A DNA stretch of 64,000 nt from Pseudomonadota bacterium. GTDB lineage: Bacteria > Pseudomonadota > Gammaproteobacteria > Steroidobacterales > Steroidobacteraceae. This document shows positions 1-64,000 of the stretch, in pieces (position 1 is the first letter of the stretch; every line of letters starts with the position of its first letter). Made by a program: the position numbers and the translations under genes. Under the pieces are notes generated by a model. The model saw only the letters and a list, made by a program, of their open reading frames with translations, had not been told where the DNA came from and did no database searches. The stretch is from assembly GCA_021838635.1 (NCBI GenBank), contig JAKCDC010000003.1, forward strand, positions 1-64,000, given 5' to 3'.

Positions 1-2
1 TC

Positions 3-2141
3 AGGCCCGGTCAAGGCCGGCCTGCACGCACCACCTGCCTCACCGCAGCCGCCACTGCGGCACTGGCGGTGAGCGGCATTCCGGCCCGCGCCGCGCCGGC
101 ACGGCGTCTGGCGGATATCGTGGTGACCGCCACCCGGATCGCGATGCCTGCCTTCGACGTGCCCGCCTCGATCACCAGCGTCTCCGGGGCCGAGTTGCGC
201 GACGACACCCTCGGCATCAATCTCGCCGGGGGCGTGCGCTCGGTGGCGGGACTGCTGGTGCGCAACCAGTACGATTACGCCCAGGACCAGCAGGTGTCCA
301 TTCGTGGGATCGGAGCCGGCTCTGCGTTCGGCGTGCGCGGCGTACGTATCTATCAGGACGGTATCCCGCAGAGCGGACCGGACGGTCAGGGCCAGGTCTC
401 GCAGTTCAACCTCGGCTCCGCGCAGCGCGTCGAGGTGCTCGAAGGACCGTTCTCGGCCCTCTACGGCAACTCCTCCGGCGGCGTGATTCAGATTTTCACC
501 GCCTCGGGCAAAGCGCCCGGCTCGCTGCGCTTTGATCTGGGCTTCGGCAGCTTCGGAGCGGTGCGCGCCGGCGTCGATGCCAGTGATGCGCTCGGCAAGC
601 TGCGCTACAACCTGAACTTCACGCACTTCTCCTGGCAGGGCTTCAGGCCGCAGCAGAAGGCGCGCAGCGAATCCTTCAACGGCAAGGTGAACTACGCCCT
701 CAGCACGCGCAGCTCGCTCACGTTCGTCGCCAACGTGCTGTCGCGGCCCGATTCGCTCGACGCCCAGGGACTCACCGCCGCGCAGTTCGCCGCCCACCCG
801 GACCAGACCGCCGCCGGCGCCCTCGCCTTCCATACCCGCAAGACCCTCGATCAAGAGGAAGGCGGACTGATCTTCAAGCACAAATTCGGTGCGCACCAGC
901 AGCTGCGCCTGATGGGGTATTACGGTCACCGCAGTGTGCTGCAGTTTCTCTCCATTCCCGTGGGCGCGCAGTTCGCTCCGGCAAGCTCCGGCGGGGTTGT
1001 GGATCTGCACCGCGATTTCGGCGGCGGCGACGCCCGCTGGAGCCTCAAGACCCACCTCGCCGGGCACGCGCTCGCCTGGGTCGCCGGGGTGAGCTACGAC
1101 ACGCAGAACGAGCAACGTCGAGGGTACAACAACTTCATCGGCCAGACGCTCGGGGTGATCGGGGCGCTCCGGCGCAACGAAAACGATATTGCGCGCAACA
1201 TCGATGAATATACCCAAGCGAGCATCTCGCTCTGGCGGCACTGGAGCATCATGTTCGGAGTGCGCCACAGCGAAGTGAAGTTCATCACCCAGGACCATTT
1301 CATCACCCCGGGTAATGGCAATGATTCCGGCGGCGTCACTTACACGGCCACCTCGCCGGTCGCCGGGGTACTCTACGCGCCACTTGACTGGCTGCACCTG
1401 TACGCGGCCTTTGGCCAGGGATTTCGCACGCCGCTCGCCTCAGAGCTCGCCTACCAGCCCGACGGGGCCCCGGGCCCGAATTTCGCGCTACGCCCGGCGC
1501 GCAGCAACAACGGGGAGGTTGGCGCGAAGGTGCGGATCGGACGGAAACTCAACGCCTCCGTCGCAGCATTCCTCACTCACACCAACGAGGAGATCGTCGT
1601 CGTCACCGACAGCGGTGGACGCACAACCTATCAGAATGCCGGGCGGACGCGCCGCAGCGGCATGCAGGCCTCGCTCGCGTATCACTTCCTGCCGCTCTGG
1701 CACCTGCAGTTCGCCTACACCTACGTCGATGCGGTGTACATCGATGGATTTCGCACCTGTACCACCGTGCCATGCGCGCTTCCGACGCAGCTCATACCGG
1801 CCGGCAACCGTCTGCCGGGCGTGCCGCGCAACAGCGCCTATGCGAAAGTGATCTGGGGCGGCCGGCGCGGCTGGCACGGGAGCCTGAGCGGGCAGTACCT
1901 CGGATCAATTCCCGCCAATGAAGCGAACACGGCGCGCGCCAGCGGCTACTCGGTCTTCAACCTCAGTGGTGGATACCGCACGGCCTTTGGCACGCAGCGC
2001 CTGGAGGTCTTCCTGCGGGTGAACAATCTGCTCAACCGGCGCTACGTCGCGGCGGTCATCGTCAACCAGGCAAGCGGAGCGTACTTCGAGCCCGCGCCCG
2101 GCATCAACGTTCTGGCTGGCGTAAGCCTCACTTTACGTTGA
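3..2141 (+). CDS. TonB-dependent outer-membrane receptor, 5'-truncated by window edge
   Basis: Outer-membrane active transporter that takes up a ligand using energy from TonB/ExbBD. The frame is open from base 3, and the residues before Val23 (Thr/Ala-rich, ending in an AxA-type site) look like the end of a signal peptide, so the true start lies left of the window and the GTG at 69 is not the start. After it comes a TonB-box-like DIVVTATR, then a plug domain (glycine- and valine-rich, with RVEVLEGPFSALYGNSSGG near residue 140) and a long region of alternating aromatic/polar strands typical of the 22-strand barrel. The last residues (VSLTLR) do not end in the usual aromatic. It converges with the sigma-54 activator gene, overlapping it by 9 bp. 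The ligand cannot be read from sequence; proximity to a PQQ alcohol dehydrogenase makes a cofactor, metal chelate or substrate possible. Confidence 0.9.
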   Translation, partial: RPGQGRPARTTCLTAAATAALAVSGIPARAAPARRLADIVVTATRIAMPAFDVPASITSVSGAELRDDTLGINLAGGVRSVAGLLVRNQYDYAQDQQVSIRGIGAGSAFGVRGVRIYQDGIPQSGPDGQGQVSQFNLGSAQRVEVLEGPFSALYGNSSGGVIQIFTASGKAPGSLRFDLGFGSFGAVRAGVDASDALGKLRYNLNFTHFSWQGFRPQQKARSESFNGKVNYALSTRSSLTFVANVLSRPDSLDAQGLTAAQFAAHPDQTAAGALAFHTRKTLDQEEGGLIFKHKFGAHQQLRLMGYYGHRSVLQFLSIPVGAQFAPASSGGVVDLHRDFGGGDARWSLKTHLAGHALAWVAGVSYDTQNEQRRGYNNFIGQTLGVIGALRRNENDIARNIDEYTQASISLWRHWSIMFGVRHSEVKFITQDHFITPGNGNDSGGVTYTATSPVAGVLYAPLDWLHLYAAFGQGFRTPLASELAYQPDGAPGPNFALRPARSNNGEVGAKVRIGRKLNASVAAFLTHTNEEIVVVTDSGGRTTYQNAGRTRRSGMQASLAYHFLPLWHLQFAYTYVDAVYIDGFRTCTTVPCALPTQLIPAGNRLPGVPRNSAYAKVIWGGRRGWHGSLSGQYLGSIPANEANTARASGYSVFNLSGGYRTAFGTQRLEVFLRVNNLLNRRYVAAVIVNQASGAYFEPAPGINVLAGVSLTLR

Positions 2142-4037
2142 GTCTCGAGCCCGCAGCGCGCGATACACCGTGTTGCGTGAGACACCGAGCGCGCGGGCGG
2201 CGGCCGAAACGTTGCCGCCGTGGCGCTCGAGTGCGCCGACCACCGCGCTCGAACGCAAGGACCGCAGATCGCCCGCACCGCTGCTCGGCCGACCAATGCC
2301 CTCGGGCGACAGGTCATCGAGAAAGTCCTCCGGCAGCTGCTGCGGGCCGATCCACCCCGATTCCTCGGCCATGATGCTCGCGGTGCGCAGCACATTGGCA
2401 AATTGACGGATGTTGCCCGGCCAACGGTAGCGGTGGAACGTAGCCAGCACCTCCGGGGCGACCTGCGGTGCGGTGGGGGCCTGGGCGCCAACGATTCGCG
2501 CCATGAGTGTCTCGAGGTCCGTCCGTTCGCGCAGCGCCGGCAGCCGGACTGCAAGGCCATTCAGTCGATAGTACAAATCCTCGCGGAACAAGCCGCGGCG
2601 CATCATGTCCTTCAGATCCCGGTGCGTCGCGCAGATCACCCCGATGTCGACCGGTCGCTCGCGATGCGCGCCAAGCGGCAGGACCGCCCGCTCCTGCAGC
2701 ACTCGCAGCAGACGGGTCTGCAGGGCGAGCGGCATATCGCCGATCTCATCGAGGAACAGCGTCCCGCCGTCGGCGAGGAGGATCTTGCCAGGATTGCCCC
2801 GGCGGCGGGCCCCGGTGAAGGCGCCCTCCTCGTAACCGAACAGCTCTGCCTCGATCAGCGACTCCGGGAGCGAGGCGCAGTCGACCGGGATGAACGGACC
2901 GGTGCGCCGTTCGGACTCGTTGTGGATGGCATGCGCCAGCAGTTCCTTGCCGGTGCCGGTCTCACCGAGGATGAGAATGGGAATCACGTGGCCCTGGACC
3001 TTGCGGATCTTGCCGATGACCGCGGCGATGGCCGGATCCCCGGTATCGAGATCCGCGAGCGTCGGCGCGCGCTCGGATGGGACTGGCGCGGCGGGCCGCG
3101 GCGGCGACACCGGGGGCACGGCGCGGCGGGCCGCGAGCGCATTCGGCTCGACACGCGCCAGCACCGCCTGCCCGCTGCGCAGTGTCAGGCGCACCAGCGT
3201 GCCGGCCGCACCGCGCCGCGCCAGCAGGGAAGGCACGTCGATCTCGAAGAGTGAGTCGAGCGAGCACGCGGCAAGTTGCCCGGCTGCAAGCCCCAGTAGC
3301 GAGCGGGCATTGGCGTTGGCCGCGAGCATCCGGCCCGCCTCGTCGAATGCCGCGATACCCTCCAGCAGCGTACCGAGCAGCTCCGTTCGTGGATGAAAGT
3401 GGATTCGCAGACTCTGCCCGAATTCATCAACGAACAGCTGGTTCTCGATCATGTGCGTCGAGATGCGCACCAAGCCCATGGTGTGCGGGTGATACCCTTC
3501 CTGGGGTCCGGACACGTCGAGCGCGCCGATCAGCTCTCCGCGCGGCCCGTGGATCGGGCTGCACGAACAGGTGAGGAAGCGGTTGACTGTGAGAAAATGC
3601 TCACTGCCGTGCACCAGCGTGGCACGCCGCTCGACCAGCGCCGTTCCAATTGCATTGGTCCCCTTGCTGTCCTCCGACCACAGCACTCCGGGCTTCAATG
3701 CCACCTGCTCGGCCTTCTCCAGGAAGTCTCCGTCGCCGAGTGCATGCATGATGAGACCACGCTCATCGGTCAGCAGCACCATGCTGTGGGTGTTGAGAAT
3801 CTGCTGATGGAGCAGCTCCATCACCGGCAACGCATGCAGGTACAGCGCCCGATGCTGCTCGGCAAGCTCGCTCAGCGCGCGACGACTGAGCGCACTGAAG
3901 TCCGGACGCCAACGCTCGCTCAATCCCGAGCGACGGACCCGCTCGTGCCATAGCGACACGACTTTGGAGCGCTCTGCGACGGTCAATTCGTCGGCCGCAT
4001 GCAGCGCTGACTGCAGCGCAGCGGATTCGTCTCTCAT
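2133..4037 (-). CDS. Sigma-54-dependent activator of AcoR type (GAF-AAA+-Fis)
   Basis: Enhancer-binding protein that remodels sigma-54 RNA polymerase by ATP hydrolysis. The 634 residues show an N-terminal sensory region with a GAF-like domain (about 60-190, including GVLWSEDSKGTNAIGTALVE) and a PAS-like stretch (about 210-290). The central AAA+ domain has Walker A GETGTGKE, the sigma-54 contact loop GAFTGA and Walker B FLDEIGDM. The C-terminal Fis helix-turn-helix is NVSAAARALGVSRNTVYRAL. This layout is that of AcoR-family activators, which often control acetoin, alcohol and aldehyde oxidation. It lies directly beside the PQQ-dehydrogenase operon, whose divergent control region has two sigma-54 promoters and paired palindromes, so it is the obvious local regulator. 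The inducer is unknown. Confidence 0.93.
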   Translation of the reverse strand: MRDESAALQSALHAADELTVAERSKVVSLWHERVRRSGLSERWRPDFSALSRRALSELAEQHRALYLHALPVMELLHQQILNTHSMVLLTDERGLIMHALGDGDFLEKAEQVALKPGVLWSEDSKGTNAIGTALVERRATLVHGSEHFLTVNRFLTCSCSPIHGPRGELIGALDVSGPQEGYHPHTMGLVRISTHMIENQLFVDEFGQSLRIHFHPRTELLGTLLEGIAAFDEAGRMLAANANARSLLGLAAGQLAACSLDSLFEIDVPSLLARRGAAGTLVRLTLRSGQAVLARVEPNALAARRAVPPVSPPRPAAPVPSERAPTLADLDTGDPAIAAVIGKIRKVQGHVIPILILGETGTGKELLAHAIHNESERRTGPFIPVDCASLPESLIEAELFGYEEGAFTGARRRGNPGKILLADGGTLFLDEIGDMPLALQTRLLRVLQERAVLPLGAHRERPVDIGVICATHRDLKDMMRRGLFREDLYYRLNGLAVRLPALRERTDLETLMARIVGAQAPTAPQVAPEVLATFHRYRWPGNIRQFANVLRTASIMAEESGWIGPQQLPEDFLDDLSPEGIGRPSSGAGDLRSLRSSAVVGALERHGGNVSAAARALGVSRNTVYRALRARDST

Positions 4038-4147
4038 CCGACCCCCCCCTCAGCGTACCCCAGGCACTACTGCGGATTTTCTCTTGTGCGCTACCCTATC
4101 GCGTTCGACGCCGCACTGTACAGTACGGTGAAACCGAGACCCGCACC

Positions 4148-4177
4148 CGCCCCGTCGGGGCACAGCCCGACGGGGCG
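4148..4177 (-). terminator. 12-bp perfect hairpin after the dehydrogenase/cytochrome operon
   Basis: Arms CGCCCCGTCGGG and CCCGACGGGGCG flank a six-base loop. The hairpin sits between the end of the cytochrome gene and the start of the activator gene, both on the minus strand, so it would end the operon transcript. There is no clear T-tract, so it may work as an attenuator or RNA-stabilising hairpin instead. Confidence 0.55.
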
Positions 4178-4193
4178 AGCCGAGGCACGGCGG

Positions 4194-4754
4194 CTAGTCG
4201 GCTGAGGAGTGTACCGACGCGCCGGGCAGCACAGCGACGAGCCGCTTGCAGTGCGGCGGCGGCGGGTGCACACCCGAGCGGGATGCCGATGGCCGCTGCC
4301 CACAGCCACCTCCCGCGCGCGCATGCCTCGTGGGCGACTGCAGGCGACCGTGATAGAGCAGCGGCACCGCACTCGTGCTGGCCATCGCGTCGGTCAGCGC
4401 CGTCTTGCCGGGCGGAAAGCCGTTCTGCCTCAGCAGGAAGGACATGATGTCCACGTACTGCTTCGGAGTCAGCGACCCCGGCGCATAGGCCGGCATGTTC
4501 ACCGAGAGAAACAGGAAGATGTCCCGCACCTTGTAGTTGGCCTTTGGCGAGGCGAAGATCGGCCCGCGCAGCGCCGGACCGACCAGCCCCTGCTCCTGCT
4601 TCCCATGGCACGCGGCACATTTGTGCTCGTAGGCTCGATGTCCCGAGCGGGCCTGCGCAAGCGTATACAGCGCCGGTATCCCCGCCTGGCCGCGCGGGAT
4701 ACCCCACGCGGCCAGGCTCAGGGACAACACGAGCACCGCTCGGACTGTGCGCAT
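4194..4754 (-). CDS. Secreted mono-heme cytochrome c, electron acceptor of the PQQ dehydrogenase
   Basis: Small periplasmic c-type cytochrome. A signal peptide (MRTVRAVLVLSLSLAAWG) is followed by a single heme site CAACH near residue 48 and a probable Met axial ligand in NMPAYAPG. It starts 16 bases after the dehydrogenase stop codon on the same strand, so the two are co-transcribed and it probably carries electrons from PQQ to the respiratory chain. I chose the ATG at 4754 because it gives a proper signal peptide; the upstream start at 4790 would add a hydrophilic leader lying inside the dehydrogenase gene. The last 50 residues (Arg/His/Pro-rich, beyond the predicted heme fold) look unusual and may reflect a late frameshift or a lineage-specific tail. 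Confidence 0.85.
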   Translation of the reverse strand: MRTVRAVLVLSLSLAAWGIPRGQAGIPALYTLAQARSGHRAYEHKCAACHGKQEQGLVGPALRGPIFASPKANYKVRDIFLFLSVNMPAYAPGSLTPKQYVDIMSFLLRQNGFPPGKTALTDAMASTSAVPLLYHGRLQSPTRHARAGGGCGQRPSASRSGVHPPPPHCKRLVAVLPGASVHSSAD

Positions 4755-4770
4755 CGGCCGCGCGTCACGG

Positions 4771-6480
4771 TCACCGCAGTGCAAAGACATACAGGTGCCC
4801 GCCGCGCGGAATGTTCTTCAGAACCGGGACCATCTTGCCGCCCCAGATGGGCGTGCCGCCGCCCCACCCGGCGAGAATCGCCACGTACTGCTTACCGTTG
4901 ACCATGAAAGTGGACGGCGGCGCAATGACGCCCGAGGACAGCTGCGCGCTGCGCCACAGGACCCGACCGGTACGCGCATCGAAGGCATACAGGTGCCCGC
5001 GGGCCGAGCCACTGAACACCACGCCCCCGGCCGTACTCATCGCGCCCGCATCCCACGGCAGGTTGCTCTCGTGATTCCAAACCTGCCGCCCGGTATCAAT
5101 GTTGATCGCCTGCAGTGCGCCCCAGTGACGGTCGGCAGGATCATGCACGACCTGGAAGCTCTCCCCGAGGTACGGCAGACCGGGGTGGTAGAACGTGGGT
5201 GCGCCCTTCATGGTCATGCAGGTGTGAATCGTCGGCACATAGGCCAGGTGCGTCAGCGGATCGACCGAGATCGGCCACCAGTTCTTGCCACCGAGGAAAC
5301 TCGGGCAGGTGAACACCTGTTTGTTCATCGCCGGCCGCAACGCGTTGTTGGTGTATGGCACACCATTTTTGAAGCCCGCGACCGAGGTCGCGCGCGTGAA
5401 CGGCCGCGCATAGATCAACTTGCCGTTCAGCCGATTGATGGCATAGAACCAGCCATTACGATCGGCATGGACGATGGCGCGGTAGGTCGTGCCGCGATAG
5501 CGCAGGGTCGTGATCACCGGGGTGTTCACCCCATCGTAATCCCACGTATCGTGCGGAGTATACTGGTAATACCACTTGATCTTGCCGCTGCGCGGGTGCA
5601 GGGCGAGCAAGGAGTCGGTGAACAGGTTAAGCCCGGGGCGCAACTTCGCGAGCCACGGCGCCGGGTTACCTACGCCCCAGAAGAGCGTATCGGTGCTCGG
5701 ATCATAGGTGCCCGTGATCCAGGCCGAACCGCCGCCGTGCTCGTACATACCTTTTGGCCAGGTGTTGCCACCGAGGTGCCCGGGCGCCGCCGTCGTCCAG
5801 CGGCGCCACAATAACGCACCGGTTTTGGCGTTCAGCGCCTGGATGAAATCGCGCGCGCCATATTCACCGCCGGACTCCCCGACGATCACCATGCCTTTGA
5901 GGATCATCGGCGCGAGCGTCATGGCATAACCGACATCGGCGGGCTTCAGTTGCCGCTTCCAGACCACCTTGCCGGTCGTGGCATTCAGGGCGAGGACGTA
6001 GTTGTCGAGCGTCGCCATGTACACGTCGTTGCCATAGAGCGCGACGCCGCGATTGACCACGTCGCAACAGACGGTCTTGAATCCGACCCCCGGCATTGGC
6101 CAGACGTACTTCCACAGCACTTTGCCGGTGACGGCGTTCAGCGCGATCAGATGATCCTTAGGTGTCGTGATAAACAGGTACTGTCCATTGACAATCGGAG
6201 TGGACTCGTAGCCCTGCTTCAGGTGGCTTCGGTAGCTCCAGACCAGATGCAGATTCATGACGTTGTGCGTATTGATCTGCTTGAATGGCGCGAAGCTGTT
6301 GCCGGCGTAATCCCGCCGGAACATCAGCCAGCCGTTGTCCGTGGCGGCGGCGGCGAGCCGTGCGTCGGTCACCGGCGGATAAGCACCCGCCAATGCGGTG
6401 CCTGCGTACGCCAGCGCCACGAGCAGTCCCGCGCCGACGGTGCGCCGGACTCGCTGCGGCAAGGCATGAATGGTCGTCAT
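4771..6480 (-). CDS. PQQ-dependent alcohol dehydrogenase, predicted lanthanide-type
   Basis: Periplasmic quinoprotein that oxidises alcohols to aldehydes with PQQ. It is 569 residues with a signal peptide ending near AYAGTALAG and repeated Trp-docking motifs of the eight-bladed propeller (for example ALNAVTGKVLWK). The adjacent-cysteine disulfide is at Cys138-Cys139. Active-site positions of the methanol/ethanol dehydrogenase family are recognisable: Glu206 (GESGGE), Asn272 (GVGNPAPW) and catalytic Asp314. Two residues on, Asp316 (WDYDGVN) occupies the position that is Asp in XoxF/PedH-type lanthanide enzymes and Ala in calcium MxaF. No heme domain is fused; the next gene supplies one. The start at 6480 has a good ribosome site (GGGGGAG); the longer frame to 6564 would run through its own promoter region. 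Confidence 0.93.
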   Translation of the reverse strand: MTTIHALPQRVRRTVGAGLLVALAYAGTALAGAYPPVTDARLAAAATDNGWLMFRRDYAGNSFAPFKQINTHNVMNLHLVWSYRSHLKQGYESTPIVNGQYLFITTPKDHLIALNAVTGKVLWKYVWPMPGVGFKTVCCDVVNRGVALYGNDVYMATLDNYVLALNATTGKVVWKRQLKPADVGYAMTLAPMILKGMVIVGESGGEYGARDFIQALNAKTGALLWRRWTTAAPGHLGGNTWPKGMYEHGGGSAWITGTYDPSTDTLFWGVGNPAPWLAKLRPGLNLFTDSLLALHPRSGKIKWYYQYTPHDTWDYDGVNTPVITTLRYRGTTYRAIVHADRNGWFYAINRLNGKLIYARPFTRATSVAGFKNGVPYTNNALRPAMNKQVFTCPSFLGGKNWWPISVDPLTHLAYVPTIHTCMTMKGAPTFYHPGLPYLGESFQVVHDPADRHWGALQAINIDTGRQVWNHESNLPWDAGAMSTAGGVVFSGSARGHLYAFDARTGRVLWRSAQLSSGVIAPPSTFMVNGKQYVAILAGWGGGTPIWGGKMVPVLKNIPRGGHLYVFALR

Positions 6481-6559
6481 ATGAAATGCTCCCCCAATGT
6501 AATTAGCTGACCTGCGGCGGAATCGGCTCGCAAGCGACACTCCACCTGATGCGCCCGAT

Positions 6560-6575
6560 TGCAAAGGTCATGCCA
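6560..6575 (-). promoter_or_regulatory. Sigma-54 (-24/-12) promoter of the dehydrogenase operon
   Basis: On the minus strand the sequence reads TGGCATGACCTTTGCA, matching the consensus TGGCACR-N4-TTGCW at all but one position and with the required ten-base GG-to-GC spacing. Transcription would start near 6549, about 70 bases before the dehydrogenase start codon. Confidence 0.8.
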
Positions 6576-6880
6576 CCCCGCGCTGTGCACTGCGGCGGCC
6601 GCGAATCTCCTCGGTGGCGTGCATGAACCTGCAGCGCGCGGGCTGCCGCTCTCACCCTGCGACAGCGCACACCGATGAACCGCGGCTCATACGGCCGCCG
6701 TTGCGAGAATGCGACCCGATTCGCACCGCTGCGGCGGCGATTGCCGGGGAGCTGAAGCGCGCGGTCCCGCGGGGAGTGCAGCGGTACGGTTGGAACGAGC
6801 ATGCCGCCTTGCCGGTGCGCCCGCGGCCCGCACCCCGAGCGCTGCGGCACGCGCCGCACGCGGCCAGACCGAGGAGCACA

Positions 6881-6897
6881 TGTTCCGTTTTGGAACA
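6881..6897. promoter_or_regulatory. Upstream activator site 1 (17-bp palindrome)
   Basis: TGTTCCGTTTTGGAACA: two perfect six-base arms around five bases. It lies about 100 bases upstream of the predicted plus-strand sigma-54 start, the usual place for an enhancer site. The second copy follows 23 bases away, about two helical turns, as expected for a multimeric activator. Confidence 0.7.
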
Positions 6898-6903
6898 GTC
6901 AGG

Positions 6904-6920
6904 TGTTGCATATCGCAACA
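6904..6920. promoter_or_regulatory. Upstream activator site 2 (17-bp palindrome)
   Basis: TGTTGCATATCGCAACA has the same architecture as site 1: TGTTSC, five bases, GSAACA. The shared outer bases and identical arm/spacer lengths argue that both are bound by one protein, most likely the adjacent AcoR-type activator. Confidence 0.7.
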
Positions 6921-6970
6921 GCGCGGACTCCGCGGCGACGTAGAAGCGATGTTTCTGGTTCCACTTCGAA

Positions 6971-6986
6971 TGGCATGTGCCTTGCA
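6971..6986 (+). promoter_or_regulatory. Sigma-54 (-24/-12) promoter of the aldehyde dehydrogenase operon
   Basis: TGGCATGTGCCTTGCA matches the sigma-54 consensus with one mismatch. It carries the same TGGCATG-N4-TTGCA core as the divergent promoter at 6560-6575. The predicted start near 6997 leaves a leader of about 30 bases before the ATG at 7027. Confidence 0.85.
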
Positions 6987-7026
6987 GTAGGATGCTCCAG
7001 AACGAATCCACTGCGAGGCACTGTCC

Positions 7027-8547
7027 ATGTCCATCCAACCCAGCACCCATGGTCGCGTCAAGATTGCGCTCAAGACGCGCTACGAGAACTACATCGGCGG
7101 CCGATGGGTTCCGCCAGTCAAGGGGGAGTACTTCACCAACATCACGCCCGTCACCGGCGCCGGCCTGTGCGAGATCGCGCGCTCGGGCGCCGCGGACATC
7201 GAACTGGCGCTCGATGCGGCGCACCGGGCACGGGCTGCTTGGGGCAACACATCCCCGGCCGAACGCGCGCTGGTGCTGAACCGCATGGCCGATCGCATGC
7301 AGGAGAAGCTGGAGTACCTGGCCACCATCGAGACCTGGGACAACGGCAAGCCGATCCGCGAGACTCTCGCGGCGGATCTGCCGCTGGCGATCGATCATCT
7401 GCGCTACTTCGCCGGCTGCATCCGCGCGCAGGAAGGGGCCCTCAGTCAGATCGATGAGGACACCGTCGCCTACCACTTCCACGAGCCGCTCGGAGTGGTC
7501 GGGCAGATCATTCCGTGGAACTTTCCTCTGCTGATGGCCACCTGGAAGCTCGCTCCGGCACTCGCGGCCGGCAACTGCGTGGTGCTGAAGCCGGCCGAGC
7601 AGACGCCGCTGTCGATCCTGCTGCTGCTGGAGTTGGTCGGAGACCTGCTGCCGCCCGGGGTGCTCAACGTGGTCAATGGCTTTGGCGTCGAGGCTGGCAA
7701 GCCGCTCGCCTCCAGCGCGCGCATCGCCAAGATCGCCTTCACCGGCGAGACCACCACCGGCCGGCTGATCATGCAATACGCGGCGCAAAACCTCATCCCG
7801 GTGACGCTCGAACTGGGCGGCAAGTCCCCGAACGTGTTCTTCGCGGACGTATGCCGGGCGGATGATGATTTCTTCGACAAAGCCATCGAGGGCTTCGTCA
7901 TGTTCGCCCTGAACCAGGGCGAGGTGTGCACCTGTCCGTCGCGGGCGCTGATCCAAGAGTCGATCTACCCGCAATTCATGCAGCGGGCCCTGCAGCGCGT
8001 CGCACAGATCAAGCAGGGCGATCCACTCGACCCGGCGACCATGGTCGGTGCACAAGCCTCCGCGGAGCAGATGGAGAAGATCCTCACGTACCTCGAACTC
8101 GGCAAACAGGAAGGCGCCGAGTGCCTCGCCGGCGGACAACGCAACGCACTCGGCGGGCCGCTCGCCGGGGGGTACTACGTGCAGCCGACCGTATTCAAGG
8201 GCCACAACCGCATGCGCATCTTCCAGGAGGAGATCTTCGGCCCGGTCGTATCGGTGACGACCTTCAAGGACATGGAGGAGGCGCTCGCCATCGCCAACGA
8301 CACGCTGTACGGACTCGGCGCCGGCGTCTGGTCGCGCGAGGCGAACACCTGCTATCGCATGGGACGGGCGATCCAGGCGGGCCGGGTCTGGACCAACTGC
8401 TATCACGCCTACCCGGCGCATGCGGCCTTCGGGGGCTACAAGCACTCGGGCATCGGGCGCGAGACCCACAAGATGATGCTCGATCACTACCAGCAGACGA
8501 AGAACCTGCTGGTGAGTTACTCCCCGAAGGCGCTCGGGTTCTTCTGA
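7027..8547 (+). CDS. NAD-dependent aldehyde dehydrogenase (ExaC/AldB-like)
   Basis: Oxidises the aldehyde made by the PQQ dehydrogenase to the carboxylic acid in the cytoplasm. The 506 residues span the whole ALDH fold: substrate/NAD motif [13 protein letters not shown]-loop FTGETTTGR, general-base Glu262 in LELGGKSPN, catalytic Cys301 in GEVCTC, and the C-terminal [15 protein letters not shown] oligomerisation/substrate segment. This subfamily (acetaldehyde-type, with a Cys-x-Cys at the active site) is commonly followed by a DUF779 gene, as here. It is transcribed from its own sigma-54 promoter, divergently from the PQQ dehydrogenase, making one inducible pathway. Substrate length specificity cannot be read from the sequence. 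Confidence 0.95.
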
Positions 8548-8555
8548 GGCACGCC

Positions 8556-8936
8556 ATGACGAGCGAGCGGGTGAGTGCCACCGCCGCGGCGCTGGAGCTG
8601 ATCGGGCAGCTCGTGGCGCAGCACGGTGCGCTGATGTTCCACCAGTCCGGCGGCTGCTGCGACGGCAGCGCACCGATGTGTCTGGCGCGCGGGGAGCTGC
8701 AGATCGGTGCGCAGGACGTGCACCTGGGGCAGATCGGCGGACAGCCCTTCTACATCGGCGCGGCGCAGTTCGAGTACTGGCAGCACACGCACCTGACCAT
8801 CGACGTGGTGCCCGGCCGCGGCGGAATGTTCTCCTTGGAAGGTCCGCTCGGGGTGCGCTTCATCACCCGCTCGCGTCTGTACACCCCGGAAGAGGAGGCC
8901 TCGCTGCCGTCCGTACGGCGCGGACCGGCCGGCTAA
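8556..8936 (+). CDS. DUF779 protein, aldehyde-dehydrogenase partner
   Basis: A 126-residue protein of the DUF779 family, recognised by HQSGGCCDGSAPMC (about residues 28-41) and by IDVVPGRGGMFSLEGP further on. The role is unknown. The family is almost always next to an acetaldehyde-type dehydrogenase gene, and the conserved cysteines suggest metal or redox chemistry. It starts eight bases after the dehydrogenase stop codon, so it is co-transcribed and co-induced from the sigma-54 promoter. No signal peptide is seen, so it is cytoplasmic. Confidence 0.88.
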   Translation: MTSERVSATAAALELIGQLVAQHGALMFHQSGGCCDGSAPMCLARGELQIGAQDVHLGQIGGQPFYIGAAQFEYWQHTHLTIDVVPGRGGMFSLEGPLGVRFITRSRLYTPEEEASLPSVRRGPAG

Positions 8937-8977
8937 GCCGTGCCGGTCCGCCGTCCGTTTCTGAGATAATCGAACCC

Positions 8978-10216
8978 ATGCATGGGTTCACGCTGCTGTT
9001 CATCCTGATCGTCGTGGGCGGCACGGCGCTGCAATTGTGGCTCGCGACGCGCCAGAGCGCCGCAGCGCGCGCGCATCGCGATCGGGTGCCGGAGGCCTTC
9101 GTGGGCCAGGTCTCCCTGGAGGCGCACCGCAAGGCGGCCGATTACACCGCCGCCAAGGTACGCCTGGCCCGCATCGGCACCGTGCTCGATGCGCTCCTGA
9201 CGCTCGCGCTGACGGTCGGTGGCGGCATCGCCGCGCTCGATGCGCTGTGGATGCGCAGCGCAGGATCCGAGCTGTGGCGCGGCACGGCCGTGATCGGCTC
9301 GGTGAGCGCGCTGGTGATGCTCGCCAATCTGCCGCTGTCGCTGTGGCGCACGTTCGTGCTCGAGGCGCGCTTTGGCTTCAACCGCACGACGGTACGGCTG
9401 TTTCTGCTCGACCGGATCAAGGGACTCGCCCTCACCGTGCTGCTCGGGGTACCGGTGGTGCTCGCGGCGCTGTGGCTGATGGTCCGCGCCGGCAATGCGT
9501 GGTGGCTGTGGGCCTTTGGCGGCTGGGTGGTGTTGACGCTGCTGCTCAGCTGGGTCTGGCCGGTGGTGATCGCCCCGCTGTTCAACCGTTTCTCGCCGCT
9601 CGCCGATGTGGCGCTCAAGGCGCGCATCGAGGCGCTGCTCGGGCGCTGCGGCTTCACCTCCAACGGCGTGTTCGTGGTCGATGGCTCGCGCCGCTCGGCG
9701 CACGGCAACGCCTACTTCACCGGCCTCGGGCGTCACAAGCGCATCGTATTCTTCGACACGCTGCTCGAGCAGCTCACGCCGGCCGAGATCGAGGCGGTGC
9801 TTGCCCACGAGCTCGGCCACTTCCGCCTGCACCATGTGCGTGCGCGGCTGGCCGTCTCGATCGCCATGATGTTCGCCGCGCTCGCGCTACTCGGCTCACT
9901 CGCCCGTCGGAGCGCGTTCTACCACGCCCTCGGGGTGGCGCAGCCCTCGGCGCACGCGGCCTTGCTGCTGTTCGCTTTTGCGGCCCCCGCGGTGCTGTAT
10001 TTCGCGACTCCGTTGAGTTCGCTCTGGTCGCGCCGGCACGAATATGCCGCCGACCGCTTTGCCGCCGCGCATGCCGATGCGCACGCCCTCGCCACCGCGC
10101 TGGTGAAACTCTACGGCAACAACGCCAGCACGCTCACGCCCGATCCTCTCTACAGCGGGTTTCACGACTCGCACCCGCCGCCGCTCGCTCGCATCGCACG
10201 CCTGACCGGCGTGTGA
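8978..10216 (+). CDS. M48-family (Ste24-like) membrane zinc protease
   Basis: Integral-membrane metalloprotease of the Ste24/CAAX-protease type, 412 residues. The zinc site is His277-Glu-Leu-Gly-His281 (LAHELGHFRLHH), with a downstream Glu in HEYAADRFAA as the probable third ligand. Several hydrophobic segments flank the catalytic domain, including an N-terminal anchor (FTLLFILIVVGG). The start at 8978 is the first Met giving the normal N-terminus; the open frame continues upstream without a ribosome site. In bacteria such enzymes act in envelope protein quality control. The next gene on the same strand is a glycosyltransferase fusion. Confidence 0.9.
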   Translation: MHGFTLLFILIVVGGTALQLWLATRQSAAARAHRDRVPEAFVGQVSLEAHRKAADYTAAKVRLARIGTVLDALLTLALTVGGGIAALDALWMRSAGSELWRGTAVIGSVSALVMLANLPLSLWRTFVLEARFGFNRTTVRLFLLDRIKGLALTVLLGVPVVLAALWLMVRAGNAWWLWAFGGWVVLTLLLSWVWPVVIAPLFNRFSPLADVALKARIEALLGRCGFTSNGVFVVDGSRRSAHGNAYFTGLGRHKRIVFFDTLLEQLTPAEIEAVLAHELGHFRLHHVRARLAVSIAMMFAALALLGSLARRSAFYHALGVAQPSAHAALLLFAFAAPAVLYFATPLSSLWSRRHEYAADRFAAAHADAHALATALVKLYGNNASTLTPDPLYSGFHDSHPPPLARIARLTGV

Positions 10217-10266
10217 GTCGTCAGAGTCATCGACCTGCAACATCGGCTGGTTAAACTGCGCCCGCC

Positions 10267-12226
10267 GTGAAGGTCGCGGCGCAGACGATGACGCTGCGGA
10301 CATCTTCGCTCCGCCGCGCGTGTCGGCGCCGAGGGTTGCGCGGCAGTGCAGCGCACGATTTCACCCCCAGCCTCACGCGCAGGCCCGAGCGAACGGTGCA
10401 TAGCAACCCTGGCGTCCCGGACAGTCCACCCCGCGCCCTGTTCGCGGTGAGTTCGCTTGGACTCGGACACGCAACCCGAACGCTGGTTGTGATCCGCGAA
10501 TATCTGCGGCGTGGCTACGCCATCACGGTCGTAAGCGCCGGCAACGCACTCGCCTTCCTGCGCCTGGAACTGCAGGACGAGACCGCCGTGCAACTGCGCG
10601 AGATGCCCGATTACCCGCCGCTTGAGCGCGGCAGCGGCTGGCGGCTGTATGCGTATCTGGCGCTCGATCTGCTTAAGACCTGGCACCTGATCCGCCAGGA
10701 ACGGCGCATCGTGCGCGCCCTCGCTGCGAACTACGACCTCATCTTCAGCGATGGCCGCTACGGCTTTCACAGCCAATCGACTCCCTCGTTCATCCTGACC
10801 CACCAGATCGCGTTTCTGCCCCCGCGCGGCCTGCGCGAGGCCTCCTGGCTCACCGGTCACATCAACGTCGCGGCATTGCGCCGCTTCGATTGCGTATTCA
10901 TCCCGGACTATCCCTACCCGAACGCAAATCTCGCCGGCAATCTGGCGCACTCGCACAACCTGCACCGCTGCCGGCACGCCTTCGTCGGCATCCTCTCCTC
11001 CTATCCGCAGCGCCGCGCGGTCGCCGACATCGATTATCTCTTCGTGATCAGCGGCTACCTGCTGGAACATAAGGACGCGTTCATCCGCTCGCTGCTCAGC
11101 GAGGCGGCCGAGTTGCCCGGACGCAAGGTGTTCATTCTCGGCAATGCCGCCGCCGAGGCGGCCGAGTACGCCCAGCTGCAGCGGGAGGATCTGACGATTC
11201 ACGCGATGGCGAGCGGCGAGCAACGCCTGGAGCTGTTCAGCCGGGCCCGATGCGTGATCACCCGCGCCGGCTACACCACGATCATGGACCTCATCGAGCA
11301 CGGCAAACGCGCGGTACTCATCCCGACCCCGAACCAGACCGAGCAGGAATACCTCGCCTACCACCTTGCCAGCCGCGGCTACTTCGTCAGCCGCACCCAG
11401 CGCGCCCCGGACCTGCGCCTCGCCTTGCACGAATGCGCGCGTACCGCGCCGTTCGAGCCCCCGTGGCGTACGGCGGACTCGCTGCAGCGGCTATGTGAGG
11501 GAATCGAGCCGTTTGTGCACAAGAATTTCATCTCCGTGATCGTGCCGGCGCACAACGAGGAGAAGGAACTCGCCGCCACGCTGCGCGCGCTGCTGGCGCA
11601 GCGCTATCCGGCGCGGCGAATGGAGATCATCGTGGTCGAAAACGGCTCGGATGACGCCACCACGCAGATCGCCCTCGGCGTCGCGGCCGAGCCGGCCGCC
11701 GCGGGCCGCATCCGTGTGCTGCGCAGCGAGCGGGGCGTCTCCTTTGCCAAGAACACCGGGTTGCGGGCGCTCTCGAGCGAGTCGCAGTGGACCGTGTTCT
11801 GTGATGCCGATACCCGGCTCGGACCGCACTTCCTGCATCAGCTGAACACTTGGCTTAACCGCCGCAGCGAAGCGGGCCTCGGCGTCGGCACCACCGCCGT
11901 TCGCCCTCACCCCGGTGCGCCGCTCTACGCACGCGCCTGGTTCGCGCTCTACGATCTGATCCACCGCCTCACGCGCAGCTCCTACTCGATCCAGATCGCC
12001 CGCACCTCGATCGCCCGTGGCGTCGGGTTTCATGAAACGCTGAACTTCGCCGAGGATCTCACCTTCATCCACGAGTGCCGTCGCTACGGACGCTTTTTCT
12101 TTCTGCCCACGGATCAGGTGAGCACCTCGACGCGCCGATTTGCCGCGCGCGGCTACCTGCGCCAGGGCCTGCGTTGGCTATTCGAGGCGTTGCTGCCGCT
12201 GCGCTGTAAGATCCACCGCGCCTACG

Positions 12227-12240
<14 letters not shown>
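10267..12240 (+). CDS. Fusion glycosyltransferase: GT-B domain plus GT2-type GT-A domain
   Basis: 657 residues made of two transferases. The first part (about 55-410) resembles UDP-sugar GT-B enzymes of the MJ1255 group: SSLGLGHATRTLV near its start and the sugar-nucleotide segment ITRAGYTTIMDLIEHGKRAVLIPTPNQ. The second part (about 418-640) is a family 2 GT-A domain: SVIVPAHNEEKELAATL, a DAD-type motif in VFCDADTRLG, and a later ED (NFAEDLTFIHE) as candidate catalytic base. No membrane segment is obvious. A product such as a cell-surface glycan or glycolipid is likely, but acceptor and donors are unknown. The annotated GTG start lacks a good ribosome site; ATG at 10288 or GTG at 10396 are alternatives. 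The DedA gene overlaps its 3' end by 14 bases. Confidence 0.85.
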
Positions 12241-14159
<1,919 letters not shown>

Positions 14160-15449
14160 TCAGGAATCCGAATGGTGTGTCTGGAGAATCTCGACCCCGG
14201 GGGTGCGCGAGAGCGCCAGCACCTCGGCATCGGGCAGTTGCACAAACAGCTCGATCGAGCCGTCCTCGGCGGCGTGCTCGGCGCGCACCACCTTGGCGGC
14301 ATACAGGCGCGAGCGCAGCGCACCGGCCCCGGGCGGCAACCGCACGCGCGCATCCCGCGTGCTGCGCGAGAGCCGCTCGGCGAGCACACAGGTCAGCAGG
14401 TCCAGGCCCGCGCGCGCCGCCGCCGAAATCCACACCGCGCTCGCCTCGCCCTGCGCGTCGCGCTCAATGCCCGCCGCGCGGCCCAGACGGTCGATCTTGT
14501 TGTAGAGCAGCACCTGCGGGATGTCCTGCGCGCCGATCTGCGCCAGCACTTCGTTGACCTGCGCGATGTGCTCATCGCGGCGCGGGTCACTCGCGTCGAC
14601 CACATGCAGCAGCAGCGTCGCCTCGCGAGCCTCGGTCAGGGTCGACTGGAAGGCCGCGACCAGCTCATGCGGCAGCTCGCGGATGAACCCCACCGTGTCG
14701 GCCACGACCACCTGCGTGCCGCCCGGCAGCGCAATGCGACGCACCGTCGGGTCGAGCGTCGCGAACAGCTGGTCGGCGATATAGGCCTCGGAGCCCGTCA
14801 GCGCGCGAAACAGCGTCGACTTGCCCGCGTTGGTGTACCCGACCAGCGCCAGCGACGGCACCGGGATCTCGGCGCGCACCTGCCGGCCGGTCTCGCGCTG
14901 CTGGCGAATCTTCTCCAGCCTGCGGGTCAGCAGCCGCACGCGTTGGGCGATAAGCCGCCGATCGGTCTCGAGCTGCGTCTCGCCCGGACCGCGCATGCCG
15001 ATGCCGCCTTTCTGGCGCTCCAAGTGCGTCCAGCCCCGCACAAGACGCGTGGCGATGTGACGCAACTGTGCGAGCTCGACCTCCAGTTTGCCCTCGAAGC
15101 TGCGCGCACGCTGCGCGAAGATGTCGAGGATCAGCCCGTTGCGGTCGAGCACGCGGCGTGCGGTGAGCTTCTCCAGGTTGCGCTCCTGGCTCGGGGAGAG
15201 CGCGTGATCGATGAGGATCACCTCGGCGTCTGCGGCCTCGGCCGCCTGACGCAGCTCCTCGGCCTTGCCGCTACCGACGAAGAACCGCGGATCGGGCCGC
15301 TCACGCCGCCCGGTCACCGTGCCTACGGGCTCGGCGCCGGCCGATCGGGCGAGCTGGCCGAATTCCGCCAGATCCTCCGGATCGACCGGCCCGCCGAAAC
15401 CGACGCGCACCAAGAGCGCGCGTTCACCGGAACGCGGGCGTTCGAACAC
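14160..15449 (-). CDS. hflX: Ribosome-associated GTPase HflX
   Basis: GTPase that binds the 50S subunit and splits stalled or heat-damaged ribosomes. The 429 residues comprise the glycine-rich HflX N-domain (RRERPDPRFFVGSGKAEE; DHALSPSQERNLE) and a GTPase domain with G1 GYTNAGKST, G3 DTVGF and G4 NKID. It starts 36 bases after hfq and runs into purA, so it belongs to the hfq operon. Confidence 0.97.
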   Translation of the reverse strand: MFERPRSGERALLVRVGFGGPVDPEDLAEFGQLARSAGAEPVGTVTGRRERPDPRFFVGSGKAEELRQAAEAADAEVILIDHALSPSQERNLEKLTARRVLDRNGLILDIFAQRARSFEGKLEVELAQLRHIATRLVRGWTHLERQKGGIGMRGPGETQLETDRRLIAQRVRLLTRRLEKIRQQRETGRQVRAEIPVPSLALVGYTNAGKSTLFRALTGSEAYIADQLFATLDPTVRRIALPGGTQVVVADTVGFIRELPHELVAAFQSTLTEAREATLLLHVVDASDPRRDEHIAQVNEVLAQIGAQDIPQVLLYNKIDRLGRAAGIERDAQGEASAVWISAAARAGLDLLTCVLAERLSRSTRDARVRLPPGAGALRSRLYAAKVVRAEHAAEDGSIELFVQLPDAEVLALSRTPGVEILQTHHSDS

Positions 15450-15485
15450 GATTCGGTTCCTGGCCTGTGCGCGCGCGTGCGCAGC

Positions 15486-15737
15486 TCACTCGGCGGCAAT
15501 CTCCGCGGCACCCTCTTCGTCGGCGGACAGGCGCACATTGCGCGCCGGCACCACCGTGGAAATGGCGTGCTTGTAGACCATTTGGCTCACGCTGTTCTTC
15601 AGCAGCACGACGAACTGGTCAAACGAGTCGATCTGGCCCTGCAGCTTGATGCCGTTCACCAGATAGATCGACACGGGGACCCGTTCTTTACGCAGTGCGT
15701 TCAGGAAGGGATCTTGGAGCGACTGGCCTTTGGCCAT
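15486..15737 (-). CDS. hfq: RNA chaperone Hfq
   Basis: Sm-like hexameric protein that pairs small RNAs with mRNAs. The 83 residues show Sm1 ([20 protein letters not shown]), the distal/proximal-face FDQF segment and Sm2 [10 protein letters not shown]. The start at 15737 is chosen over the longer frame because of a strong ribosome site, AAGGAG seven bases upstream. The C-terminal tail is short and acidic ([10 protein letters not shown]). It lies downstream of miaA in the usual order, with about 150 bases between them where an hfq promoter may sit. Confidence 0.98.
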
Positions 15738-15884
15738 CGGGGTTCTCCTTATTCTCACAGATTGTATTTTTTGGGCGTTGAGGAATCGCCGAAGCGACCC
15801 TACGGGGAGTGATGCAAGCGCCTGCCTCCGCGGCAGGCCGAAGCGATACGGAAACGCAATATTATCATTTTTACGCGCCGTATT

Positions 15885-16835
15885 TCACAGCGCGAGTGCC
15901 TCGAGGCGCTGCCGGACGTCGCGATTCCACGACAGCGCATGGGCTTCGGGATCGAGCCACTCGGCAAACCTCTCCGAGCGCATCCACGTGAACTGCCGCT
16001 TGGCCAATTGGCGGGTGGCGGCCAGCGCCCGCCGGATCGCTTCGGCCCGGTCATAGTCGCCGGCGAGATGGCCCCACAGCTGCCGGTAGCCGACCGACCG
16101 CATGGACGGGTGTGCGGCCGTCAGATCACCCCGTGCATAGAGGGCACGCACTTCCTCGAGCAGGCCCGCGTCCATCATCGCCTCGAAACGCTCGGCGAGC
16201 GTGCGGTGCAGCACCGCACGCTCCGGCGGGGCAAGCGCCCAGCTCCACACCGTCATGCCCTGCAGGGGCGAGCGGGTCCGTCCGTGTAGATCCGAGAGCC
16301 GCTCGCCCGTGAGCCGGCAGACCTCAAGTGCCCGCTGGATGCGCTGCGCATCGTGCGGACTGATCCGCGCCGCGGCCTCGGGATCGAGCGTGGCGAGCTC
16401 GGCATGCAGCGCCGGCCAGCCCTCACGCGCGGCGCGCGCGTCGAATTCCCCGCGCAGATCGGGGGAGGCCTGCGGCAGCGGCGCCAGGCCGTGGATCAGC
16501 GCGCGCAGGTACAACATCGTGCCACCGACCAGCAGCGGGATGCGCCCACGGGCCTGAATGAGACGAATGGCGGCCAGCGCCTCAGTGACGAACCGGCCGG
16601 CGGAGTAGCCCTCCGCCGGGTCACAGACATCAATCAAATGATGTGGGATGCGCGTCCTGATCGCCAGCGAAGGCTTTGCCGTACCGATGTCCATCCCCCG
16701 GTACACCTGCGCCGAGTCGACGCTGACGAGTTCCACCGGCGCCTGTTCGGCCAGCCGCTCCGCCCACCGGCTCTTGCCGCTGCCGGTCGGTCCGGTGAGG
16801 ATCAGGACCGGCAGCGCCGCGCGCGGCGCGTTCAT
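15885..16835 (-). CDS. miaA: tRNA dimethylallyltransferase
   Basis: Adds the dimethylallyl group to A37 of tRNAs reading UNN codons. The 316-residue sequence has the P-loop GPTGSGKS near residue 14, the VSVDSAQVYRGMDIGTAKP substrate segment, HHLIDVCDP, and the LVGGTMLYLRAL motif. Its start overlaps the mutL stop by one base, so the two are translationally coupled. Confidence 0.98.
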   Translation of the reverse strand: MNAPRAALPVLILTGPTGSGKSRWAERLAEQAPVELVSVDSAQVYRGMDIGTAKPSLAIRTRIPHHLIDVCDPAEGYSAGRFVTEALAAIRLIQARGRIPLLVGGTMLYLRALIHGLAPLPQASPDLRGEFDARAAREGWPALHAELATLDPEAAARISPHDAQRIQRALEVCRLTGERLSDLHGRTRSPLQGMTVWSWALAPPERAVLHRTLAERFEAMMDAGLLEEVRALYARGDLTAAHPSMRSVGYRQLWGHLAGDYDRAEAIRRALAATRQLAKRQFTWMRSERFAEWLDPEAHALSWNRDVRQRLEALAL

Positions 16836-18613
16836 CAGCGGCCCCGCAGGAACAGTTGATCAAGCTCGCGCAGCGTCAGCCGCGTCCAGGTCGGCCGGCC
16901 GTGATTGCATTGATTGGCCCGATCCGTGCGCTCCATCTGCCGCAGCAGCGCGTCCATCTCCGCCAGCGTGAGCCTGCGCCGGGCGTGAATGGCCGTGCGG
17001 CAGGCGAGCGTGCCGAGAAACCGATCATCGAGCACATCGAAATGGTGACTCGGATCGTCCCGGCCGAGATCCTCGGCCATCGACTGCACAATGCGCACCA
17101 CCTCGGCGCCCGCCAGCAGCGCCGGCACCCGCCGCAGCGCGAGCCGGCTCGGCCCGAGCGCATCCAGTTCGAAACCGGCGGCCTCCCACGGACCGCGCTG
17201 CGCCAGCAGCCGCTCCAGGTCAACCGGCTTCAGTTCGACCACCAGAGGCTCCAGCAACTGCTGGGCCGCGGGCGGACCGGCGCCGCGGGCCGCCTTGAAC
17301 TGCTCGTAGAGCACTCGCTCGTGCGCCGCATGCATGTCGACGACGATCAGCCCGTCGGCAGTCTGTGCCAGGATGTAGATGCCGTGCAGCTGAGCCAGCG
17401 CCACCCCGAGGGGCGGCTCGCCCGCGGGCGTGGGACCTTCGGCCGCCGGGAACGGTGAGTGCTCATGCACGGCCGCCGCGAGCGCCCAGTCTCCGTGCGG
17501 GCGCGTGGCCGGCGCGAGGTGTGGGGCACCGAACTCGAAGTGACCGCTTGCGCGCCCCGCCGGGGCCATCGAGGCGCCGGCCCCGAGCAGTGGGGCGGCC
17601 GGCACTGCCGGCGCTGCAGCCGACTCCGGCCGAGTCGCGGCGAGTGCGCGCTCGAGGGCGCGCCTGACAAACTCGTGGATCTGTCGGCTGTCGCGGAAGC
17701 GCACCTCGAGCTTGGCTGGGTGGGCGTTGACGTCCACCAGCCGCGGATCGAGGGTCAGGTAGAGCACATAGCTGGGGTGGCGGCCGTGATAGAGCACGTC
17801 CCGATACGCCACCCGTGCGGCGCTCATCAGCAGCTTGTCGCGCACCGGGCGGCCGTTGACGAACCAGTACTGCTGGTCTGGTTGGGCCCGCGCGGCCGTC
17901 GGCAACCCGATCCAGCCGGTGAGCTGGACAGGACCGGCGGCATGATCGACCTCGAGGGTGCCCTCGAGGAACTCCCGGCCGAGCAGCTGGGCGATACGCT
18001 CGGCCGGCGCAACCGCCGGTGCATCGATCAGCATGCGCTCGCCGGCGCGCAACCGCAGCGTCACCTCCGGGCGCGAGAGCGCGAGCCGCTCGAGCAGCCG
18101 CGCGATGTGCCCAAGTTCGGTCGGTGCGGTGCGCAGGAACTTGCGCCGCGCCGGCACGTTGTAGAACAGATCGCGCATCTCGATGGTGGTGCCGGGCGGC
18201 TGCGCCGCGGGCCGCACTGCGCCCATCGAGCCGCCCTCGACGAGGATCTCCGCGCCGTGCGCCGCCGCGGCCACGCGCGAGGCAATCCGCAGCCGGGCCA
18301 CCGAGCCGATCGAGGGCAGCGCCTCGCCGCGAAAGCCCAGCGTCCCGATCGCCTCGAGATCCTCAAGCGAGGCAATTTTGCTCGTCGCGTGGCGGGTCAG
18401 GGCGAGCGGCAGCGCATCCGGCTCGATCCCGCAGCCATCGTCACGCACTCGCACCAGGCCGACGCCGCCCTGCTCCACATCCACCTCGATCCGCCGCGCA
18501 CCGGCATCGAGGCTGTTCTCGACGAGTTCCTTCACGACCGACGCGGGCCGCTCGATCACCTCACCGGCGGCGATCTGATCGACCAATTCGTTGGGCAATA
18601 CGCGGATGGGCAT
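16835..18613 (-). CDS. mutL: DNA mismatch repair protein MutL
   Basis: Mismatch-repair matchmaker ATPase. The N-terminal GHKL domain has VKELVENSLDAGA, VRDDGCGI and LGFRGEALPSIGS; a proline/alanine-rich linker spans about 335-400. The C-terminal domain carries DMHAAHERVLYE, a variant of the DQHA-x2-E-x4-E endonuclease motif with Met for Gln, together with LACRTAIHA and CNHGRP (usually CPHGRP). These suggest an endonuclease-type MutL with two substitutions in otherwise conserved motifs. At 592 residues length is normal. First gene of the minus-strand run; ami/tsaE/nnrD, which usually precede it, are about 8 kb away. Confidence 0.97.
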   Translation of the reverse strand: MPIRVLPNELVDQIAAGEVIERPASVVKELVENSLDAGARRIEVDVEQGGVGLVRVRDDGCGIEPDALPLALTRHATSKIASLEDLEAIGTLGFRGEALPSIGSVARLRIASRVAAAAHGAEILVEGGSMGAVRPAAQPPGTTIEMRDLFYNVPARRKFLRTAPTELGHIARLLERLALSRPEVTLRLRAGERMLIDAPAVAPAERIAQLLGREFLEGTLEVDHAAGPVQLTGWIGLPTAARAQPDQQYWFVNGRPVRDKLLMSAARVAYRDVLYHGRHPSYVLYLTLDPRLVDVNAHPAKLEVRFRDSRQIHEFVRRALERALAATRPESAAAPAVPAAPLLGAGASMAPAGRASGHFEFGAPHLAPATRPHGDWALAAAVHEHSPFPAAEGPTPAGEPPLGVALAQLHGIYILAQTADGLIVVDMHAAHERVLYEQFKAARGAGPPAAQQLLEPLVVELKPVDLERLLAQRGPWEAAGFELDALGPSRLALRRVPALLAGAEVVRIVQSMAEDLGRDDPSHHFDVLDDRFLGTLACRTAIHARRRLTLAEMDALLRQMERTDRANQCNHGRPTWTRLTLRELDQLFLRGR

Positions 18614-18694
18614 GAGGACTCGGAAGGAGGCAGGCGGCGCGGCGGTTCGGCCGCAAAGACTAGCAGGCTTGGCGCGGCACCGAACAGTACCGGC

Positions 18695-19324
18695 TCAACC
18701 GGGCACTAGCCTCAGCAGCAGAGCGGCCGCGACGCTCCACATGACGAGCGCGACCACGGTATCGAGCACTCGCCAGGCCTGTGGACGGGCGAACAGCGGC
18801 GCGAGCAGGCGGGCGCCGAATCCCAGAGTGACGAACCAGCCAAGGCTCGCGCTGCACGAGCCGGCCAGAAATGCCCCGCGCAGCGCACGGGGCTGCTGCG
18901 CGCCCACCGATCCGACCAACAGCACGGTATCCAGATACACGTGGGGGTTCAGCAGCGACACGAGGAGCGTCTGGGCCAGGGCCTGGCGCGCGCCGCGCGG
19001 ACTCGCGCTCGCCACAGCCAGCGCCGAGGTTCCCGACCGCGCCCGGCGCGCAGCCGCCAACCCGTACCACCCGAGGAAGGCCGCACCGCCGAGGCCCACG
19101 CCATCGAGCGCCCAGGGGATGCGACCGAGCGCGCTCGCCACGCCGCTGACGCCCACGGTCATCAGCATCGCATCCAGGAGCACGCACACCGTGACCACCA
19201 GGCGCACATGCGAACGCGCCAGCCCCTGGCGCAGCACAAAGGCATTCTGGGCGCCGATCGCCATGATGAGCGAGATCCCGAGGGACAGACCCGTGACATA
19301 GGCGCGAAGGGAGCCTGCGAACAT
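18695..19324 (-). CDS. argO: LysE-family amino-acid exporter, ArgO-like
   Basis: Inner-membrane exporter of basic amino acids, 209 residues with about six hydrophobic helices. The family signature GAQNAFVLRQGL follows the first helix, and LLNPHVYLDTVLLVGS is conserved in LysE/ArgO. It is divergent from an ArgP-type regulator, the same arrangement of regulator and exporter that defines LysE/LysG and ArgO/ArgP pairs. I chose the Met at 19324, which begins just before the first helix; a TTG at 19360 would add 12 residues. Confidence 0.9.
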   Translation of the reverse strand: MFAGSLRAYVTGLSLGISLIMAIGAQNAFVLRQGLARSHVRLVVTVCVLLDAMLMTVGVSGVASALGRIPWALDGVGLGGAAFLGWYGLAAARRARSGTSALAVASASPRGARQALAQTLLVSLLNPHVYLDTVLLVGSVGAQQPRALRGAFLAGSCSASLGWFVTLGFGARLLAPLFARPQAWRVLDTVVALVMWSVAAALLLRLVPG

Positions 19325-19414
19325 GTCGCCAGTGTCGGTCCGCCGGAGCGCTTCGGCCAACGAGCTCTGCTAATCTCGGATAAGCTTTACTAATGTCTGC
19401 GGCGGGGCACCTCC

Positions 19415-20314
19415 ATGCTGGACGAGACGCTGCTCGCGGCCCTCGCGGCCGTCGCCCGCGAGGGCAGCTTCGAGCGTGCCGCGCGATGGCTGCACATCAC
19501 GCCCTCGGCGGTCTCGCAGCGCGTGCGGCTGCTGGAGGAACGTGTGGGAGCGGCGCTCATCGTGCGCGGACGCCCGTGCGTCGCCACGGACGTGGGCGCC
19601 CGCCTCTGCCGCCACGCGGAACTGATCTCGGTCCTGGAAGCGCAATTGCGCCGCGAGCTGCCGGCACTGCCGCAAGAGTCGATCGGCGCCCGGCACGCCA
19701 ACCTGCGGATCGCCGTGAATGCGGACAGCCTCGGCACGTGGTTCATCGGCGCGATGCGGGACTTCGCGGCCCATCACGACACGCTGCTCAGCCTGACTCT
19801 GGATGACGAGGAGCACACCGCGGAGTGGCTGCGGCGCGGCCATGTGCTGGCGGCCGTGACCTCACTGCACGCGCCCGTGCACGGATGCCGCAGCCGTCGG
19901 CTCGGCGCGCTGCGGTACGTAGCGACCGCCAGTACGGAGTTCCTCAAGCGCTGGTTCCCCGACGGGGTGACGGCGCAGGCCCTGGCGCATGCGCCGAGCC
20001 TGGTGTTCGACCGCAACGACCGATTGCAGGAGCAGTGGGCGCATCGTCGGGTGCATCGGGACGTACGGTTGCCCGCCCACCGGCTACCATCGAGCGCAGC
20101 GTTTCTCGACGCCGCACTGGCCGGACTGGGGTGGGGCATGAATCCGCTGGCGCTGGCACGGGCGCATCTGCAGTCCGGCGCACTGGTCGAACTCATCACC
20201 GGCACGCCGCTCGACGTTGCGCTCTACTGGCAGGTCACTCGACTCGACGTGCCGGTGCTGGCACAACTGACCGAGAGCGTCATGCGGGCGGCCGGAACGC
20301 TCGAGCAGCCATAA
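19415..20314 (+). CDS. argP: LysR-family regulator of ArgP/LysG type
   Basis: Activator of the divergent exporter in response to lysine/arginine. The 299 residues start with a winged helix-turn-helix (LAAVAREGSFERAARWLHIT followed by PSAVSQRVRLLEE), typical of the ArgP branch where S-A-V-S-Q-R is conserved. The effector-binding domain includes RIAVNADSLGTWF, the ArgP-type co-effector segment. The 90-base gap to the exporter start must contain both promoters and the regulator's binding site. Confidence 0.92.
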   Translation: MLDETLLAALAAVAREGSFERAARWLHITPSAVSQRVRLLEERVGAALIVRGRPCVATDVGARLCRHAELISVLEAQLRRELPALPQESIGARHANLRIAVNADSLGTWFIGAMRDFAAHHDTLLSLTLDDEEHTAEWLRRGHVLAAVTSLHAPVHGCRSRRLGALRYVATASTEFLKRWFPDGVTAQALAHAPSLVFDRNDRLQEQWAHRRVHRDVRLPAHRLPSSAAFLDAALAGLGWGMNPLALARAHLQSGALVELITGTPLDVALYWQVTRLDVPVLAQLTESVMRAAGTLEQP

Positions 20315-20320
20315 ACGACA

Positions 20321-20352
20321 CGGCCGGGCCGGAACAGGTTCCGGCCCGGCCG
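20321..20352. terminator. 15-bp perfect hairpin between convergent argP and EF-G genes
   Basis: The arms CGGCCGGGCCGGAAC and GTTCCGGCCCGGCCG are fully complementary around two bases. Lying between two gene ends that face each other, it probably terminates transcription from both sides, though neither side has a strong T-tract. Confidence 0.7.
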
Positions 20353-20395
20353 CAGGGTGCGCCTGCGTCGCAGGTCGCAGTCGCGGCCCCTCGCC

Positions 20396-22552
20396 TCAGC
20401 CGTTCGCCGCCGCCTTCGCTTGATTCGCCGCGGCGATCACCTCGTCCGCCACGTTCTTCGGCACCGGCTCGTAGTGCGAGAACTCCATGGTGTACGAGGC
20501 GCGGCCGCTGGTCATCGAGCGCAGCTGACCGATGTATCCGAACATCTCCGACAGCGGCACGGTGGCCACGACCGCGATGTTGGTACCTCGCTCGAGCTGG
20601 TCCTGGATCATGCCGCGGCGACGGTTCATGTCGCCAATGACATCGCCCAGATAGTCGCCCGGGGTCACCGTCTCGACCTTCATCACCGGCTCGAGCAGGA
20701 TCGGGCCGGCTTTGCGCATCGCTTCGCGGAAGCAGGCCTTGGCCGCGATTTCAAAGGTCAGCGCGTTCGAGTCGACATCGTGGTAGCTGCCGTCCGTCAG
20801 CGTGGCGCGGAAGTCCACGGTCGGGAAGTGCGCGAGCACGCCATCTTCCTTCTGCAGCTTCAACCCCTTCTCCACCGCCGGCACGTACTCACGCGGCACC
20901 GAGCCGCCCGAGGTCGAATCGACGAATTCGAAGCCCTGGCTGCGCTCGAGCGGCTCGAACGTGATCCACACTTCGGCGAACTGACCGGAACCGCCGGTCT
21001 GCTTCTTGTGCACGTACTGCTCGTCGACCTTGCGCGTAATGGTCTCGCGGTAGGCGACCTGCGGCTCGCCCATGGTGCCCTCGACGTTGAATTCCGTGCG
21101 CATGCGATCGAGCGTCACCTCCAGGTGCAGCTCGCCCATGCCGCGCAGAATCGTCTGGCCCGTTTCGCGATCGGTCTCCAGATGCAGCGAAGGATCGGCG
21201 CGAACCATCTTCGCCAGAGCGGCACCGAACTTCTCCTGATCGCCCTTGACCTTCGGCTGCACGGACACGCTGATCACCGGATCCGGGAAGCGCATGCGCT
21301 CGAGGATCACCGGGTTGGCGGCGTCACAGAGCGTGTCGCCGGTCTCCGTTTCCTGCATGGAGACGAGCGCGATGATGTCACCGGCGCGCGCCTCCTCGAT
21401 GGGGTTGGCCTCCTTGGCGAACATCTCGACCATGCGGCCGATCTTCTCGCGCTTGCCGCGCGTGGTGTTCAGCACCGAGGCGCCCCGGGTGAGCACGCCG
21501 GAGTACACGCGCACGAACGTCAGCGCGCCGTACGCATCGTTGATGACCTTGAACGCCAGCCCGCTGAACGGCTCGTCATCCGAGCACTTACGCTCGCCCG
21601 TAACGTTGCCGTCCTCGTCCAGCGTCTTGATGGCCGCGACATCGGTCGGTGCCGGCATGTAATCGATGACGGCATCGAGAACCTGCTGAACACCCTTGTT
21701 CTTGTAGGAGGAGCCGCACAGCACCGGGTTGAACGCACCCGTCACGGTGCCGGTGCGCAGACACTTGCGCAGCACTTCGGCCGACGGCGCATGACCGTCT
21801 TCGAGGTACTTGTGCATCGCCTCATCGTCCATCTCGAGGCAGGTGTCGATCAGCTCCGTACGGTACTTCTCCACATCGGCGAGGATCTTGCGATCCGTCG
21901 GCACGTGGATGTCGAGCTGATCGGCCAGATCCGGCGTGACCTCGAGCGTCTGCCACTCGGCGTCCTTGTCGTCCGAGCTCCACACCAGGGCCTTCATCTC
22001 GACCAGATCGATCATGCCCTTGAAGTTGTCTTCCGAGCCGATCGGGATCTGCACCGGCAGCGGGCGCGCGCCGAGACGCTTCTTGATCATGTCGACGCAG
22101 CGCGTGAAGCTCGCGCCGCTGCGGTCCATTTTGTTGACGTAGCAGATGCGCGGCACGCCGTAGTTGTCCGCCAGACGCCAGTTGGTCTCGGACTGCGGCT
22201 CCACGCCGGCGACACCGTCGAACACCACCACGGCGCCGTCCAGTACGCGCAGGGAGCGGTTCACCTCGATGGTGAAATCGACGTGCCCCGGGGTATCGAT
22301 CAGGTTGATCTTCTTCCCGCGCCAGAAGCAGGACACCGCGGCACTTTGAATCGTGATGCCACGCTTCTGCTCCTGCTCGAGGTAGTCCGTCGTGGTCGAG
22401 GTCTTCAGATCCTTGGTGTCATGGATGTCGATGATGGTGTGCTTGCGCCCCGTGTAATACAGGATGCGCTCCGTCGTCGTCGTTTTGCCGGCATCGACGT
22501 GGGCGATGATGCCGATGTTGCGGATATCAGAAAGCGCGGTTGTGCGAGGCAT
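20396..22552 (-). CDS. fusA: Translation elongation factor G, stand-alone and divergent
   Basis: GTPase that drives ribosomal translocation. The 718 residues have all five EF-G domains: G1 [13 protein letters not shown]3 DTPGHVDF, G4 NKMD, domain [17 protein letters not shown] and domain [22 protein letters not shown]. Unusual points: the switch-I region reads [19 protein letters not shown] instead of the usual GEVHDGAATMDWMEQE, and the gene is alone, not in the rpsL-rpsG-fusA-tuf operon. It may therefore be a second EF-G copy rather than the housekeeping one; the symbol should be read with that in mind. Confidence 0.9.
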
Positions 22553-23349
22553 GGCAAGTTTCCGTATCGAATTTTCGGTTCACACTGTCGAGCAGCCGGG
22601 CGAGCGGGCCCGGCTCATTCTGTCCAAAATGGTCTGCGCTGCTAGAGAGCAGCGCCCTCCTCGATCCCCATACCTGGTCTGGGTACATCCGGGACTCGAG
22701 GGTAGAAGGGGCCGGCATCCTATAGATATCGCATCAAAATTTCAATCGTGACGTGCCCGCCCGCGGGGGCGCGCAGGCCGATGATCCGCACGCCGGAACG
22801 GTCCGCCGCAGCGTTCGCATCCGCGGCCGCAGAGCGTTAATTTTACGCCCCGAAACAACCGGCTATATCGGTTTCGGCCACCGGCCGCCGCGCCCAGCGC
22901 GCGCCTTCGCCGCGCCGGAGTACAGCGCAACCTCAAGCCTGTGGGCGATGGACCTCAGCGCGCCTCGCCCGATCCGCCAGCCCGGAGGATCTTGTCCCGG
23001 CCGTGTTCACGCCGGGAAGACTGTATCGATGCACAGGTCGCCGTGCCCGTCCACCGGGGCTCGGACCGAGCCCACCGCGCGGCTCGCACCGTCCGCCCCA
23101 CCCTCCCCCGGTGGGGCCGGCTCGAGCACTGCGCGGCGCCGGCGCGCACGACAGGACCCGACGGGCCGAAGTCAGGCGAGTGCTGTTATGAGCCGCTCGA
23201 CGCAGAGCTGAGCCTGGACATTACAAAGAAGCGCCCGGCTTCTCCGCGCGCGCACCAGGGCGAACGTTACGTCCCACCGGAAGAATCAGATCAGAGTAGA
23301 GTGTCGCAGGAAACACATCGTTGAAAAGCGAAGCGACCGAGGAGTCTCA
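22553..23349. other. About 800-base gene-poor stretch upstream of EF-G
   Basis: Open frames here are GC-driven and have no ribosome site, domain or compositional sign of coding. The part next to 22552 must hold the EF-G promoter, and the part near 23300 the promoter of the small gene pair. The segment 22690-22750 is locally AT-richer (ATAGATATCGCATCAAAATT) and is the best candidate for the EF-G promoter. Nothing else is recognised. Confidence 0.5.
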
Positions 23350-23526
23350 GTGCCGAAACCGAACTACCGCCTGGCGAAGAAGCAGAAGGAACAAAGCCGG
23401 GCTGCGCGCCAGCTGGAGAAGCAGCAACGTCGGGCGGCCCGCGCCACCAGCCCGGCCACCGATGCCGCACCGGCGCAGGATCCGGCGGCGGGTCCTGCCG
23501 ACCCGACGCCCATGAGCGGCGCATGA
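23350..23526 (+). CDS. Small basic, Lys/Gln/Arg-rich protein (58 aa)
   Basis: Starts with GTG after a good ribosome site (GAGGAG, five-base spacing). The first 35 residues (VPKPNYRLAKKQKEQSRAAR and on) are highly charged and predicted helical; the rest is Ala/Pro-rich and ends in PMSGA. Short proteins opening with PKPNY and a Lys/Arg/Gln helix are recurrent uncharacterised proteins of Proteobacteria; RNA or ribosome binding is possible but unproven. Its stop overlaps the next gene's start (ATGA), so the two are coupled. Confidence 0.72.
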   Translation: MPKPNYRLAKKQKEQSRAARQLEKQQRRAARATSPATDAAPAQDPAAGPADPTPMSGA

Positions 23527-23927
23527 AACTGGCGAACACCCGCGCAACGCCCACGAGTCAAGACCGCGCCGCACAGCTGCGTCGCGATCAGGAAGCCGCT
23601 CCCAAGCTGCGCACCCTGTTCCCCATGGTGGAGCAGCTGCACTTTGATCTGCGCTTCGAGGGCGGCGGCTCGAGCACTCCAGTGCCGCAATCGCGCATCC
23701 TGCATCCGCCGGCGCGCGCCCATTTCACATTCCCGTGCCCGTACAGCGACTGCAACGGCGGTTTCGATTTGGCCGCAGTCGTCGATACGGCCATCGCCAG
23801 CCCCTCGCGCCGGATCGAGGGCGTAATGGAATGCCCCGGCATGCGCGGCGGGGACTCCGGATCGAAGGTGCCGTGCGGCCTGCACCTTCATTTCACCCTG
23901 ATGGCCGTTTGTTCACCGTCGCACTGA
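23523..23927 (+). CDS. Uncharacterised small protein with cysteine pairs (134 aa)
   Basis: Translationally coupled to the preceding 58-residue gene. After a charged start, residues 38-134 contain LFPMVEQLHFDLRFEGGG, then CPYSDCNGGFDL, CPGM and CGLHLHFTL. The four cysteines with nearby histidines would suit a small zinc-binding fold. I do not recognise a named family or function. No signal peptide is present. Confidence 0.68.
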   Translation: MKLANTRATPTSQDRAAQLRRDQEAAPKLRTLFPMVEQLHFDLRFEGGGSSTPVPQSRILHPPARAHFTFPCPYSDCNGGFDLAAVVDTAIASPSRRIEGVMECPGMRGGDSGSKVPCGLHLHFTLMAVCSPSH

Positions 23928-23933
23928 TGGGTG

Positions 23934-24350
23934 TCATTTGCGCCGGCGCGTACCGCTTTCCACGACCGCCGCTTGCGGTCGCGTGAAATCGATCGCGAAG
24001 CGATCGCCGTCGAAGTCCGCCACCTTGCCGATCAGATCGGGGCGGACGAAATAGCCGCCGGCCTTGCCGGTTTTCTGCCGCTGCTCAAAGGTCACGACCA
24101 TCCGTACCGGCAAATCGCCCGCGCGGGCGCGGGTCAGATGTTCGCTCAATGCTTTGAGCACCCCGGCGCCGGCCTGCTCGGCCGAAAGGCGGGTCTCGTA
24201 GCGCAAGACCCCGGGCAAGGGGTGTGAGAAATGCGCTTGGCGGCAGTTGATCACCAACGCGCCATCGTTCGCCATCGCGGAAAGGCTGCCGAAACGGCTG
24301 GTCGGCTTGGCGCCGAACTTGCCGAACGCGTCAAACAAAGAAAGATTCAT
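23934..24350 (-). CDS. Hypothetical protein (138 aa)
   Basis: Open frame converging with the small gene pair. The sequence MNLSLFDAFGKFGAKPTSRF is followed by MANDGALVINCRQAHF and by a segment rich in beta-type residues. It has balanced composition unlike the shadow frames here, and an AGGAG lies 12 bases before the chosen ATG (9 bases before a GTG at 24353). No domain is recognised. Confidence 0.6.
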   Translation of the reverse strand: MNLSLFDAFGKFGAKPTSRFGSLSAMANDGALVINCRQAHFSHPLPGVLRYETRLSAEQAGAGVLKALSEHLTRARAGDLPVRMVVTFEQRQKTGKAGGYFVRPDLIGKVADFDGDRFAIDFTRPQAAVVESGTRRRK

Positions 24351-24359
24351 CACGCGCAT

Positions 24360-24904
24360 CGGCTCCTGGGTTTGATCTGTCGGAAGAATGCCTGAATCGA
24401 CCCTCGCGCCTGCGGGCCGGCCGGTCCGTGCCCCTCATGTTGATTTGGCGCGCCGTGCCGCACGACGTCCAGCCGCATCAGGATGAAGACGGCAGGGGCC
24501 ACCAGCAATGCCGGCCGCGCTTCTTGGCGAAGTCCACCCCGGCACCTCATGCCGCACACCATCGTCGTGATTGCCAGGCGCAATCGGCGAGCGCCTGCTC
24601 AGGACCGGTAGGGTATCCGCGCCCTCGCGCGCACGAGTTGGAGCAGCATGCGCGCACCGCTCGGCCGACGCAAGCGAGGACTCGTGACGGCGCGCAACCG
24701 CCGTGCATAAAAGTTTGGCAGCCCGGCTGCGATCCTGTAGCCTGTCGGGCGGCTCGTATCTTTTCGGCTTGTCTGCCTTGGCGTCACGTGCCGTCCTCCG
24801 GCGCGCCCCTCCTGCCAATGTCTGCCACCCGCGCAAAGCTCCGCGAACCACGTCGCAGGAGTTGCCTGCGGCTCAACACTTGTTCTTCTCAAGAGTATTC
24901 CGCA
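24360..24904. other. About 545-base stretch without a recognisable gene
   Basis: Nothing convincing is seen on either strand. The half nearest 24905 is the leader and promoter region of the RNA-binding protein gene; genes of that family often have long regulated leaders, but no specific structure could be assigned by eye. Confidence 0.4.
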
Positions 24905-25192
24905 GTGACCAAACTTTACGTTGGAAATCTTCCCTTCACGGCCACCGAAGAAGCCGTCAATGCTCTGTTCGCACAGCACGGGACGGTCGAGAGAGTCTCC
25001 ATGATCACCGACCGCGAGACCGGTCGACCGCGCGGTTTCGCATTCGTCGAGATGCCCAACGCCGACGCATCGCGCGCGATGCAGGCGCTCAACGGCGCGG
25101 ACTTCGACGGCCGCCCGCTGCGGGTCAACGAGGCGCAGGATCGCGAGCGTTCGGGCGGCGGCAACCGCGGCGGCGGTTCGCGCCGCTACTGA
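24905..25192 (+). CDS. Single-RRM RNA-binding protein
   Basis: A 95-residue protein with one RNA-recognition motif: RNP2 KLYVGNL at the N-terminus and RNP1 RGFAFVEM near residue 46, ending in a short Gly/Arg tail (SGGGNRGGGSRRY). This is the bacterial and cyanobacterial Rbp type, often cold- or stress-induced. The GTG at 24905 is chosen because it gives the exact family N-terminus; the open frame continues upstream for another 159 codons without sense. The ribosome site is weak. Confidence 0.9.
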   Translation: MTKLYVGNLPFTATEEAVNALFAQHGTVERVSMITDRETGRPRGFAFVEMPNADASRAMQALNGADFDGRPLRVNEAQDRERSGGGNRGGGSRRY

Positions 25193-25270
25193 GGATGTGC
25201 CCATCGCATCCGCCCCGGCCGTCGCGGCCCGGGCGGATGCGATGAATATCGTTGCTGCGAGGGCCGTGCC

Positions 25271-25534
25271 ATGGCGTGGCGCAAAACGGGACTTTATCGT
25301 TCCGTGGAAGAAATCCTGGTGATGACGTGCGACGTCTGCGAGCGTGACGTCGGCTTCGAAGACGGACGGCGCCCGAACGAGCACTTTCGGTTGAGCCGCC
25401 ATCCCAATCGGGGCACACTCGATGATCAGGAGGCGCCCGTCATCATTTGCTCCCGCGATTGCCTGCGCGCATTCGCCGCCAATGTGACCGGCCCGGACCG
25501 CACGAGCTCGCCGAAGAACAGCGGCAGCGGCTGA
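25271..25534 (+). CDS. Small cysteine-containing protein (87 aa)
   Basis: After a 17-residue leader the sequence reads MTCDVCERDVGFEDGRRP, then CSRDCLRAFA near residue 61. The two Cys pairs (C-x2-C and C-x3-C) separated by about 40 residues suggest a zinc-binding knuckle. An internal start at 25322 is equally possible. No family is recognised; it sits in a run of small same-strand genes. Confidence 0.6.
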   Translation: MAWRKTGLYRSVEEILVMTCDVCERDVGFEDGRRPNEHFRLSRHPNRGTLDDQEAPVIICSRDCLRAFAANVTGPDRTSSPKNSGSG

Positions 25535-25612
25535 GTGCGGCGCACTGAGAGTCCGCGCGCGCCGGCGGATCCGCTGGAAATAGCCGGCCACCTGCCCCGA
25601 GCCGTCACGCCC

Positions 25613-26068
25613 ATGAGCGAGTACGAATTCACTGTCTCTCTGCGGATCCGTCATCCGACACTCGATCCGCGCACGATCACCGAGACGCTCGGCATCGAGC
25701 CGCAGCATGCGTGGCGAGTCGGCGAACCGCGCTGTGACGCCGCCGGCGCACCACTTGGCGGGTCGCATCGGGACAGCTACTGGATGGGACGATTGATGAG
25801 CGAACCACAGCTCTCCGGCGACGGAGTCACTGTCGAATCCGTGATCTCGAAGACGCTCAACCATCTGCGCCGCGCTCAGCCGTTCCTTGAGCGGCTGAGC
25901 GAAGGCGGCGGCGCCGCGGAATTACTGGTCAGCCTGTTTGCGCGCGAGACGTTCCGAATCGAGCTGCCGCCGGATGACGTCGCCGCGCTTGGCAGGCTGC
26001 GCCTGGCAATTACCCTCGACGTTCATCCCCACTCCCCGCTCAGCGCGCCGGCGTCGAGACCGAATTGA
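25613..26068 (+). CDS. DUF4279-like protein (151 aa)
   Basis: The sequence SEYEFTVSLRIRHPTLDPRT and the following WRVGEPRCDAAGAPLGG and DSYWMGRL resemble the DUF4279 family of uncharacterised proteins, often immunity-like or orphan. The start at 25613 is preferred because the upstream 26 codons are unlike the family. Function unknown. Confidence 0.7.
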   Translation: MSEYEFTVSLRIRHPTLDPRTITETLGIEPQHAWRVGEPRCDAAGAPLGGSHRDSYWMGRLMSEPQLSGDGVTVESVISKTLNHLRRAQPFLERLSEGGGAAELLVSLFARETFRIELPPDDVAALGRLRLAITLDVHPHSPLSAPASRPN

Positions 26069-26298
26069 CGCCCGCCCGGCAGACAGGCTGCACCATGCCC
26101 AGACTCGCCAAGCGACCCACAAGGGCCGCGACCTGCGGCTGCGCGGCCCTCGTTCCTGCGCTGCGGTGCGCAGAGTCCCGGATACCGCCCCGCCGCATCG
26201 GCCCAGCTCGGACGCTGAGCAGGCGCGCGCACGGCGTGTTGAATGTCCGAGCGCGCTGAGTGATCACTCTCACGTTTTGGGAACTGAGCAACGAGTCA

Positions 26299-26625
26299 AT
26301 GACATTCGTTCGCGGCGCATATTTCAGGATTTGCGCCGACGCGACGCTGCGCGGACCGGACAACGCCGTCGCGGCCCGCTATGTCGGCGGCCTCTGGCAG
26401 GTCGCGCGGCGCAACCACAGAGTGCTGGAGTGCCGCGCAGCGCTGTACCTTCGCGTGACCGGCGCGGACGGCCAACGCAAGAGCCTCGGCCCGTTCGAGG
26501 GTCTGAAGGTCACGGGCGGGGAGCTCTTCTCCAATGACCTCTATCTGGGTACACACGCGCCCAAGGACTCCCACCGGCCGCAGACGCCCATCTGGCGCGA
26601 GATCGCGCTGCTGACTGACGTGTGA
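26299..26625 (+). CDS. Hypothetical protein (108 aa)
   Basis: The frame from Met at 26299 encodes MTFVRGAYFRICADATLRG and later LGPFEGLKVTGGELFSNDLY, with balanced composition. An upstream ATG at 26260 could add 13 residues. No motif, signal or family is recognised. It converges with the amidase gene across a hairpin. Confidence 0.5.
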   Translation: MTFVRGAYFRICADATLRGPDNAVAARYVGGLWQVARRNHRVLECRAALYLRVTGADGQRKSLGPFEGLKVTGGELFSNDLYLGTHAPKDSHRPQTPIWREIALLTDV

Positions 26626-26635
26626 GCGCAGCAGA

Positions 26636-26655
26636 CGCCTCCCCGGGGAGAGGCG
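26636..26655. terminator. Hairpin between convergent genes
   Basis: CGCCTC pairs with GAGGCG around a CCCGGGGA loop. It lies between the end of the 108-residue gene and the end of the amidase gene, which face each other. No T-tract follows. Confidence 0.4.
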
Positions 26656-26715
26656 CCCCTCTAGCGGTCCGCGGCTGCGTCGCACCGGACCGGGGCCGCG
26701 CTCAGCGCGCCAGCC

Positions 26716-27936
26716 TCAATGCGCGTTGCGCGCCACGAGCATGCGCAACCGTGCCGCACGTTCCTCAGCGAACAGTGTGCCGGCCGGCGGATGGTTGCGG
26801 AAATACGCCAGGATGCCCTGGAAGATCGCATCGGCGATGCGCTTCTGGTACCAGGGCTGGCGCAACTTGGCCGCTTCCGTGGGATCAGACATGAAATCCG
26901 TCTCGACCAGCATCGAGGGAATGGTGGGCGACTTCAGAACCACGAACGCCGCCTGCTGCACCGTCATTTTGTTCACCGGTACCGAGCGGTCGAGCGCGAG
27001 CAATACGTCGTGCGCCGCGACCACGCTGTGCGCGATGGTGGTGGTCTGCGAAAGGTTCAGCAACACCGATGCCAGGGTGTGCGATTTGTTGCGCAGACGC
27101 ACGCCGGCGAGATCATCGGAGGCGTTTTCCCGGGCGGCAAGAATGCGTGCCGCCTCGTTGGACGCACCATGCAGCGACAGGATGTACACCTGAGCGCCCT
27201 CGACGTTCGGATCGTCGCAGTCATTGACGTGAATCGAAACGAACAGATCGGCGTGATCGCGGCGCGCGATGCGCATGCGGTCGCGCAGTGTCAAATAGAT
27301 GTCGCTGTCGCGGGTCATCGTCGCGCGCATTCCGCGCTGTTGATCGATGCGCTGCGCGAGCAGCCGGCCGATGGCGAGCGTGATGGTCTTTTCCATCGTA
27401 CCGTCCGGCCCGATGGTGCCTGAATCGATGCCGCCGTGGCCCGGATCGACGGTGACGATGATGTCACGGCCATCATCGAGCGGTCCGAGCCGGGTGCGGA
27501 TGGCGCGCGGCGGCGCGAAGGCACGCCGCGGTGCGTCCGGACCGAAACCGTGCAGCTCGACGAGCAGTTCGCGTCCGGCCCGGGTCGGTCGCAGCCACAC
27601 CAGGCGCATGTGCGCCGCCGAACCGGTGATGAACACCAGGCGCAGTGCACCGTTGGGCTGCAGGCCCATGCGCACCCCGCGCACCCAACCTCGCGTCTGC
27701 GGCAGACGCAGCCCGACGCCGGCGCGCGTACCGATCAGGTCGATGACCTCCCGGTCCGGGTTCGTCAACCGGAAATAGTGCACGGGAGTAAAGCCGCCGA
27801 GCGCGAGCCGCGCGGTGGCCGCCTGGACCGAACTTGACAGCCACAGCCGATCCAAATGGTCGACACCGGCGTGCGCCGCACCGGCTGCAGCGACGCCCAG
27901 CGTCGCAATCCAGATGTAAAATACCTTCCTGATCAT
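26716..27936 (-). CDS. amiC: N-acetylmuramoyl-L-alanine amidase (AmiB/AmiC type)
   Basis: Periplasmic zinc amidase that splits septal peptidoglycan during daughter-cell separation. The 406 residues have a signal peptide (MIRKVFYIWIATLGVAAAGAA), an AMIN domain (about 30-135) for localisation, and an Amidase_3 domain with VTVDPGHGGIDSGTIG, the ligand Glu of TMEKTITLAIG, SIHVNDC and the final VETDFMSDP. It follows tsaE by 51 bases. In E. coli the amidase in this position is amiB and leads straight into mutL; here it ends 8 kb from mutL. Confidence 0.95.
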   Translation of the reverse strand: MIRKVFYIWIATLGVAAAGAAHAGVDHLDRLWLSSSVQAATARLALGGFTPVHYFRLTNPDREVIDLIGTRAGVGLRLPQTRGWVRGVRMGLQPNGALRLVFITGSAAHMRLVWLRPTRAGRELLVELHGFGPDAPRRAFAPPRAIRTRLGPLDDGRDIIVTVDPGHGGIDSGTIGPDGTMEKTITLAIGRLLAQRIDQQRGMRATMTRDSDIYLTLRDRMRIARRDHADLFVSIHVNDCDDPNVEGAQVYILSLHGASNEAARILAARENASDDLAGVRLRNKSHTLASVLLNLSQTTTIAHSVVAAHDVLLALDRSVPVNKMTVQQAAFVVLKSPTIPSMLVETDFMSDPTEAAKLRQPWYQKRIADAIFQGILAYFRNHPPAGTLFAEERAARLRMLVARNAH

Positions 27937-27987
27937 AAGGTTCGCGGCATTCGTTGAGGCGTAATCTACGAGCCGCGCGCCTTCATT

Positions 27988-28461
27988 TCAACTGGAGTTG
28001 CGCGCGTAGCGCGCCTGCCAAGCTTTGCCGGGAGCGGTGCCGTACGTGATGTCGGCTTCGTGCCCTGCCCCGAGCACACGGAGCGTGACGGTCAGATCGG
28101 GCGGCGGCAGCGCGCCTTCGGCCCGCTGCGGCCACTCGATGAGCCACAGACATCCGGGCAAGGCCCACTCCTCGAGCCCCAGGTGCTCCAGCTCCTCAGG
28201 CGCGCGCAGCCGGTACAGATCCAGGTGCGCCACCGTCTGACCTTCGAGCGGATACAGCTGCACCAGCGAGTAGGTTGGACTGCGCACCGGACCGGTGACC
28301 CCGCACGCGCGCAGAAACCCCTGCGCGAGCGTCGTCTTGCCCACACCGAGGTCACCGCACAAATACAGCACCGCAAGCGGCGCGCGCCCGTCGGGCCGCG
28401 TGCGCGCCAGGCGCGCACCCAGCGCTTCGGTGGCCGCCGCGCTCTTTAAAAGTTCAGCCAG
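27988..28461 (-). CDS. tsaE: tRNA N6-threonylcarbamoyladenosine ATPase TsaE, probable CTG start
   Basis: ATPase partner of TsaB/TsaD in making t6A37 of tRNA. Walker A GDLGVGKTT is followed by SPTYSLVQLY and HLDLYRL. The only conventional start (GTG at 28371) would remove the N-terminal helix. The same frame continues upstream, encoding AAATEALGARLARTRPDG, which is typical TsaE sequence, back into the end of nnrD. CTG at 28461, eight bases after GAGGAG, gives 157 residues and the same distance to the P-loop as E. coli TsaE. The start would overlap the end of nnrD by 16 bases. The function is certain; the start codon is inferred. Confidence 0.88.
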   Translation of the reverse strand: MAELLKSAAATEALGARLARTRPDGRAPLAVLYLCGDLGVGKTTLAQGFLRACGVTGPVRSPTYSLVQLYPLEGQTVAHLDLYRLRAPEELEHLGLEEWALPGCLWLIEWPQRAEGALPPPDLTVTLRVLGAGHEADITYGTAPGKAWQARYARNSS

Positions 28462-29924
28462 CGGCGCAACTCCTCGATCAGGTCCCCGGCCAGCAGCCCC
28501 CGTTCCCCGCCGCGCGCCGCGGCGTCACCGGCCAGCGCATGGGCGAGCACGCCGGCGCGCGCCGCGCGCCAGGGGTCACGGCACTGGGCGAGGATCCCGG
28601 CGATCAGCCCGGTGAGCACATCCCCCATCCCGGGACTGGCCATACCGGGGTTGCCCTGCCCGCACACCGCCGGCACGGCTCCGTGCCGGCCCACCAACGT
28701 CCCGGCCCCCTTGAGCACCACCACTCCGCCATAGCGGGCGAGCAACGCCTCGAGGGCCGCCAGCCGGTCGCTCTGCACCTGTGCGCCGGTGGTCGCGAGG
28801 AGACGGGCAGCCTCTCCCGGATGCGGCGTCAGAATCCACCCCGATGGCGGTGCGGTGCGCGGCTCGCCAGCGAGGAGGTTCAGCGCATCGGCATCGACCA
28901 CGAGGGGCTTGCCGCAGTCGAGCACCGCCTCGAACGCCGCGCGCGCCCACGCGTCCTGCCCGAGCCCGGGGCCGACGGCCACCAGATCACAGCGTGCGGC
29001 GAGCGTCCGCACCGTCTCGGATTGCTCGAGCGGCACGCACATCAATTCGGGGCGCCCGCTCACGACGGCCGCCAGGTTCTGCGGCGCGACCGCAACCGTG
29101 ACCCGCCCGGCGCCCGCGCGCAGACAGGCCTCCCCGGCAAGCCGCGCCGCTCCGGGCATCCCTGGCCCGCCACCGACGATGAGGACCTGGCCGAAATCCC
29201 CTTTGTGCGCCCCGCGGGCGCGGCGGGGCAGCGGCAGCTCCAAATCGGCCTGCACCAACCGCTCGAGGCGGGCCGTCGGCACCTCGGGCAGGCGGCCGGT
29301 GAGCCCGAGGTCATCGAACACCAGCGCGCCGCAATGCTCCGGTCCCTCCCCGAGCAGCAGCCCGCTCTTCAGCGCCACGAATGTGACGGTGCACTCGGCC
29401 CGCACTGCCGCCCCGAGCGGCATGCCGCGGTCCGCATCAAGGCCGGAGGGCACATCGAGCGCCAGGATCGCCCGGCCGCTGGAATTGATCGCACGGATGA
29501 CGCCGGCCAGATCCGCGCGCACCGCGCCGGAAAGCCCGGTACCCAGCAGCGCATCGACCAGCACCTCGGTCTCCGCCAGCGCCTGCGCCGTGAACGGTTC
29601 GATCGTCCCGCCGGCCGCGCGCCAGGCGGCGCAGGCCTCAAGCGCGTCCCCGCGCAGACGTTCCGGTGAGCTCGCCGCGAGCACGGTGACGGCACTGCCG
29701 GCGGCGCGTGCCAGCCGCGCCAGCACATAGCCGTCGCCGGCATTGTTGCCCGGACCACAGACCACCGCGATCCGCCAGGCCCCCGGCCAACGCTCGCGCA
29801 AAGCGCGCAGCGCCGCCTCGCCGGCACGCTCCATGAGCGCGTAGCCGGAGAGGCCGAGCGACGCGGCGGCCCGATCCATGGCGCGTACCTGGGCGGAGGT
29901 GTACAGCGAGACGGGCAGCGACAT
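28446..29924 (-). CDS. nnrD: Bifunctional NAD(P)HX epimerase/dehydratase
   Basis: Repairs hydrated NAD(P)H. The N-terminal YjeF_N epimerase domain (about 1-215) carries VVCGPGNNAGDGYVLAR and ALDVPSGLDAD. The C-terminal kinase-like dehydratase (about 230-490) carries GDFGQVLIVGGGPGMPGAA, GPGLGQD, LTPHPGEAARLL and the GMGDVLTGLIAG motif. The Met at 29924 is preferred; it lies only seven bases from a TATAAT, so the message may be leaderless. It heads the nnrD-tsaE-ami run, divergent from queG as in E. coli. Confidence 0.96.
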   Translation of the reverse strand: MSLPVSLYTSAQVRAMDRAAASLGLSGYALMERAGEAALRALRERWPGAWRIAVVCGPGNNAGDGYVLARLARAAGSAVTVLAASSPERLRGDALEACAAWRAAGGTIEPFTAQALAETEVLVDALLGTGLSGAVRADLAGVIRAINSSGRAILALDVPSGLDADRGMPLGAAVRAECTVTFVALKSGLLLGEGPEHCGALVFDDLGLTGRLPEVPTARLERLVQADLELPLPRRARGAHKGDFGQVLIVGGGPGMPGAARLAGEACLRAGAGRVTVAVAPQNLAAVVSGRPELMCVPLEQSETVRTLAARCDLVAVGPGLGQDAWARAAFEAVLDCGKPLVVDADALNLLAGEPRTAPPSGWILTPHPGEAARLLATTGAQVQSDRLAALEALLARYGGVVVLKGAGTLVGRHGAVPAVCGQGNPGMASPGMGDVLTGLIAGILAQCRDPWRAARAGVLAHALAGDAAARGGERGLLAGDLIEELRRWLNF

Positions 29925-29931
29925 GGGCTTG

Positions 29932-29939
29932 ATTATACT
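29932..29939. promoter_or_regulatory. Overlapping divergent -10 elements of nnrD and queG
   Basis: ATTATACT reads TATACT on the plus strand (29934-29939) and TATAAT on the minus strand (29937-29932). The plus element would start queG transcription near 29946, eleven bases before its ATG. The minus element would start nnrD at about its ATG. The -35 regions are poor, so this is a prediction. Confidence 0.45.
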
Positions 29940-29956
29940 GACCCGGTGAGGCATCC

Positions 29957-31021
29957 ATGACCGAACGCGCCGCCAAGCCCGAGACCCTCAAGGGCGAACT
30001 CGCCGAGCGCGCGCGCGCGCTCGGCTTCACCCGCCTCGGCATCGCCGGGGTGGAGTTACCCGAGGACGAGCGCCATCTGCTGCGCTGGCTGAAGGTGGGG
30101 ATGCACGGACGCATGCACTACATGCAGCGTCACGGCACGCTGCGCAGCCGTCCCGCCGAACTGCTGCCCGGTGCGCTGCGCGTCATCAGCGTGCGCATGG
30201 ACTACTGGCCGGCCGAAGCCGCACCGGCCGAAGCGGTGCTCGTCGATCCGCTCGCCGGCTACGTCTCGCGCTACGCCCTCGGGCGCGACTACCACAAAGT
30301 GATGCGCGGGGCGCTTGCACGGCTCGCCCGTGAGTTCGCCACGCGCATCGGCCCATTCGGCTACCGCGTCTGCGTCGACAGCGCGCCGGTGCTGGAGAAG
30401 GCGCTCGCCCGCAACGCCGGTCTTGGCTGGATCGGCAAACACACCAACCTGATCGCGCGCGAGGCCGGCTCGTGGTTCTTTCTCGGGGAGATCCTCACCG
30501 ATCTGCCGCTGCCGCTCGATACGCCCGCGAGCGCCCACTGCGGCTCGTGCTCGGCCTGCATCGAGGCTTGTCCGACCGCGGCCATCGTCGCGCCCTACCA
30601 ACTCGATGCTCGCCGCTGCATCTCGTACCTGACCATCGAGCTCGATGGGGCGATCCCGCCGCAGCTGCGCGCGGCAATCGGCAACCGCATTTACGGCTGC
30701 GACGACTGCCAGCTGGTGTGTCCGTGGAACAAGTTCGCGCGCACCGCTTCGCATCCGGACTTCAAGGTGCGCCACGCGCTCGATGCGCCGCAGCTCACGG
30801 CACTGTTTGCCTGGAGCGAGGCCGAGTTCGAGGCACGCATGCAGGGTTCCGCCATTTACCGCATCGGCTACGAGCGCTGGTCGCGCAACATCGCGGTGGC
30901 GCTCGGCAACGCCCCGCCCGATGCGGCGGTGCGTCAGGCGCTGCTCTCGCGGCGCGAGCACGCCTCGGCGCTGCTGCGCGAACACATCGACTGGGCGCTG
31001 CAGCGCCAGCAGCGCCCCTAG
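29957..31021 (+). CDS. queG: Epoxyqueuosine reductase
   Basis: Cobalamin- and iron-sulfur-dependent last step of queuosine synthesis in tRNA. The 354 residues include RYALGRDYHKVM and two [4Fe-4S] cysteine sets: CGSCSACIEACPTAAI near residues 195-210 and GCDDCQLVCPWN near 250. The C-terminal part has HEAT-like helices (YERWSRNIAVALGNA). Its 3' end overlaps the convergent panC by four bases. Confidence 0.97.
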   Translation: MTERAAKPETLKGELAERARALGFTRLGIAGVELPEDERHLLRWLKVGMHGRMHYMQRHGTLRSRPAELLPGALRVISVRMDYWPAEAAPAEAVLVDPLAGYVSRYALGRDYHKVMRGALARLAREFATRIGPFGYRVCVDSAPVLEKALARNAGLGWIGKHTNLIAREAGSWFFLGEILTDLPLPLDTPASAHCGSCSACIEACPTAAIVAPYQLDARRCISYLTIELDGAIPPQLRAAIGNRIYGCDDCQLVCPWNKFARTASHPDFKVRHALDAPQLTALFAWSEAEFEARMQGSAIYRIGYERWSRNIAVALGNAPPDAAVRQALLSRREHASALLREHIDWALQRQQRP

Positions 31022-31866
31022 CGCTCGACCTGCAGGTTGTCGATCAGGCGCGCTTTGCCGAGGTGTGCGGCGGTGAGCACCACCCAGTGCCGAGTGTCGG
31101 CCTGCGGCGGACCGAGATCAGCGGCACGTTTGACCGCAAAGTAATCGGGGCGCAACCCCTGCGCCTCGAGGGCGCGCAGCCCGTGGCGCTCGATCGCCGC
31201 GACGTCCTGCTCCCCGGCCGCCAGACGCGCTGCCGCCTCGCGCAGCGTCCGGTGGATCGCCGGCGCCTGGGCGCGCTCGGCCTCGGTGAGGTACTGGTTA
31301 CGTGAGCTCAGGGCGAGCCCATCGGCATCGCGTACCGTCGCTGCGGCGACGATCTGCACCGGCATGCACAGCTCGCTCACCATGCGCCGGATCAGCGTCA
31401 ACTGTTGGAAATCCTTCTCGCCAAACACCGCCGCATCGGGCTCGACGATGTGCAGCAGCTTGCAGACCACGGTCGTGACACCCTGGAAGTGCCCGGGACG
31501 AAACTCCCCGCAGAGGATATCGGAGAGTCCGGGTACCTCGACGCGCGTCGCCGCCGCCGAGCCGAACGGATACATCTCCGCAACGTCCGGCATGAACATC
31601 AGGTCGCAGCCGGCCTCGCTCAGCATGCGCTCGTCGCGCTGCGGCGTGCGCGGATAGTGCGCGAAGTCCTCGTTCGGACCGAACTGCATGGGGTTGACGA
31701 AGATACTGGCGACGAAGCGCTCGCCGTGGGCGCGGGCCGCCTCCAGCAGACTCATGTGTCCGGCATGCAGGTTGCCCATGGTCGGCACGAACACCACGCG
31801 CTGACCGGCACGGCGCCAGTCACGCACGGCCTCGCGCACCTCCGCGATTCGGGTCACGTTGCGCAT
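31018..31866 (-). CDS. panC: Pantothenate synthetase
   Basis: ATP-dependent joining of pantoate and beta-alanine. The 282 residues contain FVPTMGNLHAGHMSLLEAA (the HIGH-like nucleotide site), VASIFVNPMQFGPNEDF, VFGEKDFQQL and the KMSKS-like SSRNQYL. It follows panB by four bases, the usual pairing in coenzyme A synthesis. Confidence 0.98.
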   Translation of the reverse strand: MRNVTRIAEVREAVRDWRRAGQRVVFVPTMGNLHAGHMSLLEAARAHGERFVASIFVNPMQFGPNEDFAHYPRTPQRDERMLSEAGCDLMFMPDVAEMYPFGSAAATRVEVPGLSDILCGEFRPGHFQGVTTVVCKLLHIVEPDAAVFGEKDFQQLTLIRRMVSELCMPVQIVAAATVRDADGLALSSRNQYLTEAERAQAPAIHRTLREAAARLAAGEQDVAAIERHGLRALEAQGLRPDYFAVKRAADLGPPQADTRHWVVLTAAHLGKARLIDNLQVER

Positions 31867-31870
31867 GGGG

Positions 31871-32698
31871 TCAGAAGCAGTGCTCGGCAGCCGGATAGGC
31901 CCGCTCGCGCACAGCGGCGACGTAGCGCCTGACGGCCTCGTGGTTGTCCCCGGCGCCAGCCATGAAATTGCGCACGAAGCGCGGTTTGCGCCCGGTCGTG
32001 ATGTCCAGAATGTCGTACAGCACGAGGATCTGACCGTCGGTGTCGGGGCCCGCGCCGATCCCGATCACCGGTACGGAAAGCGCCGCGGTGATCTGCCCCC
32101 CAAGCGCCGCCGGAATGCACTCCAGCAGCACCACGTCGGCACCGGCCGACTCCAGCCGCTTGGCGTCCTCGGTCAGTTGGTGCGCGGCGGCGTCTTCGCG
32201 GCCCTGCACCCGAAATCCGCCCGTCTTGTGCACCGACTGCGGCTTCAGCCCCAGGTGGGCACACACGGCGATGTCGTGGCTCGCCAGAAACTCCACGATC
32301 TCCACCTGCCCGCCGCCGCTTTCGAGCTTGACCATCTTCGCCCCGCCCTCCTGCATCAGCCGCACGGCGTTCTCCAGCGCCCGCTCCTTGGTCGGATAGC
32401 TCATGAAGGGCAGATCGGTGATGAGAAACGGCCGGTGCAGGCCCCGGGCGACCGCAGCGCTGTGGTAGACCATCTGGTCCATGGTCACCGGCACCGTGGT
32501 ATCGCGACCCTGGATCACCATGCCGAGGGAGTCGCCCACCAGCACCACATCGACTTCGGCTGCATCGAGCAGGACGGCGAAGCTCGCGTCGTAGCAGGTC
32601 AGACTCGCGATTTTCTCACCCTGCCCCTTCATGCGGGCCAACGTGGCGAGCGTGACGGGCGGGCGGTCCGAATCGCGCAGCTGCAGATGCGTATACAT
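31871..32698 (-). CDS. panB: 3-methyl-2-oxobutanoate hydroxymethyltransferase
   Basis: First step of pantothenate synthesis: adds a hydroxymethyl group from methylene-tetrahydrofolate to ketoisovalerate. The 275-residue TIM barrel shows SLTCYDASFAVLLDAAEVD, VLVGDSLGMVIQG, FMSYPTKERALENA, KLESGG and GIGAGPDTDGQILVLYD. It is read with panC from the folate/pantothenate operon. The link to the folate cofactor fits the presence of folK upstream. Confidence 0.98.
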   Translation of the reverse strand: MYTHLQLRDSDRPPVTLATLARMKGQGEKIASLTCYDASFAVLLDAAEVDVVLVGDSLGMVIQGRDTTVPVTMDQMVYHSAAVARGLHRPFLITDLPFMSYPTKERALENAVRLMQEGGAKMVKLESGGGQVEIVEFLASHDIAVCAHLGLKPQSVHKTGGFRVQGREDAAAHQLTEDAKRLESAGADVVLLECIPAALGGQITAALSVPVIGIGAGPDTDGQILVLYDILDITTGRKPRFVRNFMAGAGDNHEAVRRYVAAVRERAYPAAEHCF

Positions 32699-32710
32699 GC
32701 TTGTAGTCTA

Positions 32711-33385
32711 CTAAATCGCCCGCGCCCTCATCGGGTTGTAGTACAGCCGCCCGCGCTTCATGCGCCCGATCGCCGCGAACAGCTCATCGTAATCGGCGGG
32801 GTTGTTCACCGGGTCGATGCTCGCGGCATTCACGATCAGCAGCGGAGCGGCCTCGTATTCATGGAAGAAACGCGCGTACGCCTCGTTCAGGCGCACCAGA
32901 TACTCGCGGTCGATGTACTGCTCGTAGCCGATGGCACGACGCGCAATGCGCTCCAGCAGCACATCCACGGGCGCCTGCAGATAGACCACCAGATCGGGCT
33001 TAGGTGCCTGGATGTCGAGGCGGCCGCTCACCTGCTCGTAGAGCGCGAACTCTGCATCATCGAGGGTGACGCGGGCGAACAATCGGTCCTTTTCCCAGAG
33101 ATAATCTGCCACGCGCACCGCGGCGAACAGATCCTGCTGGTTCAGAGCCGAGAGCTGCTGCCAGCGCTGGAACAGGAAGTGCAGCTGCGTCGGCAGCGCC
33201 CCGGCGCGCGGGTTCTTGTAGAACCGCTCGAGGAAGGGATTGCCCGGGGCGTCCTCGAGCACCGGTTGGGCGGCGAGGCTCTTGGCGAGCATCCGGGCGA
33301 GGCTGCTCTTGCCGACCCCGATCGGACCCTCCACCACGATGTACTGGTGATCGGCAGCGGGCTTCGGTTCAGTTGCGGCGGGCAT
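32711..33385 (-). CDS. Deoxynucleoside kinase (dGK/dAK type)
   Basis: Phosphorylates deoxynucleosides for salvage. The 224 residues have a P-loop VEGPIGVGKSS near the N-terminus, LEDAPGNPFLERFYKNP, the DR-type WEKDRLFARVTL and the lid ERIARRAIGYEQYIDREYL. A kinase of this type is often found between folK and panB in Gammaproteobacteria. The exact base preference is not evident. Confidence 0.9.
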   Translation of the reverse strand: MPAATEPKPAADHQYIVVEGPIGVGKSSLARMLAKSLAAQPVLEDAPGNPFLERFYKNPRAGALPTQLHFLFQRWQQLSALNQQDLFAAVRVADYLWEKDRLFARVTLDDAEFALYEQVSGRLDIQAPKPDLVVYLQAPVDVLLERIARRAIGYEQYIDREYLVRLNEAYARFFHEYEAAPLLIVNAASIDPVNNPADYDELFAAIGRMKRGRLYYNPMRARAI

Positions 33386-33391
33386 GGGGTT

Positions 33392-33892
33392 TCATTGTTC
33401 GCGTTCAATTCGCCACAGGCCCTCGGGCGCAAGGCGCGCCTTGAGCTCGGACACCCGGCCGAGTCCGGGCACGTCGAGGTCCGGGGCGATGTCCGCCAAA
33501 GGATACAGAACGAAATTGCGCTCCACTATACCGGCGTGCGGCAGACTCAGCGCTCCCTGCGCGCGGCGCTCGCGGCCGAGGACCAGCAGATCGAGATCGA
33601 TCCGCCGTGGCCCCCAGCGCGGTCCGTCGCGGCGCCGGCCGAGCGCAACCTCCGTGGCGAGCAGCGCCTGAAGCAGCGCCTCGGGTTCAAGCTGCGTCAG
33701 CAGCCCCGCGACGGCATTGACGAAATCCGGCTGGGCCACCGGACCCATCGGACGCGACCCGTACAGGGGCGAGCGCACGAGCACACGCGTCTGCGGCAGT
33801 GCCCCGAGGCACTCGAAAGCCCCGCGCACCTGCCGCTCGGGATCCTCCAGATTGCTGCCCAGGCCGACGTACGCCGGCCGCCACCGCGGCAT
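33392..33892 (-). CDS. folK: HPPK, 6-hydroxymethyl-dihydropterin pyrophosphokinase
   Basis: Transfers pyrophosphate to hydroxymethyl-dihydropterin in folate synthesis. The 166 residues include YVGLGSNLEDPERQV, SPLYGSRPMGPVAQPDFVNA, GPRRIDLDLLVLG with the metal-binding Asp pair, and LSLPHAGIVERNFVLYPLAD. The start at 33892 lies 14 bases after the pcnB stop; the longer frame runs into pcnB and is not real. Confidence 0.96.
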   Translation of the reverse strand: MPRWRPAYVGLGSNLEDPERQVRGAFECLGALPQTRVLVRSPLYGSRPMGPVAQPDFVNAVAGLLTQLEPEALLQALLATEVALGRRRDGPRWGPRRIDLDLLVLGRERRAQGALSLPHAGIVERNFVLYPLADIAPDLDVPGLGRVSELKARLAPEGLWRIEREQ

Positions 33893-33905
33893 CGGGCCGG
33901 ACCGC

Positions 33906-35417
33906 TCAGCCAGCGCCCGGCGCGCCGCGGCGCCGGGCGCCGCGGCGGCGGCGGCGACTCTTCTGTCCGCTGCTGCGCTCCGCGCCACCGCCGGCGATCG
34001 CATCGGCCATCGGCCCCTGTTCGGCTTCCGGGGCGGCCTGCAGATCGGTCCACCACTGGGCCCGTTCGGGGTTGGCGAGACCGAACTCGGCGCGCAGCAG
34101 CAGCAGGTCGTAGCCGGCGCGAAAGCGCGGATGGCCGAGCAGGCGCAACGCGCGCCGGCCCCGCGGATGCTCCAGCCGCGGCTGCAGCGCGAACATCTCG
34201 CGCAGCCCGAGCGAGAAGCGCTTGGGGATGGACAGATGCCGCTGGGCATCGCGCACCGCCTGGTCGCAGGCGTCGAGGATCGCTGCAAGCTCGTGCCAGC
34301 GCGACGGCGGCATGGCCTCGATCAGTGCCGCGATCGGGCCATAGAGCAGCAGCGCGAGCAGGAATGTCGGGGTGACGGAACGGCCCGCCTTGACGCGCGC
34401 ATCGGTGTTCTGAAGACCTTGCACCAGCAGCCGCTCGACGAGACTGCCCGGATGGGCCGCAAGGTAGGCCTCGGTGCTCGGCAGCAGCGCGGCGAGCAGT
34501 CCGCGGCGGCGCAGCACCGGGAGGCTGCGCGCACCGTGTCCGGTCAGAAACAGTTTCAGCATTTCATCGAACAGGCGCGCCGGCGGCACCCCGCCAAGCA
34601 AGGAGCGCAGCCGTTCGATCGGTTCGGCACTGGCCGGGTCGAGTTCGAAGCCGAGTTTCGCCTCGAAGCGCGCCGCGCGCAGCATGCGCACGGGGTCCTC
34701 CCGATAGCGCGTCTCCGGATCACCGATCAGCCGCAGCCGCCGGGCCGCGATGTCCTCAGCCCCGCCGGTGTAATCCCAGATCGAGAAGTCAGCGATGTTG
34801 TAGTAGAGCGCATTCGCCGTGAAATCCCGCCGCCACACGTCATCATCGACCGTGCCATAGATGTTGTCGCGCAGGATCCGCCCAGTCGCATCGAACATGC
34901 GTTCGGTGTCGGCATCGACCAGCGTCTCACGGCCGCTGTGTTCAGCCTCGAAGCGCGCCGCGCGCGCCTCGGTGACCGGCCCACCCTGATCGATCAGATC
35001 GGTTTCCTCGCTGTCGAGGTCGGCCTCTTCGGCCTCCTCGTCCTCCTCCTCGATCGGTTCCTCGCCCGGCTCCGGGGCACTGGAGGCGCGGAACGTCGCG
35101 ACCTCGATGATTTCCGGGCCGAAGAACACGTGCGCGAGACGAAAGCGCCGACCGACGAGGCGGCAGTTGCGAAACAGGCGTTTGACCTGCTCCGGCAGCG
35201 CATCGGTGGCGACATCGAAATCCTTCGGCTCCAAACCGATCAGCAAGTCGCGCACGCAGCCGCCGACCAGGAAGGCTTGAAAACCCCCGTCGCGCAGTCG
35301 GTACAGCACCCGCAAGGCATTCGGGGAGATCTGGGCACGGGAAACAGTGTGCTCGGCCCGGGGGATGACCCGGGGCGGCTGGGCTGGCGCTGTGGGGCGC
35401 GGGTCGGAAGAATTCAA
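33906..35417 (-). CDS. pcnB: Poly(A) polymerase I, TTG start, acidic insert
   Basis: Adds poly(A) tails that promote RNA decay. The nucleotidyltransferase core has FLVGGCVRDLLIG, KDFDVATDA, CRLVGRRFRLAHVFFG and RRDFTANALYYN. An acidic, Glu/Asp-rich insert (EEPIEEEDEEAEEADLD) of about 60 residues follows the VATFRA strand, longer than in E. coli. The C-terminus is basic (SRRRRRGARRRGAPG), typical for RNA contact. No in-frame ATG or GTG exists between the upstream tRNA and the homology start at VIPRAEH; the TTG at 35417 is the best candidate. E. coli pcnB is also known for a weak, non-AUG start, so a poor start may be a conserved way to limit this enzyme. Confidence 0.93.
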   Translation of the reverse strand: MNSSDPRPTAPAQPPRVIPRAEHTVSRAQISPNALRVLYRLRDGGFQAFLVGGCVRDLLIGLEPKDFDVATDALPEQVKRLFRNCRLVGRRFRLAHVFFGPEIIEVATFRASSAPEPGEEPIEEEDEEAEEADLDSEETDLIDQGGPVTEARAARFEAEHSGRETLVDADTERMFDATGRILRDNIYGTVDDDVWRRDFTANALYYNIADFSIWDYTGGAEDIAARRLRLIGDPETRYREDPVRMLRAARFEAKLGFELDPASAEPIERLRSLLGGVPPARLFDEMLKLFLTGHGARSLPVLRRRGLLAALLPSTEAYLAAHPGSLVERLLVQGLQNTDARVKAGRSVTPTFLLALLLYGPIAALIEAMPPSRWHELAAILDACDQAVRDAQRHLSIPKRFSLGLREMFALQPRLEHPRGRRALRLLGHPRFRAGYDLLLLRAEFGLANPERAQWWTDLQAAPEAEQGPMADAIAGGGAERSSGQKSRRRRRGARRRGAPGAG

Positions 35418-35492
35418 TTCAGTCTGCGCTTTCTGCTTGAGGAAACATTCAGGATACCTATAATACCGCGCTCCTGGCTCAGCCCCCCCAGC

Positions 35493-35568
35493 GCTCCCTT
35501 CGTCTAGAGGCCCAGGACATAGCCCTCTCAAGGCTGTAACACGGGTTCGAATCCCGTAGGGAGCGCCA
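35493..35568 (+). tRNA. tRNA-Glu (anticodon CUC)
   Basis: A full cloverleaf is visible: acceptor GCTCCCT/AGGGAGC, D-arm with CGTCTAGAGGCCCAGGAC typical of tRNA-Glu, anticodon loop CTCTCAA giving CUC, T-arm ACGGG-TTCGAAT-CCCGT, discriminator G and an encoded CCA. It is divergent from pcnB. Glu-CUC is an additional isoacceptor, since UUC normally reads both Glu codons. Confidence 0.97.
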
Positions 35569-36059
35569 TCTTATCAAAGACTTGCGCCCGACCTGGAAGG
35601 TCCCGCCCGGCCAGCTCTTTGCGCGGCCGCCGCAAGCACGCTGCTGCGCCCCCGGGTGCTCACGAACCCCCTGGGAGCGCCAAAGCTGGATCACCTGCCG
35701 GTTCGCCCCGCGGGCGGTGCACTGCATCTGCCGGCGCGGCGCCCCCGAGCGCCGCATCGCCCGTCGCGCGACACAACCCTCTTCGGCCACGACTGCGCGC
35801 CAGCGCCCGCACATCCACACCCTCCAGCACGAGGATCGCGCCTCCTCCACCCGCACCGTAGTCACCCGGTACAAGCGCATCGGCCGGCCCGTGAACTCCC
35901 GCGACAACGCCCAGTAGCACACCACGCGCCAGGCTCCGAAGAGCCGACCCGGTCCGCGCCGCTGAGATGCGCTCGGGTAGCAGCACAGGCGGTACGCTTT
36001 ATAACATGCGTCGAACGCCATGGTGCTCGAGCAGATACAACCTCTACACTGACCTCTGA
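35569..36059. other. About 490-base stretch after tRNA-Glu without a recognisable gene
   Basis: Long open frames here cross the tRNA gene or lack any ribosome site, and their translations (Arg/Cys/Trp-rich) match no family. The region contains the partial tRNA repeat and marks the boundary between the conserved core genes and the accessory block that begins with the LysR gene. Confidence 0.5.
35655..35682 (+). repeat. Degenerate copy of the tRNA-Glu 3' end
   Basis: GGGAGCGCCA at 35673-35682 repeats exactly the last ten bases of the tRNA at 35559-35568. The bases before it (CGAACCCCCT) resemble the T-arm sequence CGAATCCCGTA. Such a partial 3' duplicate about 105 bases downstream is what integration at a tRNA leaves behind, but no integrase gene is present. 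Confidence 0.4.
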
Positions 36060-37010
36060 TCAGCGCGTTGCAAAAATATCTTCAACCGACGGCGTCGCGA
36101 GCATCCGTGCCCGCTCCAATGAACCCGATCGATTGACTTCCTTCATGTAGTCGACAAAGACCCGGACAGCCGGCGCCAGTTCGCGCCGCGAAGGGAAGAC
36201 CAAATTCACCTCGATGGAGGCTATCGACCATTCAGGAAAGAGGTGAACTAACCGCCCTGCCGCGATTTCAGGTCCGCAGATGTACCCCGTCAGGATGCCC
36301 AGACCAGCGCCATTCATGACCAACCGATGAATCGTCAGCGCTTCGTTGACCGAGACGCGCGGCGTCATCTCCATGCGGGTCATCTCCTCCCCACGGAAGA
36401 AGGTCCATGGCCTGACGCGACCCTCCGGAGAGGGCATGTCGATGGTGTCGTGGTGCGACAGCTCGTCGAAGGACTTCGGTGTTCCGCGCCGTTGCAGATA
36501 AGCGGGCGCGGCGCAAAGGTAGCGGTGCATTTCGCCGAGCTTCACCGCGACCAGGCCGGAGTCCCTGAGCGGGCCGAGGCGAACCGCGACGTCGATCGCC
36601 TCGCCGACCAGATCGGCCGTCCGGCTCTCCAGGTCGAGCGCGATGGTGATGTCCGGATAGCGCCGCAGGAACTGCGGCAGCTGCTCGGCCAGAACGTTGA
36701 CCCCGAACCCCATCCCCGCGCTGATCTTGAGCACCCCGCGGGGTTGTCCCGAAAGCCCTCCCACGTAGGCCAAAGTGTCGTTGAGCGTGCGAGTGATTTC
36801 GGCACTCCGCTCAAGCAGCGCTTGACCCGTAAGGGTCAGGACGACTTCGCGTGTGGTGCGTTGAAACAAACGAGCACCAAGTTCAGCCTCCAGCCTGGCG
36901 ATCGAGCGGCTCACACTGGATTTCGGCATCCCAAGGGCTCGTCCCGCGGCGGTAAAGCTCTTCAGGACGGCGACTCGTTCGAACACACGAAAGCTATTGA
37001 GGTCGAGCAA
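36060..37010 (-). CDS. LysR-family transcriptional regulator
   Basis: A 316-residue regulator with an N-terminal winged helix-turn-helix (FRVFERVAVLKSFTAAGRAL then PKSSVSRSIARLEAELG) and an effector-binding domain of the CrgA/DsdC-like branch (ISAGMGFGVNVLAEQLPQFL). It is divergent from the NmrA-type reductase with about 120 bases between, so that gene is its likely target. The effector is unknown; quinones or aromatic electrophiles are common for this pairing. Confidence 0.92.
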   Translation of the reverse strand: MLDLNSFRVFERVAVLKSFTAAGRALGMPKSSVSRSIARLEAELGARLFQRTTREVVLTLTGQALLERSAEITRTLNDTLAYVGGLSGQPRGVLKISAGMGFGVNVLAEQLPQFLRRYPDITIALDLESRTADLVGEAIDVAVRLGPLRDSGLVAVKLGEMHRYLCAAPAYLQRRGTPKSFDELSHHDTIDMPSPEGRVRPWTFFRGEEMTRMEMTPRVSVNEALTIHRLVMNGAGLGILTGYICGPEIAAGRLVHLFPEWSIASIEVNLVFPSRRELAPAVRVFVDYMKEVNRSGSLERARMLATPSVEDIFATR

Positions 37011-37130
37011 GCGATTATTGTTGCAGCTTTCGGCACAGTATGTCCAGTGATTGCGCCGTCCTAGACGCCCTTCGGTGCACTATATTGATTTCAGGCGGGT
37101 CACGGAGCGCGCCGACATGGAATTGAACCG

Positions 37131-37982
37131 ATGAACGAGACAATCCTGGCGGTGGGCGCAAGCGGCAAGTTCGCCGGCATGGTCATTCCCGAGCTCGCCA
37201 AGCGCGGCGCGACGGTGCGCGGCCTGGTCCACCATTCTGCGCACGCCTCCGCGGTGCGCGCCGCCGGCGCACAGGAGGTGGCGGTCGGGGATCTCAGGGA
37301 CACCGCCCGCATCGCTGCGGCGCTGCGTGGGATCGATCGGGTCTTCTACATCGCGCCGGCGGCCCTTCCCGATGAGGCCGAAGTCGGCAGAGCCTTCGTG
37401 GCGGCGGCGATCGAGGCGGGCGTGCGGCGGCTGGTGTTCTCCTCCGTGATCCATCCGGTGCTCACCGGACTGCCCAACCACGCGCTGAAGACCCCGGTGG
37501 AGGAGGCGCTGCTCAACTCAGATCTTCAGTACACCTTCCTGCACCCGACCGTGTTATTCCAGAACTACGCGGCGGCGTGGGACGGCATCGTCAAGACCGG
37601 CGTCCTCGCCGAGCCGTGGTCCAACGACACGCGCTTCAGTCGCGTCGACTATCGCGACGTCGCCGAGGCGGCGGCGATCGCGCTCACCGAGGATCGGCTG
37701 CTCTATGGGACCTTCGAGCTGTGCGCCGAGGGATGGCTCGACCGGCATGAGGTCGCTGCGCTGATCAGCGAGGTGTTGGGCCGCCGTATCACGCCGCGCC
37801 GGATTGACCCGGATGCCCTGCCTCCCGAAGCACAGGCGTTGCGCCCCATGTTCAATCACTACGACCGCATCGGACTGCGCGGAAATCCGCTGACTCTGGC
37901 CGCGATCCTCGGCCGCAAGCCAAGAACGCTGCGCGCCTTCTTCGAGGAGCAGGCCGCGCGCAACCCGGCAGAGCGGTCATGA
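37131..37982 (+). CDS. NmrA-family NAD(P)-binding protein
   Basis: A 283-residue atypical short-chain dehydrogenase with N-terminal Rossmann motif ILAVGASGKFAG, VGDLRDTARIAAALRG and VRRLVFSSVIHP. The usual Tyr-x3-Lys catalytic pair is not apparent (HPVLTGLPNHALKTP), as in NmrA proteins that act as redox sensors or quinone/azo reductases. Divergent from the LysR regulator that probably controls it. Confidence 0.88.
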   Translation: MNETILAVGASGKFAGMVIPELAKRGATVRGLVHHSAHASAVRAAGAQEVAVGDLRDTARIAAALRGIDRVFYIAPAALPDEAEVGRAFVAAAIEAGVRRLVFSSVIHPVLTGLPNHALKTPVEEALLNSDLQYTFLHPTVLFQNYAAAWDGIVKTGVLAEPWSNDTRFSRVDYRDVAEAAAIALTEDRLLYGTFELCAEGWLDRHEVAALISEVLGRRITPRRIDPDALPPEAQALRPMFNHYDRIGLRGNPLTLAAILGRKPRTLRAFFEEQAARNPAERS

Positions 37983-38205
37983 AAAACCAGCCAGACCATT
38001 GCCATCGACACTCTCGGAGCCAAACGCAAATACCTGTCGCACCATCAGCGCTTCGGGCGACCGGAGAGCTCTCCCCGCCGCAGACCGTGTCGATGTTCCG
38101 ATCCTCAGCGGACTTCGCATGGCCGCAGCGACCGCAGTGCGGGGTGGGTCGGCTGATTGGGCTGAGCGCGCAGCGCTGCGGGTCTGAACCGAAGCGGTTG
38201 CGTGC

Positions 38206-39195
38206 ATGAGCACCCTTGAGTCCATCGCAGCCGACGCCATCTATCATCCCGCGCACTTGGATGATCGCGCGGCGATGCGCGCCCTGCGCGCCGCGATCGC
38301 CGCCCATCCGACCGCCGATCTGGGTCCAGAGGGCCGCGCCGCATTCGACGAACTGATCGGCAGGACCCCGCCAGCCGAGGGAGTCACCCACGCGGCCGGG
38401 ACGCTCGGCGGTGTGTCGGGCTGGTGGTGCCGACCGGCCAATCACCGGGCCGGGACGGCGATTCTCTACCTCCACGGCGGCGCGTATGGGCTGGGGTCGG
38501 CGCGGGCGTACCGCAACTTCGCCGGGCAGATCGCCGCGCGCGCTCAGGTTGCGGCCTTTGTCGCGGACTATGCCCTCGCGCCGGAACGACCCTTCCCCGC
38601 CGCAGTCGAGGACGCCGAGGCCGCCTATCGGGCCCTTGCCGACTCGGGCATGGCGAGGATCGGCATCGTCGGGGATTCCGCGGGCGGCGGATTGGCCCTG
38701 GTCACCGCTGCCCGCATGAGCTCGGCCACCCGAGCCGGCGGGGTCCGCCCTGCGGCCGTCGTCGCCATGTCGCCGTGGACCGACCTTGCGCTCACCGGTC
38801 AGAGCTACGCGACGCGCGCCCAGCACGATCCACTGCTGACGCGGGAAGCGCTCGATCACGCTCGGCGACGCTATCTCGTCGAGGCCGACATCAAAGATGA
38901 GCGGGCCTCACCGCTTTATGGCGATGTCGCCGACTTGCCCCCCGTATTGCTGCACGTGGGGGAGGACGAGATCCTGCTGGATGACGCGCGCCGGTTTGCT
39001 CAGCGCCTCAAGCACGCCGGGTCGCTCGGGGAGCTGCACGTCTGGCAAGACATGGTGCATGTGTTCCCCGCCAACGTGGCGCTGCTGCACGCGGCGCGTG
39101 CAGCGCTGGACAACATCGGCGAATTCTTGCGCCACAACCTCGGCAGCCATTCCCCCGCGACATGTGTGACTTGCACTCACGGAGACCCCCAATGA
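38206..39195 (+). CDS. Alpha/beta hydrolase, HSL/esterase family
   Basis: A 329-residue carboxylester hydrolase. The oxyanion-hole motif LYLHGGAYGLGS is near residue 87, the nucleophile elbow GDSAGGGLAL near 155, an acid in the ILLDDA segment and a His in DMVHVFP complete the triad. No signal peptide, so it is cytoplasmic. The stop overlaps the start of the next gene (ATGA), so both are coupled. Natural substrate unknown. Confidence 0.92.
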   Translation: MSTLESIAADAIYHPAHLDDRAAMRALRAAIAAHPTADLGPEGRAAFDELIGRTPPAEGVTHAAGTLGGVSGWWCRPANHRAGTAILYLHGGAYGLGSARAYRNFAGQIAARAQVAAFVADYALAPERPFPAAVEDAEAAYRALADSGMARIGIVGDSAGGGLALVTAARMSSATRAGGVRPAAVVAMSPWTDLALTGQSYATRAQHDPLLTREALDHARRRYLVEADIKDERASPLYGDVADLPPVLLHVGEDEILLDDARRFAQRLKHAGSLGELHVWQDMVHVFPANVALLHAARAALDNIGEFLRHNLGSHSPATCVTCTHGDPQ

Positions 39196-39575
39196 TCCGC
39201 ATCCTCTTTGTTGGCCAGAAGCCTGAGACCGTCGATTACTCGGACCCGTCCCTGCCGCCTGGATTTAACGCCCAGATGATCAACGCCGGCATCGCCATTG
39301 CGCTCGAGCAGATCAAGGCGCGCGGCTGGGCGGGCGACACCTGCATGATCACCCCGGACGCGGCGGGTCGCGCAATGCTTGAGAAGGCCCTTCAGGCCAT
39401 CGCCTACGATTGCGTGGTGATTGGCGGCGGCCTCAGGCTTCCGCCGAAAAGCCTCCCGCTGTTCGAGATGGTGGTGAACGTAGTTCACAAGGCGGCGCCA
39501 GGGGCGGCAATCGCCTTCAACACCCAGCCGGAAAATACCGCGGAGGCGGCCGCGCGCCAACTCGGTGCCGTTTAG
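39192..39575 (+). CDS. Conserved uncharacterised protein (127 aa)
   Basis: Begins MIRILFVGQKPETVDYSDPS and continues with PPGFNAQMINAGIAIALEQ, then DCVVIGGGLRLPPKSLPLFE and AFNTQPENTAEAAARQL. Proteins with this pattern are widespread hypotheticals with a Rossmann-like alternation of strands and helices; no activity is known to me. GGAG lies nine bases before the ATG, and the start overlaps the esterase stop. Confidence 0.8.
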   Translation: MIRILFVGQKPETVDYSDPSLPPGFNAQMINAGIAIALEQIKARGWAGDTCMITPDAAGRAMLEKALQAIAYDCVVIGGGLRLPPKSLPLFEMVVNVVHKAAPGAAIAFNTQPENTAEAAARQLGAV

Positions 39576-39870
39576 GGACAACCCGACCGCGAGCTGCCCC
39601 TGCACACCGTCATTGCGCGAGAAAAACGAGCGCATCGCCCCGATGGTCAGCCCTGAAGCCCTCGACGCGCGCGACGCCTTGCCGCGACCAGCGGCAGCGA
39701 GCACGGCCGGCCGTGCCGGTGTGCAAGGGCGCGGCGCACGCACCCCGGCGGCACCCGCCCCCCCGGTGGCGCGGCCAGGAAACTCCTGGCGGGCTGCGTG
39801 GTCGAATCTGCGAGCCGGGTCCCCCCCCTGGTGCGGGGAGTCGGTCGCTTTAAGTTTCAAGGAGGTGTCT

Positions 39871-40395
39871 ATGCGTAAGAAAGTCCTTGCCGTAGCCCTT
39901 GCGGGCATCGCCCTGCCGGTCCTCGCATTGGCGGCGGAACCGATGTTCATCCGCGTCGGCTCACGCGTCGTCCCGCTGCGGGAGGCGGTGCAAGTGGTGC
40001 GCACCGCCGCCGGGCCAGTCCGGGTGCATACCTGGCGGTGGCGTGGGCCGAACGGTGCATCCATGGTCCAGGTCTCCGAGACCCGCAGCGCAGGTGCACC
40101 GATGCCCCCGTGGGTCCTGGCGCAGTTCCAGGCGCTGCAGGCGCAGATGCAACAGATGCAGCTCATCCAAACCGCGCTCAGCCGGCAGATGCTGCCACAG
40201 TGGGCGGTACCGGTGATGTTCGGTCGGATGCTGCCGCTGCCCGGACAGGGCCTGCCGCTCGAGGTGCGCTTCCTGCAGCCCGTGATTCCGCTGCAGGCCA
40301 TCCCGGCGCCCACGCGGGTCATCGTACTGCTGCCCCGGGTGGCCGTGCCGCGCGCCGCGCCGCCCCCGGTGCATCATCGCGGGCATCTGGTGTGA
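39871..40395 (+). CDS. Secreted Pro/Gln/Met-rich protein (174 aa)
   Basis: An excellent ribosome site (AAGGAGGTG) precedes the ATG. The signal peptide MRKKVLAVALAGIALPVLALA is followed by a mature part with EPMFIRVGSRVVPLREA, then a Gln/Met-rich helix (FQALQAQMQQMQLIQTALSR) and a Pro-rich C-terminus ending in HHRGHLV. It is probably periplasmic. No family or function is recognised. The 295 bases upstream hold no gene. Confidence 0.78.
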   Translation: MRKKVLAVALAGIALPVLALAAEPMFIRVGSRVVPLREAVQVVRTAAGPVRVHTWRWRGPNGASMVQVSETRSAGAPMPPWVLAQFQALQAQMQQMQLIQTALSRQMLPQWAVPVMFGRMLPLPGQGLPLEVRFLQPVIPLQAIPAPTRVIVLLPRVAVPRAAPPPVHHRGHLV

Positions 40396-40583
40396 TCCAT
40401 CCCCGTCCCGCAGGCGCCGTGAGCGGCAGATCCCGCCCCTCCGGCGCCTGCGGACTGCCTTGCAGCCCGGGATAGACGCCAGGCAATCACCGCCGAGCTG
40501 ACGTCTCCGCGCGACACAGATGCGCGACCGCGGACGCTTCGCTAGCATGTCCGCCCATGGCACTTCTGATGGAAGCCGGACCG

Positions 40584-40763
40584 ATGAAGATCGTCACACT
40601 GCTGAAAAATGTCGCCCTTGGCGCCTCCGCCGGCGTCGCGCTGCTCACCGCGCTGCCGCTGTTCGGCGCCGTAGGCACGCTGAGCACTGCCGGTGCGGTG
40701 GTCGGTTCGCTGGTCGGTGGAGTGGCGGGCGCACTCGACAGCGTGCGCACTCAGCGCCGCTGA
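40584..40763 (+). CDS. Small Gly/Ala-rich membrane peptide (59 aa)
   Basis: From Met at 40584 (an upstream ATG at 40557 would add nine residues) the sequence has a lysine-containing start, then a single long hydrophobic stretch with Gly-zipper spacing (AGAVVGSLVGGVAGAL) and a basic end RTQRR. Such peptides often sit in the inner membrane or form oligomers. It converges with the next gene at a 14-base gap. The reading is plausible but unproven. Confidence 0.5.
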   Translation: MKIVTLLKNVALGASAGVALLTALPLFGAVGTLSTAGAVVGSLVGGVAGALDSVRTQRR

Positions 40764-40777
40764 ACCCACGCCCGGCG

Positions 40778-41761
40778 TCAGGCGCCGGCCGCACCCCGCA
40801 GCATATGCAACCGCTGATGCTGCGCAGCGAGGCTCAGGAAAGCGACTCCGGGGCGCAGACGCGCACCACTCTGCGGCTGCGGCACGCGCCGCAGTACGTC
40901 GGCCACCCGCTGCGGTGTGCCGAGATCGCTCCAGCCGCACTTCGGCACCGCCACGACGCGGAACGCCTCCTCCTGCCCCGCGACGATATCCCGTGAAAAG
41001 TCCACCGTGGGCAGCTGCTCGTACATTGCGGCCACCGTCCGCGCCTGCGGCAACTCGCGATCGGCGGTGACGGCCGCCTCCATCGCCGTCACCACCGAAC
41101 CGATCCGATTCCGAAACAGCTCAAGCAGTGCCTGAGCGCGGGCGACGACGATGAACGCATTCCAGAGCGCCCCGTCGCCGATCAGCCCGCGCGCCTCGGA
41201 GAGCGACGGCTTCTCGACGAAGCGCTGGACGCGCATGGCCCCTCGCCCATCGGGCCCACCCGGCACGATGTAGCCGAGTTCCGGATCAACCTCCTCCGGC
41301 TCGATGCCGAGCAGCAGCGCCTGCTGTCTGCGCCATCGCAGCTGCGCGAGCGCTGCCACCAGTGACTCGGCAAGCACGGACTCATGCTGGACCAGATGGT
41401 CGGAGGGCAACAACACGACCCGGGCCTGCGGATCGCGCCTCAAAATATGCAGCAGCGGCAACAGGATGCCGACTGCGGTACCGCAGTTGCGCGGCTGCAC
41501 GATGATGTTCCGCGGCGGCAACGGCTCGAGCGCATCCTGCCACCAGCGGCGATGATGCGCCGCGACCACCGCGCAGGTGAATGCCTCATCGGTGAGCGAT
41601 TGAGCGCGTCGCAACGCCTCATGCAACAGCGTTGGTCCGTCGAACAGCGAACAGAATTGCTTCGGTACCGCGGTGCCCGACGGGGCGGTGGTGAGGGATC
41701 TCAGACGACTGCCTTCACCCGCCGCCAGTACCAGTGCCCACACATTGCCTTCTGCCGCCAT
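40778..41761 (-). CDS. Mannose-1-phosphate guanylyltransferase-like nucleotidyltransferase
   Basis: Transfers GMP (or another NMP) to a sugar phosphate to give the activated donor. The 327 residues open with VWALVLAAGEGSRLRSLT, the glycine-rich nucleotide loop, followed by KQFCSLFDGPTLL, VVLLPSDHLVQ, ELGYIVPGG and FVEKPS with WNAFIVV. The C-terminal isomerase domain of long ManC proteins is missing. The start at 41761 is chosen to match the family; the frame continues upstream without meaning. GDP-mannose supply for a surface glycan is the likely role. Confidence 0.88.
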   Translation of the reverse strand: MAAEGNVWALVLAAGEGSRLRSLTTAPSGTAVPKQFCSLFDGPTLLHEALRRAQSLTDEAFTCAVVAAHHRRWWQDALEPLPPRNIIVQPRNCGTAVGILLPLLHILRRDPQARVVLLPSDHLVQHESVLAESLVAALAQLRWRRQQALLLGIEPEEVDPELGYIVPGGPDGRGAMRVQRFVEKPSLSEARGLIGDGALWNAFIVVARAQALLELFRNRIGSVVTAMEAAVTADRELPQARTVAAMYEQLPTVDFSRDIVAGQEEAFRVVAVPKCGWSDLGTPQRVADVLRRVPQPQSGARLRPGVAFLSLAAQHQRLHMLRGAAGA

Positions 41762-41991
41762 GACGCACGCTCCTGTGATTTGAATGACGGGGTGCACGCA
41801 TCGGCACACGACCCGAGCAATGTTCAATCGTCCCCTATGTTGAGTCTCCAGAGCATCGTGGGTTCCCGTAGCACTGCGAAAAAAATCGCCAGCCCGCCCC
41901 TGACCCGCATCGCGCGGCATGATCACGCCGCGGGATGTCAGTTTCATTTCAAGCGCGTAGCGCCGTGTGGGCGCCAAACGCTCAGCGCGCA

Positions 41992-42693
41992 TCAGCAGAG
42001 GCGTGACGTCTCGGGACCCGACGGTGACGCAACGGCACCGATGTCCTGTCGGTGCGCGGCGACGCTCGCCGGCGCCGGGTGCACGTGCTCCATTCGAACC
42101 GTCACCTTGATCGCAGCCAAGCGCTGATACAAGCGTCGCTGGCGGTACAGCGGGACCCAACCATACACGATCGTTTCCACCGGTCGCCACAACGCCAGCC
42201 ACGCCAGAATAATCAGTCCCTCATCGAGCAGCCGCGACAGTCCGTGCGAGGCAACGCTTGAGAGAATGCCGCGCGCGCTCATGCTGAGCAAAAAGATCGC
42301 CAGCCCACCCAGCAACGCCAGCTCACCCAGACGCAGCTGTTCGCGCAGACGCAGCGCAGTCGAGTGTGCCATGCGGGTGTAATAGTGCTCCACGGCCGGC
42401 TGCAGATCGGCGGCCAGGTCCGCGCCTTCGCTCGCGTGCACGTGCAGGTGCCACTGCGCCACGCCACGGTTCTCGCGGAACTCCTCCTCGATGAAGGCTG
42501 CCGCGTGCACATCCAGATCGCGATCCCAGAACGGCGAGGCGTCGAGCGAGTTGAACATCTGCGCCAGATCGCGCACCCGCACATTCACAGTCGCCGCACT
42601 GGCGGCATGCGCTGCTGGATGAGACTTGTTGAGTGCAGACAATGCGCAATCCTTCAGCTGCGGATGCCTCCGCGGCCCGCAGCGCATGCGCAA
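41992..42693 (-). CDS. Uncharacterised membrane protein (up to 233 aa)
   Basis: The N-terminal half is soluble and distinctive: RVRDLAQMFNSLDASPFWDR, then AAAFIEEEFRENRGVAQWHL and LQPAVEHYYTRMAH. Two hydrophobic helices follow (LALLGGLAIFLLSMSA; LIILAWLALWRPVETIVYG) and a basic, charged tail. The same N-terminal pattern occurs in uncharacterised proteobacterial proteins, but I cannot assign a role. The true start may lie downstream near VNVRVRDL. The gene is divergent from the orphan GroEL. Confidence 0.72.
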   Translation of the reverse strand: MRMRCGPRRHPQLKDCALSALNKSHPAAHAASAATVNVRVRDLAQMFNSLDASPFWDRDLDVHAAAFIEEEFRENRGVAQWHLHVHASEGADLAADLQPAVEHYYTRMAHSTALRLREQLRLGELALLGGLAIFLLSMSARGILSSVASHGLSRLLDEGLIILAWLALWRPVETIVYGWVPLYRQRRLYQRLAAIKVTVRMEHVHPAPASVAAHRQDIGAVASPSGPETSRLC

Positions 42694-42814
42694 CCGTCGC
42701 GCACCGCGCCGCTCCTCGTAATGCGCACTAGTACGGATGGCCGCGCGATGGCAGCGTGCCTAGGCTCGATGCGGCGCAGATGCGCTGCAGCGCGCGCTTT
42801 CGGGGAAGTGTCCG

Positions 42815-44434
42815 ATGACCGCCAAGCAAGTGTTATTCCGTTCCGCGGCCCGCGAGAAGATCCTACGTGGCACCACGCAACTGGCCGATGCCGTGCGCAT
42901 CACGCTCGGACCGAAATCCAAATCGGTTCTGATTCAAAAGAAATGGGGCGCACCGATCGTATGCAACGACGGGGTAACCATCGCGAAGGAGATGGAGCTC
43001 GACGATCCGCAGGAGAACCTCGGCGCGCAGATGCTGCGCCAGGCGGCTGAGAAGACCGGGGAGCGGGTCGGAGACGGAACCAGCACCGCCACGCTGCTCG
43101 CGCAGACGATCTATGCCGACGGGGTGCGCAATGTGACCGCAGGGGCGAGCGCGGTCGACCTGAAGCGCGGCCTGGATCGCGCGCTCAACGCGGCCATCGA
43201 TGCGCTCAAGCACATGGCCAAGCCTCTGGAGCATCGCCAACAGCGTGTACAGGTGGCGACGATCTCGGCGCACAACGACGCGACCATCGGTGAATTGGTC
43301 GCCGATGCGATGGAAAAGGTCGGCGGCGACGGCGTCATCACCGTCGAGGAGTCAAAGACCATCGAGACGGCGCTGGAGGTACTGGAAGGGATGCAGTTCG
43401 ATCGAGGCTATCTCTCGCCCTACTTCGTCACTGATCCGTCGAGCATGCAGGCGGTGCTGGAGGATGCGTACATCCTGATGTGCGAGCGAAAGCTCACGGT
43501 GCTGAAAGACCTGCTCACACTGCTCGAGCAGGTCGCCAAAACCACCCACCCCATCCTGGTAGTCGCGGAAGAAATTGAAGGCGAGGCGCTCGCCACGCTG
43601 ATCGTCAACCAAGTCAGAGGCGTGCTGAAGAGCTGCGCGGTCAAGGCGCCCGGGTTCGGCGAGCGACGCAAGGCGCTGCTCGCCGACATCGCAACGCTGA
43701 CCGGCGGCGAGGTGGTGTCCAAAGAACTCGGACTGAAACTGGAAGACACGAAACTCACGCAGCTCGGCCGGGCGCGGCGGATCGTGATCGACAAGGACAC
43801 CACCACGCTCATCGGCGGGGCCGGGGAGAAAGTGCGCATCGAGGCGCGCATCAGCATGCTGCGCAAGGAAGTCGAGGATGCGTCCGGCGATTACGACCGC
43901 GAGCAGCTCAAGGAGCGCCTCGCCAAGCTCGCCGGCGGTGTAGCGGTGATCAAGGTCGGAGCGCCGTCGGAATCGGAAATGAAAGCCCGCAAGGAAGCAC
44001 TCGATGATGCGATCAGTTCCACCAAGGCGGCGGTTGCCGAGGGCATCGTGCCCGGCGGCGGACTGGCGCTGCTGCGCTGCAGCAGCGCGGTGCTCGCAGC
44101 TGAAACAGCATGCACCGGGGATGAGCGCACGGGCCTGCAGATCCTGCGCCGCGCGCTGGAGGCGCCTGCGCGCCAGATCGCGGAGAACTCCGCGGCCGAC
44201 GGCGGTGTGGTGGTCGACCGGATGCTCCACGGCCGCCCGAACATCGGCTTCGATGCCGCCGGCAACCGCTTTGTCGACCTGTATGAGGCCGGGATCGTCG
44301 ATCCGGTGAAAGTCGTACGCACCGCACTCGAGAATGCCGTGTCGGTCGCGAGCGTGCTGTTGCTGACCGAAGCGACCTTGACCGAGCGGGCGGAGCGGGC
44401 GCCCGAACCGGCGCCGGCGGCCGAACCGTTCTGA
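42815..44434 (+). CDS. groEL: Orphan GroEL chaperonin without the GGM tail
   Basis: Class I chaperonin subunit, 539 residues. Key motifs are present: GPKSKSVLI near residue 32, DGVTIAKEMEL, the ATP-binding GDGTSTATLLAQ (residues about 86-97), and the DDAISSTKAAVAEGIVPGGG segment carrying the catalytic Asp. It differs from a housekeeping GroEL in having no groES next to it and in the C-terminus, which ends APEPAPAAEPF instead of the Gly-Gly-Met repeats. It is probably a second, specialised copy. A HAD gene follows on the same strand. Confidence 0.93.
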   Translation: MTAKQVLFRSAAREKILRGTTQLADAVRITLGPKSKSVLIQKKWGAPIVCNDGVTIAKEMELDDPQENLGAQMLRQAAEKTGERVGDGTSTATLLAQTIYADGVRNVTAGASAVDLKRGLDRALNAAIDALKHMAKPLEHRQQRVQVATISAHNDATIGELVADAMEKVGGDGVITVEESKTIETALEVLEGMQFDRGYLSPYFVTDPSSMQAVLEDAYILMCERKLTVLKDLLTLLEQVAKTTHPILVVAEEIEGEALATLIVNQVRGVLKSCAVKAPGFGERRKALLADIATLTGGEVVSKELGLKLEDTKLTQLGRARRIVIDKDTTTLIGGAGEKVRIEARISMLRKEVEDASGDYDREQLKERLAKLAGGVAVIKVGAPSESEMKARKEALDDAISSTKAAVAEGIVPGGGLALLRCSSAVLAAETACTGDERTGLQILRRALEAPARQIAENSAADGGVVVDRMLHGRPNIGFDAAGNRFVDLYEAGIVDPVKVVRTALENAVSVASVLLLTEATLTERAERAPEPAPAAEPF

Positions 44435-44515
44435 GGCACCCTCGCGGGATAGCCGTTGCCGGCGGTCCGGCGGCTCGCCGATAATACCCAGGCGCCCCGA
44501 CCTGGAGTACCGCCT

Positions 44516-45193
44516 TTGCACCGCCGCGACGTGAGTTTCTTGTTCGACCTCGACGGTACGCTCGTCGACAGTGTGTACCAGCATGTCCTGGCATGGCAGC
44601 AGGCGCTGCATGCCGCCGGGATCGAGCTGTCGGTGTGGCGCATCCACCGCCGAATCGGCATGAGCGGCGGACTGTTCACCGAGATGTTGTTGCGCGAGGT
44701 GTCCGTGCAGATCACCCCCGATCTGCTGGAGACTCTGCAGCGCCACCATGCCGAGGCCTACGCCCGCCTCGTGCCCTGGGTGCGCCCGTTGCCGGGCGCG
44801 ACCGAACTGCTGGCGTATCTGACCGAGGCGAGGCTCCCCTGGGCGATTGCCACCAGCGGGCGGATGATGTCCGCGCAGCACAATCTGCGCGCACTCGGCG
44901 TCGATCCGGCGATTGCCACGGTCGTCACCCGTGATGATGTCGTACATGCCAAGCCCGATCCGGACTTGTTCATCGCGGCGGCCGAACGCCTCGGCACCGA
45001 CATCCACTCCGCGGTGATCATCGGGGACAGCATCTGGGACATGCTCGCCGCACGCCGCGCACACGGTCTGGGCGTCGGATTGCTCTCCGGCGGCTACGGC
45101 CAGGATGAACTGGAGCGCAGCGGCGCGATACGCGTCTATGAGGATCCGGCCGATATGCTGCGCCACATCGACGAGGTCGGCGGACGAGTCTAG
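44516..45193 (+). CDS. HAD-family phosphatase/phosphoglucomutase-like hydrolase
   Basis: A 225-residue haloacid-dehalogenase-fold enzyme. Motif I FLFDLDGTLVDS is at residue 8 onward, motif II is IATSGRM, motif III lies in VVTRDDVVHAKPDPD and motif IV is IIGDSIWDMLAA; the helical cap lies between I and II. It most resembles sugar-phosphate phosphatases and beta-phosphoglucomutases. The TTG start is chosen for GGAG eight bases upstream. It follows the orphan GroEL by 81 bases. The substrate is unknown. Confidence 0.9.
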   Translation: MHRRDVSFLFDLDGTLVDSVYQHVLAWQQALHAAGIELSVWRIHRRIGMSGGLFTEMLLREVSVQITPDLLETLQRHHAEAYARLVPWVRPLPGATELLAYLTEARLPWAIATSGRMMSAQHNLRALGVDPAIATVVTRDDVVHAKPDPDLFIAAAERLGTDIHSAVIIGDSIWDMLAARRAHGLGVGLLSGGYGQDELERSGAIRVYEDPADMLRHIDEVGGRV

Positions 45194-45675
45194 GCGTGCG
45201 CGCCGGGCGGTACTCGCTCGACATGTGCGGCGAAACAACCGTACTTGGCGTAGTGGGCGTGCAAGTAGGCGGTGCGCGGATCCGCCAGTAGCCTCTCGAT
45301 CAGGCCTTCGACCGCCGTCCCCGGCGTGATATCGGCGTCAATCATCATGTCGTCGTGATCGAACGCACGCACCGACATCACGCGGGACCGAAACAGCGCT
45401 GGCACCTCGTTGATCCGGTCGTAGCGCTGGCGCGCGCCCTCCAGTACGTAGATGGCGTGGCAGGACCGATAGGGCGTGGCCGCCGGCTGATGCAGATAGT
45501 TGATGAGCAGCACCGCCTCGCCCGGGACGGCCTCGCGCAGCTCGATGCGATCGGGAAAGCCGTGCCGCTGATCGACGATGACGCGCCGGGCGAGGCGACG
45601 CATCAACTCGAGGTCATCCAATCCCACCAGCGGAGCGAACAGCTCGGGCGACACTCCGGTGATGCGAAAATCCAT
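45190..45675 (-). CDS. DUF1203-family protein
   Basis: A 161-residue protein matching DUF1203: MDFRITGVSPELFAPLVGL, PGEAVLLINYLHQPAATPYR with SCHAIYV, and AYLHAHYAKYGCFAAHVERV at the C-terminus. Function unknown in all members. The start at 45675 gives the family N-terminus. It overlaps the HAD stop by four bases on the opposite strand. Confidence 0.85.
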   Translation of the reverse strand: MDFRITGVSPELFAPLVGLDDLELMRRLARRVIVDQRHGFPDRIELREAVPGEAVLLINYLHQPAATPYRSCHAIYVLEGARQRYDRINEVPALFRSRVMSVRAFDHDDMMIDADITPGTAVEGLIERLLADPRTAYLHAHYAKYGCFAAHVERVPPGAHA

Positions 45676-45753
45676 CTGCGGCTCCAGGATGCGATGACGG
45701 CAGTAGCGTACTGCGCCGCGCCGAGCGGAACTCGCCAAAACCGGACCCGCAGC

Positions 45754-47259
45754 TCAGGCGCGGTGCACGTAATCCACTTCCGTCATCATGCCGTCCATCT
45801 GGTGCACGAGGTTGTGGCAATGAAGCATCCATCTGCCCGGCGGTGAGTCGGCCCAAAACCGCCAGCGCGCCGTACCGCCGGCAGGCACGAGCGATGTGTC
45901 CTTCGCGAGCGGCCGGCGCAACCGCTCTCCGGAAACTTCGATGAGCTCGAAGATGTGCCCGTGCAGGTGCATCGGGTGATCCATATCCGTCGGGTTCTCA
46001 AAGGCGATCTCGACCCGATCGCCATGGCGCACATCGATTCTCGGTGCATTCGGCCAGACCTTCCCATCGATCGTCCAGTGCGGATGGCCCGGCGTGCCAC
46101 CGCCGAGCAGCAGCGTGCGCCGCACGTTGGCTGCGCCAAACGATTCCGGTGTGCCCGCCGCGAGCGGGACACCGTCACCGGCGAGTCCGTACGTGAACAA
46201 CCTCGCGCCGGCGAGAGACTGAGGCGGAACTTGCAACGGATGCGCCGCCGCGTCGGCCGTGCGGATCACCATCGCCTGGCGGCGCCCGCCGTGCGCCCCC
46301 ATGAGGCTCTCAAGCAACCAGGCGCCAGGGCGCGTGACCTCAAACCAGGCGTCGTAGCGTTCCGCAACACCGATGCGCAGCGCATCGACCGTCACCGGAC
46401 GCACGAGCGGATTACCATCGCTGTGGGTAACCCTCAGCTCATGGCCCGCCAGACGCACATAGTGCGTCAGCGTCGGACTCGCATTCAGGACGCGAAGCCG
46501 TACGGTCTGCCCCACTTTGAGGATGAGTGGCCGGGTCTGCGGATAGGCCGCCCCGTTGATGCAATGCGACAGATACTTCAGCCCATCCCCCATCCGCATC
46601 GGTCCGGCCGACGAACTCATGCCGCTCATGCCGCTCATACGCGACGGGGCCGGCTGCGCCCGCATTCCCGTCGCGGTCAGGCCCGGCGGCAGATACATCG
46701 GCGCGTCGCTAGTGCCGGCCAGCGCCGCATGCAGGCTGTGCAGATCGGGCACGTCGTGCAGGATCAGCACGACCTCGACATCAGCGCGCGGCTCACGCGG
46801 ATCCTCGACCAGAAACGCCCCGAACAGCCCGCGCGCATCCTGATCACCGACGTGCGAGTGGTACCACCGGAACCCCGGCGGATCGGGCTTGAAGCTGTAG
46901 AGGAATTCCCCACCGTTCGGGACCGGAGCCTGGGTGACGTACGGGACGCCGTCCATGTCGTTCGGCAGGATCATGCCGTGCCAGTGGACAGTGCTCCCGG
47001 ATCCGGTGTGATTGATGAAGCGGGCCCGGAACGACTGCCCGTACCGCACGCGCAGCAGCGGACCGGGCACCTGCCCGTTGTACGCGAGCCCCGTGAAGTT
47101 CGCCCCAGTGACCCGCGGATAGCGGTACGGCCGGGCCTCCAGCGTGACCTCGACGAGGTCACTGTCGGCTGCGCGTGCGCTCATCGGCGGCAACAGCGTC
47201 CAGCTCAGGGCCGCGGTACCAGCGGCCAGGGTCGTCTGGAGAAAATCGCGGCGGCGCAT
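45754..47259 (-). CDS. Multicopper oxidase with Tat-type signal
   Basis: Periplasmic copper oxidase of the CueO/laccase type, 501 residues. The leader MRRRDFLQTTLAAGTAALSW is a twin-arginine signal. Copper ligands are visible in order: HWHG, HSHVGDQDARG, HPMHLHGHIFE and HCHNLVHQMDGMM, the last having the type-1 His-Cys-His and Met ligand. There is a Met/His-rich loop (MSGMSGMSS) near residue 200, common in copper-resistance enzymes. GGAG lies seven bases before the ATG at 47259. No copper regulator or transporter is near; a role in copper tolerance or phenol oxidation is a family-level guess. Confidence 0.92.
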   Translation of the reverse strand: MRRRDFLQTTLAAGTAALSWTLLPPMSARAADSDLVEVTLEARPYRYPRVTGANFTGLAYNGQVPGPLLRVRYGQSFRARFINHTGSGSTVHWHGMILPNDMDGVPYVTQAPVPNGGEFLYSFKPDPPGFRWYHSHVGDQDARGLFGAFLVEDPREPRADVEVVLILHDVPDLHSLHAALAGTSDAPMYLPPGLTATGMRAQPAPSRMSGMSGMSSSAGPMRMGDGLKYLSHCINGAAYPQTRPLILKVGQTVRLRVLNASPTLTHYVRLAGHELRVTHSDGNPLVRPVTVDALRIGVAERYDAWFEVTRPGAWLLESLMGAHGGRRQAMVIRTADAAAHPLQVPPQSLAGARLFTYGLAGDGVPLAAGTPESFGAANVRRTLLLGGGTPGHPHWTIDGKVWPNAPRIDVRHGDRVEIAFENPTDMDHPMHLHGHIFELIEVSGERLRRPLAKDTSLVPAGGTARWRFWADSPPGRWMLHCHNLVHQMDGMMTEVDYVHRA

Positions 47260-47392
47260 GCTGAGCTCTCCTTCGCGGCGTCCACTGTGCGGCGCGCTCG
47301 GGCCGACGATCAGCCCGGCCCTGCCGAGGGTGCGCACCCCGGCAGGACATCCGCACGCACGGGGTGGCCGCTGGCGATGATGGGTAGACGGT

Positions 47393-47423
47393 ACGGTCCG
47401 CCGGGAAGTCCCCGGCGGACCGT
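47393..47423 (-). terminator. 13-bp hairpin after the sugar-porter gene
   Basis: ACGGTCCGCCGGG pairs perfectly with CCCGGCGGACCGT around AAGTC. It lies between the end of the sugar porter and the start of the multicopper oxidase, both on the minus strand, so it separates the two transcription units. Confidence 0.6.
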
Positions 47424-47505
47424 CGGTCGAAGGACCGAAGCGTACCGCAGTCCGGCCCGCGGCGGGCACGCCACAGCCTGGTACCGCCGGCGACACCGTC
47501 CGGCC

Positions 47506-49005
47506 TCAGGACGCGGCCGGCTCCTCCACACGCGCGGCGCGCCGCGCCGTCGGATGCCACAGCTCCTGGATCGACTCGAGCGTGCGACCCTTGGTCTCCG
47601 GCACGAAGCGCAACACGAACAGCCCGGCCAAGATCGCCCCGGCGCTGTAGAGCCAGTAGGCGAAACCGTGATTGAAATGCCGGTTCAGGTAGGCACTGCC
47701 GTCGAGCATCGGGAACGTCATCGAGACGATGAAGTTCATGATCCACTGCGCGCCGATCGCAATCGACATCGCCTTGCCGCGGATCGCATTCGGATAGATT
47801 TCCGCGAGCATGACCCACACCACCGGCCCCCAGGAGAATGAAAAGCCCATGATGTAGAGCACGACGGCGCCGATTGCCAGATAGGACGCGCCGCTCGCCC
47901 GCCCCGCCGCGGCATGGCCGCCAGCGCTCACCAGGTGCAGGTCGAACAGCAAACCGATCACGATCATCGCAGCGGCCATCACGAACGCGCCGGCCACCAG
48001 CAGCGGCTTACGCCCCAGCCGATCGACTGTGAAAGTCGCCGCCAGCGTGAACACCGTCATCGTCACCCCGACGAACGTTGCCGACTCCCAGTACGCCTGG
48101 TTGGTCGATGCGCCCATGTTCTCGAACATGTGCGGCGCGTAGTACAGCACCGCGTTGATACCGACCAGCTGCTGAAAGGCCGACAGCGCCACGCCGACCA
48201 CCAGCACCAGCGCACCAAAGGACAGCAGCGGGCGAGTATGTTCGATCAGTGTCGCCTTGATCTCATTCAGTGTTGATTGCGCACTGTCGGTGCCGACCAG
48301 CCGCTTCAGCAGCGCCAGCGCCTCCGCGTCGCGGTCCTTGAGCACCAGAAAACGCGGGGTCTCTGGCACCAGGGACATGAACACGATCAGCAGCGCAGCG
48401 GGAATGGCCGCCGAGGCGAGCATGTGCCGCCAGGCGGTCTGGAGCAGGTACGCGCGGCTGTGTCCGGACTGGATCAGCCAGTTGACGAAGTACACCAGAT
48501 TGATGCCGACGACGATGGCGATCTGCTGGAACGTCACCAGCATGCCGCGCGTCTCAGGCGGCGCGACTTCAGCGATATACATCGGGGCGAGCATGGAGGC
48601 CATGCCGATCGCCGTGCCGCCCATCACCCGATAGAAGAGAAACGCCGGCAGCGCACGGTCCCCGACCGCACCGAACAGGCTCCAGAAGAACTCTGGATAA
48701 CCGGCGCCCAGCGAGGAGACCAGAAACAGCACCCCGGCGATGAGCAGTCCCGCCCGCCGCCCGATGCGCGTCGAGACCGGGCCGGCGACGGCTGCCCCGA
48801 GCACACACCCGAGCAGCGCGATCGAGATGGCCAGGCCGGAGAGAAGGTTCGCATCCGCCGCGTCGAGATGACGTGGGGTCACGAAGTTATGCGTGATCGC
48901 GCTCGTGACGCCGGAGATCACCGCCGTGTCGTACCCGAACAACAGCCCGCCCAAGGTCGCCGCGGCGGTCAGCGCCACCACGAGCCCGGTATTGCCTCTG
49001 CTCAT
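47506..49005 (-). CDS. Sugar porter of the major facilitator superfamily
   Basis: Inner-membrane sugar/proton symporter, 499 residues with 12 predicted helices. Family signatures are GGLLFGYDTAVISG in helix 1, RIGRR between helices 2 and 3, LVPETPRFLV before the central loop, a second half with LQ-type FQQLVGINAVLYY, DRLGRKPLL, and the C-terminal RFVPETKGRTLE. This is the XylE/GalP/AraE branch, carrying xylose, galactose, glucose or arabinose. It follows the LacI gene and has a perfect operator 17 bases upstream. It is the best candidate importer for monosaccharides released by the nearby glycosidases. Confidence 0.95.
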   Translation of the reverse strand: MSRGNTGLVVALTAAATLGGLLFGYDTAVISGVTSAITHNFVTPRHLDAADANLLSGLAISIALLGCVLGAAVAGPVSTRIGRRAGLLIAGVLFLVSSLGAGYPEFFWSLFGAVGDRALPAFLFYRVMGGTAIGMASMLAPMYIAEVAPPETRGMLVTFQQIAIVVGINLVYFVNWLIQSGHSRAYLLQTAWRHMLASAAIPAALLIVFMSLVPETPRFLVLKDRDAEALALLKRLVGTDSAQSTLNEIKATLIEHTRPLLSFGALVLVVGVALSAFQQLVGINAVLYYAPHMFENMGASTNQAYWESATFVGVTMTVFTLAATFTVDRLGRKPLLVAGAFVMAAAMIVIGLLFDLHLVSAGGHAAAGRASGASYLAIGAVVLYIMGFSFSWGPVVWVMLAEIYPNAIRGKAMSIAIGAQWIMNFIVSMTFPMLDGSAYLNRHFNHGFAYWLYSAGAILAGLFVLRFVPETKGRTLESIQELWHPTARRAARVEEPAAS

Positions 49006-49021
49006 CGGAACCCCCTCGTTT

Positions 49022-49035
49022 TGGTATCGCTACCA
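49022..49035. promoter_or_regulatory. LacI-family operator upstream of the sugar porter
   Basis: TGGTATCGCTACCA is a 14-bp palindrome (TGGTA, four bases, TACCA) of the kind bound by LacI-family sugar regulators with TGGTAGCGATACCA-like sites. It lies between the LacI gene end and the porter start codon, so the regulator would block porter transcription. Confidence 0.7.
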
Positions 49036-49074
49036 TGTCTCCCGGGGACCCATCTTGTCAAGCCTCAGCGAACC

Positions 49075-50139
49075 TCAGGCGGCGCTTCTGGGGCGTGCCG
49101 CCGACTCGCGCGTGATCAGTTCGTGAGCGACCTGGCGGTGTACCGGCTCGGCAGCCGCGCCGCGTCGTCCGCCGCGCACCGCAGCGACCAACATATCGAC
49201 CGCTTCGCCGGCCATCTGCGCAATAGGCTGATGGATGGTGGTCAGCCCCGGCCAGATGTTCGCCGCAATCAGGCTGTCGTCGAAGCCGACCACGGTCAGA
49301 TCGTTTGGCACCTCCAGACCGCGGCGGTGCGCCTCGGCCATGACGGCCGCCGCCATGTCATCGTTGCTGGCGAAGATCGCGGTCGGTAGCGGCTCGACGG
49401 CGAGCAGCTTGCCGGCGGCATCGAGGCCAGAGCGGAACGTGAAGAAGCCCTGCTCGACGCGTGGCTCGGGCAGTTTCCCGTGCTCCTCGACCGCGGCGGC
49501 AAAGCCCCGCCAGCGCTCCTCGCTCGCGGTCTGATTCGGGTGACCCTTGATGAAACCGAGTCGGGTATGTCCGAGCGCCAGCAGATACTGGGTCATCTCG
49601 CGTGCCGCAGCGAAATCGTCGATGCTCACACACATGGCATCGGCGGGCGGTCGACCCGCGGCCACGGCCACGATGCGCATGCGCGCGGCCTGCAGTTCCG
49701 CGCGGATCACCGCCGACTCGCACAGCGGCGGCGGCAGCACCACGCCGACGACGCCGCCAGCGACCAGGCGGCGGACCGCACGGCGGGAAGCCGCCGGCGT
49801 CATCTCACACTTCTCCAGCACCAGCTGCACACCGTGGCGGGTCGCGGCATCAAGCGCCCCGACCAGAAATTCGCTGAGGTAGGAGGCGCTCGGATTGCCA
49901 TAGAGCAGCCCCATGCGCTCGCCGCGGGCACTGGCCAGATTGCGCGCGGCAAGATTCGGTGAGTACCCGAGCTGGCGCACGGCCTGCATGACCGTCTGAC
50001 GCGTCACGTCGCTCACGTACTGGCCGCCGTTGACCACGCGCGAGACGGTCATCGGCGAGACGCCCGCGTACCGCGCAACGTCTTTGATGGTCACGCTGCG
50101 GCGGGCGCCGCTTCGGGATTTACGCGCCGGTTTGTTCAT
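49075..50139 (-). CDS. LacI-family sugar-responsive repressor
   Basis: A 354-residue repressor. Residues 15-70 form the LacI helix-turn-helix and hinge: TIKDVARYAGVSPMTVSRVV, then YSPNLAARNLASA. The rest is a periplasmic-binding-protein-like effector domain (LGHTRLGFIKGHPNQTASEE; IFASNDDMAAAVM; GFDDSLIAANIWPGLTTIHQ). It heads a two-gene unit with the sugar porter. The palindrome between them is its presumed operator; control of the glycosidase operon by the same protein is possible but no matching site was found there. Confidence 0.93.
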   Translation of the reverse strand: MNKPARKSRSGARRSVTIKDVARYAGVSPMTVSRVVNGGQYVSDVTRQTVMQAVRQLGYSPNLAARNLASARGERMGLLYGNPSASYLSEFLVGALDAATRHGVQLVLEKCEMTPAASRRAVRRLVAGGVVGVVLPPPLCESAVIRAELQAARMRIVAVAAGRPPADAMCVSIDDFAAAREMTQYLLALGHTRLGFIKGHPNQTASEERWRGFAAAVEEHGKLPEPRVEQGFFTFRSGLDAAGKLLAVEPLPTAIFASNDDMAAAVMAEAHRRGLEVPNDLTVVGFDDSLIAANIWPGLTTIHQPIAQMAGEAVDMLVAAVRGGRRGAAAEPVHRQVAHELITRESAARPRSAA

Positions 50140-50425
50140 CGATCTTCTGCGTTCTTCTCAGTGGCGGTCTATTGCGGCCAACGCATGGGCAGAGGCACTT
50201 TAACACAGGCACAACAGCCCGATCGCCGCCCTGCTCCCAGCGTTCGATGGACTCCCCGTCCCGCACCGCAGGGAGATTGCGCGCATCCTGCATATGATAA
50301 CGGAACCAGTCCGACCCCGGCCGCCGGATATCCGCTTCGACGCAGCGCCGCGCCCCACCCGGCCGGCGCCTCGCAAAGACGCCTTGAAGGGGTGCGCGGC
50401 ATTCTCTACCCTCGCAGAGCGCTGT

Positions 50426-51331
50426 ATGGCGCTCCCGCCCTTCTCCGAGAGTTGTCCCGTGCCCAGCACCGCTTCCGCGATTCAGCAACCGCATCCGGGC
50501 CGCCGGATTGTGCGCCAGGGGCTGCCGCGCCGTCGCTGGCAGGATCTGTATCACGTGTTCATGACCATCAGCTGGCCGCGGCTGTTCATAAGCTTCGCCG
50601 GCTTCTTCTGCACATTCAACCTGCTGTTTGCGGCAGTCTACTCGCTGCAGGCCAACGACATCGCGCACGTCAATCCGCCGGGCTTCTGGGGCCGCTTTTT
50701 CTTCAGCGTCGAAACACTCGCCACCGTCGGCTACGGGGACATGCACCCGCAGACCCTCTTCGCGCACATCATCGCCTCGTTTGAGATCTTCGTCGGCATG
50801 ATGAGCTTGGCGCTGATTGCCGGGATGATGTTCGCGCGTTTCTCGCGGCCGACCGCCCGGATCCTCTTCGCCCACCACGCGGTCATCCGCCCGCTCGACA
50901 GCCAACCGACCCTGATGCTGCGCGCCGCCAACGAGCGGCATAACGTGATCATGGAGGCGCAGGCACGTCTGCGCCTGGTGCGCGACGAACAGAGCGTCGA
51001 GGGCTTCCAGATACGGCGCGTGCACGACCTGCCGCTGCGCCGCAGCGAGCAGCCGGCGTTTCTCCTCGGCTGGACGTTGATGCACACATTGACGCCCGAC
51101 AGTCCCCTCGCGAGCGCCACGACCGAGAGTCTGCGGGCCGAGAATGCATTTCTGATTCTGACGATCCTCGGTATCGACGAGACGACCGGACAGACGCTCA
51201 TGGCTCGCCACGAATACCTGCCCGACATGCTGCGCTGGCGGCACTCGTTCGCCGATATCCTCATTGCGGGCGCCGATGGAATCGATCGGATCGACTACAG
51301 CCGTTTTCACGATATCGAGCCGTTCGTCTGA
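50426..51331 (+). CDS. Inward-rectifier potassium channel (KirBac type)
   Basis: A 301-residue K+ channel: two membrane helices (WPRLFISFAGFFCTFNLLFA; AHIIASFEIFVGMMSLAL) around the selectivity filter TVGYGDM, then a C-terminal immunoglobulin-like cytoplasmic domain (RPTARILFAHHAVI; LMLRAANERHN; GWTLMHTL). This is the layout of bacterial Kir channels, gated by lipids and pH. The start at 50426 or a GTG at 50459 are both possible. It is divergent from the LacI gene and converges with the GH74 gene, and does not belong functionally with either in any obvious way. Confidence 0.93.
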   Translation: MALPPFSESCPVPSTASAIQQPHPGRRIVRQGLPRRRWQDLYHVFMTISWPRLFISFAGFFCTFNLLFAAVYSLQANDIAHVNPPGFWGRFFFSVETLATVGYGDMHPQTLFAHIIASFEIFVGMMSLALIAGMMFARFSRPTARILFAHHAVIRPLDSQPTLMLRAANERHNVIMEAQARLRLVRDEQSVEGFQIRRVHDLPLRRSEQPAFLLGWTLMHTLTPDSPLASATTESLRAENAFLILTILGIDETTGQTLMARHEYLPDMLRWRHSFADILIAGADGIDRIDYSRFHDIEPFV

Positions 51332-51346
51332 AGTGCCGCGGCGGCT

Positions 51347-53566
51347 TTAGCGCCGGCGCGGATCACCGTAGATGATCCCGCGCCCGTCGGTGCCGACGTA
51401 GACACGGCCAAAAATCCGCGGGTCACCCGCGATGCACCGAAAGCGCTGACCGTAACGGTGCCGCTTCCCGTTCAACCGGCGCCAATGTCGTCCGATGTCC
51501 TCCGAACGCCAGATGGCGAGCACGTGATGGTACCGGGCCAACGCATACAGCGTCGGATAATGATGGCCCGGTGGCGCCTTGCCGAACCCCAGCGCGACCA
51601 CGTGCACACCACCGTTCACTGCCCGGAAGGTCCGGCCTGCATCGCGGGAGTGGAAAAGTCCCGCTCGGCTCACAAACCACAGATCCCCGGGGCGCCCCGG
51701 CGTCGCCATGAGCGGCCACTGCTGCTCTGGTGAGCGCGGCTGATCGGGCGTAAGGCGTTGTGGCAACCCCCGGGTTTCACGTTGGTGAAACACCGCACCG
51801 CCATCGGTGCTCACGAACAGCCCGCCCGTGCGCAAATCAATCGCGTAAAACCTACCGGCAGCGGCGCGGTCCGCGATCGGATGAGTGCCGCGGGGCAGAC
51901 CGCGTACCTTGTGCCAACTCGCCCCGTGGTCACGCGTGAATTGCGGGGTTGCCGTGATGGCGATGAACGTGCGCCCGCGCGGCGAGACGACGATCTGCCC
52001 GGTTGAGCCGGGGGCCCGCAGCGGGTGCCAGGCGCGACCATAGTCAAGCGAGTACGCCAGCGTCGGTGCACCCGGCGCCGAGCGCGGTGCCCGCGTTCCG
52101 CCGCGCACCACCACGGCGGGCGCAAGGCCGGCCTCGTCGATGTCATCCGTGTTGGCAAAGACCGGATGAACGAATTGCTCGCTGGGCGAGCGGCCCAGGT
52201 GCTCATGCGCAAATCCGCTGAGATCCCCGAAGCCGCTGAGCAGATGCGGACCGTGCGGGGGACTGACCAGCGTCAACACCGCAGTCTGCTCCACGCCGCG
52301 CACCCAGGGCTTCCACAGCACCTCGCGGCCGCGACCAAGGTTGCTCAGCGTATCAGTGGCGTACACCGTCGCACCTGTGGTGTAGGCCGCATGGGACGGG
52401 TCGAACGGGTCAATTGCGATTCCGGCGATCCACCAACCGAAGCGAGCATGCGCACCGCCCCAACGCAGAAAGGGCGTGGCAGCGACATCGCGCCGACTAT
52501 GCGCGCGCACGTTTTGCCACAGCCGGCCACCATCGAGCGAGCGCCACAGGATGTCGCCGCCCCGCCAGCGATCCACCGTCGCCACGAGCAGCAGTCCGGG
52601 CCGGGCGGCATCGACCGCCAATCCCATGAAGCCGCCTTGACTTGGCCCGGAGGCCGCCGGCGGGGTGATGTTGCGCCAACGGCCGTTGTGCGTGTCATAG
52701 CGATAGACGGCACCTGCGGTAATGCCATTGGGACCGACGCCGTTGCTGTACGTGATGTAGAGCCGCCCGCGTGCCCCAAGCGCGCCCTGCACCGGCAGCA
52801 GATCCGCAGCAGGTTGTCCGGGCACGGCACGCCACGTTACGCCGCCGTCGGTCGAACTCAACAGGTGCGCCCGCCCGGCCACAGTCAACCCGACAAAGAG
52901 GCGCTGCGAGGGATGCCCGGGTGAGCCGCTGGCCGGATCCGGCACGACGAAGCTGATGCCGGCCTGTCCGGGCGGCGAGGCGCGCCAGCCGCGCCCTCGC
53001 CACGGAAAGGACGTCACCTGCCGCCAGTGTGCACCCCGATCGACGCTACGCTGAAGTCCATCGTAGCGGGAACCGAAGTACAGGATGGCCGGATCGTTCG
53101 GATCGACCGCCAGACGCTCCCCGAGGCCGCGCCCGGGCATGTTGCCGCCCATGCGAAACGGCGTCGGAAAGATCCGCCAATGCGCCCCGCGGTCGCGCGA
53201 GCGCAAAATGGCGGCCGGCTGGTTCGGATACATTCCGGCCGCCACGTACAATACATTCGCATTGCGCGGGTCGAGTGCGATGCTCTCGATGCCGAAGTCA
53301 CTCGATACGCCGAGCTGATCCTCGAGCGCCCGCCAGCGCCGCTGCCGCTCACTCCAGCGGTACACCCCGCCCATGTCGGTGCGCAGGTACGCCAAACCAC
53401 GCTGGAGCGGACTGAATACGATCGCGGGCGCAAAACCGCCTCCGCCGACGCGCACGCTGCGCCAACGGTACGGCACCACACTGTGCGCCGCGAGCGCCGG
53501 CAGCGCGAAGCACGCGCCTGCGAGCAGCACCGCGCTCCGCGCAGTCCACCCGCTCAGGTGCCGCAC
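51347..53566 (-). CDS. GH74 endo-xyloglucanase
   Basis: Secreted enzyme predicted to cut the beta-1,4-glucan backbone of xyloglucan. The 739 residues have a signal peptide (SAVLLAGACFALPALA) and two seven-bladed propellers built from sialidase-like repeats (for example ILRSRDRGAHWRIFPTP and RSVDRGAHWRQVTSFPW). Likely catalytic aspartates are Asp64 (RTDMGGVYRW) and Asp448 (GDLSGF), the conserved GH74 positions. The GTG at 53566 is chosen: it begins the signal peptide and overlaps the upstream epimerase gene by 13 bases; the open frame further upstream is an artefact of that gene. Last gene of the operon. No carbohydrate-binding module is present. Confidence 0.92.
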   Translation of the reverse strand: MRHLSGWTARSAVLLAGACFALPALAAHSVVPYRWRSVRVGGGGFAPAIVFSPLQRGLAYLRTDMGGVYRWSERQRRWRALEDQLGVSSDFGIESIALDPRNANVLYVAAGMYPNQPAAILRSRDRGAHWRIFPTPFRMGGNMPGRGLGERLAVDPNDPAILYFGSRYDGLQRSVDRGAHWRQVTSFPWRGRGWRASPPGQAGISFVVPDPASGSPGHPSQRLFVGLTVAGRAHLLSSTDGGVTWRAVPGQPAADLLPVQGALGARGRLYITYSNGVGPNGITAGAVYRYDTHNGRWRNITPPAASGPSQGGFMGLAVDAARPGLLLVATVDRWRGGDILWRSLDGGRLWQNVRAHSRRDVAATPFLRWGGAHARFGWWIAGIAIDPFDPSHAAYTTGATVYATDTLSNLGRGREVLWKPWVRGVEQTAVLTLVSPPHGPHLLSGFGDLSGFAHEHLGRSPSEQFVHPVFANTDDIDEAGLAPAVVVRGGTRAPRSAPGAPTLAYSLDYGRAWHPLRAPGSTGQIVVSPRGRTFIAITATPQFTRDHGASWHKVRGLPRGTHPIADRAAAGRFYAIDLRTGGLFVSTDGGAVFHQRETRGLPQRLTPDQPRSPEQQWPLMATPGRPGDLWFVSRAGLFHSRDAGRTFRAVNGGVHVVALGFGKAPPGHHYPTLYALARYHHVLAIWRSEDIGRHWRRLNGKRHRYGQRFRCIAGDPRIFGRVYVGTDGRGIIYGDPRRR

Positions 53567-54447
53567 GACTCGCAACTCAGCGTCACGCGCGCTCGCAGCG
53601 TCTCCCCCGGTGCGAGCAATCGCAGACCGCTCACCGCGGGCGGTTCGGCGCGGTTCAGCGCATCGGGCATGTGACTGACCGGCTCGATGCACAGGAACGC
53701 CTCTCCGGGCGGACTGTACACGTGCAGCCAGCGCAGTGGTTCTTGGGCCTCGATGCGGACACACAGTTGCGCCTCCGGCAGCACCAGTTCCACGCGACCG
53801 TTCCAACCGGAATAACAATGATCCACGAGTGTCTGCGGCACGGGCGCAGCGCTGCGGAAATCCCAAATCTGCCCCGGCCGCGCCAGCGCCGTCGGCAAGC
53901 ACTGCTCGTCGGCGAGCCACACACCCTCGACCATCGCGCGCAGGCGGGCAGCCGGGGTGCGGCGCAGATAAGGATGCCAGCCAATGCCCGCAGGCATCGG
54001 TTCGGCGGCGTGGTTCTGCAGTTCGAGCACGACATCGAGTCCCGACTTGCTCAGCGTGAAGACCTGTCGTGCCCGGTACGCCCAGGGCCACTCCCCGCCG
54101 GTATAGTCGTAGACGAGCGCCAAATGCTCCGCCTCGAGCGCTTCGATCGTCCAGGGTTCTCGCCAGGCTTGCCCGTGCAGCGGATGAGCCTGATCCGGCG
54201 CATTCGGCTGCAGTTGCACGGCGCGAGCTCCGATACGAAAACGCCCATGCGCGATGCGGTTGGCAAACGGCATCAGCGCGAATCCACTGCTCTTGAGCGG
54301 CTCATCGATCTCAGGTGCCGCCCGGCGCAGCACCTCCTGCCCTTGAAATTGCAGCCCCGCAAGCGCACCGCCCAGGTGCGCCAGAACCTCGAGCGCGTAG
54401 CCATGCTGCGCGATTCGAATCGGCTGGGCTGCGGATGACTCACTCAC
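53554..54447 (-). CDS. Aldose 1-epimerase family (GalM-like)
   Basis: Cytoplasmic mutarotase-type protein, about 297 residues with no signal peptide. Recognisable parts are FALMPFANRIAHGRF, the catalytic-His segment HPLHGQAWREPW, AGIGWHPYLRR and the C-terminal acid region FLCIEPVSHMPDA. GalM enzymes interconvert alpha and beta anomers of galactose, glucose or xylose, helping metabolism of sugars freed by the glycosidases. GTG at 54447 with GAGG seven bases upstream is preferred to GTG at 54459. It lies between GH29 and GH74 in the operon, with overlap into GH74. Confidence 0.88.
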   Translation of the reverse strand: MSESSAAQPIRIAQHGYALEVLAHLGGALAGLQFQGQEVLRRAAPEIDEPLKSSGFALMPFANRIAHGRFRIGARAVQLQPNAPDQAHPLHGQAWREPWTIEALEAEHLALVYDYTGGEWPWAYRARQVFTLSKSGLDVVLELQNHAAEPMPAGIGWHPYLRRTPAARLRAMVEGVWLADEQCLPTALARPGQIWDFRSAAPVPQTLVDHCYSGWNGRVELVLPEAQLCVRIEAQEPLRWLHVYSPPGEAFLCIEPVSHMPDALNRAEPPAVSGLRLLAPGETLRARVTLSCESCGT

Positions 54448-54488
54448 GTTTGACCTCACTGACGTCTCTGATCATGTCGCCTCGACTA

Positions 54489-56321
54489 TCAACTCAGATG
54501 GACACGCAGCGCGAGCGCATACGTATCGTTGTCCCGGCATGGCGGCAGCGTAACACTGAGGCCTGCGCCGCTCTGGTGCCACCGCAAAGCCCGTTCATCT
54601 CCCAAAATCTCCACCTGTCTGATCGGCCCCGGCCGCGTCGGCGCGTCCGTACCGAGTGAACGGATCAGCAACCCTTCCGTGGGCCACCCGAGCGCGATCG
54701 CGTACACCACGGTCGCGGCCTTGTTGCGCGTGAAGCGGATATCGACGGCCGAGAGCTGCTGCACGCTCTTGCCCTGAAAGGAGCCCGGGTGGATGACACT
54801 CGGACCCTCCCCGTACACGGTCCACGGCCGCGTCGCGTAGATCGCCTCCCCATTCACTGCGAGCCATGCACCGATCTTATGCAGAATCAGCCGCTCCTTC
54901 GCATCGATCGTGCCATCGGGCTTGCCCGGCACGTTCAGGATGAACGTGCCGTTCTTGCTCACCGTGTCGATCAACCAGTGAACGACTTCGCGCGGATGCA
55001 TGTAGCCGCCGAACTCCCCGGGCTGATCATACAGCGCGCGCAGGTAATGCCAATTGCCGAGGCAGGTTTCGGACTGCCAGGGATAGGTACGGATTCGCGC
55101 ACTCAGTCCGCGCTCGATGTCCGCGACCACGGATTTCTCCAGCCGCGCCGGGACCTTCTTCACCGTAATGACCCCGTCGACCGACCCACCGTGCCGCGCC
55201 AGGCTGCGGTTGTAGTAGTACGCGCCCAGGTTCATTCCGCCCCAGCCGAGCGGCAGCAACGGGTTGTCGAAATAGAGCAGATCCGGTTCGTGCTGGTCGA
55301 TCAGGTCGCGCGTGCGATCGTAGAAGTTCTTCACGTACGAGACATCCGGCAGCGCATCGAACGGATGCTTCGGTCCGTAGAGCTGCTGCGGATCGTAACC
55401 CTCCCACCATTGCCCCCTGCCGTGGGCGAGCGTCAGATGCCCATCATAGGGTATGCCCGCGTAGGGACCGCTGCGGTCCGCCCCGTGTGCCGTCTGAAAC
55501 CACCACCAGTTGCGCGCCTGATGCACCGTGACCCCGAAGCGCAATCCGCGCCGCCGCGCCGCCTGCGCCCAGGTGCCAATCACATCGCGGTGCGGACCGA
55601 TATTGTGTGCATTCCAGGGATGGTGCACGGACTTCCACGCGTCAAAACCATCGTGATGATTGGCGAGCGCGAGAAACAGCTTCGCACCGGTGCGCACATA
55701 CAGATCCATCAGCTCATCGGGCTGCCAGTTCAGCAGTGTCCACTGCGCGCACAGGTCCTTGTAGCCGAACCGGGAGGGATGACCATAGTGTGCCAGCTGG
55801 TAATCGTACTGCTCGGTCTCGACCCCGTACTTCGTCCCCCCCTGGATGTACATGTTGCGCGCATACCAGTCGCCGTCCTCCGGCACGCATTGCGGACTCC
55901 AGTGGTTCCAGATGCCGAACTTCGCGTCGCGGTACCACTGCGGACATTCGTAATGAAGGAGCGACTCCCAGGTTGGTGCGTACGGACCCTGCCCCGCCAG
56001 ACCGGCAAGCGGGGCGCACATGGGCACGCCGTCCCAGGACCCCCCGGGCAGCGGCAACCGCGGCGGATGTCCCCAACCGCTCGGCCGCCAGCGCGCCTCG
56101 TTCAGCCGCTCCGCGGTGATCGCGTGTCCGCGCAGCGCGTAGAAGACACGTTCACGTTCCGGGATCGCGCAAAACTGAGCGTAGTCATATGTATCACGGT
56201 CGAAGCCGCGCGGGGTCCGGGACGGTTCGCTCAACGGCTGCGCCGCCGCGCCTTTTGGCAAGGGCAGCGACGCAGCAGCCGCCGTACCGGCCACCAATTT
56301 GAAGAAATGTCGTCGTCGCAT
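54489..56321 (-). CDS. GH29 alpha-L-fucosidase
   Basis: Exo-enzyme releasing alpha-L-fucose. The 610-residue protein has an RRRHFF leader with an Ala-rich hydrophobic segment, so it is exported, possibly by Tat. The GH29 core includes WYRDAKFGIWNHWSPQCVPE, FLALANHHDGFDAW and GVTVHQARNWWWF; the nucleophile is Asp352 in LLYFDNPLLPLG. NGTFILNVPGKPDG marks the end of the catalytic domain, followed by a beta-sandwich. In xyloglucan the fucose is alpha-1,2-linked to galactose, a bond usually handled by GH95; this enzyme would be a GH29 solution. Confidence 0.93.
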   Translation of the reverse strand: MRRRHFFKLVAGTAAAASLPLPKGAAAQPLSEPSRTPRGFDRDTYDYAQFCAIPERERVFYALRGHAITAERLNEARWRPSGWGHPPRLPLPGGSWDGVPMCAPLAGLAGQGPYAPTWESLLHYECPQWYRDAKFGIWNHWSPQCVPEDGDWYARNMYIQGGTKYGVETEQYDYQLAHYGHPSRFGYKDLCAQWTLLNWQPDELMDLYVRTGAKLFLALANHHDGFDAWKSVHHPWNAHNIGPHRDVIGTWAQAARRRGLRFGVTVHQARNWWWFQTAHGADRSGPYAGIPYDGHLTLAHGRGQWWEGYDPQQLYGPKHPFDALPDVSYVKNFYDRTRDLIDQHEPDLLYFDNPLLPLGWGGMNLGAYYYNRSLARHGGSVDGVITVKKVPARLEKSVVADIERGLSARIRTYPWQSETCLGNWHYLRALYDQPGEFGGYMHPREVVHWLIDTVSKNGTFILNVPGKPDGTIDAKERLILHKIGAWLAVNGEAIYATRPWTVYGEGPSVIHPGSFQGKSVQQLSAVDIRFTRNKAATVVYAIALGWPTEGLLIRSLGTDAPTRPGPIRQVEILGDERALRWHQSGAGLSVTLPPCRDNDTYALALRVHLS

Positions 56322-56360
56322 CGCGGACAGTTACTCCGCAGTCTGAACCGTGCGGTGCGG

Positions 56361-57731
56361 CTAGCGCCGCAGCCGGTAGAGCACCGAGCCGTGTGCGGCA
56401 AGCGGCACCGTCAGGGCATCCGCGCGGCCGAGATCGCGCCGCTGCCACAAGTCACGGAGCCGGTATCGGCCCGGTGCCAACCCGAGCGTTCGCCACGACA
56501 CGCTCAGCGTGCGCGCCTTGGCGGCCAGATTGAAGGCCGCCAGATACCACCCATTGCCATGCTGCGGCCGTGACGTCCACACCACGAACGCGTTGCGGGC
56601 GAGAACTTGGCGGGCGTCCCGCGCCTGCTGGTCGACCGCGATGACCTCCGGATCATCGAGCAACGAGAGCGTCCAGCGATTCATGTGCGTCAGGTTTGCG
56701 CCGATCATCAACGGTGAACGGGCAATGCACCAGAGCGTCATGTAGGTGCGTTGCTCGGCGTGGGTCAAGCGGCTCCAGCGCGCCGAGCCCCATCCTGGTC
56801 TCGGGCCTAGGTAACCGATCGCGAGCATGTCCGCATCCGGCCAGTGCCCGGGACGGGCCAGCGGCGCCCAGCGGGCAAGGCGCTTGAACTGATTTTCCAC
56901 GCCCTGTGGATACGCCTGCGCGCTGTGCCACAGATCCCAGACATCGTTCGAAATGCGCCACAGATTGGCATCGTGGCGAAGCTGCGCGAGCCGGCTGAGG
57001 GGTGCGGGTCCGGGCGAGAGGCTGAGCACTATCGGCCGTCCCGCGTCCCGTACCGCACGCGCCAGCATGCGAATCTCCGCCGCCGCGTACGGGTGACTCG
57101 CGATACAGTCCGCCTTGATGAAGTCGACACCCCAGCGGGCATAAAGCCGGACGATCGAATCGTAGTAGGCCTGGCCTGCAGCATTAGCCGCAACGCCGTC
57201 ATTGTCCGGATTCCAGGGGCACGGGGCGTCGGCCGAGGCCGCCTGCCGGGCGTGAAACGCAGAGCCGGCAATTGGCAAATTCTCACGTACCGCCTGCACG
57301 GGAATACCACGCAAGATGTGGATGCCGAACTTCAGCCCCAGCGAATGCACGTAGCGCGCGAGCGGTCCGAAGCCCTTTCCACCCACCGCGGACGGAAATC
57401 GGTTCGGTGCCGGCAGATAGCGGCCGTAGCGATCGAGCGTGATGACCGAACCCTTCGCGCCACCGGAGGGCGTCGGATTGCGCACGAACCACTCCGCATC
57501 AATCACCGCGTACCGCCAGCCATAACGGCGCAGATGCTGGCTCATCCAACGCACGTTGGCGCGAAACTGCGCTTCCGTAATGGTGGTGCCATAGGCGTCG
57601 TAGCTGTTCCACCCCATCGGCGGGCGGCGGGCCAGTTGCCGCGCACCGGCGAGCGCCGCCGAGCACAGCAGCAGCGCAGCCGCAGTGCCCACGATGCGAC
57701 CCAGCGCAGCAAGTGCGGTGCGCCAGCTCAT
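56361..57731 (-). CDS. GH27 alpha-galactosidase / beta-L-arabinopyranosidase
   Basis: Exported retaining glycosidase, 456 residues with a signal peptide ending LLLCSAALAG. The catalytic barrel opens RRPPMGWNSYDAYGTT; the nucleophile is Asp208 (FIKADC) and the acid/base Asp263 (RISNDVWD); the C-terminal beta domain begins after RQVLARNAFVVW. GH27 contains alpha-galactosidases and beta-L-arabinopyranosidases; the second would fit rare arabinopyranosyl decorations, the first galactomannan or galactoxyloglucan-type substrates. Its ATG overlaps the GH31 stop, showing coupling. Confidence 0.93.
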   Translation of the reverse strand: MSWRTALAALGRIVGTAAALLLCSAALAGARQLARRPPMGWNSYDAYGTTITEAQFRANVRWMSQHLRRYGWRYAVIDAEWFVRNPTPSGGAKGSVITLDRYGRYLPAPNRFPSAVGGKGFGPLARYVHSLGLKFGIHILRGIPVQAVRENLPIAGSAFHARQAASADAPCPWNPDNDGVAANAAGQAYYDSIVRLYARWGVDFIKADCIASHPYAAAEIRMLARAVRDAGRPIVLSLSPGPAPLSRLAQLRHDANLWRISNDVWDLWHSAQAYPQGVENQFKRLARWAPLARPGHWPDADMLAIGYLGPRPGWGSARWSRLTHAEQRTYMTLWCIARSPLMIGANLTHMNRWTLSLLDDPEVIAVDQQARDARQVLARNAFVVWTSRPQHGNGWYLAAFNLAAKARTLSVSWRTLGLAPGRYRLRDLWQRRDLGRADALTVPLAAHGSVLYRLRR

Positions 57732-60634
57732 GCGCCCGTCCCGGGAGCGCGCACGCAGGCTGCGCAGTGCACGCGAACGGCGCGACCCGAATAGGTCACA
57801 ACCGCGTCCGCCGGGGCTTTGAAGTCATCCCCGGAGGGTGCTCCGGGTTCGATCCAGCGGATGCGAAACTGCCGCGTGTGCACCATGCCGGGGAACGAGC
57901 CGCTGCGTGCGCCGATCGAGAGCGTGCCGTCGGTCTGATCATACGAGAACGGAATCAGCGAATACTGACCGTGCCGGTAGCCCCGGTTGATGCCCTGATC
58001 CTCATACAACGTGAAGCGTCCGTTGTGCCCGGTATAGACGAGCAGCGTGATCGGTGCACCGGGTCGCTCGCCGGTGTATTGGATTGCCGGTCCCACCGGT
58101 ACGATCGAGCCTGCCCGCACGAACAGCGGCAGTCGTGCCAGCGGCGCCGCCACCGTTACATTCTTGCCGCCGCGGTAGACCCGGTTGGTGAAGAAGTCAT
58201 ACCAGTTCACCCCCGCAGGCAGATACACCCGCCATCGGCGCGCCCGGTACCGATATACGGGGCTGACCAGGAACGCCGGCCCGAACATGTACTCCGTGGC
58301 AATGCTGCGCACACGCGGGTCGCTCGGGAAGTCCATCTCCAATGCCCGCATGATCGTGCCGTTCTTGCGCCACGTGTCGCCAGCGAGCGTATAGATGTAG
58401 GGCATCAGTCGGTAGCGCAGTTGGTCGTAGGAGACCAGGATGCGGTAGATCCTCGTACCCGGCGGGGAAAGATTGTAGATCTCCCGATGAGGCTTCTGTC
58501 CATGCGAGCGGAAGATCGGACAGAACGCGCCGAACTCGAACCAGCGTGTATTCAGCTCACGCCACTCGGCAAGATTGGCCGCGTTCGGATGTACGTAGCG
58601 GCTCTCAGGCTGATAGCCGCCGATATCCATCGTCCAGTTCGGCAATCCCGAGAGCGAGAAGCTGATGCCGGCAGCAATCTGATTCTTCATGTCGGACCAC
58701 CGTGGCGCAATGTCGCCGCTCCACACCGCCGCGCCGCAGCGCTGCAGGCCGGCGAAGCCCGAGCGAGACAGGATGAACGCGCGTCGATCCGGCCGGAATC
58801 GAAGGTTGCCGTGATACACCCCGCAGACATGCTCCAGCGCATACGCGTTGAAGAGCGCCGCACCGGGTCCCAGCGGGGTCGGCGTCATGAAGGCTTCACG
58901 CTCGGCGATGCTGGTGTTCGACACCATGTCCGGCTCGTCAGCGTCCAGCCACCAGGCATCCACGCCGAGCACCCCAAGGGTGTGCTGGATCTGGCTCCAA
59001 TACAAATGCCGTGCGGCCGCCGAGAACGGATCGTAGAACCCGAACGTATAGCCCGGCCCAACCCAATCTTTGATGCCGAGTTTCTCCGGCAGCGTAAACA
59101 TACCGCCGATCTTCGCCAGTGCCTTGAAATGTCGCGTGCTCGGATAGAATTTCGGCCATACCGAAATCATGAAGTGCGCGTGCAGCGCATGCACCTCGGC
59201 AATCATTGCCCGCGGATGGGGGTAGCGCTTCGGATCGAAGCGATCCGAACCCCAGGCGTCATCCTTCCAATAGCGCCAGTCCTGCACGATGTTGTCGAGC
59301 GGAATGCCGAGTGCGCGGTACTTGCGCACCACGCCGAGCAGTTGGTGTTGGGTGTGATAGTGATCCCGGCTCTGCCAGAATCCGTACGCCCAGCGCGGCA
59401 GCAGCACCGCCCGGCCGGTAACGTAGCGGTATCCAGCGATGACCTGATTTAGGTCCGCACCATGAATGAAGTAATAGTCAATCGCCCGACCGGCTTGCGA
59501 AAAAAGTGACAGCCGGTGGCGCACCGCCGCCGGCCGCGGCGGACGATGCAATAGCGCGATGTAACCTCCGTCACGATGCCAGACCAGACGAATCGGGACT
59601 CGTTGACCGGCTCGCAGACGCACGCGGAAGTTCCGATACCAGGGATTCCAGTTCTGCCGCCACGCGTTGATGATCTGGCGGCCGCCGATCCACAGCCGCT
59701 GATAATCGCTGCCATACAGACTGAACGTGTGCAACCCGCTGGTGCGCGCCTCGATCTGTCCCGTCCACACCACTTTCACGTGATGCAGCTTGGCCAGCGC
59801 CTTCGGAAAGGAGCGCGGATATCGCGCGTGCCAGGTCAGGTACTGGTAATCGATATTACGCTCGGTCCTCTCCAGCACCAGCTGGCCATGCACGTAGTAG
59901 CGCGCCGTAAGTCCGCCACGGCGTCCCTGCGCATTGTAGAGAATCAGACTCTTTGAGAGCTGCTGCCAGGGTCGTGGATTGCCGAAGCGCGTAATTGATG
60001 TATTGTCCCAGAGGATGCCATAGTCGCGGCTCGACACCACAAACGGCACGACGACATTCATGTTGTGCTGCGCGAGCGTGAGGCTTCGACCCTTGTAGTC
60101 GATGAGACCGGTCTGGTGCTGTCCGAGCCCGTAGAACGCCTCTCCCGGGGTCGATTCGAACTGCTGGCGAATCGTAAAATACGGATCGCCATCGATCTTC
60201 ACCGGCTTGAAGCTACTGCCACCAGGCAATTCGCGCGAGATCACATCACCGTTCGAGTTGCGAAAGATGACCTGTCCGTCGCCCAGACGCACCTGCGCGG
60301 TCAACTCAACAGTGCTGAGCCAAACGGAATTTCCGGTCCGACGCACCGTGAACGACACGTGCGAACCGGCGGTACGAACCGCCATGAGGCTCTTGGGCAG
60401 CGTTAGATTCGAACCCGGAAATGCCGTCACCCGGAAAATCTCAGGCGTAAGCACCTCGATGCGCACTCGCCGTGCCGCCCCGGAATACGGTGTCACAATG
60501 AGGCCGTCGGCTATCTTCTCCACCGCCCCGCTGGCGCGTGCCGCGCCCGTCGCCAGCACCGCAGCAAGTACGGCCCATCCCAGCAGGCCGCCTTTCAAAA
60601 GGCGGCGGAGCGCCGTGAAATCGCTTTGTGACAT
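57728..60634 (-). CDS. GH31 alpha-xylosidase with PA14 insert
   Basis: Releases alpha-linked xylose from the non-reducing end of xyloglucan oligosaccharides. The 968 residues have a signal peptide, an N-terminal beta-sandwich (GEAFYGLGQHQTGLIDYKG), and an inserted PA14-like domain at about 250-375 (SGLHTFSLYGSDYQRLWIGG, VRLRAGQRVPIRLVWH). The catalytic barrel follows, with nucleophile Asp564 in WWLDADEPD, DIGGYQPE and FCPIFRSHG. The PA14 insert is the hallmark of xyloglucan-specific GH31 enzymes such as Cellvibrio japonicus Xyl31A, where it helps bind longer oligosaccharides. AGGGA lies before the ATG. Confidence 0.95.
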   Translation of the reverse strand: MSQSDFTALRRLLKGGLLGWAVLAAVLATGAARASGAVEKIADGLIVTPYSGAARRVRIEVLTPEIFRVTAFPGSNLTLPKSLMAVRTAGSHVSFTVRRTGNSVWLSTVELTAQVRLGDGQVIFRNSNGDVISRELPGGSSFKPVKIDGDPYFTIRQQFESTPGEAFYGLGQHQTGLIDYKGRSLTLAQHNMNVVVPFVVSSRDYGILWDNTSITRFGNPRPWQQLSKSLILYNAQGRRGGLTARYYVHGQLVLERTERNIDYQYLTWHARYPRSFPKALAKLHHVKVVWTGQIEARTSGLHTFSLYGSDYQRLWIGGRQIINAWRQNWNPWYRNFRVRLRAGQRVPIRLVWHRDGGYIALLHRPPRPAAVRHRLSLFSQAGRAIDYYFIHGADLNQVIAGYRYVTGRAVLLPRWAYGFWQSRDHYHTQHQLLGVVRKYRALGIPLDNIVQDWRYWKDDAWGSDRFDPKRYPHPRAMIAEVHALHAHFMISVWPKFYPSTRHFKALAKIGGMFTLPEKLGIKDWVGPGYTFGFYDPFSAAARHLYWSQIQHTLGVLGVDAWWLDADEPDMVSNTSIAEREAFMTPTPLGPGAALFNAYALEHVCGVYHGNLRFRPDRRAFILSRSGFAGLQRCGAAVWSGDIAPRWSDMKNQIAAGISFSLSGLPNWTMDIGGYQPESRYVHPNAANLAEWRELNTRWFEFGAFCPIFRSHGQKPHREIYNLSPPGTRIYRILVSYDQLRYRLMPYIYTLAGDTWRKNGTIMRALEMDFPSDPRVRSIATEYMFGPAFLVSPVYRYRARRWRVYLPAGVNWYDFFTNRVYRGGKNVTVAAPLARLPLFVRAGSIVPVGPAIQYTGERPGAPITLLVYTGHNGRFTLYEDQGINRGYRHGQYSLIPFSYDQTDGTLSIGARSGSFPGMVHTRQFRIRWIEPGAPSGDDFKAPADAVVTYSGRAVRVHCAACVRAPGTGA

Positions 60635-60650
60635 GAATCGTCCCTCGAGG

Positions 60651-62279
60651 TCAGTAAGTCGCCAGGTGCACGTGCAGCACTTGCGGGATGGACGTGAAGT
60701 TCAGTCCCCAGTCGGTCTCATCGCCGTTCCATAGGCGCATGAATTGCCACGTGCCATGGTGATAAGTGCCTTGCACAACACGATCCAAAATCATGAACTG
60801 ATTAGATCGCGGTTGGGTCAAGGCGAACGACACCCGTACGTGCACTCCGGTGACCAAAAACTCGTTCGGACCGAGCTGAGCAATAAGCGCGCCGCCCTCG
60901 AGCGGTCGAGCCCGGGCATCCGGGGTATTGCCGAAGGCGGGCATATTGTAGGAAACTCGTGCCTCCCACCGACCTAGCTTGACGATTTGCGCATGAGCGT
61001 CGTCGGGTTCAGAAACGGCATGCAGTCGGCCCTGGAAGCTCAGACGCGCCAGAAGTGAATCCATCGGTCTGATCAGATGGTATTCCAGCGCAAACGGCGC
61101 GAGTGTACGCGGGTCTATCCGGCGCGCGCCCAGCGGGAAATTCGAGTAGCCAGTGTAATCAATACCGAACGGCGAAAAACCGATTCCTTGGTGTCCGAGC
61201 GTGGCGAATAGATAGCGTGCATACACTACGGAACTACCCGTCTCGCTGACGAACAATGGATTGTCAGCTAAATGATACTGCTGCAACACTTTGAAGTACC
61301 GTCGTGAGTCCGGCATATAGATATCGGGCCCGATGAGATTTATCGCCGGAGCTGCCACCTTCCATACGGGCAGCGCATCGTTGGTCGGCCCCCCGCTCTC
61401 ATAGGTGATAGGCGGCCCAGGGTGGAACGGGTCGCGCAACGCGGCATTGACGTACATCGGCAGCGGATAGACCGCCTTGCCGGCGGCGGCAACCTTATCG
61501 ACGAAGCGCGCAATGTTCCAGGCGTGGAAGAACTCCCCCGCCTTCTCGCCGAATACCTGTCGCCAGGTTCCCCGACGCAGATGCAGCGCACGAACAAGAC
61601 GGCGCGGAACCGGACCATCGAACAACCGATCGGCCCGCGCCGAGTAATCGCGTACGGCTCCCCAGGTACCGGTCTCGTTCTCCACCTGCACCATGATCAC
61701 TGTGTGCTGGGGATCCACAGCTCGTAAATGACGCATCAGCGCCACGAAAGCGCTTCGGTCAGCATCGAGGGTGGTCTTTGCGAGGGGAGAAAGGGAGTAG
61801 ACCGGTTGTCCTTGCCGATTAACCATGCGTGGGAAGCGGCGATTATCCAGCTTTACCCAAGACGGAGCATACTGCGGGCCGCCGTTCTTCCAGGTCGCAA
61901 ACCACAGGATAATGGCATGCAAGTGGTGCTGGCGAGCTTGCTTCAAGAAAAGATCCAGGAAGGAAAAATTGTACTGGTTCTCGGTCGGTTCGATTTGCTC
62001 CCAAGCAATCGGCATCACTACCGTATTTGCATCGACGTCCGACATGGCCGGCCAAACCTCGGGCAGCATCGCCGGATAGTTGCTCGAGTTATTGACCTGC
62101 GCGCCGAGAATCAGATAGGGCTTGCCCCCCACCTTAAGCTCATAGCGCCCATCCGCACCAATGAGCCGCGGCATCGGGACTCCTGACCCGGCCCACACTG
62201 GGATGTTCGCAGCGGCGCAGAGAATTAGAAATGCACCAACGGCCCGTAGTACTCGGGCTCCATACGCAAAATATTTCAT
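60651..62279 (-). CDS. GH35 beta-galactosidase with DUF5597-type C-terminus
   Basis: Removes beta-galactose, as from xyloglucan L-side chains. The 542 residues have a signal peptide (AVGAFLILCAAANIPVWAG) and a TIM barrel with PIAWEQIEPTENQYNFSFLD. The acid/base is Glu202 (VQVENETG) and the nucleophile Glu346 (VSETGSS). The C-terminal part is the short DUF5597-like domain rather than the long jelly-roll domains of classic lactases, as in Cellvibrio japonicus Bgl35A. The start at 62279 follows an AGGGGGG ribosome site. It is the first gene of the operon, 16 bases from GH31. Confidence 0.93.
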   Translation of the reverse strand: MKYFAYGARVLRAVGAFLILCAAANIPVWAGSGVPMPRLIGADGRYELKVGGKPYLILGAQVNNSSNYPAMLPEVWPAMSDVDANTVVMPIAWEQIEPTENQYNFSFLDLFLKQARQHHLHAIILWFATWKNGGPQYAPSWVKLDNRRFPRMVNRQGQPVYSLSPLAKTTLDADRSAFVALMRHLRAVDPQHTVIMVQVENETGTWGAVRDYSARADRLFDGPVPRRLVRALHLRRGTWRQVFGEKAGEFFHAWNIARFVDKVAAAGKAVYPLPMYVNAALRDPFHPGPPITYESGGPTNDALPVWKVAAPAINLIGPDIYMPDSRRYFKVLQQYHLADNPLFVSETGSSVVYARYLFATLGHQGIGFSPFGIDYTGYSNFPLGARRIDPRTLAPFALEYHLIRPMDSLLARLSFQGRLHAVSEPDDAHAQIVKLGRWEARVSYNMPAFGNTPDARARPLEGGALIAQLGPNEFLVTGVHVRVSFALTQPRSNQFMILDRVVQGTYHHGTWQFMRLWNGDETDWGLNFTSIPQVLHVHLATY

Positions 62280-63035
62280 CGCCCCCCCTAGATCCACCTC
62301 AGCTCTGGTTCAATTACATGTTCAATGCGGAACGGTTCTTCGGATCTCGTGTTTGCGAAACACCACCTTAACAATCATCAACCGCACCACGGGAATCCCG
62401 TCCGACAGGTGCTCTGGCGCTACGCCTCACCGCGATTGTCGCGCTGGCGAACTTGTTTGGCGCCGTCGGCCGGTCAAAACTGTACAGTTCCCTGCCGCCA
62501 CGATTACCCAATCCCGGATCACATACAGCCGCGATTGCCATCGCATAAAACCGCAATATCGCGCTGCATACCTGAGAGTGCGGCCCAGGGATGCCGACTG
62601 GATGTGCTGCAAAAAACATTTACGGCTGCCACGGAATAATCGGCTGGAATTCCCAATCTTCTTCCAAGACCCCACAGCCCACACTCGTCACAGATCTTTC
62701 TATTGACAGCACATGATGACTCAGGTGTGTTTGCGCTACCACTGCGAAATTCATAGCCGACCCATTCACATATTCGAATGGCAACTCTCACCCCAATATC
62801 GCGCGCACCAGATAGGCTGTCACCAATGAGAAGGCACGCTACCGCAATAATCTCTGCCTATCATTCGACTTGTTTCATCACAAGCAGTCGAGACGTCTAT
62901 GAGCTATGATAGCGCTCTCATTTCACCGAAAAATGTTCTATAGATCTCGGTCGGGTGAAAATCAGCATATCGGAGTGAACACCACCCAGAGCACGAGTAT
63001 GAATTGCAGGCTCTTTGTTGATTGGGGCGCGCACG
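62280..63035. other. About 755-base AT-richer stretch, probable promoter region
   Basis: No convincing gene is seen on either strand. It must hold the promoter of the glycosidase operon and that of the secreted cysteine-repeat protein. The base composition is clearly less GC-rich than most of the window, continuing the trend of the GH35 gene. No TGGTA/TACCA operator like that at 49022 was found. Confidence 0.5.
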
Positions 63036-64000
63036 ATGAAAATGCAAGCAATTTTTGCAGTTGCCGCATTGCTCTTGGGGTCAACGGTGGCACTGGCACA
63101 AAGTGCCACCGCCGTGGGCGTCGCAGGAGGTGGCGTCCCTGCTGCGCAAGCAACCACCCGTGACGACGTATCGCAATCGAACCTATCCAATCTGGCAAAC
63201 CTTCTCGCAACGAAGCATCTTATGGCAGGACACCACATCCCAACCGCAGTGATACGGAGTCGCAGCGAGGCGATGCTTAGAGCGCTGCATGTATCCTGCC
63301 AGCTGCGCGAAGCTGCCCTAATCGGCATCGGCACAAGTGCTGGGAGCAAAAAAGCACAGACAACTGATGTTTACGAAGTATCCTGCCAAAATGGCATGGG
63401 GTATCTTTTATCCCTGCGAGATCGTTCGAAGACCTCTGCCATCTCCTGCTTCGAAGCCTCAACTACACCCCCGTCCAACTCTGGCCTGCGGTGCGAGTTC
63501 CCGCATGATGCGCAGCTCACAACCATGGCAACTGCCGTCCTGCGGCATATCGGCGTCACGTGTCGCGCGCGCAAAATTCAGTGGCTAGGACGCAGCGCCG
63601 CCCCACATTATGACTACACGGACATCGCATGCACCGATGGTACTGAGGTTGTTCTACGGACGCCCACACCAGGCACCGCAGGCAGAATCAGCGCACTCAA
63701 TTGCCTGCAAGCCTTGGCGCACGGCGCACGTTGCCGATTAACTTCGGCCGGCATAAAGGCTGCCGCCAGCGCGGCGCCTCACAAACGTTCCGGACCACAT
63801 CCAGATCTGCTGTGGTTTGAGAAGGCATTTACACACTATCATTTTTTATGCACGGTCAAGAACGCTCGTCTCATTGGTCGCGAATTAGTTAAGCGGCGTT
63901 GGGTTGCCGAATTTCAATGCACACAACACCCACGTGGTGTCGTCGTATATGTTCCTTCCGCGGGGGGCCTTCACCACAAATTCAGTCACATCGACTGCAG
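63036..64000 (+). CDS. Secreted protein of repeated four-cysteine modules, cut by window edge
   Basis: The frame is open from ATG 63036 through the window end, at least 321 residues, so the gene is 3'-incomplete. It has a clear signal peptide (MKMQAIFAVAALLLGSTVALA). Cysteines fall in a repeating pattern: Cys88, 117, 138, 153; Cys176, 199, 223, 233; and Cys272, 295, 321. Repeat pitch is 88 to 96 residues. Each module starts with a V-x-C or L-C strand, then a hydrophobic IxxIG/WLG/LIG turn, an acidic/aromatic strand ending in C, and a third Cys after a beta-type stretch. No family is recognised. The gene is AT-richer than the window average and divergent from the glycosidase operon. Confidence 0.82.
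   Translation, partial: MKMQAIFAVAALLLGSTVALAQSATAVGVAGGGVPAAQATTRDDVSQSNLSNLANLLATKHLMAGHHIPTAVIRSRSEAMLRALHVSCQLREAALIGIGTSAGSKKAQTTDVYEVSCQNGMGYLLSLRDRSKTSAISCFEASTTPPSNSGLRCEFPHDAQLTTMATAVLRHIGVTCRARKIQWLGRSAAPHYDYTDIACTDGTEVVLRTPTPGTAGRISALNCLQALAHGARCRLTSAGIKAAASAAPHKRSGPHPDLLWFEKAFTHYHFLCTVKNARLIGRELVKRRWVAEFQCTQHPRGVVVYVPSAGGLHHKFSHIDC

What the first reader, a model, noticed from the sequence alone, without database searches (positions are those of the whole stretch)
47506..62279. Compact xyloglucan-utilisation locus in a proteobacterium
Five exported glycosidases (GH35, GH31-PA14, GH27, GH29, GH74) and an epimerase run head to tail on one strand with overlaps or gaps of 16-41 bases. 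Their activities together cover backbone cutting plus removal of fucose, galactose and xylose. A LacI repressor and an XylE-type porter lie beside them. No TonB receptor, GH95 or GH3/GH5 is inside the cluster, unlike known Bacteroidetes, Cellvibrio and Xanthomonas loci, so uptake and final glucoside cleavage must be solved elsewhere or differently.
Basis: partly seen in the sequence, partly recalled or inferred. Interest (0 to 1): 0.8.

Follow-up and report, generated by a model that had tools for sequence, protein, structure and literature searches.

The report
Xyloglucan operon in a xylose regulon
This is a real set of bacterial genes that look built to digest xyloglucan, a plant cell-wall polymer; its apparently missing uptake protein lies just past the window edge, and it differs from known relatives in its fucose-removing enzyme, one oddly altered side-chain enzyme, and a control site shared with neighbouring xylan genes.

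Summary
GH35, GH31-PA14, GH27, GH29, an aldose epimerase and GH74 run head to tail on the minus strand (51347-62279), with gaps of 16, -4, 39, 29 and -13 bases; LacI and XylE-type genes follow. GH31, GH35 and GH74 match solved xyloglucan-type enzymes.

The "no TonB receptor" contrast is largely a window-edge effect: a receptor with two halogenase-like genes lies at 66-72 kb of the same contig, same strand, in a low-GC cassette.

A xyl-box operator (TGNTANCGNTANCA) suggests one XylR-type regulon joining operon, porter, receptor, glucuronoxylan genes, GH3 and the only xylose isomerase found: all 7 exact copies in the assembly lie on this contig.

Real departures from known loci: no GH95 match in the genome, with GH29 present instead, as in 16 of 80 related loci; and a GH27 closest to beta-L-arabinopyranosidases, not alpha-galactosidases, with Ala at the specificity position.

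Verdict: new variant of a known kind, moderate interest. No activity, induction or uptake was shown.

The parts
60651..62279 (-). GH35 beta-galactosidase with DUF5597; first gene of the operon
   Evidence: Pfam; PDB 8fa4, 7kmn, 3u7v, 5jaw/4d1i Bgl35A
57728..60634 (-). GH31 alpha-xylosidase with PA14
   Evidence: PDB 7kmp alpha-xylosidase, 2xvg Xyl31A, 5jou BoGH31A; D564 (WWLDADEPD) and D641 (SGD) invariant in 6 aligned sequences, window included; their catalytic role is recalled
56361..57731 (-). GH27 closest to beta-L-arabinopyranosidase Abp, Ala at the specificity position
   Evidence: 4nx0 E 1.4e-123, 3cc1 E 3.1e-108, next 4nzj (putative alpha-galactosidase) E 1.4e-28; key residue
54489..56321 (-). 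GH29 alpha-L-fucosidase-type enzyme; candidate stand-in for GH95
   Evidence: Pfam; best PDB rows 7ljj/7snk/7lnp (exo-alpha-L-galactosidase / fucosidase), fifth row 4ni3; YFD motif in 15 of the 16 aligned rows that cover it, window included
53554..54459 (-). Aldose 1-epimerase (GalM-like), no signal peptide seen
   Evidence: Pfam Aldose_epim E 3e-44
51347..53566 (-). GH74 endo-xyloglucanase
   Evidence: PDB 2cn2 E 1e-150; the Asp that differs between 2cn2 and 2cn3 is present; start assigned
50294..51331 (+). Inward-rectifier-type K+ channel gene, convergent with GH74
   Evidence: Pfam IRK_C; beside the operon's last gene in 5 of 13 related genomes examined
49075..50139 (-). LacI-family repressor, proposed XylR
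   Evidence: Pfam; 90-98% identical in G025, G023 (partial), G004, G042; 74% in G052
47506..49005 (-). XylE-type sugar porter (MFS)
   Evidence: Pfam Sugar_tr; NCBIfam XylE 565.8 bits, below its cut-off of 608
49022..49035 (.). Exact xyl-box TGGTATCGCTACCA between porter and LacI
   Evidence: exact at the same place in G025, G004, G042
50295..50308 (.). Xyl-box with one mismatch, 156 bases upstream of LacI, at the start of the K+ channel ORF
62728..62741 (.). Xyl-box with one mismatch, about 450 bases upstream of GH35
62907..62920 (.). Xyl-box with one mismatch, about 630 bases upstream of GH35 and 95 bases before the plus-strand ORF at 63015
63015..64000 (+). Secreted-looking 344-aa protein without Pfam hit, running on to contig position 64049. 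Beyond the window on the same contig, minus strand: sulfotransferase-TPR 64242-66188, halogenase-like 66219-67766 and 67776-69332, TonB receptor 69351-72398
   Evidence: contig C64 read as L009

Best explanation
The operon breaks down xyloglucan and is one arm of a xylose-responsive regulon that also handles glucuronoxylan. Proposed steps, all inferred: exported GH74 cuts the backbone outside the cell; the TonB receptor at 69-72 kb, just outside the window, imports the oligosaccharides; in the periplasm GH29 removes fucose, GH35 beta-galactose and GH31 xylose, while GH27 takes off a less usual side-chain sugar (beta-L-arabinopyranose and/or alpha-D-galactose); one of the genome's five GH3 enzymes finishes the glucose backbone; the XylE-type porter takes up xylose, the epimerase helps galactose use, and the xylose isomerase at 104 kb starts xylose metabolism. 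The LacI-type protein is a XylR-like repressor acting at xyl-boxes. Shown by computation: gene identity and order, receptor position, operator distribution, no GH95 match. Not shown: any activity, induction, binding or uptake.
For: Enzyme identities by PDB match. All 7 exact xyl-boxes in the assembly lie on contig C64, 4.6% of it, as do 15 of the 33 at up to one mismatch. Window: 4 sites against 0.31 expected, 0 of 100 shuffles as high; L009: 5 against 0.30, 0 of 200 (two sites shared with the window). Boxes lie before the porter, LacI, the receptor, GH67/mannitol dehydrogenase, GH3 and the single xylose isomerase match, and in the region upstream of GH35, and recur at matching places in same-genus genomes. 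The motif agrees with the Xanthomonas xyl-box TGGTAGCGCTAACA (PMC7748154, PMC10380989; passages). In 80 related loci: 45 exact boxes against 0 for the reversed pattern. The window's receptor has as its only same-genus matches at E 1e-100 the receptors beside GH35-GH31 in G031, G052 and G014.
Against: The two boxes upstream of GH35 here are imperfect and about 450 and 630 bases away; one may serve the plus-strand ORF. At up to one mismatch the reversed control is commoner in the genome (74 against 33), and in the 80 loci one-mismatch sites are 39 against 27, so single imperfect sites mean little. The receptor cassette is foreign in composition (GC 0.51-0.53; operon genes 0.58-0.68), a separate transcription unit, and next to xylan genes. 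Five of 13 related genomes have operon genes with no receptor in that gap. The best PDB row for GH29 is an exo-alpha-L-galactosidase, and those for two box-linked GH3s are beta-xylosidases. No LacI-box binding was shown.
Confidence: 0.77

Rival explanations
1. Mixed-glycan operon: GH74, GH31 and GH35 serve xyloglucan, while GH27 and GH29 trim arabinogalactan-protein side chains (beta-L-arabinopyranose, alpha-L-fucose).
For: Characterised GH27 enzymes of this group act on arabinogalactan (PMC4598101, passages); the GH27 key residue is not the alpha-galactosidase Asp; beta-L-arabinopyranose is not a usual xyloglucan side chain (recalled).
Against: No arabinogalactan-type endo-enzyme is in the operon; GH29 recurs near GH31/GH35 in 16 of 80 loci of several lineages; GH27 stays with GH31 where GH29 and GH74 are missing (G004, G042, G045).
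Confidence: 0.25
2. The receptor cassette at 64-72 kb belongs to the neighbouring glucuronoxylan genes, and xyloglucan oligosaccharides enter by another receptor or are fully degraded outside.
For: It lies between the operon and GH67/uxaC, behind a plus-strand ORF, with foreign GC; the genome has 34 TonB receptor matches.
Against: In G025, G014, G052 and G031 a receptor and two halogenase-like genes are consecutive with GH35-GH31; the window's receptor matches those of G031, G052 and G014 best and is the only hit in this genome at E 1e-60 to the one in G025. In L111, relatives of the cassette's halogenase (53%), sulfotransferase (32%) and 344-aa protein (28%) lie in a GH35-GH31 locus.
Confidence: 0.25
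3. An ordinary Xanthomonas/Cellvibrio-type xyloglucan locus with nothing new beyond gene order.
For: GH35-GH31, GH74, TonB receptor, MFS porter and xylose isomerase are all known parts (PMC8245568, PMC4285296; passages).
Against: No GH95 match genome-wide; no match to the Xanthomonas CE20-type esterase on C64:1-100999; GH27 with Ala; xyl-boxes, exact copies of which are in 0 of 28 Lysobacteraceae-clade loci.
Confidence: 0.2

Closest known systems
Xanthomonas citri xyloglucan utilisation locus (XAC1768-1777; PMC8245568, passages)
   Same: GH74, GH31, GH35, TonB receptor, MFS porter and xylose isomerase linked; GH3 outside the locus
   Different: Here GH29 and no GH95, no CE20 match on C64:1-100999, added GH27 and epimerase, xyl-boxes present, a GH74 only 39-40% identical to the Xanthomonas ones, and a receptor cassette with halogenase-like genes
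Cellvibrio japonicus xyloglucan locus (PMC4285296, passages)
   Same: Bgl35A- and Xyl31A-type enzymes (PA14 in Xyl31A is recalled)
   Different: GH95 there; endo-enzyme not linked there (PMC8245568 passage)
Caulobacter, Brevundimonas and sphingomonad loci found here (within L090-L153)
   Same: GH35-GH31, mostly a TonB receptor, often a halogenase-like gene and xyl-boxes; GH29 and a 47-53% identical GH74 in several
   Different: GH27 in only 5 of 80 loci; epimerase and K+ channel matches only in the two same-genus loci
GH27 Group VI beta-L-arabinopyranosidases (GsAbp, CpArap27; PMC4598101, passages)
   Same: Full-length match to Abp, catalytic Asp pair aligned
   Different: Ala, not Ile, at the specificity position; linked to xyloglucan enzymes
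FgFCO1 and Mfuc5, named in PMC7711723 (passages) as the only two GH29 members found active on xyloglucan
   Same: GH29, proposed removal of xyloglucan fucose
   Different: 4ni3 (FgFCO1, recalled) is only the fifth row among solved structures; no activity shown here

Membership tests
Proteobacterial xyloglucan utilisation locus (Xanthomonas/Cellvibrio type) | Adjacent GH31 of the Xyl31A type and GH35 of the Bgl35A type | tested here: met
Proteobacterial xyloglucan utilisation locus (Xanthomonas/Cellvibrio type) | Linked endo-xyloglucanase (Xanthomonas: GH74) | tested here: met
Proteobacterial xyloglucan utilisation locus (Xanthomonas/Cellvibrio type) | TonB-dependent receptor in the locus | tested here: inconclusive
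   Present 7.1 kb upstream, same strand, separate transcription unit; substrate unknown
Proteobacterial xyloglucan utilisation locus (Xanthomonas/Cellvibrio type) | GH95 alpha-1,2-fucosidase | tested here: not met
   0 matches to PF14498 in the 96.5%-complete genome; the same model scores the Xanthomonas GH95 at 233 bits. The catalytic-domain model was not searched
Proteobacterial xyloglucan utilisation locus (Xanthomonas/Cellvibrio type) | CE20 acetylesterase (Xanthomonas) | tested here: not met
   No tblastn match on C64:1-100999; rest of the genome not searched
Proteobacterial xyloglucan utilisation locus (Xanthomonas/Cellvibrio type) | Growth on, and induction by, xyloglucan | not testable with these tools
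   needs cultures
XylR/xyl-box regulon | xyl-box before porter, xylose isomerase and hemicellulose genes | tested here: met
   the copies before the receptor and GH35 are imperfect
XylR/xyl-box regulon | LacI-type repressor that binds the box and is released by xylose | not testable with these tools
   only the LacI gene and its position were seen
GH27 alpha-galactosidase | Asp at the key specificity position | tested here: not met
   Ala
GH27 Group VI beta-L-arabinopyranosidase | Full-length similarity to GsAbp | tested here: met
   residues 32-454, E 1.4e-123; loops L6-L8 not checked on a structure
GH27 Group VI beta-L-arabinopyranosidase | Ile at the key position (Glu in SaArap27A) | tested here: not met
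   Ala in the window; Glu in G014 and Rhodanobacter sp. B05, Ile in Sphingopyxis indica, Asp in L110
Xyloglucan-active GH29 | Release of fucose from xyloglucan | not testable with these tools
   needs an enzyme assay

The most novel reading that the evidence does not exclude
Proteobacterial xyloglucan loci carry exchangeable modules. A GH29 group with the motif PWQ-(S/T)-x-TC-(I/L)-G, found here in Steroidobacteraceae-type, Caulobacterales and sphingomonad loci, is a xyloglucan alpha-1,2-L-fucosidase that stands in for GH95. The outer-membrane uptake cassette occupies a slot between GH35 and the glucuronoxylan genes that is native, empty or refilled with foreign low-GC DNA in different species of one genus, while shared xyl-boxes keep whichever cassette is present under xylose control. 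The operon's GH27 is a natural Ala-type enzyme that accepts both beta-L-arabinopyranose and alpha-D-galactose.
Probability: 0.3. Interest if true: 0.62.

Novelty: new variant of a known kind. Interest (0 to 1): 0.45.

Why it matters
PMC7711723 (passages) says only two GH29 enzymes had been found active on xyloglucan and that more should exist; 16 of the 80 loci examined here and the window give ready candidates next to xyloglucan enzymes. PMC4598101 (passages) lists 'no examples' of characterised GH27 enzymes with Ala at the specificity position, and reports that the engineered Ala form cuts arabinopyranoside and galactoside about equally; this operon holds a natural case. The shared xyl-box would mean that these bacteria treat xyloglucan as a xylose source, unlike Xanthomonas-type loci, where no exact box was found. 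Halogenase-like genes beside sugar receptors have no function known to me; their place in a defined operon makes that testable.

Tried and rejected
GH95/GH29 mutual exclusion as proof of replacement: 0 of 80 loci have both, with 16 and 29 carriers (hypergeometric P 0.00027), but on the GH31 tree this needs only 3 changes among carriers and the independent-pairs test has no power (p 1). I treat it as suggestive only. 35 of the 80 loci show neither, and many loci are cut by contig ends.

A donor for the low-GC receptor cassette: no other genome of 369 class members matched at E 1e-150, with only up to 2 candidates scored per genome, so a weak negative; in the genus only G031, G052 and G014 at 35-37%. 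The closest kind among fetched loci is L111; no donor is claimed.

Promoter and terminator scans gave no signal above shuffles (2 against 3.7; 8 against 10.0). RNA search found one tRNA-Glu only. The receptor has no PDB sequence match. PADLOC gave only weak TPR-type hits for the sulfotransferase protein. ORF 50120-51310 (minus) is not the epimerase and has no family hit; the gene there is the plus-strand K+ channel. Rejected: GH27 as an alpha-galactosidase acting on xyloglucan galactose; 'no receptor' as a biological novelty. The pentose on Arabidopsis xylan was considered as a GH27 substrate, but PMC4528235 (passages) reports it resistant to a GH27 beta-L-arabinopyranosidase.

Paper searches on halogenases with TonB receptors found nothing useful. 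Searches found no report of GH29 in proteobacterial xyloglucan loci or of xyl-box control of such loci; titles, abstracts and some passages were seen, and most subscription journals are not in that library. Structure prediction was not used.
Full report
Observation. The six genes and their order are as described: GH35, GH31-PA14, GH27, GH29, aldose epimerase and GH74 on the minus strand from 62279 to 51347, with gaps of 16, -4, 39, 29 and -13 bases. LacI and a XylE-type porter follow at 50139-47506.

Enzymes. GH35 is closest to 8fa4, 7kmn, 3u7v and Bgl35A. GH31 is closest to an alpha-xylosidase (7kmp), CjXyl31A (2xvg) and BoGH31A (5jou). GH74 is closest to a beta-1,4-xyloglucan hydrolase, 2cn2. 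GH29 is less clear: the best rows are 7ljj, 7snk and 7lnp, named exo-alpha-L-galactosidase or fucosidase, then 9lxl and 4ni3; 4ni3 is, from recall, the xyloglucan-active FgFCO1. GH27 matches the beta-L-arabinopyranosidase Abp (4nx0, E 1.4e-123) and 3cc1 (3.1e-108) far better than the chains of the alpha-galactosidase type (1.4e-28 at best).

GH27 specificity. PMC4598101 (passages) gives Asp at one active-site position in alpha-galactosidases and Ile or Glu in beta-L-arabinopyranosidases; an engineered Ala form had an Ara:Gal ratio of 1:1.4, was a poor catalyst, and is listed with 'No examples' among characterised enzymes. The window's enzyme has Ala there, as in G025, G023, G004, G042 and G045; G014 and Rhodanobacter sp. 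B05 have Glu, Sphingopyxis indica has Ile, and L110 has Asp.

Receptor. The window is bases 1-64000 of a 158,368-base contig. Beyond its edge, on the minus strand, lie a sulfotransferase-TPR protein (64242-66188), two tryptophan-halogenase-family proteins (66219-69332) and a TonB receptor (69351-72398). The first halogenase-like protein keeps a WxWxIP motif and an FK pair, the second only the FK pair (their meaning is recalled). This cassette has GC 0.51-0.53 and GC3 0.48-0.55, against 0.62-0.69 and 0.75-0.86 for the genes from GH31 to the porter, with GH35 in between at 0.58 and 0.66. GC is 0.50-0.56 in each kilobase from 62 to 73 kb and 0.65 in the next, so the cassette looks acquired.

Same-genus comparison. 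GH31 relatives of any kind were found in 54 of 99 genomes searched, most of them more distant family members. I fetched neighbourhoods from 13 genomes with a close one (12 same genus, 1 same family). In G025, G014, G052 and G031 a receptor and two halogenase-like genes stand next to GH35-GH31 in the same direction; in G023, G004, G042, G045 and G011 mannitol dehydrogenase or GH67 abuts GH35 or GH31 with no receptor between; G060 has a receptor beside GH31. Those receptors are only 28-34% identical to the window's over tblastn segments. Yet in 58 genus genomes the only matches to the window's receptor at E 1e-100, besides itself, are the ones in G031, G052 and G014 (up to 14 candidates scored per genome), and with G025's receptor as query the window's is the only hit in its genome at E 1e-60. 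GH27 is in 6 of the 13 (G025, G023, G014, G004, G042, G045), GH29 in 3 (G025, G023, G014) and GH74 in 2 (G025, G014), with GH74 and GH27 remnants in G037. Several neighbourhoods are cut by contig ends.

Regulation. A palindrome TGNTANCGNTANCA fits the Xanthomonas xyl-box (PMC7748154, PMC10380989; passages). In the window 4 sites occur at up to one mismatch against 0.31 expected. In the assembly all 7 exact copies lie on contig C64 (49022, 75040, 83708, 88110, 88197, 103741, 119250), as do 15 of the 33 at up to one mismatch; the reversed control pattern gives 74, so imperfect sites alone are weak. The copy at 103741 is about 190 bases before the only xylose isomerase match; 75040 is between mannitol dehydrogenase and GH67; 72531 and 72545, both imperfect, are before the receptor; 49022 is before the porter. 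On contig C112 an imperfect copy lies between a GH3 and a divergent ORF with an arabinofuranosidase-domain hit. Sites recur at matching places in related genomes, for example exact copies upstream of GH35 in G025 and G014.

Wider comparison. Matches: GH35 in 68 of 80, TonB receptor 61, GH74 45, CE20-type 43, GH95 29, halogenase-like 25, GH29 16, GH27 5, epimerase 2, K+ channel 2. No locus has both GH29 and GH95, but this follows lineage. Exact xyl-boxes: 45, against 0 for the reversed pattern (one mismatch: 39 against 27); by my count from that listing, 37 of the 45 lie within 300 bases upstream of a tracked gene. They occur in 27 of 43 alphaproteobacterial and Steroidobacter-type loci, 0 of 28 Lysobacteraceae-clade and 0 of 9 Rhodanobacteraceae-clade loci (clades assigned by me from the tree).

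Organism. G025 and G031 have contigs of the same length as JAJZDW010000009.1 (a proteobacterial MAG) and JANWJS010000009.1 (titled Steroidobacteraceae), so the window is probably from an uncultured Steroidobacteraceae-type genus; this rests on contig length and a record title.

Conclusion. The best reading is a xyloglucan operon within a xylose/xylan regulon, with the receptor just outside the window. Its parts are known kinds. The variant features are GH29 without GH95, the Ala-type GH27, xyl-box control, and a receptor slot that differs between species.

Noticed in passing
50294-51331: An inward-rectifier-type K+ channel gene sits beside this sugar operon in the window and in 5 of 13 related genomes examined, with an imperfect xyl-box at its start; why is unclear.
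   Followed up: partly
L009 1016-2050 (contig C64:63015-64049; enters the window at 63015): A 344-aa secreted-looking protein without Pfam hit, whose sequence looks internally repeated by eye; the only relatives among the fetched loci (28%) are near GH35-GH31 in L088 and L111.
   Followed up: partly
C64:66219-69332 (L009 4220-7333): Two tryptophan-halogenase-family proteins beside the TonB receptor; relatives are in 25 of 80 related loci.
   Followed up: partly
60651-62279: GH35 is 75% identical to G025 while GH31, GH27, GH29, epimerase and GH74 are 84-92%, and its GC is lower, so the acquired segment may include GH35.
   Followed up: partly
C64:101998-103677 (L071 1999-3678): A second DUF5597 protein next to the xylose isomerase, with an exact xyl-box between them.
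   Followed up: no
C64:88-101 kb (L010): SGNH hydrolase, glucuronoyl-esterase-like and acetyl-xylan-esterase-like genes, two Cupin_8 genes, a halogenase-like gene and a second TonB receptor; part of the same box-rich stretch.
   Followed up: partly
C64:119292-121196 (L072 293-2197): A 634-aa secreted-looking ORF with an exact xyl-box just upstream (119250) and no Pfam hit; an uncharacterised candidate enzyme.
   Followed up: no
L039 (G037:C20), 16314-16800: Short GH74 and GH27 remnants beside GH31: the operon appears partly deleted in that species.
   Followed up: no
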